In this document: in pieces, positions 1-64,000 of the stretch
Numbering within the stretch: the first letter of the stretch is position 1
How the letters are laid out: the number at the start of each line of letters is the position of its first letter
Assembly (NCBI GenBank): GCA_035235625.1
Contig: CP141144.1
Coordinates: 30,129,014-30,193,013 of the forward strand
Reading direction: 5' to 3'
Length of the DNA: 64,000 bases
DNA from: Saururus chinensis
Lineage: Eukaryota > Streptophyta > Magnoliopsida > Piperales > Saururaceae
Made by a program: the position numbers and the translations under genes
The notes under the pieces: model-generated
What the model was told of the DNA's origin: nothing
Databases searched by the model: none
The model's input: only the letters and a program-made list of their open reading frames with translations

Positions 1-313
1 TAACCTTTCTTTTTCTAATATCTAATAATTTTTAGGATAAAATTAATTACAATAAACAAAGTGTATCTAAAGTCCTTTTTATTGTGAATGGCACCACCAT
101 ACCAGTGGGACGATGTGGGTGGTTGAAAAGTTATGTCCACTTATAACGAACTTTTGCTATAAGTGACTTCTTTTCATTTAACAATGATCATTACACGTAT
201 CAATTACATTATAAGTGGGTAGTGTGACGAAGCATAAAACATTTTTGTGAGGAAAAATCAAAACGTGTTACCGATTGTGCTTTTAAATTGTGTATGCAGA
301 TTTAGTGCGTTTA

Positions 314-1011
<698 letters not shown>

Positions 1012-1073
1012 GCCTGGAACCTATGACACCCAGATTGCAGGAAGCTGGTGATGAGAGGGAGCTTCCTGACCCC

Positions 1074-1086
1074 TATTTATATATAC
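1074..1086 (-). promoter_or_regulatory. TATA box of the peroxidase gene
   Basis: Read on the minus strand this is GTATATATAAATA, about 63-75 bp upstream of the ATG at 1011, a normal distance for a plant TATA box with a short 5' leader. The duplicated flank has a variant at about 31211-31222. Confidence 0.6.
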
Positions 1087-1749
1087 TTGCTCGGGTGGTC
1101 GACCTTTGAGTGCTTTATTCAAACATTGCTGCAGTAATGCTGCTTTGCTGTCTCCAACCAATTGACTTGAACTCTAGCTTTTTATGCTTTATTTCGGACG
1201 TCAACTGTAAGTCTAGCATGCAGGACAAAAGAGATAGCAGTGCTAATTGGACATATGGTCTACAATGACCAATTGAAATGCCCGGTGGTACGTTGTTATT
1301 TTCTTCTTTTTGTTAAGATGAGCACGATGGATAGGGCCCGCAATAGAAATTTCAGTTGAACTTGCTGTTTCATGTCTTCCCCTGTTGTTGCTACTGGTGG
1401 TGGTCTGATAATGGCTGAGGAGAACATCAAATGGTTAAAGAGTCTACCTTCGATTCATTATTTGCCAAGCAAGAATGCCATGATATTTCCGCAATCTTAG
1501 TATGATTAGGGAAACTTCATCCTTCCCTATATATATAGAGCAGCAAATTGTCAACTAATGTACAATTAGTGCTCTCGCATTCGAAAGTCAAGGCCTCTGT
1601 TCTTTTTGGTGTAGTGCAGGTTTTATGTTGTACAACTTTTTTTTCCTGTGAAGAATAACTTATTAGATTTCGGGGATCATCAAACAGCTTCTTATTTCTA
1701 CAGGGTAGATAATTATTAACTAGGATTTGTAGAACTGCATTTATATGCT

Positions 1750-1838
1750 TTCTCCATTCCATAATAATAAGTGTCCTATTTGGTTTTAGTTCAATTTGTA
1801 AAACCAAATAAGAAACTTATTATAGGACAAAGTGAGTA
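1750..1838. mobile_element. Stowaway-like MITE (foldback)
   Basis: A short inverted repeat: ATAAGTGTCCTATTTGGTTTT on the left is mirrored by AAACCAAATAAG...CTTATTATAGGAC on the right, with CTCCATTCC / GAGTA ends resembling the CTCCCTCCGT ends of mariner-derived Stowaway elements. It is present in both copies of the peroxidase flank, so it predates the duplication. A clean TA target duplication was not found. Confidence 0.45.
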
Positions 1839-2466
1839 ATCTATGCTCAAAGGGGACCGAGGTTTTGTTAAATATCCCAAATTACCCATGTGTATAGGAA
1901 TTCACATTGTGCTTAAAACTCCAAAAAATCCTAAATTACTATGGCTACAGGTCTCCAAGTGTTATATGAAAAACTAATTAAATTCCTAAATATGTTAGCC
2001 GGGTTTAAGATTCCTAAAAGTCCTATATCACATGTTACTACATTTTATTTTGAAACTTAGTTAATAGTCCTTGTGTCTTCGTGTTTTATATGGAAATGTA
2101 ATTAAAAGTCCTAAGATTCTTAAAACTCCTAAATTATTATGATTATATATCACAAAGTTTTTAATGAAAACAAAATTGTAAGGTATTTTTGGCAAATATA
2201 AAAACAAAATTGACCATTTTTTTACTTGGCACGCCCATCTTCATGAATCTATTATTACACATGTCCTCATATTCTCATATCTAAGGGCACAAAAAATATT
2301 GGTCTTCGAAGGGAAACTTATTATGAGGCCATATATTTTAGCAATTAACTCATCTAAATTTGTGTGATTTGTTGCCTTATAAGGTCTATTTTTTTAATGT
2401 GACATTACATACTTAAACGGTAAATGAGATCCAATACGACTAAGCATATCCACCACCCTAAAAATG

Positions 2467-3065
2467 CCGCGGCCAGTTTGACTTTTCAAATAACTGATTT
2501 CCAGTTTAGGCCCCAAAGGAATGGGTATTTACGTGTTTTTGTAATTCAAGTTTTATGTAATTATATGCATTTTGTAGGGGTATCCTGGGAATTTAGGCCC
2601 AAAATTAATGGTGTCCAAGACACTTTGCTACTTATGGATGAAAATGCCCTCGCCTCTCCATAGAAAGAGTTGCGGCTAGTTTGACCTTTTTCATCTGGCA
2701 AATGACGGTTTAGACCACAAAGGAATGGGTATTTACATGTTTTTGTAATTCAAGTTTTATGTAATTATATATATATTATGTAGGGGTATCCCGGGAATTT
2801 AGGCCCAAAATTAATGGTATCCGAGACACTTTGCTACTTATGGTTGAAAATGCCCTCACCTCTCCATAATAAGAGTCGCGGCTAGTATGACATTTTTAAC
2901 TGGCAAATGACAGTTTAGGCCATGAATGAGTGAGTATTTACATGTTTATGTAGCTAATTTTGCCATAAAAATATAGGTAGTCTATAGGGGTATCTGGGGA
3001 ATTTATGGCCAAAATTAATGGAGTCCAAGACACTTTGCCATAGACGGACAAAAATACCCTCTATT
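2467..3065. repeat. three tandem copies of a ~200-bp unit
   Basis: Units start near 2467, 2667 and 2871. Each holds the same order of blocks: GCGGC(C/T)AGT(T/A)TGAC, a block with GG(A/T)ATGGGTATTTAC in units 1-2 and a diverged equivalent in unit 3, AGGGGTATC(C/T)(C/T)GGGAATTTA, CCAAAATTAATGG and GACACTTTGC. Units 1 and 2 are closest and unit 3 has diverged. Open frames cross parts of the array, but no conserved protein was recognised. Confidence 0.85.
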
Positions 3066-4080
3066 CATATCCCTCCTTTTCCTACGATTCTGGATGTAAT
3101 TTTGGTGAAATTTTGGGGTATATTTAAGGTATGGGATATGAATAATTAATGATAATGAATGAGGATAAATATATTTATCACATTGGACAATAATGACCTT
3201 CATCCTCATGTTTTGGTTTCGTAGGATGGTGTTTGTAATTTGGATTTGTTTCTAGGGATACTTTTGGTATTGGCATTGCCATTGGTTGTCAATAATTAAT
3301 GTTTAGTCTTTATATGCAGTGATTTATTTGGTAGGTTTATTTAATTACCTTTATGGCATGTTATTAGATGCCGTTTTGGCTTAGGTTGGATGTTGGATTC
3401 AATATAAGAAGGGGGATGTTTTCTGCTTTTTAAGTTGGATTATATTTAATTTCCTGGCTTTTACGTTGGATTCAATTTAATAAGGAAATGTTTCATGCCC
3501 TTTTAACTTCCTTTGATTCATGTGCCAAATTGTTCCTGCCTTTTTAACTTCTTTAAATTTAATTGGTGCAAGTTGTAAACTGCCTTTTCAACTTCCTTCA
3601 ATTTAAATGGAACTTTACATTGGTTTATGTGATTTTTGGCATGGGGCATTGCTCTTTGAGTTCATTTGTCAGATTTGGAAACTTGTTTATATTGGCTCAA
3701 TATTGTGTTGGCAAAGGCAGTTTGTGATTGGCTTTAAAGGTTTGGTGTTTTATCATGGGTTTATAGATGGAATGAATTAGGCATTGTTTTTGTTTATTCT
3801 AGCCATCTAGAAGTATATTTTCATCAAGGTCAATTCATTTTTGGCTTCCCTTCTATTGCGTCATTCTTTGTAATTTTTTCATTTGCCTTCATGACAATGA
3901 ATGCAGTCTGTAGTTAGTTTTCAAATTTGAATTATGCATTTTTTGTTGTGTTATATATGTAGGCTATTGAGTTTTCAGCTTATTGGTTTAAGGTGCCTAA
4001 TATAGATTTTCTAGGTTGTTCAATCTTTGAGAAGGATTGTTTTAGTTCATATGGCCATTTGGTTTTTGGTGTTATTGTGC
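3066..4080. other. AT-rich non-coding DNA
   Basis: No supported gene. Several short blocks are loosely repeated (for example CTTTTTAACTTCCTT near 3500 and 3545, and TTTCAACTTCCTTCAATTT near 3585), suggesting old tandem decay. Confidence 0.5.
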
Positions 4081-4082
4081 AA

Positions 4083-7000
4083 CTAACAACGTTTCGTTTC
4101 GTTTTTGCTTATGGTTTGCGTCACATAAAGAGATGATGCTTGGTTCAGCAAAATTGAGGTATATTTCATCATGTTTTCCATAAATTGTTTATAATAAAAG
4201 AGAGGTACTGTTATACCTTGTTGCAATTCTTTTATATGTTTATGGTGTTTTATTTTTTGCAGTAAATAATCTTGTAGAATCATGCAATGTGGCTAATATA
4301 TAAAGATTATTATATTTTAGACTTTGTAAATGAGATGTGTGGGATAGACTGAGTATTCATAGTTACATATTGGTATTATGATTTTGTGTTTTGGTGATGC
4401 AGATTTATATTTGATATATTTTTTTATTTTTGTGTGGTATTTTTTTGTGAGCGTTATTTGTATAGGTCCTCTCCCTAAAAATTCAAGATTAATATAGCTG
4501 ATTTATCAAACATGCGTACATACGTAATTGAAACCCTAACTATTAAATGCTTGTTATGTACATGATGTATTATGATGATGGTCAGTGTCATATTGACCTA
4601 GAGCTTCGTTTAAAATTTTTCCTTGTATGTCAAACACTTATACAAACTGACATGAGTGAGGTGCATCGGTGACTAATTTGTTAAATAAATAAATATATAT
4701 CTATATAGGTGCAAATATTTTTTGTATTAATAGTTCGTTCCTTCAATTGGATAGTAGTATTAAAGTATGTTCAACAATAGTAAATTGCTCACTCACACGC
4801 ACACACACACACACACACATATATACATTCTTGTAATCGATAGTATTTTTTTCATTGGCATATTGGTATTATAGTACGCTGATCAACCATACATTGCTTG
4901 CTTATTTTGGCATTCATCTCTCAGTTTGGATGCTAAAAGATTAGGGTCAATGTGCTCATCTTCCTCATTTTTTTGGTTCGCTGGTTGTAAATCTTCCAAA
5001 CAATGCTAGACTCATTCATGATTTCTATTCAAGTCCCTTTTGTTGATGGTTTTTATGCAAATTAGATTGTAGATTGTAAAATTTATTGTTTCTATGGTGT
5101 TTATTTATAATTGGTTTTTGCTTAGTTTGTTATTGTTATGCAAAATTTAAGTTGATTTTGCGATGCATCTTTTTTCCGCTCAAAGAGATCGTACTTGGTC
5201 TAGCAGAATTGAGGTATATTTTGGCATGTCTTTTTCAAATTGTTTAATCTAAATGATGGGTCATATTATACCTTAATGTAATTGCTTTCTATGATTAGCA
5301 ATGTTTTATTTTTTGCAGCAAATAGTCTTATATAGACATGCAATGATGTTAACGTACAAGGACTATTCTACTTCGGGCTTTGCAAATGGAATGTGTGGAT
5401 GAGACTGTATAGTAATGGCCATTTGTCGTGGATGATTGATATTATGAATTTGTATTTCGATGATGTAGATTAATATTAGATATATATTTTAGTTTTTTGT
5501 GTGGCTGTTTTTATGAGTGTTGTTAAGCAGATATAGGTCATCTCCCTAAAATTCGAAATAAAAATAGTTGGTTTCTTAGGCATGGGTGCACACATGATTA
5601 AAACCCTGATGACTAGCAGATTGTTATGGCCATAACATCAGGTATCATGGTCAGTATCTTGTTGACTTGATTCATTGTTTAAAATTTTTTCATATATATC
5701 AACTAGATACAAGGACTAGCATCACAAGTTGAAATTGTGACTAATTTCATGTATGTATATATATGTGTGTATATGTTCTTGTATTAAATCATTTTTTCCC
5801 TCCTTAAGTTAGCAGTAGTATAGTATGTTCAACAATCATGTATTGCTCATTTATATAATATATATATATATGTATGCTCTTGAATTAAATCATATTTTTC
5901 TTTATTAGTGTATTGGTAATATAGTATGTTAAACAACCGTATAGTATGTTGAACAACCGTATGCTGCTTACTTATTTTGGCATTCCTTTTTCGGCTTGTC
6001 TGTTGGGAGTTTTGAGCCAATGTGCTTGTCTCCTACTTTTTTTGGTTCGCCGGTCGTAAATCTTCCAAATAATGGTGAACTCTCTTGTGACTTCCAACCG
6101 AGTCCCTTTTTTGTTAATGTTTTTTTCTTGGAAATTTAGATTGTAGATTATTAAAAATCAGAGTGTTTTTAGAAGTTATTTAATTTTTTTTAATATGTTA
6201 CTGCTATGTTAAGTTGAGATTTGAATTTGTAATCAATTTTTTTCTTGTTTAGAATGAATTGTATTAGTGTTCCCCCGATTGGTAGTTGGCATCCATAGAT
6301 TATCTTTTGTACTTACCATTTAAATTGATTTTAAATATTTTAACTTATTTGCGCTATTGCCGTTATTGATTGTTGAGTTTTGTGGACAATTTTTTTTAAC
6401 TTGTGTAAATTTGATCCCGAGAAATTTTTGCTTGCGTCGTCAAATACTTAGTGAGGCCAAACTATATTCAGCTCAAACCATTTCATAGTTATGGGAATTT
6501 ATAAGTATCAACAAAGGTTTGGGTTTTTATGTTTTATTATGGGTTTGGACATAAGTGGAATTAGGATCTGATTTTGTTAGACTTAGCTGTCCAAATAGTA
6601 TATTTTCCTCTTGGTTCATTCTTTTATAGCTTCGTTCCTATTATGCCATTCAGTATGTTTTGTTTCATTTGGGCTTTGTATCGGCAAATGCAGTTTGTAA
6701 TTTTCTTTCAAATTTGAAATTATGTGATTTTTCTTGGTGTTATACATGTATGTTATTAATATGTTGGTTAAAGCATCTAACATAGAGCGCTATCTTCAAT
6801 ATGGTGGTACATCTGGTTATTTCTTACAACGTTTTTTGTTCTGAATTACCGATTAGAGATTTAGATCCACTTGATTCATGGATACAGTTGAACTATATAT
6901 CGGAATTTAATTTAGTAGCTAATAATGATTTTCAGGCCATTTTTTTATAATGGTTACTAGAACCACCCATAGATATAGTACTTGGTGCAACAAAGTTGAG

Positions 7001-7150
7001 GTATGTTTCGTCCTATCTTACATGAATTGTTTAGATTGCTTAAGGATTTGTAAATGGGATGTGCGGGTGAGGTTGCATATTCGTGGTTATTTGCCAACAA
7101 AATTTGGAATTATAATGTTGTGTTTCGATGATGCAGACTAATATTTGTTA
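4083..7150. repeat. three diverged copies of a ~1-kb block with exon/intron-like signals
   Basis: Blocks near 4083-5040, 5150-6080 and 6800-7150 share the same order of segments: CTTGGT(N4)CA(A/G)A(A/G)TTGAGGTAT, a TTTTTTGCAG(T/C)AAATA segment, GGA(A)TGTGTGG-like text, GATG(A/T)(T/A)GCAGA, and TTTTTGGTTCGC(T/C)GGT with GTAAATCTTCCAAA. GAG|GTAT and TTTTGCAG look like donor and acceptor signals, so this may be a repeated non-coding transcript or a decayed transposon. No protein domain could be recognised in any frame. Confidence 0.6.
4793..4819. repeat. (CA)n microsatellite
   Basis: A run of about 12 CA units followed by ATATATA. Simple sequence. Confidence 0.9.
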
Positions 7151-7552
7151 GTTTTTTGGGCTTTGTATGGTAAATTATTTGTAAGTAATGATTAGTAGAT
7201 ACAAGTCTTCCACTGGCTTGGTAGATGTTTATTACCATATTCCCTTTGTTAAATTTTTTTCTTTTTTTTTGTTATGTTGTTATAATCTAATAGAAGATAT
7301 CTCCTTTTATTTTCTAACTGTCACTAATGGAACTTTTTTGGCACGCACTCATATTACCCCTATTACTTTTATTATATCCATCTTCAAGTACTGTATTACT
7401 TGCCATTTTTTACTATTTATGTGATATTGTGAAAAGTATTTGTACTTATCGTATCATTATTATGTATAGGTGTTGTTTGTTCGTGTTAGTTGTTTATTCG
7501 TATGCGTTTTTTCTCTTTCTTTTGTCTATCTGTTTAGGTTTCCAAGAGTGTC

Positions 7553-7699
7553 ATGGGCACGAAGCTTTGTATAGCATTCACACTCGTGATTGCGCGACTA
7601 CTCCTTGCAGCAAGTAGCCTATCTCATCCCTTCCCACTCATATGCACAAGGAAAAACATAAGCAAACAGCAACAACAAGACACAATTGTCCTGGTGTAA
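7553..7699 (+). CDS. 48-codon ORF with a signal-peptide-like N-terminus
   Basis: The product begins MGTKLCIAFTLVIARLLLAA, a basic n-region and a hydrophobic core (interrupted by one Arg at residue 15), then SSLSHPFPLICTRK and a QQQQ run, ending at TAA 7697. The ATG lies 17 bp after a strong acceptor-like tract (TTTTGTCTATCTGTTTAG), so it could be a last exon. After the stop, the next frame continues with RAPPKLYFGLSKYK...DPPRSI, which is open to about 7780, so a 1-nt frameshift could have split a slightly longer secreted peptide precursor. No known peptide-hormone motif was recognised. It may be chance. Confidence 0.3.
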   Translation: MGTKLCIAFTLVIARLLLAASSLSHPFPLICTRKNISKQQQQDTIVLV

Positions 7700-10600
7700 G
7701 GGCTCCACCAAAGCTATATTTTGGTCTATCGAAATACAAGGTAGGGAGAGAGGGCAAGGGTGATCCACCAAGGTCGATCTAGTTCTAATAAGCAACCAGG
7801 GTCAGCAAGCAATATGTATACCTTAATTTGAATTGTGGAAGTCTGGATTAGTTTCAATTTGAAATTATGTGTAACCTTTGTTCATTTTCGCAAATGATAT
7901 AAATAAGATAGATATTTAGAGCTTAGGCACAACAAAAGCTTTTTTTATGTAAATGGATGCATCGATTTTTGGCCACCCTATATGGAGTTGGTTATGTATC
8001 ACAATGCCCCAACTATAGTTGGTATTGTCGGAGATAAAAAATAATATGAAATGCATTAATTCAGTGTATTGCCTATGTGGTTTGACTTAATTATGAATGA
8101 GTTTTGCACCATTTGAGATTGGTTATTGTCTTTTGAATTTAAGATTGAAAATAATAATGCATAAAATAAATCCGCCGACCTTGCTAATGGAAATGTTCTT
8201 AGTATGAGCAATCAATTTAATTAATATTTGCTTGATTAGTATTTATGGGTTAATTATGACATTGCTAATGGAAATGTTCTTAGTATGAGCAATCAATTTA
8301 ATTAATATTTGCTTGCTTAGTATTTATGGGTTAATTATAGTATGTTTCGATTCATTTCCATGGTTTGAATGACATGTTGATGTTCGATATAGAGAAGCTA
8401 ATTATTATATTATCTTTGATGTTAACATGAAAAGTTTAATATTTATATTTTGAACCCATACAATTATGGCATAGGTTAAATATCATCATATTATATGAAA
8501 TCATGAATTATAATAGGTAGGTGTTCACGTTTATAATATTATAAACAACTTAAAAAAAACAGCAGAAGTTATGTGATATGATAAACCTAGATGTAATTTT
8601 GATTAGTTATACAAAGTTTACTATTTTAATATGCATAATTATGGGGATGTGTTTATGTTTGTTGTTCCATATTTCCATATATTCAAATTGGATTTAATTT
8701 CCATAATTTAGTGTGTGACATAATTTTGAGTGTGTTTATATTAGGTATCCTTGATTCATATCTTATCAAAATCTTTTTAATTTCCATGATTTTGGGACGT
8801 AATATATGGGGAAATATGCATGTTAAGGAAAAACTATATATACCATCGTATGTTGCTTATTTAAGTATAACTACATGACTTAATATGGGAATTTGTATGA
8901 TTTGCTGTGTAACGTAATGGATAGAATATTTTTTTTGATTATTCTATATATAAACATTCCAAGTTCGGTACTAAGGGTATGTGTATAAAAGTGTATTAGT
9001 ATTACATAACCTGATAAAAAAACACTTCTTTGAATATGCCCCAGACATATAGCTCACTATTTTTGATCAAGTCTATGTTTCTGTTAATTGGTATGTATAT
9101 TAGTGTTTCCATTGTTGTTATATATTGTTAGTTTGTGCTATATAAATCTTTGATTTGTATTTGTTGATTGTATGCTTCTGCTCTTGGTTTTTTCCTTTTA
9201 TATGTTAAAAGTAGTTTGTCTATTTTATATACAGTTTGTTGATAACTGAAACAAGTTAATTACGCGTACAAATAAAAAAATGGATTTTCTTGTGTTAATT
9301 CGCTATGAAAGAGATAAATGCAATAAGTTTTTTATTCCAAAACATGAGTTAGTAACCTTTTGAGTTGTGTAGTTTCCACTTATTGATCTCAATTTAAGTG
9401 TAAAGATCATAAGTAGTGGCTTCTTGTAAATTTTCAGCAACTACTGGAAGAGGGTGAAAATGACCTTTCCTACTACTCTAAAGGAAACATGGGACTAGAG
9501 AAAGAGGTGCCTGTGGAGCTGTACTTAAGATGTAGATATATGTTTTGTGTCTGTGTGTGTGGTACCTGTTTTAAATGCCTCTGTTTTTCATGGTGGTATT
9601 CTTCTATGTGTGACACAATAGGATTCCTCTTGGTTGGCCTGTCCTAAACTAGAAAATCTCACCCTGTCGTAGTGGTCAGTTAGCTCAAACATTTTAGAAT
9701 GAGCGTTGCAATATAATTGAATGTACAAATACATTTGAGAACAGTAAATGTGTTTTTTTACAATTTTACCTTGAAAGTACTCCCTCCGTATTAATGTCAG
9801 TCGTAGGAAGTATGAATTTGTTGCTTCCATGTCCTACAGTATTGTGTTTTTTTTCTTTCTTTTGCAATTATCTTTGTAGATGAGCTATTTCATTGATATA
9901 TTTTCTACAAAAGGATTTCAACTGGCAATATTTATTTCTGCATATATATAACAAATAATTTTATTTTATTAACTGTATTAAGTTAATTGGTTTATGTTTA
10001 GATAAAAAGTTGTCCCTTACGATTTGTGTGTGGGGTGTGGGACTGACAAGGAAGTAGCAATTGATTGGGTAAGCACAACCAGTGAGATAACCATGATAAT
10101 CAAAGTTTGAGTTGGCTTGTGAGGTTAGTATTTTCTACTGTTTAATCTTTGAACTTCTTATGAGTATTAACTTTTTCAGAGTTTTGGAATAAATAAGTGC
10201 ATCAGATTGGAATATCAATATATGTTGATTAACTAATGTTGAAAATTATTTTACTAACTCATGTACTTATGAATTTAAAAATGAACCATAACATTACACA
10301 AAAAACCTAAGGTTTTTAAATGAAAGCCTTATCTAAAAAAACACTACTCCAGTTAGAGTTAAGGCGGCCTTTATTCAATTGGGGGTCTAAGGTGAATATA
10401 AAATATTTTATATTACATTTTTCTCTATTAATGACTCCATTAAGAAGAATAAAAAAATTTCTTTGATGATACCCACACATAAGAAAATAAAAAATGAGCT
10501 TATAAAAGGCTATTAATATAGGGCAATCTATTTTTGAAATTTAACTACAATATTATATAGTAATTTTTGAACAAAATGATCATTGAAATTTTCAATTTCC

Positions 10601-12159
10601 TTGTATGTGTATTCAAATTTATATTTTTCATTCATTATTTATGTGATCGAGTTAATTCATCTTCTTGTTTATGCTTTTCGTATCTAGATTCATATATGTG
10701 TTTAGGAGACTTTTTTTGAATAAAAAAATTTAAATATAATAAACACCTTCAAAATTAATTTTATTCTAAAAAAGAAAAAATAGAAAAACCAGCGATGCTG
10801 AGAGAGATAGGAGAGTTGGTTGTCTTGGAAAAATAAATAGAGTTTTCTTGATTCTCGAAATTGAAAGAAAATTACGAAAATTATGTGTATAGAATTTGAT
10901 TTAGTAGGTTTTTATTGGCTTAGAAAAAATTAACATAGCTTTTATATGTTAGGCAAAATCTAGCAACCAATAAGCTATATTCAGCAAGTATCTATATGAA
11001 ATATTTTAAAAATGAAATCATATCCCATATAGCAAGTGAGTTATTTATGGGTCATTTTTATTGGCTTTTTCGAAAAGCTACATGCATATTGTACATTTAA
11101 GCTGTATGAATGTAAGGTTATAACATTCAATCAAAGTGAGGGGACATAAGATAATAATGCTGATAAGGATTAATAAAAAAAAGTGTCTACTTGCACCTTT
11201 CCATAGCATTGATATATTGGACACTAACATAAGGTAAGTTTCTCTATATGTAGTTAATATGCATGCTTAGGCGTAATATTTAAAAAATCTCTACTACAGA
11301 AGTGTATGTGCATTTTCCATACATAAAAATTGCGGCCTTAGGCAACTCAGGTTAGGGTAAAAGATTTTCTATGAAAAATTGTGTACAAAGTTCACGTTCG
11401 CTATACTATTGAATCCATTAAGCACTAAAATCACATTGCACAGTTGTCCATGATTCCACAATTAACTTATTTTCTGCTATTAAGGTCAAGGACATAGGTT
11501 TGAAATAATAACAATTACGGTATATAAATAGGCTTTCCTTAAGGTTGAAGAGAAAAGTTGGTAGGGTTAGAAACTTGACTATAATTAAATACTATCATAA
11601 ACCAATTACGAGTTATGAGCTTTTCAAGGAACTAAAAAAAATGAAATGAAGACGACTCTCGGAACAAAACTATGTCTCCAAAGTTGCATATTGGCTTTTT
11701 ACTACTTAGATCTAACATAAGAAAAAACTATTTATATGTTCATTTCTTTGTGGTATTAGTTTTAGTTGGAATGGACATATCAAAATTTTTTTACTAAATA
11801 ATTAGACTTTTGTATACCTTCAAGATTAAATGATTCCATAGTTTGTATATCACTTTCGACTTTAAAACAGTATACAACATGTAATTTTGAGTGTTCTCTA
11901 TAGGTTTTGTATTTTTTCAAACTCATAGTTGAATGTTTGAATTCTGAAAGTCGAAGCTTCGTTATATTTCATAAGAATTATTATTCTTTAGTTGTATGTT
12001 TTAGAATTTTGGTCAATATAGCTTGTACGAATTTTCTTGAAATTGTATGTATGTCAATGCTAAAATGATAGTTTAAGCTAATTTCAAATGCCATATTTTG
12101 AGATGATTCATATAAAATTGATATATTTTGATCATTAATATTAATATGTTATTTCCTCT
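7700..12159. other. long AT-rich stretch without a supported gene
   Basis: Open frames here are short and resemble no known protein. It contains the 81-bp tandem duplication at 8181-8342 and a TACTCCCTCCGTATTAATG block at 9779-9797 that looks like one end of a Stowaway/mariner MITE without a clear partner. Confidence 0.5.
8181..8342. repeat. 81-bp perfect-register tandem duplication
   Basis: The block starting TTGCTAATGGAAATGTTC at 8181 is repeated at 8262 with only a few changes (for example GCTTGATT versus GCTTGCTT). It is recent compared with the surrounding decay. Confidence 0.9.
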
Positions 12160-12783
12160 ATAGCTGGTAGGCCTAGATATTATGTGTTTTGTCCTACTAC
12201 AAAGAAGTGGACAATTCTCCCACAGTAATGTATATCGTACCTTACCTTACTACTAAATACATTATGGTTGTGAATCCATTTGATAAATGGCAATATTGGA
12301 TCATATGATTTTTTTGGCCAAATGCTTATAATAGCCACTATTGTTTTGAATATTTTGATTCAAGGACTTATAAGTAGCATTTGGGGTAGTTCAACATGCA
12401 TTCAAGCACCCCCTTCGTTTGGTAAAGAATCTCCCATTGTTGTTAGCCGTTTTTGTTACATGTTCATTAATTACTCTTGGATTCTTGAATTTGATGCGGG
12501 TAGTCTTAAAAGTGACTCAATTGCTTTGCCTACAAATGCATATCAACCAAAAAGTGAAAAAAATGTATTTATTGGAAGTAGAGAAGGGTCTTTGGATCTA
12601 TTGCACATATATAACAATGTGTCGGATGTGTTGGATGTTCATACATTGGCTACTTATCCAGCTCGTTCATGGAGTATTCCATACAGGTTTCCTATGGATC
12701 ATATTGAGTCCATCCTCTCTAGAGTTGCATGTTTTCTATTTCACACTAATGATAGGATTCTGTTAGTTGGGCTGTTGGGCTGA
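12160..12783 (+). pseudogene. decayed F-box protein gene (F-box-associated domain part)
   Basis: At about 12168-12227 the frame reads GRPRYYVFCPTTKKWTILPQ, the first segment typical of plant F-box-associated domains (a name-of-place, then PTTK.W..LP). A later open frame (12280-12783) reads SWILEFDAGSLKSDSI, IGSREGSLDLLHIY, VLDVHTL and SWSIPYRFPMDHI, matching the usual order of WI..FD, G...G.L.L and the final W...YRV segments of the family. The N-terminal F-box itself was not found and the frames do not join, so this is a fragment or pseudogene. F-box proteins are substrate adaptors of SCF ubiquitin ligases. Confidence 0.55.
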
Positions 12784-15700
12784 AAAATAGTTATGTGTAG
12801 GATGTATACAGGCAATAATTTTATGAAGTGGAGTTTCCTTGAAGAGATACATTTCTAATATCTTTCTTTCTATATCAAAGTGCTATGGAAGATAAGATAC
12901 TCCAATGCCACATAGTCACTGCATACCTTGCAATTATGATGTTAATTGGCATATAATTGATGGTCACTTGGAGCCCCTTAATTGAAATTATAACATATTG
13001 TTTTATGTGAGAAGGTTGTGGAAATGATGTGTCAAATTTTATTTTGTTTCACATGGATGCATTAAGGCCACTCTAAGTGGAGTGTATCTTAGGGAGATAC
13101 TATATTAGTGCATACTTTAGTTTTTAGTGTATCTTTATTTTTATAAAAATAACTATGTGTTTGTGGACATTTTTTGTTGGTTGTGTTTAATAATATGTTT
13201 TATTACTGTTAGAAGTGATTCTTTTTTATTTTATTTTATTTCTTTTAATACTTGATTCTTTTGACTATTGAATACTTCTATCTAATGGTGGTGAATTTAA
13301 TTAGGCCTTTAAACCGTTTGTACTATCATACTCAATTCTTATATATTGAGCGATTTAATATCTAAACTTGTTTATTGTGGGTACATAATTTATGCATTTT
13401 CAAAAGAATTTTTGTCGTTAACATCAATGCTTCACAACGTCTTGAATTACAAATTGTGTTTAATATTTGAACTACTACATAATTGTTTAATTTAAAAAAT
13501 AGTGTGATTAATATAAATAATGTGATTAATATAATTATTTTAAAAAAAATCCATGGTACTCTTTTGGTTAATGGAAATGATATGTATGCAAAGAGTTGGG
13601 AGATTTTAATGCAACCAGTCTTATGTGAATTGAAAGTTACCTACATACTTGACTGACCTGACTTATATGTGCTTACTGTTTATATTTTTTACCGGAGTTT
13701 AAAATAGTGTCAACTCACAATGTGCACCAACTTGATTGTGAGCCAAGTAGTTTATGTTATATATGTTTTATATGTAAATTGATTATTCTAATAAAAGTAG
13801 TTAAGTTGTTAAATACTGTTATATTTAGTAGTTTATGTAGCGCTATAAAGTAAAGCTTCTATTTAAAAAAAATGATGTAGTTTCTATTAGTTTGTTGAAA
13901 ATGGAAATCTTGAAATCTATTACCAAGACTCTTAAAAATTTAAACATGGTGTTTAACTCAATCATTTGAACTTATATACTTCTTTCCTCAAATATTAAAA
14001 ATATATATAAATGATGGCTTCATTTAACTATTTCAAATGATGTATACTATTTATGGATTTATTTATGAAATAATTCTACAAAATTTTGAACCCATTTTAA
14101 TTGGGAAAAAATATAACAACCTTACTATATGGGAAAAATAATTGTCTAAATTGAATTAATGATTTGGTGCAACTAAGACTTGTTTATTTAAACTCGCTTG
14201 TTTGTACCAATTATAGCATATGTACTACATAGTTTATAAGGGAACCATTCCATCTTAGATTATGAATGAAATAAATTGAAAAAATAAAAAAACAATTATA
14301 TTTAGTGTTACAATAGTTTAGCAATATTCATAATCAATTTTGGCAATATTTCTAAAAAGGTAAATCAACCTTTGTATGGCATTTAAGTATTATAACTTTA
14401 CCTCTTTTTAATTGTTGTTGGAACTTGATATTTTGGAACACAATAAATACCTTAATATTATAAATTGAATTCAAGGGAAAATGTCTTATTTAGCCGAACA
14501 AAATTGATATTTTTTTGCATTAATATGAAAGAAGTATGTTTGTTGTACTCACTATTGACAACATAGGAGGAATACACATTCTCAAAAGGGTCATGTCAAA
14601 TGACTTTATTAGGATTTAAAGCTTTGTTGTTTTGGTGTTGGCATGTGAACAAGTTATTTTCTGAAAATTCGTCCCATGTACACATAACATAAAATCATCT
14701 CAATAAATATATTTTTTAATAGTTCCATCATTAACTTTGTATGTATATTATTGCCAATTTTTATCCTATTAGTCTGCTAACATGTAACGGGTGCTTTGGT
14801 TGTTCCATAATTTTTTATAATTTTCAAATATTATCATTTTATAATGTTATATGAAATAAAAACATAATCTATATGTATCATATATTTATATATATTTTTA
14901 TCAAAATTATTAATTTAAAGGAAATGTTGAAACAACACTTGGCAAAATAACAATTGATTAATAATAGTTTTTTTAAATTATTTTGAAATTATTGTTTATC
15001 ATAAATTGATTTTTGATACACGCCATGCCTTGCAACAACTTATTTTTAGGCTATAATTTTTTGAGTTTATGCTCGCTTATTGTCAATCCATTCTAATTAA
15101 ATATTGACAGAATGAGAAATGGCCAAAAAAAAGTCCATGCTTCTTTAATGACAGGTAAATTTAAAAATATAATTCTTGAGACAATTTTATACCGTGTGCA
15201 CAAGGGACATTTTTTATACTGCTTCTTCCTCCCATTTTGTCAAAAGTAAGTGTAACAAATATAGATCTCCCAATTGAATGCAGGAACATACCAATGTTGT
15301 TCAAATATATAACACATTTACCCCTCGATGTGACTTATTATGTTTTGCATTTTGATTTACATGGCCCTACACAACTTATTGTTTCAAACATTCACAAAAA
15401 TGTCACCGTTTGCCTCATCCACTTCAATCGTTTTGCTTATCATTTGCGTGCCTTTTAAAGGTATGAAAGGATGACGTGATAATTGATAGATAGAACTATT
15501 ATAATGGCATCACAGGTGAATTCTATGCCACAAAATTTATGATATGCAATATAAATCCACTTAAATGGATTACAAGGAGTTGAGGTATGCATAGTAGTTA
15601 CAAATTTTGTTTATAAGGTCCTATTTTCATTCTTAGTATATGTGCATGATTTGTTAAATAAATATGTCCCATTATAGCACGCTTATGAATGCCATATTCT

Positions 15701-16380
15701 TGGTAGTCAATATTTGCTAGCCGAAATGATGTGTCTTGTTCATTATTCATGGCTTCTCATTACAAAGGGTCATATTACGTGTAAATTTCTTGATAGTGTA
15801 CCACTTCAACTTCTTTAAATTTAAATTTCCACAAAGTGATTAGTAATCATTAGTAGTTGTATAAATCATCTCATTTATTAATAAAATGATTATTTTGTCA
15901 TATTAAATAAATGTATATAATTGCAACGCATTTATGAAAAGCATATGGTTGGCATTTAATATTTTGTAACCAAAAGATTGTATTTTATTCAATATTTATG
16001 ATTTCCCAATATGAAGGGTTCCATTGTGTGTAAGTTACTTGAATAGGTATTACTTTGACTTCATGCCCTTTGGACTTCCACAATGTGATTAATAACCATT
16101 TGTTAATATATGATCATGTCATTGGATATAAATGACACATAATGGCAACAATATGTTACATAATATTTCATCTTAAAATTTTGTTGGTGTGTATTTAGAT
16201 TATTGTTTGTTAGTAACATTTGTATTCATTACTATTTCTCTAGATTTATGATGGCAATGACTTGTATTCCAATATCTAAACTGTCAACGAGTAAGGTTCA
16301 ATGAACGATAAAATATTTAATATTCGAAAAGACCAAAATACACTTGTTTGATAACTCAAAGGGTTCTGGGATCGTTATGA
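12784..16380. other. AT-rich non-coding DNA
   Basis: No supported gene. The open frame at 15237-15458 resembles nothing known. Two segments near 15800-15870 and 16010-16110 are loosely similar (TTACTTGAATAGGTATTAC / TTTCTTGATAGTGTACCAC, then CTTCCACAA.GTGATTA), an old local duplication. Confidence 0.5.
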
Positions 16381-16389
16381 ATAAACATG

Positions 16390-18031
16390 TCGTTGATACA
16401 CCCTCTTCTCCATCTACAACCCACACACCAATGCCACCTCCTATTGCAACCACCCAAACCCACCCAAAATCCTAAACACGACTATTTCCAACACCCTCTC
16501 CTACACCCCTACTTGTTACACTCAAGCATCGAAACACGCTGAATGGCACAAAGCCATGTTGGAGGAATTCACAGCTCTATAGCAAAATCAGACTTGGACC
16601 CTTGTTCCACGACTGCAAGGATGCCACATCATTGGCAACAAGTTTTTTCGCATTAAAACAAAACCCAATGGTGACGTTGATTGCTACCAATCTCGTCTGG
16701 TCGCCAAAGGATTTCATCAAACCTATGGATATGAGTACGATGAAAACTATAGCCCAGTCATCAAGCCGCCCACCATACATCTTGTTCTTTCCATGGCAGT
16801 GGCCAACTCATGGCCCCTTCTCCAACTAGATGTTCAAAATGCTTTTTTACATGGAGAGCTTGATGCAGACATCTTCATGCACCAACGAGCAGGCTTCCAT
16901 GATCCTATGTACCCCCATCATGTCTACAAGCTCCGCAAGGCATTGAACAGACTCAAACAGGCTCCACACTCATGGTTTCAAAAGTTCAGCTACTTCCTTC
17001 TCCAAGAGGGTTTCGGCCAAAGCCGAGCAGACACTTCCATGTTCATCCACAAGTCCCCATTAGGTATACTAATACTTTTGTTGTATGTTGATGATATACT
17101 ATTGACTGGTGACAACACCTGCCTTCTACCTTCTTTACTTGCCAAGATGAACAGTGCAATTGCTTTGTGCAACCTTGGAGAACCAAGCTTCTTCCTTGGC
17201 ATTGAGCTTCATCGCACACCAACCGGCCTTCATCTCCACCAAGCCAAATATGCTGGTCACCTTCTTCAGCAATACAATCTATCGGATTGCAAGCCTTGTG
17301 CCACGCCAAGCTCCCTCAAGCCGCCCAAAATGACAATCCAGCCACTCTCCAATCCAACAGAATTCTGGCAACTTGTTGGCAGTTTACAGTACCTAACATT
17401 CACAAGACCAAACATTGCTTTCAGCATCAACAAGATATGTCAAGCCATGCACAGCCCAACTACTGCTGACTTTATAGCAACCAAAAGAAGGTATGTTAAA
17501 GCCTCACCAACAAAGGGACTTCTACTTGCAGCCATTCCATCCACCACACTACAGGTCTATTCAGATTCTGATTGGGGAGGTGACTCCGCTGATTGACACT
17601 CAGCAACAGGCTATTGCATCTTCTTCGCCCCAAACCTAATCTCCTAGCAAGCCAAGAAACAGCCAACCATCTCTCGTTCTAGTACAGAAGCATAGTATAG
17701 AGCACCAGCAACAGCTGCCGCTGAATTGCTTTAGATTAAATATTTGCTGCGTGGCATTGGGTACAAGCCGCATCATGCACCAATTCTTCACTGTGACAGC
17801 AAAGTGCAGCTGCTCTTGCCTGGAATCCAGTTTTTCATTCACGCTCCAAACACATTGAGTTGGATCACCATTTTATTTGCAAAAGAATGGATAGCAAGCT
17901 CCTGCACTTGCAATACATCCCAACTGAGTTTCAAGTTGCTGATCTTTTCAACAAAAGCTTATCAAGTGCCCGCCATAACTATCTCGCCTCCAAGCTTTAG
18001 ATGCATGTACGCTCTTCAGCTTGCAGGGGAG
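16390..18031 (+). pseudogene. Ty1/copia polyprotein fragment: reverse transcriptase and RNase H
   Basis: The 3' part of a copia pol gene. Around 16540-16800 fragments read HAEWHKAMLEEFTAL (then a TAG), QTWTLVPR and RLVAKGFHQTYGYEY. The open frame 16793-17596 has LDVQNAFLHGELDADIFM, the RT active-site motif YVDDILLTG, FFLGIEL, and YSDSDWGGD of RNase H. After 17596 the RNase H reading is broken by several stops and frame changes down to about 17990. The gag, protease and integrase parts are missing on the 5' side. It ends in a purine-rich CAGGGGAG tract followed by an LTR. The element is inactive, being truncated and carrying stops. Confidence 0.93.
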
Positions 18032-18211
18032 TGTAAAAAGACTCAATCTTCTCCACTACTTGCAGTTCCAAACTCAGTTTTCTCCACTACTTGCAGTTCC
18101 ACTTTCTTCTCATTTCAGTTTCCACCATGTGCCCTTCTATTATTACTACTATAACTGGTCAGTCTATCCTATAAGAGGTTTTTCTATATTAACTGGCCAA
18201 AGAATGAAATA
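18032..18211 (+). repeat. copia 3' LTR, left part (split by the MULE)
   Basis: The LTR starts TGTAAA directly after the polypurine tract at the end of the copia fragment. It is cut at about 18211 by the MULE terminus and resumes after 29068. Confidence 0.7.
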
Positions 18212-18254
18212 TTCCATATTCCCTGGATTTGAAACGGAAATGCCATATCACCTG
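18212..18254 (+). repeat. left terminal inverted repeat of the MULE
   Basis: Starts TTCCATATTCCCTGG and ends GCCATATCACCTG. It pairs with 29026-29068 with one difference (C versus T near the inner end). Confidence 0.93.
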
Positions 18255-18338
18255 GAATAACATGATATAAGCTAAAATGTGGACTAAAATGCCCCTGACC
18301 AGAGGTAGGGTTTTATATCGTGTTAAATCCTCACAAAG

Positions 18339-18358
18339 TCGCATTCAATGTCATACGA
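18339..18358. repeat. dyad motif near the left MULE end
   Basis: TCGCAT-N8-ATACGA, a degenerate form of the TCGTGT-N8-ACACGA dyad with the same 8-bp spacer. A single half site TCGTGT lies at 18318. Confidence 0.5.
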
Positions 18359-18748
18359 CTTCTGACGCCGGTGATTCCTCCGAGTGAAAATTCTGTTCTG
18401 ATTGAAAACTCACTTCTGATTGGAAAGTCCCCTTTTTGAGCACCGCGTAAGAGTTGTGTGAGAAGATTTTGTGACCTATCCGACCAAAACATCGAAGATT
18501 AGGGATTTTCAGTTCTGGAATGAGTTTGAGTTTGCGAAGAACAAGTTTTTGAACAAGGGTTTCTTGTAAGCCCAGTTTTGAAATTGTACACCGCAAAACT
18601 AGTTCTTCTTTGTAGCGTAGATCGGGTTTGAGGCGATTCTGGAAAAGCAGTGGCCGAATGAGTGTTCAATCCAGCTCAGAGAACAAAAGCGGAGGTTTCG
18701 TGGTAAGGTACGGCATTTTGGATATTTATATGCATGATTTTTTATTTA

Positions 18749-18852
18749 GCGTGTACTCAAACACACGACATAGGCCGTCAAATCAAACTATCATTGTGTC
18801 AGAAAGACGATATGTCATATATCGTGTGCTCAATAAGTTGGTGGAAACACGA
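18749..18852. repeat. dyad array in intron 1 of the accessory gene
   Basis: Dyads GCGTGT-N8-ACACGA (18749) and TCATTG-N8-AGACGA (18791), a half site TCGTGT (18822) 31 bp further on, and an ACACGA half site at 18847. Confidence 0.65.
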
Positions 18853-18999
18853 TGTATAACCATAAAGATGCCGTGTATGCACGGGCTGCTTAGCGTATGT
18901 TCAATTACATGATACATATACTTATCATCTTTATAGAAGTTAGTTAGAAAAAGTGTGAACAGACGCGTTTATTGATTATGGTCACAACCTATTGTTGAT

Positions 19000-19000
<1 letters not shown>

Positions 19001-19033
<33 letters not shown>
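19001..19033. repeat. (TA)n microsatellite
   Basis: About 16 TA units in intron 1 of the accessory gene, 8 bp before the CCAATTTTTCAG acceptor. Confidence 0.9.
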
Positions 19034-19035
<2 letters not shown>

Positions 19036-19875
19036 AATTTTTCAGACATAAATTTTGAGTATTACATCAAATGGCGGAGTCTGTGAAGGTTGCAAAAGAG
19101 AAGAAGAAGAGAATCTACGGGAGAAAACCGGGTCTGGGCACAAATGGTTTCCCCGCTGGACTGTGTCTATCAAAAGACCTTCTAGATTCATGTCCGGGAT
19201 GCAAGGCGATTTTAGTAGTGTCTGGGTTCTACCCAATATATGATTGCGAGCCCATCATCATCTCCAGGCCGCTGTTGGATGTACTCATTGGTGATTGTTG
19301 GGACGACTCACTGGAAGTCTTCAACATAAGGGGCAAAAGACTACCCTTTACAGTGGATGAAATGGCTATGATCATGGGGTTGAGTGGAAAAGGGAACCCA
19401 TGTAAATTAGAAAGCAGCGACGGGAAGGCTGCCCAAGGCAAGGGGGCATTCTAGAAGACGTTCTTCCAAGGGAAGCGACTAGAGAAGACAGGACTGGAAG
19501 AATTGTTCAAAGAAGTGGCTGCAGAAACAAGGAATGTTTCAGATGTGGACTTAGCATGGTTGGCTATTATGCACATGGGTGTCCTCGTGTTATTCACGCA
19601 GAACAATAGAGCCATATCCCCAGCTTTGTGTGATTACTTAGATGACATATCCGTCGTGGGGAGCTACAATTGGGCAAGGGCCGTACATGATTTACTGATG
19701 AGAGGCATATCGGCAGCCCACCGGAACATCATGAGCAGACAGGACGAGCATTCCGCCACAGCCAAAATTTTCGTAGGGGCTTCATTAGTACTCCAGGTAA
19801 CTCTCGTATGTTTTATAATATGTTAATTCTAATACCATATTAATAATGAAATGATATGTTTCACAAAGATGAATA

Positions 19876-19991
19876 TCGCCTCATCGGTCACATGATACCA
19901 CTCTCAAGTGTGTTATCAAACATACGACATTTAAACATATCGTGTTCTCGACAACACGACTATGGATTCGAGCGTGTTATCCGTAACATGA
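19876..19991. repeat. four dyads at exact 32-bp spacing, intron 2 of the accessory gene
   Basis: Starts 19876, 19908, 19940 and 19972. Half sites are TCGCCT/ACATGA, GTGTGT/ATACGA, TCGTGT/ACACGA and GCGTGT/ACATGA, each with an 8-bp spacer. The 12 bp between dyads are not conserved. Confidence 0.85.
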
Positions 19992-20849
19992 CAAATTTGT
20001 TATAGTGAAGTTACTGAACATTTTAGCCTAATGTTTATATTCTTTTGTATTGTCCGCCGCTAGGTATGGTTTTATAAGCATATGTCCATATGGCCTCCCA
20101 GTGGTCCGGTTTGCAACCTGAGGTGCAAGAGGTGGCCCGGATTTACCCAACTATTATGCAACGTGGAGAAGGCCGATAAACATAACCCAGTCGACAAAAG
20201 GGGAGGAAGATGATTCTAGCTCATCACCGGATGAGGAAGTGGTACAAGGATTTTTTCATGAGGTTGAAGCCAAACTCGCAAATTGTTTTGTGCATCACAC
20301 CAATTGTCGAAGAGGTGCACTTGATGAATGTCCAAAGGGCGACCCCGAAAGCTAAGAAGGCGGTTATGCATCCTTTTCTGAACAATGAGACCCAACCATG
20401 CTCCCCACGGCGAGACGTTGGCACATGTACATTCCGGCCATGTTGTCATTAAATCATTTGTCATGCCAGTTGATGTCATGACGGGAATATGTGAAGTTGT
20501 TTTGGAGAAGGCTGTTCTATACAGTGATCGGGGATGGAACACCGATCGAGTTGCATCTGCACTCCAGCGTGTTAAGGACAATCTAGAGGTGGCAAATAGC
20601 CTCATAGAACATATGCAACCTCCCAAGGCCGTTGATACTTACAGCCGCCTGAACCCATTCATCCGGTGGTCGAGCAAGCATCAACCCCCCCTCCGAGAAC
20701 CGAAAGATCACCATCGGTTTGTTCAAAGGCAAGAGCTTCAAAATCAAGAGAAGCGCGTCAACCATCTGCCCCTGAAGATCAACCAGTACAAGTCCCTCAG
20801 CCAGTGGAAGAGGGATTCATTTTAAGTAAGTACCAGACAATAGATCATA

Positions 20850-21052
20850 TCGTTGAGTAAGAAAGACGACGGTTGGATTGTCGCATCATCGGTCACATGA
20901 TCATTCACGTAGTAGTTGTGAGAAGCATCTCTACGTGGTCGTGTGATCGTGAGCATGATTTGGCTATTGGTAATGTTTGTACGAATACGATAAGATCTTT
21001 ATCGTGTTTGTAAATGACGACTTGCATGGATATCGTGTAGTTACTAACACGA
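20850..21052. repeat. dyad array in intron 3 of the accessory gene
   Basis: Dyads at 20850 (TCGTTG/AGACGA), 20881 (TCGCAT/ACATGA), 20939 (TCGTGT/GCATGA), 20971 (TAATGT/ATACGA) and 21033 (TCGTGT/ACACGA), with a half site at 21002. The steps 20850-20881, 20971-21002 and 21002-21033 are 31 bp and 20939-20971 is 32 bp. Confidence 0.8.
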
Positions 21053-22174
21053 TTACTTACTTCTTAAATACAGAGAAAAGGCAACCGCAAGCTACCACCA
21101 AACAAAAGAAGAAGATTGATCCGAAGTTACAAAGGACTGTAATAACTAGATTTTTGTCGAAGATAAATGCAGAATCCCTGGAACAACCCCGGGATGTCAA
21201 AGAACCACCATGGGAGTTAGAGGAACTGGCCCTTCCCTGGGATGTCGATGAACAACCCCAGGAGGTAGTTGAACTAGACCGTCCCCTAGATGTCGACGAA
21301 CAACCCCGGATGGTAGAGGAACAAGACCTTCCACTTGAGGTTGTGGCTCAAGTCTGCGATGTGCCAAAACAACCCCATGAGGGACCCGTAGACCAACTGG
21401 AGATTCTAGAACAACCCTTAAAGGTGCCGGAAGCACCCAAGCAAGCGAATAAAGGAGTAGCACACAAACGAGTAAAAATCAGAATGCAGAAAGCTTCTCC
21501 TGGCCCTCCCATTGTACCTCATGCACAACGAAAGTCAAGGTCCAATGCAGTTGACCCATCTGCTCAAGGTCAGGAGCCAGTGATGAAAGTTACAGCTTAG
21601 GTAGCGAAGAAGCCAAAGCATTTCAACAGCTATGTTGATGAGAAGCTAGCAAAGTATGGATACAGTCACCAGCCTTGAAAGCCTGGGGACGAACTACCTC
21701 TAGCTTCGGTCCCTGGCCCAAGCTTTATCCGTCAAGCACATCCAAAGTCTCCCACCCCGGACCCAGTAGCCCCAATCGCAGTTTCCAGTGAAGGCACTAT
21801 CTCAGATACTCCTCCAGTAGATGCGGATGTAATGGTGAGTTTCCGCACTATTGAAGATGTCCAAGAAGATACTGCGACTAAGACGAACAAGGAGGAGACA
21901 AGTTTGCGGCTGAAGGACAATCTTGACATAGTGTTGGTGTTCCACCTAGAGGTTTTGGAAACGACAGTTAAAGAAATTATCACGGAATTTCTGTCGAACC
22001 CATACCAGTCGTGGCCCATAGAGACACTCCTATACACAGACTACCTATCTCTATTAAAGCAGGAGTGCATAACGAATGAGGTAATATGTATTCATTACTC
22101 ATACTCATACATTTTAAGCTCTATAGTGTTATCAATCAAACGATTGAATATCTTACACATATTACAATAAATTA

Positions 22175-22344
22175 TCATTTTATCGATTACACGATGCATA
22201 ATCATATCGTTGGTTTTCATATACGCTAACGATCAACTTGTAATTGCTGAAGTAAAAATAGTGTGTTAATTAATACACGACTTGTGAACTAGTCATGTGA
22301 TCATAAACACGGTATAGGCACTTATTGTGTCATTGCTAACACAT
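22175..22344. repeat. dyad array in intron 4 of the accessory gene
   Basis: Dyads at 22175 (TCATTT/ACACGA), 22207 (TCGTTG/ATACGC), 22261 (GTGTGT/ACACGA), 22293 (TCATGT/ACACGG) and 22325 (TTGTGT/ACACAT). Two 32-bp-register groups fill most of the 278-bp intron. Confidence 0.8.
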
Positions 22345-23108
22345 ATGGTATTGTGTAGGTCATCAATGTCTTCTTCTAACTACTAGATGAACGCAATATG
22401 AGAAATCTAGGCAGTATCCCAACTATGTTTTCGGCAAGTTTGCTATTCAGCACTACTTCAACGTCGGCACTAGGGAAGAGCCCCCGGAGAAGGAAGGCAA
22501 ACTCTTGACCATATTGTTGAGAGGCCTGAATGTTAACATGGAAAGCGTTTTTATTCCTATTTACATCAAGGGCCAATTTCTATTGCTTATTATCTGCTGT
22601 AGGGAGAAGCGATTTAGGTGGTACAATCCTCTAAAGGGTGATCACAGTCACCACTTTGCCAAGGTGGACAGTGTCAGGAAACATGTTGCCAATGGAATGG
22701 AGAAGGCACTTAAGATAAAGGGGGCTCAGACGTGGCCACTGACTAATATCAACAAATGCCCGTACCAAGAAACAAATGAAGATTGTGGTTTGTTCGTCAT
22801 ATACTATGTAGCGAATTGGCAAGGGCATCATTCAGCCAAATTTTAGACAGCTCAAGATAGCAGGCTTGGTCAGGCCAATGATATGCGCTGCTATACTTCA
22901 TGCCCGAATCGAAAAGGAATTTGATCTGGATACAGATGAGTTGTAAAAAAGCCACTTGTTTTTTGCAATTAATTACTTTGACCAATTATTTTGTGATTAA
23001 TGACTATGACCAATTCTTTTCTAATTAATTATTGTATCAATTATTTTGCACTAATTTTTTGTACGAATCTCAGTTGCCGTATAATTGATTAAATGATTTG
23101 TATCAATA

Positions 23109-23237
23109 TCGTATATTCAATATCGCTATACAATAGTGCACACATATCCGATCATATTATAGTTCTTACGATCGCCTACTAGGTCGTGTTATCGAATACA
23201 CGCCTACTCGTATTACGTCGTGTTATCGTTTACTTCA
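23109..23237. repeat. dyad array after the accessory gene
   Basis: Dyads at 23152 (TCATAT/TTACGA) and 23184 (TCGTGT/ACACGC), 32 bp apart, with half sites at 23109 and 23218. Confidence 0.7.
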
Positions 23238-23666
23238 CCTCTCGTATAAAGACGTCTGTGGCTAGCATTGATAGGCTGTTTGTATGCAAAATCACGTGCG
23301 ACCTCATGGGATGGATCATTCGAGACATTGTTATAGCGCCTGGTCACGTACTCCCCCAACCAGATGAAGGTGAGCCCCTTATCTCATAGAGGGGAAGATA
23401 CACCATCAGGCACGAAAGCAATCTTCAGAATTATCCGCCTAAAATTGAGTTTCCATGCGATCTCCTTGCAAATCACCAGCTGCCACTACAGCAGTCTCCC
23501 GAAGAGAGCATGAGTGAGCATTCTGTAAACCCCAACCTCGTGAAATATATATATATATATATAGGCAGGGTGATACAATGCATCGGGAATAGGGTCAATA
23601 GCATCCTATCATTGTCGTGGGTTCGGCCACACGTTATCACCAATCTTCCATGTATAATAGTGTATG

Positions 23667-23786
23667 TCGTGTTATTGCATAATTGATCAACATATTTATG
23701 TATCGTGTTTTTGTTTTCATGAATATGTGCTCCATCGTGTGCTTGATTGTATGACCAATATTGAGATCGTGTTATACAAGAAGACA
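23667..23786. repeat. half-site array, 32-bp register
   Basis: TCGTGT begins at 23667, 23703, 23735 and 23767; the last three are exactly 32 bp apart. The matching right half sites are eroded (TCATGA, GTATGA). Confidence 0.7.
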
Positions 23787-24330
23787 TCTTTCAACGGGAA
23801 AACCAGATGTAACTAATATTAATATTTTCCTATAACTTGAAATGCCTTTCATTACATTCAACAAACTGAAATTTACAATATTTTATAAATATGAATAAAA
23901 TAGTGTTCTGCCTCGTGGCCTGTGAATATCAGTATGTGTGCACTCTCCATGCAGATTCACGAACCCATCACTTCAATTGTGATGAAACCTTCACGACATT
24001 GAAATAATGCCTGGTTATTAATTGCCCACCTTCAGAGGCTGGTTAGGCCCGATCCACTGAAGGGGACGAATAACCATCAGACACCATTTCACTGTCCCAA
24101 AGGCTCTATCTCATGCTCTTCGCGAATTGGGTAAGCGGCTTCTGTCACTTCCATATATATAGGCAAGTTGCAAGGGATACGAATCATTAAATCTTCCATA
24201 TATAGTGGGGACTCCTCACGAATTGGTCATAATAATTTAATTGAAAGCTTGGAAATTGTGGGGACTCTTCGGGAATTGGGTGGTAACATTAATGCAATTG
24301 TCATGTGCTCGATCCATGCAGTGTTTCGTA

Positions 24331-24493
24331 TCGTGTAATGGGTTACACGATTTGAAACAATAATCACTAACGTAGTCGTCAACTCATAATTGGGTTATGG
24401 TACCTCATCGTGTGAATGTTAACACGATATTTACAAAAGTCATTTGAAAAGTAAATACAAATTTCATCAAATGTCGTGTGGTCGGCAACACGA
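24331..24493. repeat. three perfect dyads in the MULE spacer
   Basis: TCGTGT-N8-ACACGA starts at 24331, 24408 and 24474. The three 8-bp spacers are unrelated (AATGGGTT, GAATGTTA, GGTCGGCA). A weaker unit sits at 24440 (TCATTT/AATACA). Confidence 0.9.
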
Positions 24494-25145
24494 TTTACAA
24501 ACATAATGTATCAAGGCATAAATGCTTGCTCGAACAATTATCATCGAAAATGCCAATCTTTACAAAGGAGTGGAAAAAATACACAGATAATAACAAGCCA
24601 TCTCGGCGAGAGCAATCAGCTGGCATGCGATCTCCTTACAGACTCTCAAACCGATGAGACAGATCATTAGGGACATTGATATATCGCCATCTAGCAAACC
24701 AAGCCCACCATCGGATATGGGTGAGTACCAGAATTGACGGCGGGCTGATTCACCAGCCGACGCTAAAGCAATCTCCCGAATGACCCGTCTCTACAAAGAA
24801 CCAGTGAGTGAGCATTCTGCAAAACCTAAATTGTCGTCTATCGAATAGGGCACAAATGTGATAGATCATTAGAGAAATTGATATATCACCGTCAAGTGAA
24901 TTATGCCCACAATCAGATATAAGTAGTGACCGTATCCGATCGTGGGCCAATTCACCAACTGCCGCTACGACAATATCCTAAACGATACAACTCTGCAGAG
25001 AACAAATTCACTAACCGCTGCAAGCACAATCTCTACGAAGAACCAGCGAGTAAGCATTCTGCCAACCCTAACCCTAAGATAATTGAAGGTATTGATTCCT
25101 CGGGAATAATGCCTCCGCAATTTGAACATTTCAATCATAGAATTG

Positions 25146-25278
25146 TCGTGTGTTCGAACACACGATATGCCTCATTTCGTGTAAGTGAATGACACTTTGA
25201 CATCGTGCAAGCAAAGGAAACTTTGACATCATATACAATATCCACTATGTACAACATGTCTTGTTCTTATGAACACGT
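25146..25278. repeat. fully palindromic dyad and a weaker partner
   Basis: At 25146-25165 the dyad is TCGTGT-GTTCGAAC-ACACGA, palindromic through its spacer. A weaker unit TCTTGT-N8-ACACGT sits at 25259-25278. Confidence 0.8.
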
Positions 25279-25827
25279 TACTTACATATTTTGTGTTGAT
25301 TATAAGACGATGTATATACAAAAAATTTCATCTGAAGAACAGAGGTGGAAAAGGTAAGCCTAATTAATGCTCTCCCTCCTTACGCCATTTGCGTGCGCTA
25401 TTATTCGGCCGCCTTCAGCTTTTCTATGGGACATCTGCCACATTGGAGGGCCCTCCTTGTGCACTGGTACATTGTTTGCGGTTGTGGCCCAACTAACTAC
25501 ATGTTCCACATTTTCGTTGGGCTTTGAGAGACGGTTGTGACTCTATCCGATAGGTGGGTTGAATGTAGGCATAACACCTACCGGTGCCCATTGGTGCCGA
25601 TCTTTGGTTGGGTGTAAGTGCTCATGATAGGTCAATTTATACATTTCAGTAGAGTGCCATCTTTTGCAGTACTCAGCCACATATAAGTGTCTATTATCAA
25701 TTGATGTGATTGCATGCTTACATGGTAGACCCAGATGTTGAAACATTCCACATGTGCAGGTATGATCAACCAGGTTTACCACATCTTGTGAAGAAAAGAT
25801 CGTAAGAGAGCACGATAAATGAATTTA

Positions 25828-25921
25828 TCATGTTCTCTAGTACAGGACGTATCTTACAATCGTTACGTAAAACCCATCGACTTACACATTGAAGGACAAT
25901 AACGTGCATAAACTAACATGT
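25828..25921. repeat. weak dyads in the transposase intron
   Basis: TCATGT-N8-ACAGGA at 25828 and ACGTGC-N8-ACATGT at 25902, within the intron between transposase exons 3 and 4. Confidence 0.45.
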
Positions 25922-26991
25922 TATGTATCCCTAACGCATAAATGAGCACATGCTATGTACATTGCCATATGAATGCAATGTACTTAGTGATGTAGCGAAT
26001 TAACCTGAAATTCATATAGTGACACAGGCAATACAATCACATTCCTTGCTTCTTCTCGCCTATTTTCGATGTGTTTTCGGGCAAATGGGGTTAACTCTTG
26101 CATCATATTCTAACCATCCATTTGACATTTTTCAAATAAAGTTGTTGTGTGCTCCCTCGTGTGCTCAATTAAACACGTTATAGGCATCGATCTGGCTTTT
26201 TTGAACATTGCATTTGCGCTTTCAGACCTATTGGAATTGAGTGTCCCATATCTTTTACCGGGAAATGATGCATTGGCCCAGTGATCCGAACCTATCTTAT
26301 TTAGCCAATCATATGCTTCCGGATTATGTTTGTTAATGTTGTTCATTATTTCATCATACACATTATGTCTGAACGTTTCGGCTCCAACATGTAGATGATT
26401 CTTTAGGTAATTGTCCTTGAATCTGTCTAGCATATTTGCTGTCATGTGACAGATGCAATACCCATGGTGTATATATGGGAAAAACTTCTTCACAGCATTT
26501 GTCAATCCCTTCTGTCTATCTAAAACGATTACATCCAACTCGGCTGGAGGATCAGAGAATAGATGATTTCTAAGCAACTCAAGAAACCAACACCAAGTTT
26601 TCTCGCACTCCTTCTCAACCACTGCAAATCCAACACACAACATATTATTGTTCCCATCCAATGCAGTTGCTATCAATAGCTGTCTAGGATACTTTCCTTT
26701 CAAGAAAGTTGCATCAACCGTTAGCAATGACCTCAAGGTTGTTCTGAGAGCTCTTGTAACGGGGCCAAACATCCAGAATACTTTTTTAAAATCGTACCCA
26801 CCCATAGGGCCGGGTATGTCACATGATCTCACTGGCACAACTACACTTCCCGGATTTATCTATTCTATCTGCCACCCATCAGAAGGAAGTACGCGGTAGG
26901 ATTCGTTTGGGTCACCATCTATTAAATCACTCAGAGCTTTGCCTGCACGACCATATACAATTTAGTAAATGTAATACAACACCGATTGACA

Positions 26992-27172
26992 TCGTGTTCC
27001 CGATCGCACGACAGTTTATGTTTTCGTGTGATCAGAATCCATACATGGTGCCTAATCATGTTTATGGTAACACAATATGGACGTATGTCATGTGATTAAT
27101 AACACGATATGGATAACACGATATGGATAACACGATATCGACTATAGTTTAAGCGTGTAAACAATAACACGC
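26992..27172. repeat. dyad array in transposase intron 2, 32-bp register
   Basis: Starts 26992 (TCGTGT/GCACGA), 27024 (half site TCGTGT), 27056 (TCATGT/ACACAA) and 27088 (TCATGT/ACACGA) are exactly 32 bp apart. The right half of the last is part of a run of three ACACGATAT copies 14 bp apart (27102-27138). A final dyad GCGTGT/ACACGC is at 27153. Confidence 0.85.
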
Positions 27173-28016
27173 TAAACTAACGCATCATGACACTAATACA
27201 ACACTTCGTTTCTTCCCATGCATTACCTGTGCGCCAGCATTTCTTGTAGTTCACAGTATGCCCCAGTGCTTCGAAATATAACTTGATATGCTCTTAGGTG
27301 TAATGTCCATAGAGTCTTTAAAGAGGTCATAATATTTTCTCTCTATACAAAGGTGCGATGCTAGGGGATGGTCAGCTCACTTCCTTTGAGTTCCAAATAA
27401 ATGAGTCGGCACTAACCTCGTGACAGCCACACGATCTCCTATATTTGAAGCACTTTGTGGCATACGTATTCCGGTTTTCATCCACAACATAATATGAAAA
27501 ATTCGCCTTTATTGCTAAGTCGATCAAGACCCTCTTGAAATGCAACAGACTTAGAAAATATGCACCCAATTCGAGAAGCTTCTAGTAATCCTTAGCTTGC
27601 AAGCTACCCGTCATTAGCTGGCTGTCATCAATATTCGGTTCCAACATGTTTAAATCATCAACAGTATCCTAATCTACCTCCGCCTCAATGTCAATGTTAC
27701 TGGGAACCTCGTTGTTTCTAAATTCTTCATGGTCAGACATACTTTCCATGTCAACTATATCATTATTGTACCACAGATCATCATCCCACATATTTTTATC
27801 TTCTTCACCTTGTCCACCGTCGTAATTACAAGGGTTGTATGGAGGTTCTAGTTATCAAATGAAGTCCTTGTCCTATCCATCATTGGCAACAATTCCTCTG
27901 ATCTATTCTGATTAACTTCTATTTCAGGTTCTGCACTTGCAGGATCGTTGAAAGATGATTGACATGGATTTGTTGAGGGCAAGTTTCCCGGTTCTCGCAA
28001 TCTGCATTGCACATTA

Positions 28017-28270
28017 TCGTGTTAAAATAATGCAAAATTAATCGACATCATGTATTCTGTTAACACGCAAACATTTAAAGATGCGTTATCAAAACCACGA
28101 CATGGATGCATGTCTTGATATTATAGCCATGATGCAACATATAATTGCTCTATCGCATGTGTCTATTGTGTAATTACTAATACAATATATTACAGGTTGT
28201 GTTTATAACTTCGCACAATATGATTTACCCTTAACATGATAAGTTCAATATCGTGGTCTCGAGTACACGA
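28017..28270. repeat. dyad array in transposase intron 1
   Basis: Dyads at 28166 (TTGTGT/ATACAA) and 28251 (TCGTGG/ACACGA), with weaker units at 28017, 28048 (9-bp spacer), 28081 and 28113 spaced 31-33 bp apart. Confidence 0.65.
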
Positions 28271-29025
28271 AATATACCAATTGTGTACAATCTAAAGATT
28301 CAATATTGTTACCTGACAGTTTCAAAGGTGAACAGAGTTTCATTGAATATGGTATGAAATCCGACATTATTGCTGGGATGAGCCATTACGACGGGTGATT
28401 CATCTCTATTGACTGTTTGGTTCCCTTCAACAAAGGGTGATGGTGATCTATCACCATTGTTAGGTTGTTTCATCTCGGCATACAATAATAACACCTCCTT
28501 ATTCACCTTCTTATGAATGGACAACACTGATTGAAGGTCCTCATCGTCTTGTAATTCATATATCATGGATGATTGGGAAGATAAAATTAAATACTTCAAA
28601 CTTACATTACCATTGGCGGAAAGTCGTGCTTTGACTTGCCCCACTAGCTCGCCAAAGCTCACCGACGGATGAATGTTCATCAACCGTGTCATTCCTCCTA
28701 TATACATGTCGTCATTGCCTAACTCTTTGTTATAATGGATGCAAATACTGAACCTATCCATGTTCGGTGTGAAAGAATGATTCCTTTCTACGAAATGCAG
28801 CTTTTGGAGCATTCACACAGCGTCAGCGCTCTCAAAAAATATTTTTTTCTTGTTCATCAACTCTCGCCAGTGAGTCACTGCTAGTCAGCTCCCAACAGAG
28901 AGTTCCGTTCACTGCCGATGACTCCCAGCCCACAGGAACGGCACTTCACTGTTCCTTTGCAAATTTATTACTCTCTACATTAAAACCTACTACAGTGGAA
29001 ACCTAAGGGCATTTTGGTCCACAAA

Positions 29026-29068
29026 CAGGTAATATGGCATTTCCGTTTCAAATCCAGGGAATATGGAA
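29026..29068 (-). repeat. right terminal inverted repeat of the MULE
   Basis: The reverse complement of the left repeat. The bases outside differ (AAAACTCATC on this side), marking the end of the element. Confidence 0.93.
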
Positions 29069-29147
29069 AAAACTCATCTATAAATATAGGATTGAGCCAT
29101 CTCCTGTAATTTATGTTGAATCAAATACTTCAATAGATTTCTTTACA
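29069..29147 (+). repeat. copia 3' LTR, right part
   Basis: Contains TATAAATATAGG and a tail ending TTTACA at 29147, the inverted match of the TGTAAA at 18032. This shows that the MULE landed in the LTR. Confidence 0.65.
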
Positions 29148-29159
29148 CTAAACTCATGA

Positions 29160-30355
29160 CCACAACCCGATTTTGGAGTGCAACTACAACGTATCTCCTC
29201 CTATGCCAACTTTGCAACCCAACGATGAGACGTCATTTACTTGCTTCGGAGACAACCAGGGTGGGTCAACATGGACCTCTCCCAAAATGTAGTGGCTTCT
29301 CTGAAACTCACCTCTCAATTACCAATAAAACAACAGATGACTAGTTTAGCATCCTCCTCCTTTGAACCCCTATCTTGTCTTACTGACGAGCCTAGTATTT
29401 CCGGTGAGGGGGAGACTGGGGAGAACAAACTGCTATCGAGTTATATGAACACTAGATCTATGAAGAAAAAGCAAGTAGCTTCAAACTCAAAAGCTTTGAG
29501 GTCTCTTTGTCCTTGGAACACCCGTGACCTTGGCCACCAAGCGAAGCGGTCAGGTGTAGCTGACCTAGTTCGTGACTTTAATCGCCCTTTGATTTGTTTA
29601 TGTGAGACTACGATGAAAAGGAACATTTTTCAAAGGCTTTAAGCATTAATTGATCAGAAGTTGGAATTCAATGAGTATTTACAGTTCTCACGTCTCAGGC
29701 CGGATAATTCTCTTGTGGAATCTTAATGTTTACTAGATAGATAAGACATTTGAAACTCCTCAGTTCGTGCATTGCAGTGTTTCTTTTATTAAAAGTGTGC
29801 TCAACTTTCACTGCATCTTTGTTTATGCCTCCAATTCTTGTCAACAACGTGCCCAACTCTGGACTGACATTATTTGTATCAATAATACAATTCATAGTCC
29901 GTGGGTCTTACTTGCCGACTTCAATGCAATTAGGTCGGATTCTGAGAATCATGGCAGTGTCTCCAATCCTTCTAGGCAATTAGTTCAGTTAATTGACTAT
30001 TTTATAAGCAATCCTCCATGAGATTCCATGTTCCCGACAGTTTACATGGAGCAATAAACAAAGTGGAAATGAGCACCTTATCCTTAGCCGGATAGACGGG
30101 GGTTTTTGTAATACTGACTGCTTGCTAAAATTCCCCAGTTATTTTCTTAATTGTCCACCCCCCTTCGACCAATCACGTCTTATTATTAATATGGTTGTGA
30201 ATAATTTTCAGGGACCAAAATCTTTTAGGTTTTCTAACATTTGTCTAAATTAAAGAGGCGTCCATAATGGAGGTTGTGCAAAATGCCTAGAACATAGATG
30301 TTCAGGGTGCTTCTATGTTTGTACTTACCCTATCTAAAAACCATGAACAAGGTAT
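29160..30355 (+). pseudogene. LINE (non-LTR retrotransposon) fragment: AP-type endonuclease region
   Basis: The frames read, in order, LCPWNTRDLGHQAKRSGVAD and FNRPLICLCET (the start of the endonuclease: WN.RGL....K, ICL.ET), then VYASNSC, SPWVLLADFNAIR (catalytic GDFN-type motif, here ADFN), TWSN-like text near 30045, LILSRIDGGF near 30080, and VQGASMFVLTLSKN near 30310-30350, just before where the RT domain would begin. They are spread over several frames with stops. The RT and the poly(A) end are absent, so the 3' part was lost, unlike the usual 5' truncation of LINEs. Confidence 0.8.
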
Positions 30356-30474
30356 ATGATATCGAATGATGCATATATCTTACAGTAAAGATATATGCAT
30401 ACAAGAGTCCATGCCTAGAACCTATGAGACGCAGATTGCAGGAAGCTGGTCAAGAGAGGGGCTAGGGGTGTAAA

Positions 30475-31197
30475 CAGATGGACCCTGATGCGGACAAGGG
30501 TGGTCCACAGCCGCCCATTTACAAATGAAAGTCAAGTCCATCCATCCGCTGTCTGTGACGGACACAAGATCTGTCCGTCACAGACACGAACGGACACGGA
30601 CTTTTCCCAACGCTTCTTGTTCAGTGGTGATCCGGCAGTAGCCGGTGATACAAGGCGGTGATCCAGCAGCCTTGAATGGTGGAGATGAGAAAAGAGGCGG
30701 GAATGGTGGAGCTTGGTAGAGAAAGGTGACGGCTTGGTGATGGTGTGAGACCAGTGGAAGCAATGGCGAAGGGTGAAGGCAGCGATGATGGAGGGAAGGG
30801 TGCAGGCGGTGGTGACAGAGGGAAGGGTGAAGGTGGCAGCTATGGGTGAGACGAGGTGAGGCGGCGGCGACGGCAAGGCAAGGTGGCAGCGATGGCAAGA
30901 TGAGGCTGCGGCAACGGCATGCCAACAATGAAAGAAGATGCCGATTTGGTCATTTAGGTTAAAATCAAGGTGGGAAAGGAAGAGGAGAAAGCAGGAAATG
31001 GGTTAAAAATATATATATACCCATGGACGTGGACAGCCGCAGACACGGGCAGGCTGTGTCTGCAGCCTCGTCTGTAAAAGGATGGGACCAAAAGTGCCAT
31101 CTGCAGCCGTATCCGTATCCGCTTGGACAAGCCAATATTGTTTTTTTTCAATTATGGATGGACATGGCCATGGACGGACAGCAGACAAATATTGTCT
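30475..31197. mobile_element. 0.7-kb insertion in copy 2 of the peroxidase flank
   Basis: Copy 1 runs uninterrupted from GAGAGGGA to CTTCCTGACCCC, while copy 2 has about 720 bp between the matching points. The inserted DNA starts AGGGGTGTAAACAGATGGA, like many hAT-type non-autonomous elements, is GC-rich inside, and repeats GGACA/TGTCC words near both ends. The right terminus does not show the expected CACCCCTA, so the class is uncertain. The open frames on its minus strand (30532-30928) are low-complexity His/Pro/Ser/Leu translations, not genes. Confidence 0.6.
30550..30586. repeat. perfect 15-bp inverted repeat with a 7-bp loop
   Basis: TGTCTGTGACGGACA (30550-30564) and its reverse complement (30572-30586) flank CAAGATC, near the left end of the insertion. 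Confidence 0.9.
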
Positions 31198-31890
31198 ATT
31201 TCCTGAGCCCTACTTATATATGCTTGCTTGGGTGGTCGACCTTGAGTGCGTCATTCAAACATTGCTGCAGTAATGCTACTTTGCTGCCTCCAACCAAATG
31301 ACTTGAACTCCAATTTATTTTGTTTTTTTTTGGGACTTCAACTGTAAGTGTAGCATGCAGTACAAAAGAGATAGCGGTGCTAATTGGACATATGGTCTAC
31401 AATGACCAATTGAAATGCGCGGTGGTACGCTGTTATTTTCCTCTTTTTGTTAAGATGACCATGCTGAATAGGACCCACAAAATAAATTGCCGTTGAACTT
31501 GTAGTTTCATGTCTTGCCCTGTCGTTGCTACAGGTGGTCTGATAATGGCTGAGGATTACGCCTAATGGTTAAGAAGTCTACCCTCGACTCATTATTTGCC
31601 AAGCAAGAATGCCTTGATATTTCCGCAATCTTCGTATGATTAGGGAAACTTCATCCTTCCCTGTATATATAGAGCAGCAAATAGTCAACTAATGTACAAT
31701 TAGTGCTCTCGCATTCAAAAGTCAAGGCCGTGATAGCTCTGTTCTTTTAGTGTAGTTCAGGGTTTACGTTGTACGTCTTTTTTTCTGTGAAGAATAGCTT
31801 TTTAGATTTCGGGGATCATCAAACAGCTTCTTATTTCTACAGGGTAGATAATTATGAACTTGGATTTTTCGAACTGCATTTATATGCTTT

Positions 31891-31977
31891 CTCCATCCTA
31901 TAATAATAAGTATCCAATTCGGGTTTAGTTCAATTTCTAAAACCAAATAAGAAGCATATTATAGGACAAAGTGAGTA
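31891..31977. mobile_element. Stowaway-like MITE, duplicated copy
   Basis: The counterpart of 1750-1838 within the duplicated flank: CTCCATCCTATAATAATAAG and its mirrored right arm ATTATAGGACAAAGTGAGTA. Confidence 0.45.
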
Positions 31978-32340
31978 ATCTATACTACTATTGAAGTAAA
32001 AAAGGGGACCGAGATTTTTGTTAAATATCCTAAATAACCCTTGTGCATAGGAATTTACATTATGTTTAAAACTCCAAAAAAATCCTAAATTACTATAGCT
32101 ATATGTCTCCAACTTTTATATCCCAAACTAATTAAATTCCTGAATATTTTAGGCGGGTTTAAGATTCCTAAAAGTCCTAAATCACATGTTACTACATTTT
32201 TTTTTGAAACTTGGTTAATGGTCCTCATGTCTTCATGCTTCATATGGAAATGTAATTAAATGTCCTAAGATTCTTAAAAATTCTAAATTCCCATGATTGC
32301 ATATCCCAAAGTTTTAAATGGAAACTTAATTAAAAGTACT

Positions 32341-32961
32341 AACTTAGTTATGTGAGTCAGTTGACCCACATAATTTTTGAATTGTATAAAGTTGTACAAG
32401 ATTTTTGCCTTCCATCTTACACCCAACATAGTTTTGGACCAAGGTTTGGGCTCGGGCACAGTTGGTCCACATTGTTCACAGTTCGGGTGAGTTGGTATAG
32501 GCTACAGGGTCCAAAGATAGTGTCAGTCATGCCAACCCTACATAAACCATCGTGATACGAATTCAATTAGGACCTACATTTGTCACACACGTACACTAGC
32601 CACATGACTAGGGTGTGCATATTTATATTATGGGGCTTGACTAATGAATTAGTATTGTTAGTTGGACTGGTAGTTAGCAAGGGGTTGACCCTGCCATGGA
32701 CTTGGCCATGTGGAGGGGATCCAGGCCTCCATGTGCTAAGAGAATCAGAGCTCACTTTCATTGTGTCAAACCTTCTAGGTTAATTTAGTTGAGTTTCAGA
32801 TTGGAGGCTCATTTAGAAAGCCTATGTAGGGTAAGTTCAGAGGAAGTATAAATAGACTTTAAGAGAGGACAAAAAGCCCTAATCACTTAGGGCAGCCTCC
32901 TCTCCTCTCCTCTCTCTCCCACTCACAACCCCCGCTCCCTCTCTTGGCATGTTGCTCCAAA
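32341..32961. other. intergenic DNA with a promoter-like TATA
   Basis: No supported coding sequence. TATAAATA at 32847-32854 is followed by a pyrimidine-rich CTCTCC tract and then by the CACTA element. The sequence resumes at 35729 with a leader-like stretch ending in CACAAACACAAAG|GTATTTTC near 35898, which could be a spliced 5' leader of an LTR or gene, but nothing confirms it. Confidence 0.35.
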
Positions 32962-33689
32962 CACTACAACAAAACGTAGCATTAGCAACACAAAACCAAG
33001 CATTGCTAAAAACAATTACTTGCGATGCATAAAAAAACATCGCAAAAAAATAAACTATTAGTGACACATTTTCTTACTTGTCGCTAACAGTTATATATTA
33101 GCGACGCTTAGTTTAAAGTGTCACTAATACTAATTATATTAACAACGCTTTATTATAAACATCACTTATAGTTCCTCTATTTGTGATGCTTCACACAAAC
33201 ATCGCTAAAAAATATATATTTTAAATAAAAAAGAATCATAACTATTAGCAACACTTTTTTTAAACGTCACTAATGGCTATCACAATAGCGATGCTTATGC
33301 AAAAGCGTCGCTAATAGTCCTACTATTAGCAACGCTTAAACAAAGCGTCACTAATAGTTATGAAATTAAAATGAAAAAATAAAAAATTTGATTTATTAGG
33401 ACGCTTTTAAACAAGCATCGCAAATAACATTGGTAATAGCAACCTATGTTTACAAGCGTCACTAATAGCTTTATTAATTAATTTTATTTAATAAATAAAT
33501 ATTAAAAAATTAAAATAAACTTCCTATATATAATATATTTTATTCAATATTTACTATTTATATATATAATGAATAAATATTAAATTTTAAATAAAAAGTA
33601 GTGCTAATAATATATTAAACTTTCACTATTTATATATAATATATTTCATTTCTTAAATTTTTTTATTAATTTTAAATTTTAATTTTTAA

Positions 33690-34160
33690 TAAAAGATAGA
33701 AGAGAGTGAAGAGAGATAAAAGAGAGTGCATGGAGAGAGAGTGAGAGTGAGGAGAGAGAGAATGAAGAGAGAGAGGGATCGAAAAGAGAGAGAAGACAGA
33801 GAGAGTAGAGGGGGAGAAGAGAGAGTGTTAAAGGGAAGAGAGAGTGGGTAGAGAGAGAGAGTGAGGAGAGAGGAGGTAGAGAGAGGGTGAGGAGAGAGAA
33901 AGTGAGGAGAGAGGGAGAGTGAGGAGAGAGAGAAGAAGAGAGAGAAGAAAGGGAGGGAGGGAGAGGGAGAGGAGATCAGAGAGAGTGAGTGAGGGTGGAG
34001 AGAGAGAGGAGAGAGAGGGGGTTAGGAGAGAGAGAGTAGAGAGGGAGAGAGAGAGGGTGGAGCGAGGGAGGAGAGATAGAGATGGAGGGAGAGAGAGGAG
34101 AGAGATGGAAGAGAGAGAGAGAGGGAGAGGAGAGAGAGAGGGAGGAGATAGAGGGAAAAT
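33690..34160. repeat. purine (GA) tract 1 in the CACTA element
   Basis: Almost uninterrupted G and A on this strand. Arg/Glu-rich open frames across it are products of base composition. Confidence 0.95.
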
Positions 34161-34289
34161 TTTAATTTTATTTGTTTTATATTTTTTATTAAAAAAATTA
34201 ATTAATTAATTAATAAATAAAAATGTATTAGCGACGCAAATATACTTGTGTCACTAATACGCTTATTATTAGCGACTCATATTGCACTA

Positions 34290-34622
34290 TTAGCAAGAGA
34301 GAGAGGAAGGATGAGAGAGGGGAGAGAGAGAGGGGAGGACAGAGAGGAGGGGAGAGAGAAGAGAGAGAGGAGGGGGGAGACAAAGAGAAGGGGGAGAGAG
34401 AGCAAGGGAGAGAGAGAGAGAGGAAGGGAGAGAGAGAGAGAGGAAGGGAGAGGGAGGGAGAGAGAGAGAGGAAGGGAGAGGGAGGGAGAGAGAGAGAGGA
34501 AGGGAGAGGGAGGGAGGAAGGGAGAGAGAGGAGAGGGAGAGGGAGGAGAGAGAGAGGAGAGGAGGGGAGAGAGAGGAGAGGGAGAGGAGAGAGAGAGGAG
34601 AGAGAGAGAGGAGAGAGGGGAG
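34290..34622. repeat. purine (GA) tract 2 in the CACTA element
   Basis: Same composition, with an internal AGAGAGAGAGAGGAAGGGAG repeat of about 30-35 bp near 34420-34520. Confidence 0.95.
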
Positions 34623-34844
34623 ATTATGTTTAACAATTTTTTAATAAAAAGCATATTAGCGACGCATATACTTATGTATCACTACTAACTCTGCATATTA
34701 GCGATGGATACGTATATGCGTCGCTAATATCACAGTGTATTATCGACATATAGATTTATACGTCTCTAATACTCTATGTTAATAGTGACATATATGGTAT
34801 ATGTCACTAATAGAATTTTTTTATATTAAAAAAATAAAATTAAA

Positions 34845-35075
34845 AGAGATAGAGAGAGAGTGAGGAGAGGGGAGAAAGAGAGGAAGAGAGAGAGGAGAGA
34901 GAGAGGGAAGAGAAAGAGGAGGGGAGAGAGAGAGGAGAGAGAGGTAAGAAGAGAAAGAAGAGAGACAGAGAGGAGGGGAGAGAGAGAGGAGAGAGAGAGG
35001 GTGAGTAGTGAGAGAGAAGAGAGAGAAAGTGAGTAAGAGAGAAAGAAGAGAGGAGAAAGAGTAAGGAGAGAGACC
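34845..35075. repeat. purine (GA) tract 3, followed by a CT tract
   Basis: A GA-rich run to about 35075 is followed at 35079-35140 by a CT-rich run, so the two can pair as a large foldback. Confidence 0.9.
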
Positions 35076-35224
35076 GGATCTCCTCCCTCTCTTTTTCTCT
35101 CTCTTCCCTTTTCTCTCTCCTCCCTCCCTCTCTCTTTCCCTGTCTCACTTTCCCCTTTTTTGTGATGCTTCTAGTACCCTTTTTTGCGATGCTTTGAGTG
35201 GAAGCATTGCAAAAACCTTCGCGC

Positions 35225-35240
35225 GGGCAAAATTTTGCCC
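35225..35240. repeat. 16-bp perfect palindrome
   Basis: GGGCAAAATTTTGCCC, in the GC-rich part of the CACTA element. Confidence 0.9.
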
Positions 35241-35987
35241 ACGTAGAGAAATTTCCCTACGGACAAAAATTCCCCATGCAGGCGAATTTCACTTGCGAAG
35301 TACTCCTGTATATCCCCCCACCCTCCTCATCCCCAAGGCGACCACCACTCGCTGATCTACCCCTGGCGACCACCCCCTGGAGAGAATCCCTTTGGCAACC
35401 GCTCCCCTCCCTCTCTCCTCGGTTCCCTTCTCCTAGCCCACTGACCACCCCGGCGATCGTCCCCTGCGACCACCCACTAGTGACTACCCCCCTTTGACGA
35501 CCCACTGGTGATTGCCCCCCAGCGACCACCAGCCGCCAGCGGGTTATTTTTTTATAATTTTTTAAGTCATTAGCGACACATATATTTATGCATCGCTAAT
35601 AGAAAAATATTTTTTTTTTGTTTTTTTATTAGCGATGCTTTGTAAAAGTTGCTAATGCGCATTAGCAATGCTTATAGCACTATTAGTGACACTTACAAGC
35701 ATCACTAATAGTCCAATTTGTTGTAGTGAAAACCAAGTGGAAAAAGGGTCTGGCCACTCCTCTCTCTCCCTCTTGCATGGTGCACAAAGGAATATCAAGG
35801 TTCTTGGAGTGTGTGGCTTCAAGGCAAGGGCAAGGGCATTCTTCAAGCTAATTCCACAATCCAAGCAAGGATTTTCAGGGCTCTCACAAACACAAAGGTA
35901 TTTTCCTCTCTAATTTGATCAATCGTCAAGGCATGAAACTAAAATAAACATTATACATAACATGTACATTATCTTTGACACTAACTC

Positions 35988-38336
35988 TGTCGCGCCTCAG
36001 GATTTTGGAAGTATATAAAATTTCTTTTTATAAAAACATCCAAGTTAACCCGGGCCCACAACTAGAGCCGCCATATGCAATAATGGAATAATAATCTCCG
36101 TAGGAACCACCATCTGTGTAGAAAGACACAAGATAAAAATAATAAAGAGTTCTTACTCATTTTGATGCAGCTAAAATTCTTAAAATCATTTTGATAAAAC
36201 TTGAATTAGGCCCTTCTACCTACACACTACTCTTCGGCGAGTCCTGCAAAGTCTGTGAGGTGGTGAATATTTTAAAATACTCAGTAAGAGAGTTTATACT
36301 ATCAGGTATGAATTAAACACATGACAGTTTTACGACATATGTCATATATAATATTTTTAATAAAAACGGGTTGTATCTCTCACTTAATCACCGCTACTGC
36401 TTCTTCCTACGTATTGAAGATGCTTCTAGGGCTTGTAAGCTCTTGTGGCTTACTACTAGTTCTTAGACACCTATTTTATTATAAGGAATTTGTTGCAAGT
36501 ACAAAGCAGCAACCTCTTACTCCTCTACAAATTATCCATAATTCACTTCGTGCTTGTAGAGGGAAGAGCCACCCATGCTCATGGGGCACCAGGATCTAGA
36601 GAGAAAAGAGTTTTCCCATGATACTCTTTACCCTACACATTAGGGGCTCACTGGGCTAAAATAGGTGTCCTTCGTTAGGGGCTCACCGGGCTAAAAAAGG
36701 TATCATGCATCCGATTCTAAACCAGATTAAAATTGTGCCCCCATCTAGTCAACGAAGCACTATCGGGGCGCCCAATAATAGATCCAGACAACCAAAACAC
36801 TCATGAGTCCCAAACATAATCCTACATCCCAGACTCATAAGCTTGAGTCCCAAACTCATCATCTTGAGTTCCAGACTCATAACCAAAACATTCTATAGTT
36901 CCCAGACTCAAAAAGGACAATTTTCTTTTAAAACATTCTATCTCAATGTTTATCCTTTTGAAAACCTAGTTTCACCTCTACAAGCCATGTGAGCATCACT
37001 ATCAACGACTATAAAGGCAAGGTTGGTCGCTCGTTCCAACGAGACAGTTACCCCTTCTTTGTTCTGCTTTAGTGACTCGATCACCATGCTTATACTCTTT
37101 TTAAAAATAATCTTGAGAATCCTCATTTCAATGAGGACGAGTTCTCTAAAACCGTTTTTCAAACATATTGTACTCATTCACAATAAAAACAGTGGCGAAG
37201 TCAGCTTGTCTCTATCTCACACACTCCAACATGTATAATTTATATCAAATTCCATGGATACACATTTGATCAAATATATGAGGAAATAAAAAACCATGCA
37301 ATGTATAAAACATATCCGCTTCCAGTATCTAATCATTTGACTAATTGAATATACATAATAGAATTATAAACATATGGTATATAACTCATATTCTATCTCA
37401 ATGATTAATCATTTAACAAATCGAATATATGTGTGGAAACCATAAATCATAACTTGAAAGTAACTCTAGCGCATAACATGCAAGAGTCATATAAATATTA
37501 AGTTAAAAACACAACCAAAGCTCGTAATCATGCCTTGCAAAAGGATAAAAGTCTCTACCCCGCTCTTTGCACGAGTTTGAAGATGATACACCGAACACCA
37601 CGCACTTGGACGGCCACTTATGGGGCTTTAGATGTCTTCAACTAGAAAAATAGCCTCTCCACGATGTCCGACATGCTTAATTAATGTAAGAACACCTTAA
37701 AAATGACTCGAATTGGACTTAAAATGAGTGACAAATAAAGAAAAAAAGTTTATGAACATGGGAGAGAATGAAGAAATGTAGGAGAGTTTGAAGAACTCGA
37801 AAACTAGACACTCTAGATGCTATTTAAAGAAAAAAATAGATAAGCATGAGGCAAACACGTGACAATTAGGATTGATACATGTCAATCCTATCTGACACAT
37901 CACCTATCTTATTTGCTACATCATTGATCTTATCCGATTTATCATCAGTCCTATCCACTGCATCATCTATCCTATCCAATTGATATTATTTTATTCAAAT
38001 AATATCCCATCTTCAAAATGTGATAACTTCCATGCTCTTGTTACTAATGGACTCGTATTAACGAGCCCTTCGAAACAAGACCACACATGGGCAAGTTATC
38101 CTGCACTTTTTATGTGGGTCCCACCCATGTGGCATGCTTTTTGAGGTTGTACCTTTCAGCCCCGGTGCCCGATTTAAGCCTTAATGGGCTCGTTATGCTC
38201 ATCTCTCTGAGCTATACCACACCCAAATAAAAACACACCACATATCTACTTCTAAAAAATTTTAAATCATTTAAAAGTCATAAAATAACTTTATTAGAGG
38301 TAGGAAATCATACCCAAAAATTCACGGTTATTACAA
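35988..38336 (-). repeat. Tekay-like gypsy 3' LTR (minus strand)
   Basis: On the minus strand it starts TGTAATAACCGTGAATTTTTGGG (38336 downward) right after a gypsy polypurine-like AAGGGTAGTGGAT, and ends GGCGCGACA at 35988. At 2.35 kb it is the size of long Tekay/Del LTRs. It contains a 35-bp tandem pair (TAGGGGCTCAC.GGGCTAAA at 36641 and 36676) and a cluster of GAGT(C/T)CC(A)AACTCAT words at 36770-36905. The other LTR was not found. Confidence 0.6.
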
Positions 38337-39733
38337 TCCACTACCCTTAAAGAAATTTTATCCTCGAAATTTGCACCTTGTACTCAACAAAAAGTTTAGG
38401 ACACTTCTCCATCACTTTTCTTTCTAACTCCCTAGCTTCTAAGTTGCTTCCTCTTAGAGTGGTGCTACCATGACACTTTCCATAACACAAACTCTTTCAT
38501 TCAAACATCGGTTCCTTACCATCTCAACTTCTTATTGATCTTTCCTCCACGGATAAATCAAGTTCTAGGACAATTGCTGTCTAGTCCAAGACATGCGAAG
38601 CATCTCACAAGTGCTTCAAAGTATGGACACATGAAACACATCTTAACCACCATTAAGCTGAGGAGTGATGCTAGTCTTTAAGCCATTATCCCTACCTTGT
38701 CCAAGCTTACAAAGGTCCTACCACATTTTTTCTACGCACTCTAATGAACTTCACCGAATCTAGTCAATGCTGCAATCACTCTGGCTTCACCAACCTACCC
38801 CTCAACGTGTTTGTTCTCTCCCTCTAATCCATTGCATGACTTTGGTTCAACATAATGGTGCTCTGTCTAATCCATAACATGAGCACACAACTTATATTAT
38901 TTGTCTAAATCGTCCTATCTATCTAACAATCCATCCATGAATGTAAGGGTGTACTTATCCTTAGCTGGGTTTTAAATTCTTCCTTAAGTCCCAACCACAA
39001 CTTGAAAGATAAACTGACTATCTAGCTCTAAGATGATCAATGATGGCATTCTCTGTCAACCTATCATTTCTTTCACATAGCTCCTTACCTATGATTTAAA
39101 GAGGTCATCCTTTTTAGAGATAGAAGTACACTCTTATTTGATCTACTATTGCAAAAATAGATTCATGACCTTGCATCTCCTTGGTAAACTTGAAATCAAA
39201 TCCATACAAATATACTCTTGCTTTCATTCCAAAATTTCCATCGAATGAAGAGTACTCTAATGTTCTTGACAATCAGCTTTGACTTGTTGACAATTCAACA
39301 CCTCAAAACATCCTCCCTTATATGCCCTTTTATTTCATTCCATTCAACTAAAAATTCCTTTTCAGGTCCTGATACTTCCTCATTCCTCCCGACTGGATAG
39401 TGTACTAAGATTTATACACTTCACATGATAGATCCTTCTTTAGCTCGATTATTGTCAGAATCTCTAATCCATTTCCAAATCCAACACTTACATCATAGCC
39501 TTGTTAAAGTTAAGTTTTCCACATAACACTCGCACTTCATCATCTTCTTTCTATAGCTTCGAAATGAACTCATCCAATGTTCGGCCTCTCCTCTATATTG
39601 TCCACAAAAGTTCTCTTATTTTGAGGCTGCACATCATGTTAAAAACTTTTTGTTTCCTTCCAATAACTACTCCTCCTTAATGAGCATTTGAGCAATCCAT
39701 TCTTCAGTCTTGTGACTCAATGCATCGGCTACT
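38337..39733 (-). pseudogene. decayed Ty3/gypsy pol: integrase and C-terminal region
   Basis: Reading the minus strand from about 39320 down gives CQQVKADCQ, MDLISSLP and similar text that lines up with the CQ..K / W..I.MDF..GLP integrase core. Near 38480-38340 it gives EARELERKVMEKCPKLF, then the FRGRNFF-type tail just before the polypurine tract. At the left end of the adjoining Athila insertion it reads ADALSHKTEEWI, the end of RNase H. There are many stops and frame changes and no complete ORF. The gene continues on the other side of the Athila element at 47093. Confidence 0.75.
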
Positions 39734-41176
39734 TGATGCACTGAAATAATGTTCAATAAAACTGTTTTAAATTTCAAATTTCAATCCTATTTTCTGTTAA
39801 GTCATTGCTTATTTGGGTTATTTATGTTTTGAATAGGTTAGCTGGACCTTAATTGAGTTTATATGTCTAAACAGGCTTCAACAGGATCCAACTGGAAGAG
39901 GAAGTGAAGCCCAACTACCCAAAGCTATTTAAAAGTCAAGAATGGGCTCTTAATAGTCTAAACATACATGGAATGGTCGAACACAACCTTGTGGACCCGT
40001 TGGATTTGAGATTTGCATCAAGAGAACTAAATTAGGAAAGAAGCTGATTCAGACAGATTGACACAACCAAAGTATTTCGACCATATCTTTCTACGTATAA
40101 CTCAGATTGATACGATTCTGGTCGCATTGGAAAGAAGACTTCTGTGGCTACATTTGTTATTTTAGGAAGAAATTCAAAACTCCAAAGATTTATGGGTTGA
40201 ATTTGGCATGCAATCAGACAGCTAGTAAACTAACCCGGGGCTAGCACATGAAGAATATTTTCATTGATTTTGATTGATACACATAAGGAAAGACAATGAG
40301 GCTGATTGGATATTTAAAGGAAGATTCAAAGATACTTATTTGCTAAATAAATCATGGATTTATTTGATTTATTTAGTATCTAATCATTGCCAAAGAAGCA
40401 ACCAATCAGGCAATCAATCAGGATGCAATCTAGATATATGATTTCATTTTCCTCTTTGAAGGAACCCCTTCTATATCTATAAATAGAGGGGTAGACATGA
40501 AAGATGAATAATCTCCTCCTCTTTGGAGCTCTCTTCTCCTATTTTCTTCTCTCATTTTGTATTTTTGTTTTTAGTTTTATTGTAATGGCTTTCTAAGCTC
40601 TCAAGCTAAGGCTAGAGGTGATTTGTAACAATCTAATGGAGTTCAATTCATGTTTCATCAATGGTTTCAAGTAAGTATTATTTATTTGAAGTGATGTTTA
40701 TTTAATATTGTTCTTCTTCTTGTTTCTTTGTGATTTGGATATATAAGATGCTTGAAGGCTCTCCTTCTTGATCTTTTGTGATTTGGATACATAGAAAGCT
40801 TTAAGAGACAATTATTTTTATCCTTCATCTATCTAAAATATTTTCTATCTTTTATTTTAATTTTAATGTTGATATCTTCCGGTTAGATAGAATCTTCATT
40901 CGATTCTAACTGAGATAATATGATACATGAAGAACATCATTAGATGTTACAATGATCCTTAATGCCTTAGTGTTTTCTCATCTTGATTTTTTGACTCTAT
41001 ATTGCCTCAATACTCTTCTACTCTTTCTTTCTTAATTGTTTCTTCTTCTATTTCTTCGTAACTGTTTTCTTTGTTGCACAAGGCTTTCCCTGTGGATTGA
41101 CCTTATCTACTACAATTGACAAGTAAAAAAAATCTGAATTTGACTTCTTCATAGCCGCTGTTCAGACGTAACAACA
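39734..41176 (+). repeat. 5' LTR of the Athila-like element
   Basis: TGATG...AACA ends. A TATAAATAGAGG promoter-like box lies near 40479-40490, followed by a CT-rich start region. Confidence 0.93.
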
Positions 41177-41178
41177 AA

Positions 41179-41196
41179 TTGGCGTCGTTGCCGGGG
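41179..41196 (+). promoter_or_regulatory. primer-binding site
   Basis: TTGGCGTCGTTGCCGGGG, close to the TGGCGCCGTTGCCGGGGA primer-binding site common in Athila/Ogre gypsy elements. Confidence 0.85.
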
Positions 41197-41561
41197 ATTG
41201 CAACGTGTGACGAGAATCCATTACGAAAGAAAAACTCACTCTAACTTTACTAATTCTCTAACTTTTATTTTTGCACACTAACTCTTTAAATTCAGTCATT
41301 TACTTTATGCCATTTACTTTTAGTACTTAAATTCTGTAATTTTTCTTTTTTTTTAGACCGGAGGCACTACCCACGTTACTACCGAAAATTTTTCGGGATC
41401 AAACGTGTACCTTGATAGTGCCTTTGGCCTTATTTTGTAATTTTATTTTTTGTTTATTAACTTCTAACTCTCTAACATTTTATATTTTGTCATTTAATTT
41501 TTGCACTTTTACTTTCGTTTGTTATTAAAAAAAAATTGTTGTTGTATATACGTTCACATGG

Positions 41562-42635
41562 GTGCATGATAATTCTGGACGATTGAAAAGAGTGAACAAA
41601 TCTTTTGAAAATTATCTTTATTTTGATACAATGGAGGATCTAAGAACTAATGAGGAACTAAGAAGTGATAATGGGGATAATAATGCACAAAATATTCAAG
41701 TTAAAACCTTGCATGATTATTTGCAACCAACTAGATCAAATTCTCCTTCTTGCATGATTTTTCCAACTAATGTAGGTGGTTTTGAACTCAAACCGGGTGT
41801 AATTCAATTACTACCCAAATTTCATGGCCTAGATTCGGAAAGCCCATATTTGCATTTAAAAGAGTTTGAAGTGGTTTGTGCAACTTTGCCAAACCAAAAT
41901 GTTTCAAATGATGCTATTAAATTAAAACTCTTTCCTTTTTCTTTAAAGGAAAAGGCAAAAAATTGGTTGAATTCTTTGAAGCCAAGATCCATTGGATCAT
42001 GGCAAGAAATGCAAAGAGAATTTTTGAAAAAGTTTTTCCCCACCCATAAAACTAATACACTTCGAAAGAATATCATGAATTTTTCACAAAAAGAAAATTA
42101 AACTTTCTTTCAATGTTGGGAGAGATTTAAAGAACTTTTATTGTTGTGCCCACATCATGAATATGAAACATGGCGTACAATTAGTTTCTTTTATAATGGT
42201 TTATCTTCTCAAATGAAACAATTTGTTGAAATGATGTGTAATGGAGAGTTTTTGAGTAAAGAACCTGAGGAAGTATGAGACTATTTTGATGTGTTAGCTG
42301 AAAATGCTCAATCATGGAAAGATTCTAATGAATTTGAAAATAGTAATAAAACCAAATCTAATGGGGCAACTAAGGGAGGCTTGTATCTTCTTAAAGAAGA
42401 GGATGATGTAAAAGCAAAAATTACAAGTTTAACTAGAAAGATTGAGGCTATGGAAATTAATAGGGAAAACATGTCTAAAGCTTCTCAAAAAGTACAAGAT
42501 ATTTGTAGTATATGTGAGAGTGATGGACACCAAACACAGGATTGTCCAACAATCCCTGCTTTTCAAGAAGTGTTACATACTCAAGCAAGTGCTATGAATA
42601 CTTACAAAAAGGCCTTTCTCTTCTCCTTATTCTGA
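41562..42635 (+). pseudogene. Athila-like gag with zinc knuckle
   Basis: Frame 41562-42101 reads FELKPGVIQLLPKFHGLDSE, HLKEFEVVCATLP, KLKLFPFSLKEKAKNWLNSL and SWQEMQREFLKKFFP, the typical retrotransposon gag core. A TAA at 42099 and a TGA at about 42278 interrupt it. The same frame resumes (WERFKELLLLCPHH, FYNGLSSQMKQ) and continues to a CCHC-type zinc knuckle, CSICESDGHQTQDCP, near 42508-42550. It binds and packages element RNA in intact members of the family. Confidence 0.85.
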
Positions 42636-42693
42636 AACTTATACTCTTAACTGGAGAAATCATCCCAACTTTAGTTGGAGAAATGAGTCTAAT

Positions 42694-43914
42694 ATGCAGG
42701 TACCCCCTTCTTCCTCAAATTATGTTCCACCACATAAGAAGACTCTTGAAGACACATTACAAGAATTCATGCAAAGTCAAGCAACAATCAACAACCAAAC
42801 AATGCAAGCTATCAATGACTTGAAGACTTCTATCACTCAATTGACCACAGCTTTGAGCATTCAAGAAAAAGGGAAGTTTCCTTCTCAACCTCAACGAAAT
42901 CCTAAAGGTCCATTTGTAATTGATAATTTAAAGTCTTCAAGTTCACAAGAAGAACATACTAAGTCCATCACCACTTTGATAAACGGAAAAGTCATTAACA
43001 AAGACATTCCAATGAATGTTGTTGTACCTAAGGAGTCTTTGAATTCTAAACATGGTGATGAACTTGACAACTCTGATTGTGTTTCTCCTATTCCTCCTCC
43101 TTTTCCTCAAAGGTTACAATCTTCTTCTAAATTGGTGCAAAATGGTGACATTCTTGAAATTTTCAAACAAGTGAAGATTAACATTCCTCTCTTAGATGCC
43201 ATTAAACAAATTCCATCTTATGCTAAATTTTTGAAAGATCTTTGTACAATTAAGCGTAAGCTAAATGTACAAAAGAAGGCATTTTTGACAAAACAAGTAA
43301 GTGCAATTTTGCAACAAAACACCCCACCCAAATATAAAAATCCTGGTTGTCCAACTATATCTTGTATAATTGAGAATTATAGAATTAAAAAAGTTTTGCT
43401 TGATCTTGGGGCAAGTGTTAATCTTTTACCTTATTCTGTTTATGAGCAATTAGGTCTAGCCGATTTGAAACCCACTAACATAACACTTCAACTTGCTGAC
43501 CGCTCAATCAAAAGGCTGAGAGGAATAGTGGAAGATGTCCTTGTTCAAGTGGACAAATTCTATTTTCCAGTGGACTTCATTGTTTTAAAAACACAACCGG
43601 TTTCAAATGCATCTTCTCAAATCCCTGTGATTTTAGGTCGTCCATTCCTTGCTACATCTAATGCTTTAATAAATTGTCGGAATGGAGTGATGAGGCTTTC
43701 TTTTGGGAACTTAACATGTGAGTTAAATGTATTTGATGCCAGTAGACAACCATCAGACTTCGATGATACTTTTGAAGTTGACATGGTTGAGAGTTTAGTG
43801 GAGGATGCTTTTCCTTTTATTTATTCTAATGATCTACTAAATATTTGCTTAACTTACTCTGATTTGATTAGAATTGATATAGAGAAGATAATTGCTTTGA
43901 AGGACCCTAGATGA
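42694..43914 (+). CDS. Athila-like aspartic protease with N-terminal linker
   Basis: A 406-codon open frame. The first 200 residues are a linker rich in Gln, Ser and Pro. A conserved pre-protease block follows (LDAIKQIPSYAKFLKDLCT, then KKAFLTKQVSAILQQNTPPK). The protease domain has CIIENYRIKKVLLDLGASVN, in which DLGAS stands in for the usual D(S/T)GAS, then LLPYSVYEQLG and the second conserved block VILGRPFLATSNALI. It ends at TGA just after KIIALKDPR, where RT would follow in autonomous relatives. The frame is intact over its whole length, but activity is uncertain because of the Ser/Thr to Leu change in the active-site triplet. Confidence 0.88.
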   Translation: MQVPPSSSNYVPPHKKTLEDTLQEFMQSQATINNQTMQAINDLKTSITQLTTALSIQEKGKFPSQPQRNPKGPFVIDNLKSSSSQEEHTKSITTLINGKVINKDIPMNVVVPKESLNSKHGDELDNSDCVSPIPPPFPQRLQSSSKLVQNGDILEIFKQVKINIPLLDAIKQIPSYAKFLKDLCTIKRKLNVQKKAFLTKQVSAILQQNTPPKYKNPGCPTISCIIENYRIKKVLLDLGASVNLLPYSVYEQLGLADLKPTNITLQLADRSIKRLRGIVEDVLVQVDKFYFPVDFIVLKTQPVSNASSQIPVILGRPFLATSNALINCRNGVMRLSFGNLTCELNVFDASRQPSDFDDTFEVDMVESLVEDAFPFIYSNDLLNICLTYSDLIRIDIEKIIALKDPR

Positions 43915-45649
43915 GTTTAGATGGAGGTGTGTCTGGCTGAAGACAGTAAACTTAGCGCTCCTGGGAAGCAACCTACTTTTGGTTTTCATAGTTATTTTTG
44001 TTTAATAGTTAGTTTTTTTTTTATTTATTTTCTTTAGTTAGTTTTTAGTTTATTATCTTTGTCGATTGCTCTAATCATTATTAGGGTGTACTTATATGAT
44101 TCATTATTGATTTATCCTAATGTGATTATGCTTGTGCTTTATTTACTATTTTTTTTTTCATAGCTATGTACATGAGCACATCAACCGATATATTATCTCT
44201 TCTTTCCTCTTTTCATATATTACAACATTGAGGACAATGTTTAGTTTAGGTTTGGGGGTCTAGAAAAGAGATTTTTCTTTTATGTTTTTTTGTTGTACTT
44301 AAAAAATGAAAAATTAAAAAAAATCAGTTAGATTTATGTTTTTTCTTATTACATTGATGCATCTTTTAGACATGTGACTTTGTTTAAAGATATCATACTA
44401 TTTAGAATATGACTTGACATATTTAATAATTTTGAGTTCTGATTACTTCATATTGGTTTTTTGTGCTCCTATTTTGAAAAAAAACAAGCAAGACATTTGC
44501 CTAAGTGAGAATTCAAGCCCTTGATTATGGTCTTACATCTTGGTGGATATCATTGAATCTAAGTAATTATTTTCTTATAAGAGTAAAACTTTGGCATGAT
44601 CTAGTAGTATTCATATTATCATGATAGAGTTTTGAGCTTCACTATTCTTGGTATGTAGAACAGTCGAGGACTTTTTGTCAACACAATTCAAGTTGATTGT
44701 ATAATGTGCTCAAGAAAAAAAAAGAGAAAAAAAATGTGGAAAAAAAGAATGAAAAATTGTAATGAATTAAAGTCACTCTATTGAGTAGTCTAGGACTCGG
44801 CGCGCCTCACTAAGCATAGGGTGTTCGAGTCAAAAGGTAGAGTTGACTAATTTTTGACATGCATGACCTTAAAGCCTATTTGGTTCAAGTTATTAAGCCT
44901 AAGGGGTGCTTTAACACCTACTGCCCTGAGCCAACTGGAATGGGAGTCACTGGCCTAACACTTGTTACATGAATCTTATAGAAAGCTTAAAAAGGCTAAG
45001 CATTACACATGTCATGTGAGATGAGCATAAAATTCTAGTAGGACATTATGCAATTATATCTTGATTGAGTTGTTAGGCGATCTAGGGTGTTTTACTTTTC
45101 AAGGAAGGTTTTGCATAATTCTCTATTATGATTTCTTGAAGATGAATAGATGCCAATGTCTATTTTTGAGTGTTAAAATTAAAATTGCTGAGTGGATATG
45201 AGATACATTGAGTTGTTCGATTCATGAGATTGGGATTGTACAATTACTTGGCAATGTCTGTTTTTTCTAAAACCATTATGTATGTATGAGTACTTGCCAC
45301 CAATATAAAGTTGTTAGAATGAATTATTGTTTCAGAAGACAAGTTGTATTATGCATGATTTATTTTACTAAATGAAGTCACATGTTTAGGAGGAGTTGAT
45401 TTGTAAATTTGACGTGGTTTTAATTTTAATTTTCTTTTATCATTCTAGTTTTGAATTTTGTGGGTAGATTCACTACAAACCCTCACGAGACACAACTCGT
45501 CCACTAGTGTAAGCTAAGGGTTTAAAGGCTTGTTACATATGCTAAATGCAATCGAGATTTCCTGCGGAAGTGGAGTAGTTAGTTTTATTTTTTATTGTTT
45601 TAATTTTTGTTTTGCTCGAGGACTAGCAAAAAGCAGGTTTGGGGGTATT
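43915..45649 (+). other. Athila internal 3' non-coding region
   Basis: AT-rich, with no protein domain. G-rich TTTAGGTTTGGGGGTC occurs at about 44243-44260 and again as CAGGTTTGGGGGTAT just before the 3' LTR (45634-45648), so an internal copy of the polypurine tract lies at the start of this region. This is where the envelope-like or spacer region lies in Athila relatives. Nothing envelope-like was seen. Confidence 0.7.
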
Positions 45650-47092
45650 TGATGGACTGAAATAATGTTCAATAAAATGGTTTTAAATTTCAAATTGCAA
45701 TCCTATTTTGTGTTAAGTCATTGCTTATTTGGGCTATTTATGTTTTGAATAGGTTAGCTGGACCTTAATTGAGTTTATATGTCTAAACAGGCTTCAACAG
45801 TATCCAACTGGAAGAGGAAGTGAAGCCCAACTACCCAAAGCTATTTAAAAGTCAAGAATGAGCTCTTAATAGTCTAAACATATATGAAATGGTCGAACAC
45901 AACCTTGTGGACCCGTTGGATTTAAGATTTGCATCAAGAGAACTAAATTAGGAAAGAAGCTGATTTGGACAGATTGACATAGCCATAGTATTTTGACCAT
46001 ATCTTTCTACGTATAACTCGGATTAATAAGCTTCTAGTGGCATTGGAAAGAAGACGTATGTGGCTACATTTGTTATTTCAGGAAGAAATTCCAAATTTCA
46101 AAGATTTATGGGTCGAATTTGGCATGCAATTAGACAGCTAGTAAACTAACCCAGGGCTAGCACATAAAGAATACTATAATTGATTTTGATTGATACACAT
46201 AAGGAAAGACGATGAGGCTGATTGGATATTTAAAGAAAGATTCAAAGATACTTATTTGCTAAATAAATCATGGATTTATTTGATTTATTTAGTATCTAAT
46301 CATTGCTAAAGAAGCAACCAATCAGGCAATCAATCAGGATGCAATCTAGAGATATAATTTTACTTTCCTCTTTGAAGCAACCCCTTCTACAGCTATAAAT
46401 AGAGGGGTGGATGTGATAGATGAATAATCCCCTCCTCTTTGAAGCTCTCTTCTCCTATTTTCTTCTCTCATTTTATATTTTTATTTTTAGTTTTATTATA
46501 ATGGCTTTCTAAGCTCTCAAGCTAAGGCTAGAGGTGATTTGTAACAATCTAATGGAGTTCAATTCATGTTTCATCAATGGTTTCAAGTAAGTATTATTTA
46601 TTTGAAGTGATGTTTATTTAATATTGTTCTTCTTCTTGTTTCTTTGTTATTTGGATACATAAGATGCTTGAAGGCTCTCCTTCTTGATCTTTTGTGATTT
46701 GGATACATAGAAAGCTTTAAGAGACAATTATTTTTATCCTTCATCTATCGAAAATATTTTCTATCTTTTATTTTAATTTTAATGTTGATATCTTCCGGTT
46801 AGATAGAATCTTCATTCGATTCTAACTGAGATAACATGATACATGAAGAACATCATTAGATGTTACAATGATCCTTAATGCCTTAGTGTTTTCACATCTT
46901 GATTTCTTTACTCTATATTGCCTCAATACTCTTTTACTCTTTCTTTCTTAATTTTTTCTTCTTCTATTTCTTCGTAACTATTTTCTTTGTTGCACAAAGC
47001 TTTCCCTGTGGATCGACCTTGTCTACTACAATTGGCAAGTAAAAAAAATCTGAATTTGACTTCTTCATAGTCTCTGTTCAGACGTAACAACA
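45650..47092 (+). repeat. 3' LTR of the Athila-like element
   Basis: Same length as the 5' LTR, with scattered single-base differences (for example GCACTG versus GGACTG at its start) and no large indel. Confidence 0.93.
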
Positions 47093-48429
47093 CTATTACT
47101 TTCTCAATCCGCATCTAAACACATCCAATGTTTTTTTCTAGAACCTTGACTCTACACCATTATCTTTTGTTGCCATACAGTGAAGCTAAGACTAGCATGG
47201 TCTTTAGCTTCCTTGTTAATTCTTGATTGTCTCCTGAAAAGGGGAAAACAATTGAAGCTTGAGAACAATATGCCCGTGTCTTTTTCTATGTCATAATATT
47301 TTTCATCAAAATTTTTTTTAGGGTTTGACATTATCTGAATCCTCTCAATTTATATCATTTATTTATTTTTATTTTTTATCTTTTTTTCTTGCTGTCAAGC
47401 ATATGGGAGATTTACACTATCCTAAGCTGACCTAAGTAGGTAGCTCTTCCCCATCATCTATACTAGGATAAATCCATTGACTAAAAGATATTGAAGTACA
47501 TAAAACTTACAAACATTGAATCACTTTACATAAAAAAAAATTTCTTCTGAATTCTTAATAAAAATTTAGCTTAAGATCCTCTATTTAGACCACTAAGACT
47601 ACCCTACAATTCTAAACTCTTAAGTCAACTCATGTCTAAGAGTTTTATTTTGATTTTTATTTATAAAATTGTCAAAATTATAAACACGATGTGTGCATAT
47701 TTTTTTAAAAATAAAAAAATTGCAACATCAAGCACAAAAAAATCAAATTGATCGTCACACTCCTTGGTGTATCCTTCTCTTTGTTAAGGAAGATTGACCA
47801 CAACTAATATTGCTTATTAGCTTAAAAGAAAATTAATTACATTAAGTCTCCAGTGTTGAATAATAAAAAACAGCATCAAAGAAAATTGCAAACAAAGCAA
47901 AAGTTATACTAATTTGTATGTGTTTTTTATCGAATTCTATTTTTTTAATTCAAACATAAAGATTCAAAGACATGAAAACAAAGCAAAATGCGATAAAAAC
48001 TAAAATCTTTGTTGTCCAAAAGATTAAAATAATTCAATCATGGACACAAAAACTCAGTTTCTTTACTTAGTAGAGATGATAAGCTTTTTAACTTTGCCTA
48101 GCCAACCTATCCTAAGGCAATATAAGGTGTTTCTATATCAACTTAGGATCTTAGGATATCTAAGATATTTTTTTAATCCAAAGTTGTAAAATTTTCTTCT
48201 TATTTTCTTAACCTTTTGGGTGTGGAATTTTGTATGTGCTTTATAATCCATGTACCTTTAGCTTAAGGTTTTTTATGGTGTGAATTGACTTCTTTTCACT
48301 TCGTAGACAAATTATTCAAGTATAAATAACTTTAACTTTTCTTAGTTTGAGATTTGTTCATGACACATTGACTAAAATAATTTATGTTATGTTTCATAAC
48401 TTTAATTTGTCTAATTAAGAAGAACTTAT
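47093..48429. other. degenerate retroelement DNA, no supported gene
   Basis: The left end continues the interrupted gypsy element. Further right the sequence is AT-rich with many A and T runs and no recognisable domain. Confidence 0.4.
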
Positions 48430-49120
48430 GATTGACACTTTTTTTATATTATTTCCTAAGGTTTGACTTTGGACTTTGATTCTTATGAGGATTCTTAGGT
48501 TTTGACATATTGTCAACTTGTGGAACCACCTTCCTAGCGTGCATGGGTTCTTTAACTTTGACAAACTTAGTGACACCCTTAGAATTAGTAGAATTTGGCT
48601 CTTTAAAACCTAGTCCTCATTTATCACTATTATCTTGTCCTATATAAAGAAATTTGCCCAACTTTTCTTGCCTTGAAGTAAAAGATTTTAAATGTTATTG
48701 AAAAAATTCAATTCACTCCCTATATCTTTAATTTTCCAATAAGCCTTATTTGTCTCTACTCTTTCATGAAGTTTGTTCTCTAAGAATTTTATCATATCTA
48801 GAAGATTACTTTTCAATAATTTGATGACATTACATTTTTTATTAGTAGACACAAATTTATCTTCTAAAGATCTAGATTTTCCCCTTCTTTTGCAAGTGCA
48901 CTACCCAAAGTTTGAACATCTTTTTTTAGTTCTTCTTTATCTTCAGCCAATTAAAATTTCTGAATAGAAATAGATTCAATTGTCTTCTCATTTAATTTGA
49001 AAATTTCTCTAACTTCTTACACTTTTTACTTAATTCAATGACTTGTCTAAAAAGACTTTCAACATCAAAATCTTTATTATCACTAGAAGAATAAGAACTA
49101 GATATGGTGAATCAATCAAG
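48430..49120 (-). pseudogene. decayed minus-strand coiled-coil ORF, probably copia gag
   Basis: The minus-strand frames give SSSYSSSDNKDFDVESLFRQ, VIELSKKCKKLEKFS, SRSLEDKFVSTNKKCN and LLDMIKFLENKLHERVE, then text close to ARKVVPQVDNMSKPKNPHKN. This order of a Ser/Asp-rich start, Lys/Glu coiled coil and basic tail is typical of the C-terminal part of SIRE-like copia gag. Several stops break it. Its distance and orientation relative to the LTR at 49217 fit. Confidence 0.5.
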
Positions 49121-49216
49121 AGCAAGTAAATATGTACTAACCATCACACAAAATCACCAAATACAGATTGATAGCACGAATAAAAAAATTTTCTAAGCCA
49201 AATCCTCAGCTACCAC

Positions 49217-50470
49217 TGTTGAGTTTAATATACATCTAATCGACCAAACAGATCACTAAATTGCTCCTAAACCTAATACATCAATAAATAAGAACTAAGA
49301 GTTGTAGCCTCTATGCACATGAATATTTTCTATGATGAAACAATAAAAACCTAATAACAATGTGCATTTATGATTAATCTATCTATCAAAAATCAAACTA
49401 ACAATTCAAGATCACACAATGATTTTTACATGGAAAAGCTAAATTGGGTGAAAAACTATGACAACCTCACAAAGGCCAAATCAAATACACTAGTAAGCAA
49501 GAACATACAAGACACTAAGAACAACCAAATAACCACTTTAGACTCTATATAAACAAAAACTCCTTCTCTTTGTTCAATCCTCTTCATTGTTAGCCTTCAA
49601 CTTTCTCCCTCCTTTCCATCCGTGAAATTTTTCCTCTTCGTTTTGTTTTTGTCTCCGTTTTGTTTTTGTCTCCTTCTAATAACTCAATCAAAGACTCATT
49701 GTTCAATTGTTGATACACCTTTAAGTTTCTTTAACTGCTCTAAAGAATTTATTGTCACTCTGCTTTTATTGTTGTGTGAGATTCTTCTCTTTTAGTTGTG
49801 TTTCTTCATAAATCTACCATTAACATGTGCATGAACCTTTTTTTGTGACTCTCCTCTAGGAAACAATGACAAAAGAACTCTCATTTCTTCTCTATTATTT
49901 TCTATGCTTTCTTCACTTCAAATTTGGGTTTCTCTAGCCTTTATCCCTAAGTTGGTTTGAGACTTTAATACCATCTAGGAATGAAATCTCTTTTGGAAAG
50001 GCTTAAACATTGTAACCATAACCATCAATGATCGATCTTTTTAAACAATAATCAATTATTCATTGTTCCATTAGGGCATGACTTCACTAGTGATCGATCA
50101 GTCATTACAACAGTTGATCAATAAACTTTCGGTTTGTTTTTACAAAGAATTGTTTCAAGTGGCGATCAATCATTTTTATCTTGAATATGTTGTACTGATT
50201 GATTGATAACACAATAATCTTACAATTTTGCTCTTTTAATACTAATTCAGTCCGAAACTTCCAAAAATCACTTCTTAAGCCATTCTAAGTGTTTTACGTT
50301 TGTGTGTGTGAAAAATTAATCATTTTCACCTTCAACAATCTTAGTCTTCACCCTTGATCCATAAGAACATGTTTACTCCTATTTTTCAAGTCCATCAATT
50401 CTAAATCCGACTCAACACAACTAAATCTATTTAGATTCCTAAGACTAATTACATATGTGAAGTTTTGACA
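49217..50470 (-). repeat. 5' LTR of a minus-strand copia-like element
   Basis: On the minus strand it starts TGTCAAAACTTCACATATG and ends CTCAACA at 49217. It is followed after one base by a primer-binding-site-like TGGTAGCTGAGG (49204-49215), near the methionine-tRNA site TGGTATCAGAGC of copia elements. Length about 1254 bp. No second LTR was found. Confidence 0.6.
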
Positions 50471-51794
50471 TAGTTTTAATTAATGAAATTAAGGGTGGGC
50501 ATGGGTTGGGCCGGCTTGGCCACAACCCATTTTGGGCAAACTGGAGCAGCCTGGGCTGTTAGAGCCATGTAGGAGGACGGGCGGGGCCCAAGCCTATCCA
50601 CTGCCCATTTTGGGTGGACCGAGCTAGCCCGAAAGTTGGACAAGCCAGGTTGGGCCTTGTCCAAAGGTGGAGGACGGGGGGGCCAACCCACAACCCACTT
50701 ATGGAGGGTTGTGTGCCAGGCCATACAACTCTCTCCACCCTCCTTTTAATTTTTTTAAAAAAAATTAAAATACATAAAAAAATTTAAAATTATTTATTAA
50801 ATAATTCATAAAATTATACAATAAAATTGAAATTTACGAAGCGAAGGTCAGAATTACATCACTATAGAAAATGTGCATCTCAACTAGGTTCGCACCCAAA
50901 ATACAAAACCTTATATGCAAAATAAATAAAACTACATTATTTACTAATTAATAATTGTAAAGTTTTCTATCTCATCTCCTATTTCCTCTTCAAAATTGAG
51001 AGGTTGTATGTCACGCCAGGCATTGCCCGACTCGAGCCAAACCTAATTTAAGGGCTGGTCAAGCACACGGGGATGACTGAATTGAAAACGATTAATGAAT
51101 AGTAGAAGACTTATGCCCTTACTACGGGCAGTTTAACTAGCGGAGTCACGCACCATAAAACCTTTGAGCAAAAGTAAATAAGAATAAAGAGGATAGTATT
51201 AAATGATATAGTCATCCTCATCACACACAAATCCCACATAAACATTTCTAAAGACTAAACATGGCTTTAAAGTCTAAAAGGGTCAGAGGCTTTTAGCCAC
51301 AACAAGTAAGCTCTAGTAACAAACATAATCCACCAAATAAAGTTTTCAAGGTCTAAAAAGATGGAAATAAGGAAATAAAAAGCCATTAGGACATGTCAAA
51401 AACTAATCCCATGAGAAGTCATATCGATCCTCGTATATCATGTGCGTCTACATGCCACGTCACGCAGCCCCAAAACAAAACAAGGAAAGTGGGGTGAGTA
51501 TAAAAACTCAATAATGATTTGAATACAAAGGTAATAAAAAAAACATAACCGCACGGCAATATAGCAGTAAACATCCATAATTGACGTGATATACCATTTT
51601 CTAATCATTCCCTTGCTAAACCCCTATTTATATATAAACATAAGAGCTAGCATGCATATGACATACCTATCAAAGTCAAGTCATAATATTCAAATTACAA
51701 CCTAACATTCAACCTACATAGGTAATAGTTCACATCTACTCAAATCAAGCATGACAATCCCATAATTTGCATAAGAAGAGTCTTTCACACACTT

Positions 51795-51975
51795 TTTGAT
51801 CATGCAATCATATCACATAAACCAGCATAACAGTGTCTCATTCCCATGATTTTAGACCATGCATTCGTATCATATAAACCTGCATAATAGTGTCTCATTC
51901 ACATGATTTCAGACCATGCATTCATATCGCATAAACCTGCATAATAGTATCTCATTCACACAATTCAGATTATGC
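51795..51975. repeat. 57-bp tandem repeat, three copies
   Basis: Copies start with CATGCA(A/T)TC at 51801, 51858 and 51914 and a partial one at 51971. Each has CATA(T/C)(A/C)..ATAAACC(A/T)GCATAA(C/T)AGT(G/A)TCTCATTC. Confidence 0.85.
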
Positions 51976-53354
51976 ATTCTTATCATACTCTCATTCACCC
52001 TACACGACAAATGTGTCAAACACATGATACACAATCATACATAACATTCATAATACATATTCATCAACACAAGTGATGAATGACTCCATCAAGGAGTAAT
52101 TACAAACATTGCCACACAGGCGGGACACAGTTAAGGCCACAAAGTCGAGACGTGGTCCGATTTCCACACAGGAACTTAAATCAAAATCATGTCCTTTCGG
52201 ACCAACCATGTTCCGAATAATTCACCGATCGATTAATCAGGCTTGCAATCTCACATCATTCCATAAAATTGATCAATTCCGGTTAAACCTCGGTAAAATC
52301 TCATTCATGAAGTCCGATCCATGATGCATGATATCATGATACATCCGTGAACAAGATCTACGTGGGTTCCAACACATGGAACGTGCTTCGTTCAGTCCCC
52401 TCATGCATCATAAATAATTCATAATTTAACTACAATTTCATAGTAGATTCCCCATACGTGTGTGTGTTCATGCATATCCTAAGTACATGACAAATGCTTG
52501 ACATAAGCTCATAAGGCAATATATGCATTCTTAGATACATTCAAAACACGATTACCAACTAAAATCAAGTGAAATCTACCATAAAACTTAAATCTATTCA
52601 TGTGAAGTCAAATGCTCAACTTCTACAAGCATGATTATTCTACACATGAAGCAATAACATGGTAACATCAACTACGCACAAACCATTCTCATTATAAGAT
52701 GACACATCTCATCATTTACCATGTAATGTCCCTACTAGAAACATACTCTTATCATAAGAATTCCAACATTGAACGATTTAAGGTAATGAAATGTTAACAT
52801 GTATAATTTATCAACATATAACACCACATAACAAATATTTAAGCATATTTCATAAGTGTCCGTCATCAATTCCACACCCTTCCAGTAGCCTAATTCTAGT
52901 ATAAAACACTATTATCCACAAACATTGAAAGCATCAATTGGAACGAAAACACCGAAATGTGTATAAAAATCAACAAAGGGCAAAATTGTTGTGTGGTTGA
53001 TCAATCAGCTTGGTAGGCCATTCGATCGGTTAGCCTTAAAATTAGAAGATATGTTGTGTGGCCGATCGATCATCTTGGCAGGCCGTTCGAATGACCTCTT
53101 GGCCCAATCAATCACCAGCACATAGTTCAAGCCTTCTTCTTCCTTTCAAAATTCAAAACTAGAACACCATTGAAGAACCTCAAAATCATCATCCTAACAT
53201 ACACCATCAAAACTCAATCAAACATTCCAAAACACTAATTTAACCCATTCTAAGGTAAAACCCTAAGAAATAGATGCAAGAGATTAACATTTAATAAACC
53301 CACCATTAAAGCCTTAATAAATCAAACCCATTCAAATAAAACAATAAAAATCGA

Positions 53355-53542
53355 GATTTTTACCACAACACGGCTGAGATTTGAAAACCTATTACCTCTT
53401 CACTTGATTTGGGTCAGATTAATCCTTTAAACACCTCCAACACCTCAAGATTTTTACCACAACAGGCTGATATTTGAAAACCCATTACTTCTTCACTTGA
53501 TTTGGGTCGGATTAATCCTTCAATCACCTCCAACACCTTCCA
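53355..53542. repeat. 94-bp tandem duplication
   Basis: Units begin GATTTTTACCACAACA at 53355 and 53449, with shared CTTCACTTGATTTGGGTC and CACCTCCAACACCT. Confidence 0.9.
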
Positions 53543-54299
53543 AAAGCATAATTTTTATGTCAAAACACATCTAAACAATATTTAACCTTAAAAATCATAA
53601 AGCAAATCCTAGATCCAGAGCTTTAGAAGCATAAAATTGAGTTTTTAAAGGTTAGGGTTTGGAATAGAGAAGTAAAACAGTAATTAGATGCTTTCAAAAC
53701 AAATTGAATCCATTGAGGGAAGTAGATTTAAGAGAAGATTGAGAAAAACCCTAATTATTAAAAATAGATTAGGGAAAAAATATACCACTAATTGATTCCT
53801 CTTTGAGCCTAAGTGGGGTTTAGGCTCTAAACACCCTTGTACAACCTATTCCTAATTTATAAATGGCTTAGCCTATTCCTTTTATAGAAAGCAAAAAGGA
53901 ATGGGGTAAACCTAACTATTGGGGTGTGTAAAGAATTTTTAACTAGAATTAGGAAATTTGGCAATTTAACCCAAAATTAGGACTAAAAAATTCAAAAAAA
54001 ATTATAATGACTTCCTTTGATGTCTAGAAGGTTTGAGACCAAAAAACCTAATTTTGTTAGTAGGGCCCACAGGGGCCCCGCCAAAGCCCCACTTTAAGAA
54101 AAATCTAAAAATTCCAAAGATTCAGGATTGACCCAAATTCACTTAAAACTCATAAATATGGAGTTCATTTTGATTAAAACATTCAAAAACCCAATTTATT
54201 CTCAAAAACCACCGAATTTAATAAGAAAATACTTAAACCACACAATAACCACTAAATAATACATAAAATTAAATATAAACCGGTTTAAGATGAGAGTCT

Positions 54300-56290
54300 T
54301 TACCTTTCTCCCTTTTCTTTGCGTCCAACCAATCCATTTAGTAAATACATGCTTCCATTGCATTAGGCATTAGTCAACTTTTCTTTTTGTCAAACACCCT
54401 ACCTCTTGTACTAAAAACATATTTTGATGTTAGTTTGTACATTGTGGGTAAATCATGAGTTAAGGCAAACTATATAGGATAGTTACTTCCATATGTCTGC
54501 CACTAAGTTAAAACATCCATGTTGCTAATTTGTTCAGATGACATAATGAGGTTCAAATTAGCATTAAAATAATTAGTTAATTCATTACTATCAACACTAT
54601 GTTTTGTTTATTTTTATGAAGTAACATCCAAGATATAGTGTTACATGGAAAATGCATATGAATAGAAGAATAAAAAAAAAGAAAAAAAAAGTTTATTGAT
54701 TTTGTCCTTACCCATGTTATTTTGTATGTATTATAAAAGAATGCAAAGTAGTTTCTATAGTTTTATATGGAGTATCATTTTCATTGGCATAGGGACTCAT
54801 GTTGTCACATACACCATCAATTAAAATTTATACATCTTCTAATCTAACCCTATTATCCATTACAATCCCTAAACAATAAATTAAAGGGTTAGGAGACCAA
54901 TATTTATTAAATCTTGTTTCCATTTCCTTTACAATATAAGAAAATGCTTCAACCTCTCTATATTGTGAAAATACATCAATTATATTATACAATTAGCTTA
55001 GAATTGAACAAGAAGTAGGATAATGAACTCTGAATAAATCTCTAATAATATAATAAAAAAATTTAGAAAGTGAATTAAACAAATAGATATGGAAAAATTA
55101 CTTTCATTAAATCCTACATGAGGTAACTTTTTTAAGCCCAACATAGAATTAAATTTTCAAATCCTATACAAAATTTTAACATTAAATATGTGTTATTCTA
55201 CCTATAATGAACATTTAATAGAAATTTTGTATATTTCTTACCATGCAATCTATATAATTATTTAAATTCTTGTAATCTAGAGGGGTAAAGAAGTGATATG
55301 TAACAAAGTATTTTAAATTAATTGAATGTGAGGTTTTATTACATTTAAACCATCTTGAACAAATAAAATAGTTATGTGACATACACATCTAACATGAAAT
55401 ATATTTGATTCTATTTGACCAATGTGATCACAATGGAATTCTAAAAGTTCTACCTCTAAATTATTATTAGAGACATTATCTAAACTAATAGATATATTTT
55501 TATCTTTAATTGAAAAGTCATTTAAAACATACATCCATGATCTTTAAATAATTGAAGTGGTGTGATGATATTCTAAAACTTTGAAATATATTATTCTCTT
55601 ATTTAATTTTCATGATTTATCTATAAAATGAGCAGTAACACATGCATAATTGATATTTTGGATACTAGTCCAAATAATGGAAGTTAGAGCAATCTTACCC
55701 AGAATTATTTGTAGGGTTTTCATAAGCTCTACATTATACTCCTTGTGTAGCTTGAAAATGTCTTTCCTCACTGTGGCGCGTGAGATTTTGTTGAAGGCCA
55801 GGTTGAGAGAAGTCTTCACATACATCTCAAAGTTAGAGTTATTAGCAAAAGAGAAAGGTTACTCAATGTGTACAACGTTCTTCACGAGTTCCCTCTACTT
55901 TATATCTTGATTAAAAGAAAAAGTACTAAGAGAGGTTGAAGAGCCAGTCATGGAACTTAACTGTACTTATTTGGGGTCCTTCAATCAACATTTCGCAAAA
56001 CATGATCTAGCATGGGAAAGGCGTCGAGTACCCCCTTCTCCCCTGGTTCCCATGTTTAGAATACTTTTACATTAATTGCATTCGGCTTTGAGGATGAACT
56101 TGTCAGGGTTGTTAGGGTTGTCTACCTTAATTTTCTTCATATGGCCCCACACCATAGATAGTTGCCACTTTTTTTTCCCCAATCGTCAAAAGTATTTGTG
56201 GAATTCTTTCATAGTCAGCTTCATTCATGTCGGGAATTCCTCCATGAAAATTGACGGTCAGACTTAGGGGGGGCCTAAGGAGGAGTAGGT
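54300..56290 (-). pseudogene. hAT transposase (BED zinc finger type)
   Basis: In minus-strand order: BED-finger region (KKKWQLSMVWGHMKKIKV, KAECNXCKSIL with X a stop, GGTRRLSHARSC) near 56200-56000; FAFNKISR-like and IALTSIIWTSIQNINYACVT with AHFIDKSWKLNKRII near 55800-55600; the catalytic-core piece ISISLDNVSNN and FHVRCVCHITILFVQDGL near 55500-55340; then TRFNKYWSPNPLIYCLGIVMD near 54900; and the C-terminal dimerisation segment KYVFSTRGRVFDKKKS, NAMEACIY and MDWL near 54450-54330. The order matches the plant RICESLEEPER/DAYSLEEPER-type proteins. Many stops and frame changes make it inactive. Confidence 0.85.
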
Positions 56291-56808
56291 ATTGTAGGTT
56301 AATTGAGATGTCATAATCTTAAAAAAAATAAATAAGAAAAATAATATGCAAATTGAACTAAAAATAAAACTATTAAATCAAATTTACTAACCTTGATGCT
56401 TGAGAGTTTAGATGAGTTGTGAGTTGCCCACTTGATGGAGGAGGAGAAAGCTTGAAATTGAAAATATGAATCTTGATGATTAAGAGTGTGAGCGCTTAAA
56501 TTTAATTAAATAATTATAATTAAAATAATTAAGAACTTGACACTTGAGAATATAGGAGGAGAGGAGAAAGAGAGACTTAGATAGTAGAGGGATGGGTGAA
56601 GAGAAAGTTAAGCACTCCCCCTTATTTATAGATTTTCAAATGTGATAATTACCTCTTTTACACTTGAATATGACCATAATTTGATTGTTATTAGGGTTAA
56701 AATTATCTTTATGTGAGGAAGGTTATAATTATGTAGATATAATGTAATTTTAGTTTTTAAAAGAAAATAAAAATAAAAAACCAATAGGTTTGGGCATATG
56801 CCCACCCC

Positions 56809-57312
56809 AACGGTTATTAAACGTTGGGTGTCGGGCCGAACAGGCTCAACCCATTCCATCTCTGTGGTAGGCTGTGGCCCGCAAATCCCGGCAACCATAT
56901 GTCTTCTAGCCACTATAAAAGTATAAAATAACAACCTCATATAACCACTCATTTGATAGAACTTCTCAAGACAAATTTAAGACTAGTAAAATTGTGGGAT
57001 TCTAAGTTCAAAAATGTAAGATATGACCTAAAAAGTGTATCAAAAAAGTAGATAAATTAGAATAAAAATAAAAGAGTATGGGCAATGTAGGAAAAATGTG
57101 AAAATTATGGGCATTATAGTCAGAAATCTAAAAATCCATCGTACTCCCTTGCCACTTTTAGAATTGTATGATTCTACCCCAATTTATTAAAGGAGGGTCA
57201 CTAACATGCACCCACTATAGTGCTGCGGGTTGCATACCTAACCTGCCCCTTAGCCACGAGATTTATATCCCATGACTGAGATGCACCCGGTTGCACCAGC
57301 ATCTCTCAACGT
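56809..57312. other. intergenic DNA
   Basis: Contains hAT-like GC-rich subterminal text to about 56905, then AT-rich sequence. No gene is supported; the open frame 56626-56952 on the minus strand crosses the hAT end. Confidence 0.45.
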
Positions 57313-57422
57313 ACAATGAAGTAACAATAATTTAATAAATATTTAGTTGAGATGCACCCAGTTGCACCGGCATTTGGGTGCATCTCAACTAAATATTTAT
57401 TAAATTAATATTACTTCATTGT
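57313..57422. repeat. 47-bp inverted repeat with a 16-nt loop
   Basis: The arms 57313-57359 and 57376-57422 are reverse complements with about 3 mismatches. Just left of it, another GATGCACCCGGTTGCACC (57281-57298) repeats the top of the hairpin. It could be a MITE or a hairpin RNA source. Confidence 0.85.
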
Positions 57423-57615
57423 ATGTTCTAATATTGTTAATTCGTTCTAATATTACTCCACTGTTTTTGCCCCACCAATTAACAATATTTGCTTAGCTAA
57501 TGAAATAGCTTATTACATTAAAGATCAATATTGTTGAAACATTTTTAAATTTATTATAGTACAAAATATGTGTCAATATATATACAAAGGACGCTCACGT
57601 AATGCTCATCATGAC

Positions 57616-58211
57616 CAAGGGTGTTAAAATAAGTTCAAAACCTCACATCAGCTCGATTCGCATTCGTGCTCGAACTTGAAGTTAGTCAAGTCAATCTCAA
57701 ACATATCTATATTTGGCTCGACTTAACCTGAAGCTCGATAAAAACTTAAACTCACATTAAGTACATTATTTTTTTAAATATAAATATACACATACATATA
57801 TTATACATCATATATGGATTTTATGTCTCCTAAATTTTAACTCTTTTCATAAAATATATCATATTTACTTTTCTCATATAAAATTAAATGATGTTCTTTG
57901 TTAAAAGAATTATATAATATATCTCATGAGATCTAGAACTATTTTTCATGAAAATTTACTATCTTATATTAATAATTTATATTAAAAAGTTAAAATCAAC
58001 AAAGACTAGTTGATTTAATTTTCTAATTTAACACATTGGGCTACTTACTAATTATTTTTATTTTAATAATTTTTTTTTAATTCCATTGACCAATTATAAA
58101 ACTAAGTAAAAATTACAAGATATAGCAGCTCAACTTGAACTCGAACTCAAAATTGAAAATTTAAACTTAAACTTAAGACTCTAAAGCTCCACAATATATT
58201 AACACTCCTAG
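57616..58211. mobile_element. small non-autonomous hAT-like element
   Basis: Ends CAAGGGTGTTAA and TTAACACTCCTAG, with GC(T)CGA..CTTGA words near both ends, as in hAT-type elements that begin (C/T)AGGGGTGT. The flanks TCATGAC and TCGTGAT may be a decayed target duplication. No coding potential. Confidence 0.5.
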
Positions 58212-58920
58212 TCGTGATAAAGCATAGAGCCCACGTGTTGGCAGAGGGGCGCTTCATCACGGCGAGTTATGCAAGCGCCAAGCAATGCAGCTAGCATAGT
58301 TCCACGGTGGTCGTTGGCTCAACCCGATTAGTCGCCACAGACATCTTTCAAACTGCATGCAGCCCCTCCCGCCATGGCGAAGAGAGACAGAACGAGGGGT
58401 TGAGCCGCTTGGTGTCTGGTGCGGGTAGTTGGGCATGATATTCCGGCCCTAAGTTCAAAGGTCTGCCTGGCTTTTCTCTCACAAGAAGTTCACTTCCCTT
58501 TCACTCCATTCTGTTCAACATTGCTTGTTTCCTAATTCATAACTTCCATTCCCTCACCCGTAGATGTTCTGTCTCACCTGTTGTGCGCTTGTGCTATCTC
58601 TTCAATGTGGACATTTCAGGTATAAAATCCACGTCCGAGTTTGATCGTTTTCTTTGTCTTGAAGTTGACTCGGTTTTATTCTGTTTTTTATGACATTGTG
58701 ACATCTGACAAATAGGTGCCAAGTATATGTCAACTGTGTTATTTATATGTTGCTAGGCTGGTTGTGTTCTGGTTCAATTTAAAATTCCAGTTGTTACTTG
58801 TTTCAAGAATTTATATTCTGGGAATAGCTTAGTTTTAAAATGGCCTTAGTTTGCTTCATCTCTTGACAAAGAAGTCAGATACTTTTCCTCACGTTTTAAA
58901 ATGCTGTCTTCATTCTTGCA
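58212..58920 (+). other. 5' flank and likely leader of the O-fucosyltransferase gene
   Basis: Base composition rises to near 50% GC at 58220-58480, in line with a promoter or 5' UTR. TTTCTCTCACAAG and CACTTCCCTTTCACTCC pyrimidine runs occur at 58470-58510. No TATA box could be chosen with confidence. A GTTGTGCGC...TTTCAG|GTATAAAATCC arrangement near 58615 could be a leader intron border. Confidence 0.4.
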
Positions 58921-61900
58921 ATGATGAAGCAAAGCTCTCCCAGAAGCCTGTGGCCTCCCCCTCCCTTTGCTCAAAGCATGGATGCCAAACCATCATTGCC
59001 AAATAAGAAGTGTCAGCGACTAATTTTGGTTCATGGGTTAAGACATGATGCTTCCCAAATTTATGGGTCTAAAGGGGTGCTACCCGGCGACAGAAGACAT
59101 ATAGTTCTTCCTAGACATGCGAGATCAATTTTTTGGACATTCGGTTTTCTGGGTTGTCTCTTCCTTACGGATTCTTTGATTATTGCTGTGATTCATATCA
59201 TGATTCCTCAAAATGGCACAGCTCAGAAGATACTGTCAGATGGGTCTAAGGTACAAGCTTGTAAGCCTTGTGAGAGGCAATGTTAATGCAGTCTGTTTCC
59301 ATTGTACATACTAAATTGGCGGTGTCAGTTAAAACTATTACGGTATTTTGCAGGTTATGCTTAAAAGTAATAGATTTCAATTTCATGCTGAAAGTTCGCA
59401 GAATGTGATGTATGGCCGGCTTTTAAACCTGGCGTCCGGAGCTCTTGCAACGGTAATTCTGAAGAAGTAAAAGCTACTTCATAATACTTTGCAAAGAGTT
59501 TTCTTTTTAGCTTATTTTAACTTTTTCTTCTGATTTTCAATATAAAAGGATCAATTCAGAAGTGATTCATTGGCATTGTGGGAGGATCCTTATAAGAAGG
59601 CAGCTTCTGCATGGAAACCATGTGCGGATAAACATAATCGTTTAGGCGAAGGCAATTCTTTCATCATCTTGTATTTGATCCATCAATCATGTTTTCTCTT
59701 AATTTTCTTCTACTGAGATTTAGTAGATAACTTTGCAGCAAATGCCATAGATAACAATGGCTACATTTTGGTGAGCGCCAATGGAGGACTCAATCAACAA
59801 AGAGTTGCCGTAAGCCAAAATTATCAATAAGCAGTTCCCAGGCAAATATAGGTAGCAGAACATAATCAAGTCTCGTTAAATCTAATTCATAAATTTTTAG
59901 TGATTGCAGGTCTGTAATGCTGTGGCAGTTGCATCACTTCTTAATGCTACTCTAGTTATCCCGAAATTTCTCTACAGCACTGTGTGGAAAGATACGAGGT
60001 TTGACATTTTTTCCGCTTTAAATTCCTGTAAGAATTTAACTTTAGTAGAAGTATGGGGTACCTGGCTTTGCGATTCTGTTGGAATATCAAATAAATAAAT
60101 GAATGTGGCTATTTAAACTCTGTTATTTTTTTATTATCCCCCAAAATAAAGTAAAAAGTGGTATTTTTTTTAATTTATTTTCCCTTATTTTTCATTTATT
60201 TTGCTCATACTTCCCCCACTTCATTAAACTCTCTTCTTTTTCCTTCCGATGACAGCGATAGTGATAGTGACATAAATTTCAGTGACCACTCCGGTGTCTG
60301 CGTAGCCAGTCTAGACCCCCAAATCCAGCCTGTGCATCGGCAAACTAGCCGTGGCCAGTGCAAGCCGTACGTGGCGCAGCCAGATCTAGCTGCCTGCATT
60401 GGCCACAGCTTGCGCAGACCATGTGCGTTGCGACCAGATCTAGCCACGTTGGTCACAACCTGTGTAGGCTATGCGCAGCGCGGCCAGATCTGGCCGCGAC
60501 CCGTGTAGGCCATCACGGTGCGGCTAGATTTGGCCGTGACTTGTGCTGGCCATGCGTTGTGCGGCCATATCTGGCCGCGGCCTACGCTGGCCATGCATTG
60601 TGCGGCCAGATCTGGCCGCAGCCTATGCAGGCCAGCACGGCCTATGCTCATTGTGTGCGGCGCAGCCAATCTGGCATAGATCTGACCCCGGTGGTGCTAT
60701 GCCGACACCGGTGACAAAAATTTTACAGGAAAAAAAGGGAGAAGGGGGAGAAGGGTAATTTTTTTTTTTTTTAAGTATGGAGGATAAGTGAGATATTTTA
60801 ATTAAGAAAGCTACAGTAAAGAAGAAATAGGGGATACAAGGAAAAAAATAGGGTTTGAATAGCCACGTTCTAAATAAATAAGACTTATTTATCTTAACGA
60901 GTTGAGCTTTTGGAAACAACGGTCATCTTACATAATATCAGTCTCGTTCAAGGTATTTATATCCTAATTGTACCTAAAAAAAGATATTAGACTATAAAAT
61001 AAATAAAGAAATTTTTTCTTTCTTAACATTCCGATCTTTTGGGAACCACCCTCCCAAAAAGGTACGTCTAAAATTTATTTATTCTAGAATCTTACGAACA
61101 AAGTTTTTGATTAATTAGATTGTTGATGGGCCTGCAGCCAGTTTGGGGACATTTACCAAGAAGAGTATTTCATGAACGTTTTAAAACATGATGTGAATAT
61201 AGTGAAGGAGTTGCCATCTCATCTACAGATGCTAGACCTTGAGGCGATTGGTAGTCTGGTACATTTACCTCCGTGTGCTGCACATTCTATCTGTCACTAT
61301 TTATGATCTTACTTTGAGGCTTATCATCTACTTTGCTTTCTGGTAGATTACTGATGCAGATGTCATGAAGGAGGCACAACCTGCTGACTTTGTTAAGAAG
61401 ATTCTCCCTATCATCCAACGGACTGGCATTGTTCACTTCCTTGGCTTTGGGAATAGACTAGCCTTTGATCCAGTGCCCTTCAAGTTGCAGGTAGTTGCAT
61501 AAAGCTTCCAAGGCTATGGCTTATTCTGCATTGTAACTACTAGATTTATTCTTATTAATTGTTATGAATACTGCAGAGACTAAGATGCAAATGCAACTTC
61601 CATTCTCTGAAATTTGCACCCAAGATTCAGAAGGTTGGCTCTTTACTAGTCCAGAGGATCCGAAATTACGTTGCAAGTAAGAGCCCGCTGGACAAGAAAA
61701 TTCTGGGGAAGTTCATGCCAAGCAATCCATTAGAACCCCATGACATAACAAGAAGTTCATCCAAGTATCTTGCATTACATCTGAGGTTTGAGATGGACAT
61801 GGTAGCCTATTCTATGTGCGACTTTGGTGGAGGAGAAACAGAAATGAAGGAACTTCAAGCTTACAGAGAAGTCCACTTCCCTCTTCTGCTTGCACGCACG

Positions 61901-62758
61901 AGGGACACCAAGTATGTTTCATGTGTGTTCACGTCATTTTTTTTTCAGAAATTACTGCAGCCAGCTTCTTAATTGTGTCGTGTTAATATGACCCGGTGCA
62001 CTGCCGGCCATCAAATTTCGATCCAATGGTGCGTGTCACTCAAGGGGCTGGCAGGATACCACTGTGACAATTTCTAATAAGAAATTCTTCTCTTACACCA
62101 TATTGTCTGCAGAGTAGCGTCTCCTGCAGAATTGAAGGAGTTAGGAAGATGCCCATTGACACCTGAAGAGGCAGCACTCATGCTTTCTGCACTTGGGTAT
62201 AAGCGAGATACTTATATCTATCTTGCGGGTTCCCATATATATGGAGGGAACTCAAGGTTGTCTCCCTTCACTAATCTTTACCCAAATTTGGTCACAAAGG
62301 AGGATCTACTAACGCCAACCGAACTTGCACCTTTCCGAAAATTCTCGTCTCAGGTGATTTTTTACCCTGGATCCAGTCACTTTTGTCCGTTAAATTATGC
62401 ATTTAAGTTGCTTATTTTGAGCACAACATGATCTATGTTAGCGTTGCAGATGGCAGCATTAGATTTCATTTCTTGTGCGACCGCCGACGTATTTGCCATG
62501 ACTGATTCAGGAAGCCAGCTTTCATCACTTGTAAGTGGTTACCGGACATACTATGGTGGCGGTCGAGCTCCTACACTTAAACCAAATAAGAAAAGATTTG
62601 CTAAAATTTTATCCAAGAACAGCACCATTGAATGGAGAGAATTCAAGGACAGAGTGAGAAAGATGATTGAAGAAGGCCAGAGAGTTCAAGGCAGGAAAGT
62701 GGGTAGAAGCATCTACAGGCAACCCAGGTGCCCAGAGTGCATGTGTAATTCCTCATAG
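58921..62758 (+). CDS. plant O-fucosyltransferase family protein (GDP-fucose protein O-fucosyltransferase domain)
   Basis: Ten exons: 58921-59250, 59354-59452, 59549-59651, 59739-59809, 59910-59998, 61138-61258, 61347-61490, 61577-61911, 62113-62353, 62450-62758. Their phases agree and give 613 codons with no stop. The predicted protein has a cytosolic N-terminus, one membrane segment at about residues 67-92 (FWTFGFLGCLFL...IIAVIHIMI), then the Golgi-lumen catalytic domain: NGYILVSANGGLNQQRVAVC (donor-binding GGLNQQR), LLNATLVIP, QFGDIYQEEYF, LHLRFEMDMVAYS, and TDSGSQLSSLVSGYRTYYGG, followed by PNKKR. These are the three conserved blocks of plant O-FucT proteins, which transfer fucose or related sugars to proteins or wall glycans; the acceptor cannot be told. 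Introns are GT-AG except intron 3, which appears to start with GC. Intron 5 holds a 770-bp transposon. The start is the first ATG of a tandem ATGATG. Confidence 0.92.
60101..60870. mobile_element. 770-bp non-autonomous MULE-type insertion in O-fucosyltransferase intron 5
   Basis: 21-bp terminal inverted repeats, GAATGTGGCTATTTAAACTCT on the left and a right end whose reverse complement is GAACGTGGCTATTCAAACCCT (18 of 21 match). They are flanked by a perfect 9-bp target duplication TAAATAAAT (60092-60100 and 60871-60879), the Mutator-superfamily length. The interior is a GC-rich minisatellite between AT-rich arms, with no transposase. Confidence 0.88.
60377..60640. repeat. GC-rich minisatellite with a palindromic core
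   Basis: About six units, the last four starting at 60481, 60521, 60562 and 60603 (40-41 bp apart). Each is built on CGGCCAGATCTGGCCG or a variant, a 16-bp palindrome, followed by GC(G/A)(A/G)CC(C/T)..G..(T/A)GGCCA. Open frames on both strands through it are artefacts of the repeat. Confidence 0.9.
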
Positions 62759-63232
62759 CTTGTCAACGAATGGCACCATTGAGTGGAGAAAATTAAAGGA
62801 AAGATGATTGAAAGAAGGAAAGATGATCTAGGCGAATGGATGGGAGAGATGATTGAAGAATTCCTAAAGGTACATTGAGTAAAAACACCATAGATTTTCT
62901 GTAAAAGAAATTGCTTGCTATTGGGATTCTTGTATCGTTCTTTTTAAGATTGGTCAATTCTTCGAGGCCAATCAGGCCACACTGCTGAAGAGAACTTTTC
63001 TGTTTTGAGGAGAAGAATTTTTAGGGCATTTTTTGTATATTCTGCTTAGTTGTATGTCGCAGAAGTATTGCTTAGTATAGATTTCTGTAAAAGAAATTGC
63101 TTGCTATTGGGATTCTTGTATCGTTCTTTTTAAGATTGGTCAATTCTTTGAGGCCAATCAGGCCACACTGCTTTAGAGAACTTTTCTGTTTTGAGGAGAA
63201 GAATTTTTAGGGCATTTTTTGTATATTCTGCT
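62759..63232 (+). repeat. 3' flank: partial exon-10 copy and a ~187-bp tandem duplication
   Basis: 62771-62870 repeats part of exon 10 (CACCATTGAGTGGAGA, AAAGATGATTGAA). The block starting TAGATTTTCTGTAAAAGAAATTGC at 62891 recurs at 63078 with few changes, including GCCAATCAGGCCACACTGCT and GGGCATTTTTTGTATATTCTGC. The 3' UTR of the gene probably lies here. Confidence 0.8.
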
Positions 63233-63393
63233 TCCATCAAAGAAGGGAAAAATGAAGATGCTTTTCGAGCAAAATTGCATCAGAGTACAAATGAACCAAT
63301 GCCATTGAGAATCACACCTCTATACAGGAAATTAAGCTCTTTGTTGAGATCAACTCAACACATAATAGAGATCAAACTCCAAACTCCAGATAA

Positions 63394-63418
63394 CCCCTCC
63401 CCCCCCCCCCCGCCCCCG
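63394..63418. repeat. poly(C) run
   Basis: About 20 C residues broken by one T and one G. Length in the true genome may differ because such runs are error-prone. Confidence 0.85.
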
Positions 63419-64000
63419 CTTGAGAGGTTTAAAATAACTTATGATGGAGGGAAGAATCTGTTGAGGTTGAATGGCAGAGTGTAAAACTCCTCGTTCCGAC
63501 TATCTCCCTTAAATGTCCGGAACCTTGCCCACCACGGCATTCCTCTGTCTATGGCTGTATCTTTGTAATCAAGAGTATTGTCCAGGAAAACAGCCACAAT
63601 CAGGGCAATCGTCGGAGGGGAGAAGAAAATTGTGTTCAGAAAATCATTGAACTGCAGACAGAAGGCAACAATCATGTCAAATTTTCAGCAAGAAGGAAAA
63701 TTTACTACCCGAGTAGTAAAAGATGGTAAAAATATTAGCATTATACTATCCGGTGTGGACATATCAAGAGTATTGTCCAGAAATAGCGAGCATGTCAAAT
63801 AACTTCAATCCTTACAAGCGTGTATCATCAACATGAAGGAAATTTTAGTACCCACAAGTAGTAAGATGGTCAAAATATTAGAATTTATCTGGTGACATAT
63901 GACAAGCCATTTGAGAAAATCAATGTGCTTTTTATCTTGTGATCAGAAAACTTTTAGATATTGTACACTTACCCAATCAGCGTTAGTGTGAGCAGGACCA
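63419..64000. other. intergenic DNA with short duplicated segments
   Basis: No supported gene. AGAGTATTGTCCAG(G)AAA occurs at about 63571 and 63769, and a segment GAAGGAAA.TTTA.TACCC...GTAGTAA.AGATGGT occurs at about 63691 and 63835, showing local duplication. Confidence 0.5.

Follow-up and report, generated by a model that had tools for sequence, protein, structure and literature searches.

Why does one transposon of Saururus chinensis carry so many copies of a single interrupted palindrome, and which protein might read them? The window analyzed here is a stretch of 64,000 nucleotides (assembly GCA_035235625.1, contig CP141144.1, positions 30,129,014 to 30,193,013, forward strand). Within one MULE of this window an initial annotation had listed 29 copies of a degenerate dyad, TCGTGT-N8-ACACGA, and had taken them for sites of a dimeric protein.

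Results

Dyads With a Fixed Spacer Are Concentrated in One Element

The element spans positions 18212–29068, bounds set by its terminal inverted repeats (Table 1). Several 8/9 matches in the flanks were considered as target-site duplications, none of them convincing. As read from frames and flank sequence, the MULE sits in a split Copia; no second copy of the element flanks was found within the window. A Gypsy-type frame, also in the window, matches many plants.

A mechanical scan of the element for TCGTGT-N8-ACACGA returned 11 sites with at most one mismatch and 24 with at most two. When the spacer k was varied from 0 to 40 (positions 18140–29110), k = 8 yielded these 11 and 24 sites, against 0–2 and 0–4 at every other spacer except k = 40 (5 and 9), a secondary count that arises from the 8-bp spacer plus the 32-bp step between adjacent dyads. 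In 300 dinucleotide shuffles k = 8 gave on average 0.01 and 0.38 sites (maximum 1 and 3), and the window outside the element held 0 and 1. The sharp peak at k = 8, the excess over shuffled sequence and the lack of a comparable density elsewhere in the window were thus all found as the initial annotation had led us to expect. The contrast was weaker when three mismatches were allowed (40 sites at k = 8, then 23 at k = 10 and 21 at k = 0; shuffle mean about 4). All 29 listed copies do have the 8-bp spacing, 18 with at most two mismatches, eight with three and three with four; six further sites with at most two mismatches (22124, 23615, 23703, 25259, 25291, and 25828) were missing from that list. 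Neither terminal inverted repeat contains a dyad, the best spacer-8 match in the left repeat having six mismatches. The dyad at 18749 probably lies in a 5′ leader intron of the DUF1985 gene.

Table 1. Features of the MULE in window coordinates; single numbers are start positions of dyads.
Feature	Position	Strand	Remarks
Left terminal inverted repeat	18212..18254	+	42/43 identical to right repeat
Dyad 5′ of DUF1985 gene	18749..18768	.	1 mismatch
Weaker sites near the 18749 dyad	18791, 18822, 18893
DUF1985 + Ulp1 (Peptidase_C48) gene, VANC-like	19072..22949	+
Dyad array, intron 1 of DUF1985 gene	19876..19991	.	19876, 19908 (3 mismatches each), 19940, 19972; exact 32-bp steps
Dyad array, intron 2 of DUF1985 gene	20850..21052	.	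20850, 20881, 20939, 20971, 21033; 20939 and 21033 with at most 2 mismatches
48-bp coding tandem repeat, variable exon 3 of DUF1985 gene	21241..21332	+
Dyad array, intron 3 of DUF1985 gene	22124..22344	.	22124, 22175, 22207, 22261, 22293, 22325
Dyads between convergent genes	23152..25310	.	23152, 23184, 23615, 23703, 23735, 24331, 24408, 24474, 25146, 25259, 25291
MURA-type transposase gene, broken copy	25342..28812	-
Dyad, transposase intron	25828..25847	.
Dyad array, transposase intron	26992..27172	.	26992, 27056, 27088, 27153
Dyads, transposase intron	28166..28270	.	28166 (3 mismatches), 28251 (1 mismatch)
Right terminal inverted repeat	29026..29068	-	42/43 identical to left repeat

The Element Encodes a DUF1985–Ulp1 Protein and a Transposase

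By eye the DUF1985 gene has four exons (19072–19796, 20064–20826, 21073–22080, and 22357–22949); in the window copy the gene is disrupted by stop codons in frame and by changes of frame. With open frames joined by X at the stop, the DUF1985 domain scored 37.8 bits (cut-off 35.1), and the corresponding genomic locus gave 39.6 bits; Peptidase_C48 (Ulp1) scored 34.3 bits (cut-off 20.7). A protein search with residues 1–430 of the joined DUF1985 query returned no homologue at E ≤ 0.001, and PDB searches gave no clear relative (no hit in one, best E 0.29 in another). In the Ulp1 alignment the window copy has Gln where 8/8 aligned relatives have His, which we take to be the catalytic residue of Ulp1/C48, and Asn is shared by the window and seven family relatives where the diverged locus L029 has Asp. 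The transposase exons, also set by eye (28316–28812, 27228–28001, 26002–26945, and 25342–25795), encode PB1, MULE, Transposase_mut, and SWIM domains, the last three scoring above their cut-offs and DBD_Tnp_Mut under its own; the best of five protein hits, an Aristolochia californica sequence, reached 34% with 56% of the query covered. Against the window copy, median dN/dS was 0.45 for DUF1985 (5 comparisons), 0.27 for Ulp1 (6), 0.30 for the MURA core (6) and highest, 0.60, for the variable exon 3 (3). The DUF1985 and Ulp1 coding regions are under constraint.

The Site Is a Palindrome of About 24 bp

The recurrent site extends to a palindrome of about 24 bp with a center, TC·GA, that is not free, its consensus being approximately (A/G)TCGTGT(T)ATC·GAT(A)ACACGA(T/C), where the dot marks the center. 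In 24 sites picked on their arms alone, the symmetrized central position was C in 28 of 48 cases and T in 15, and its neighbor T in 31 of 48. The earlier statement that the spacer varies freely holds only in part, the center being biased. Between related copies the spacer diverges like the linker. The palindrome carries up to three CpGs, and among 40 sites with at most three mismatches, 28 of 79 deviations were C to T or G to A at CpG; the degeneracy of the half sites looks in part like methyl-CpG decay. From the symmetry of the palindrome we infer a dimeric binder.

Dyads Are Helically Phased, Avoid Exons and Have Conserved Arms

Adjacent sites are spaced by multiples of the B-DNA helical repeat: 124 non-redundant intervals gave R = 0.66 for a period of 10.5 bp, and the best fit was 10.52. 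Phasing was also seen for intervals of at least 40 bp (R = 0.55, n = 88) and in the window alone (R = 0.53, 13 intervals); the wrong-spacer controls were few and hence weak, spacer 17 giving R = 0.66 with 6 intervals. Distances between sites were mostly 31–32 bp, i.e., three turns, with others of about 53, 63, and 84 bp, and linkers of 11–12 bp separated 36 of the first 50 outward half-site pairs listed genome-wide.

Only 3 of 252 sites fell inside coding sequence as defined by tblastn, against 78 expected, and none of the 24 in the window element lies in a coding exon. Between related copies the arms diverged less than the linker (ratio 0.75, bootstrap 95% interval 0.70–0.80, 237 sites). Spacers of neighbors 31/32 bp apart were no more alike than those of random pairs (0.41 in 54 pairs vs. 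0.42); the arrays therefore do not have the appearance of recent tandem duplicates. Together with arm conservation, phasing, and exon avoidance, this supports the proposal that the dyads arose not by mere copying but because a site for a dimeric protein was selected or amplified.

Sampled Dyads Are Confined to One MULE Family

In the 516-Mb genome, exact copies at k = 8 numbered 2061 per strand, against 43 for the reversed pattern. Spacers of 0–7 bp together gave 88 (11 per spacer; reversed pattern 304) and those of 9–24 bp 605 (38 per spacer; reversed pattern 539). All 11 dyad clusters fetched contain coding fragments of the family's DUF1985/Ulp1 gene, of MURA, or of both, while five adjoining stretches without such fragments held 0, 0, 0, 2, and 0 sites. 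Eight of eight further single dyad places showed DNA similarity to the family, with protein similarity within 3 kb in six. The sampled dyads are thus restricted to one MULE family, family A, with MURA and the DUF1985+Ulp1 protein. The clusters for comparison were picked for having several exact sites, and nominal p-values overstate independence because the compared elements are related.

The dyads expected in related MULEs of the genome were indeed present, with 11–29 in each of the 12 family-A stretches tabled, vs. 0–1 in five loci with diverged DUF1985 proteins. MULEs at four of these five loci bear different motifs, which were defined on the very loci used for counting: L027 and L028 had 14 and 7 matches (at most five mismatches) to TAACTGATA-N5-TAACTGTTGAC, L025 and L026 had 11 and 8 matches (at most two mismatches) to AAACTGGAAAACTATA, and each motif occurred 0–1 times in all other stretches tabled. 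At the fifth locus, L029, no clear recurrent motif was found.

Discussion

We consider it likely that the dyads serve a sequence-specific anti-silencing system of the VANC type, as recognition sites private to the family. A protein encoded by the element would dock at them, probably one that guards it against host silencing; the DUF1985 protein as binder and anti-silencing as outcome are what we infer. A dimer of the DUF1985+Ulp1 protein would sit on the palindrome (A/G)TCGTGT-TATCGATA-ACACGA(T/C), each subunit on one half site, with the two half sites 14 bp apart. Dimers at whole helical turns would bind cooperatively along a single face of the double helix, in introns, the intergenic region, and gene flanks. 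The bound protein would then remove or exclude DNA methylation, so that the element's genes are transcribed, in family members only.

According to PMC5735166, VANC21 binds the motif YAGTATTAY within the introns of VANDAL21, between its genes and in its terminal noncoding DNA, targets of VANC6 carry another motif, motif density matters, and VANCs combine DUF1985 with variable repeat regions. As described there and in PMC10398659, the VANDAL21 and VANDAL6 systems resemble family A in several respects: a MULE with MURA and a DUF1985 protein, a motif concentrated in introns and between genes that avoids exons, a motif that is private to the family and different in related families (L029 apart, where none was found), and a variable part of the protein whose coding sequence contains tandem repeats, here the 48-bp repeat of exon 3. 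The published VANC motifs are 8–9 bp long (YAGTATTAY; AGTTGTCC/AGTTGTAC), have one orientation and often lie in tandem repeats. Unlike them, the family-A dyad is a palindrome of about 24 bp with a fixed 8-bp spacer, up to three CpGs, clear helical phasing and little sign of tandem copying; because it is palindromic it has no orientation, and the one-orientation, tandem-repeat arrangement is not found here. The family-A operator may thus be a variation on VANC-type motif arrays, a long spaced palindrome in place of short motifs. Sasaki and colleagues are said to have described a helical periodicity of VANC motifs in 2022. In literature searches we recognized no earlier report of a MULE, or of an element with DUF1985, whose motif is a long palindrome or is phased on the helix; PMC10706983 adds nothing on motifs, and in meeting reports (PMC8756742, PMC12859917) a VANC21 crystal structure, still unpublished, and protein–target coevolution are mentioned.

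Unlike VANDALs, noted for degenerate inverted repeats, the element keeps 43-bp repeats that are nearly identical, although PMC6446971 gives terminal inverted repeats for some VANDAL-clade members. The C48 domain of Ulp1 type that the DUF1985 gene carries recalls the captured Ulp1 domain of Kaonashi/KIU MULEs (PMC13317346); in the window copy, Gln replaces the presumed catalytic His. An element-encoded protein that relieves methylation of its own element, as family A may possess, is also known from Spm TnpA and MuDR MURA (PMC10398659). The family-A dyads occupy the interior of the element, and neither terminal repeat has one. TnpA sites, by contrast, are subterminal, and those of MURA lie in terminal repeats.

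That MURA rather than the DUF1985 protein occupies the dyads, for assembly or regulation of transposition or for demethylation, seems to us unlikely, though the least so of the alternatives. Since the motif varies together with the entire element, MURA is also a candidate binder; L026 and L028, which have no dyad arrays, encode MURA cores 24–38% identical to that of the window, and hypomethylation of terminal repeats caused by MURA is cited in PMC10398659. Against this, neither inverted repeat has a dyad, the first site with at most two mismatches is found only some 540 bp in from the left end, every intron of the gene model has at least one dyad, and private noncoding arrays have their precedent in a DUF1985 protein (PMC5735166). 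A host transcription factor, insulator or chromatin protein whose sites were amplified by chance in the family is still less probable. Any factor that acts as an oligomer could favor sites in helical phase, and the CGTG/CACG core of the half sites resembles common plant regulatory cores; however, every place sampled either falls within a single MULE family or matches it, and a shared factor does not predict the different motifs of diverged-DUF1985 MULEs in the same genome.

We give very little credence to the dyads being remnants of an ancient satellite or tandem array that never had a binding function. The recurrent 31–32-bp steps, the many CpG-type changes in the arms and the scarcity of stop-free MURA exon matches (18 of 150 among the matches listed) would fit such an origin, but neutral tandem copying is disfavored by unrelated neighboring spacers, phasing that extends to the longer intervals, arms that change more slowly than spacer and linker, and the avoidance of exons. 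Least probable of all are intronic RNA hairpins or splicing signals. Many dyads are intronic, and among 188 sites complementarity was kept in 8 of 9 arm pairs deviating on both sides. Yet these 9 double changes, a count that the cut at two mismatches lowers, are fewer than the roughly 17 expected for independent arms, so that compensation is not in excess, and complementary doubles also fit a symmetric dimer site. The density of dyads between the convergent genes and a phasing that follows the DNA helix likewise disfavor RNA.

Returning to DUF1985-mediated anti-silencing, the family-A operator is a CpG-bearing, helix-phased palindrome, and CG methylation could therefore switch binding off. Tentatively, and with more doubt than for the reading itself, one might extend it to three or more anti-silencing codes within this one genome that exclude one another, each MULE family having its own DUF1985 protein and its own operator, with a methylation-switchable operator making family A a bistable, self-protecting transposon. 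A family with a helix-phased palindrome, next to sister families with other candidate operators, would make the protein–DNA code testable by comparison and binding assays. This bears on how VANC-type proteins choose their targets and on how protein and target change together, and it suggests that self-recognition arrays exist in MULEs with a kind of operator unlike those of Arabidopsis.

The dyad and its spacer

Within the element, TCGTGT-N8-ACACGA was found at 11 sites with at most one mismatch and at 24 sites with at most two, compared to means of 0.01 and 0.38 in 300 dinucleotide shuffles, confirming the recurrent dyad with an 8-bp spacer proposed in the initial annotation. Its view that this density is special to the element also held, as the remaining window contained 0 and 1 sites at these thresholds. 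Of the 29 starts listed there, 18 had at most two mismatches and 11 had three or four. Scanning spacers from 0 to 40 in the element gave a sharp excess at 8, approached by none save 40, because 40 equals 8 plus one 32-bp step. Genome-wide (516 Mb, 11 contigs), exact spacer-8 dyads numbered 2061 per strand, and the reversed pattern (read backwards) 43; the corresponding counts were 88 and 304 for spacers 0–7 pooled, and 605 and 539 for spacers 9–24.

Aligning the dyads revealed a palindrome of about 24 bp, longer than initially supposed. The proposed free variation of the spacer fails at its centre, where TC|GA is preferred; this preference persisted in window sites picked on the arms (half sites) alone and in 188 non-redundant sites out of 12 elements. 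CpG-type transitions accounted for 28 of 79 half-site deviations (40 window sites, ≤3 mismatches), as would be expected if some dyads had decayed while methylated.

The host element

Features of the Mutator-like element (MULE) in the window
Feature	Position	Strand	Remark
Terminal inverted repeats, 43 bp	18212-18254 and 29026-29068		bounds of the element harbouring the dyads
Gene with DUF1985 and Ulp1 (Peptidase_C48) domains		+	
MURA-type transposase with PB1, DNA-binding, MULE and SWIM parts		-	DNA-binding part below cut-off

In the window copy, whose gene models were drawn by eye, stops or frame changes disrupt both genes. Within Ulp1 (22391-22846), the window copy has Gln at a position that is His in all 8 aligned relatives, and it shares with its 7 family relatives an Asn that is Asp in L029, a more distant locus; we take both positions to be catalytic. 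By eye, Copia reverse transcriptase/RNase H frames (16583-18000) stop shortly before the left end of the MULE, and to its right (29069-29146) sequence resembling an LTR apparently resumes; the MULE may lie in a Copia LTR. GA-rich simple repeats occupy about 1.4 kb at 33700-35160, with TAGCGACGC-type repeats close by.

Distribution and position relative to coding sequence

We fetched 11 dyad clusters from the first 50 exact genome matches listed, all on one contig. All 11 encoded pieces of the family's DUF1985/Ulp1 gene and/or MURA (tblastn), two of them (L017-L018 and L019) MURA pieces only; five adjoining stretches without such coding pieces held 0, 0, 0, 2, and 0 dyads. One further exact dyad place, L004, had 5 dyads and a DUF1985 match. 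Eight of the 14 remaining places among the matches listed were examined as 3-kb stretches; all eight resembled the family in DNA (455-2975 of 3000 bp) and six also at the protein level. One 3000-bp stretch, L036, carried 14 dyads without any coding match; it may represent a derivative that is non-autonomous, or an extensive intergenic array.

Across 12 elements, 3 of 252 dyads fell inside tblastn-defined coding sequence vs. 78 expected, and in the window element none of 24 did; 5758 of its 10857 bp are coding in the by-eye model. Nominal p-values for this avoidance, and for the helical phasing, assume independence, whereas the elements are related.

Helical phasing

Nearest-neighbour distances (≤2 mismatches, 20-150 bp; n = 161, or 124 once look-alike intervals were removed) clustered at 31-32, 51-54, 61-66, and 82-86 bp. 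The 124 intervals gave R = 0.66 at 10.5 bp, with a best period of 10.52, and 85% fell no more than 2 bp from a multiple of 10.5 vs. about 43% expected; intervals of at least 40 bp alone gave R = 0.55 (n = 88), and the window element by itself R = 0.53 (13 intervals). Controls with wrong spacers were thin: spacers 0, 10, and 17 gave R of 0.16, 0.18, and 0.66 from 4, 11, and 6 intervals, the 0.66 at spacer 17 coming from a sample that is too small to interpret; spacers 5, 19, and 21 yielded at most 3 each and were left unscored. Outward half-site pairs (ACACGA-N5..23-TCGTGT) numbered 1941 genome-wide vs. 1155 for the reversed pattern, and 36 of the first 50 among the matches listed had linkers of 11 or 12 bp.

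Conservation and selection

Divergence between aligned copies was 0.162 in arms, 0.208 in spacers, 0.217 in linkers (DNA between neighbouring dyads), and 0.198 in other noncoding DNA, measured on 65-95% identical pieces with each pair counted in both directions. The arms/linker ratio was 0.75 (bootstrap 0.70-0.80 over 237 sites, approximate because the copies are related). Spacer likeness was not raised between neighbours 31/32 bp apart (0.41, 54 pairs, vs. 0.42 for random pairs), and 12-bp linkers in one element shared 0.35 (38 non-adjacent pairs). On pieces at least 55% identical and of at least 60 codons, dN/dS against the window copy was below 1 in all 34 scored comparisons, with medians of 0.45 for DUF1985, 0.27 for Ulp1, 0.30 for the MURA core, and 0.60 for variable exon 3.

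Other DUF1985 loci

Five other DUF1985 loci (L025-L029), L025-L028 being DUF1985 MULEs, held 0-1 dyads each; they come from a genome-wide set of 957 DUF1985 candidates, of which 150 were scored. TAACTGATA-N5-TAACTGTTGAC matched 14 times in L027 and 7 times in L028 (≤5 mismatches, positions 1-10000 of each, some matches weak or overlapping), and AAACTGGAAAACTATA 11 times in L025 and 8 times in L026 (≤2 mismatches). These counts are descriptive, since the motifs were defined post hoc on those loci; more telling is how rare they are outside them, at 0-1 in all other stretches tabled. L025 and L026 contain AAACTGGA/AAACTATA arrays periodic at 8/16 bp; long GA-rich repeats with 3-bp periodicity also occur there. 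In the DUF1985+Ulp1 relative L029, at 26% and 29-34% identity, the search found neither a recurrent motif nor the dyad; its family score recurs at four genome places with a stop-free open frame of 242-282 aa.

Relation to VANC systems

VANC is the DUF1985 anti-silencing protein of Arabidopsis VANDAL MULEs. Hosaka et al. (2017, PMC5735166) showed VANC21 to bind a 9-bp motif dense in VANDAL21 noncoding parts, and VANC6 targets to carry another; host RNA-directed methylation maps to the same regions (Sasaki et al., 2023, PMC10398659). A further paper (PMC13317346) describes Ulp1-bearing VANC genes among VANDALs, and similar Ulp1 sequences in grapevine, melon, and rice MULEs. The window element shares this layout, and its putative operator is different, longer, and palindromic. 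The choice of the DUF1985 protein, not MURA, as putative binder rests on this precedent, because the two proteins co-vary between families. Given the layout shared with VANDALs and the Ulp1-bearing VANC genes, we interpret the dyads as putative operators for a protein of the VANC kind, which would act as a dimer on dyads arranged as phased arrays.
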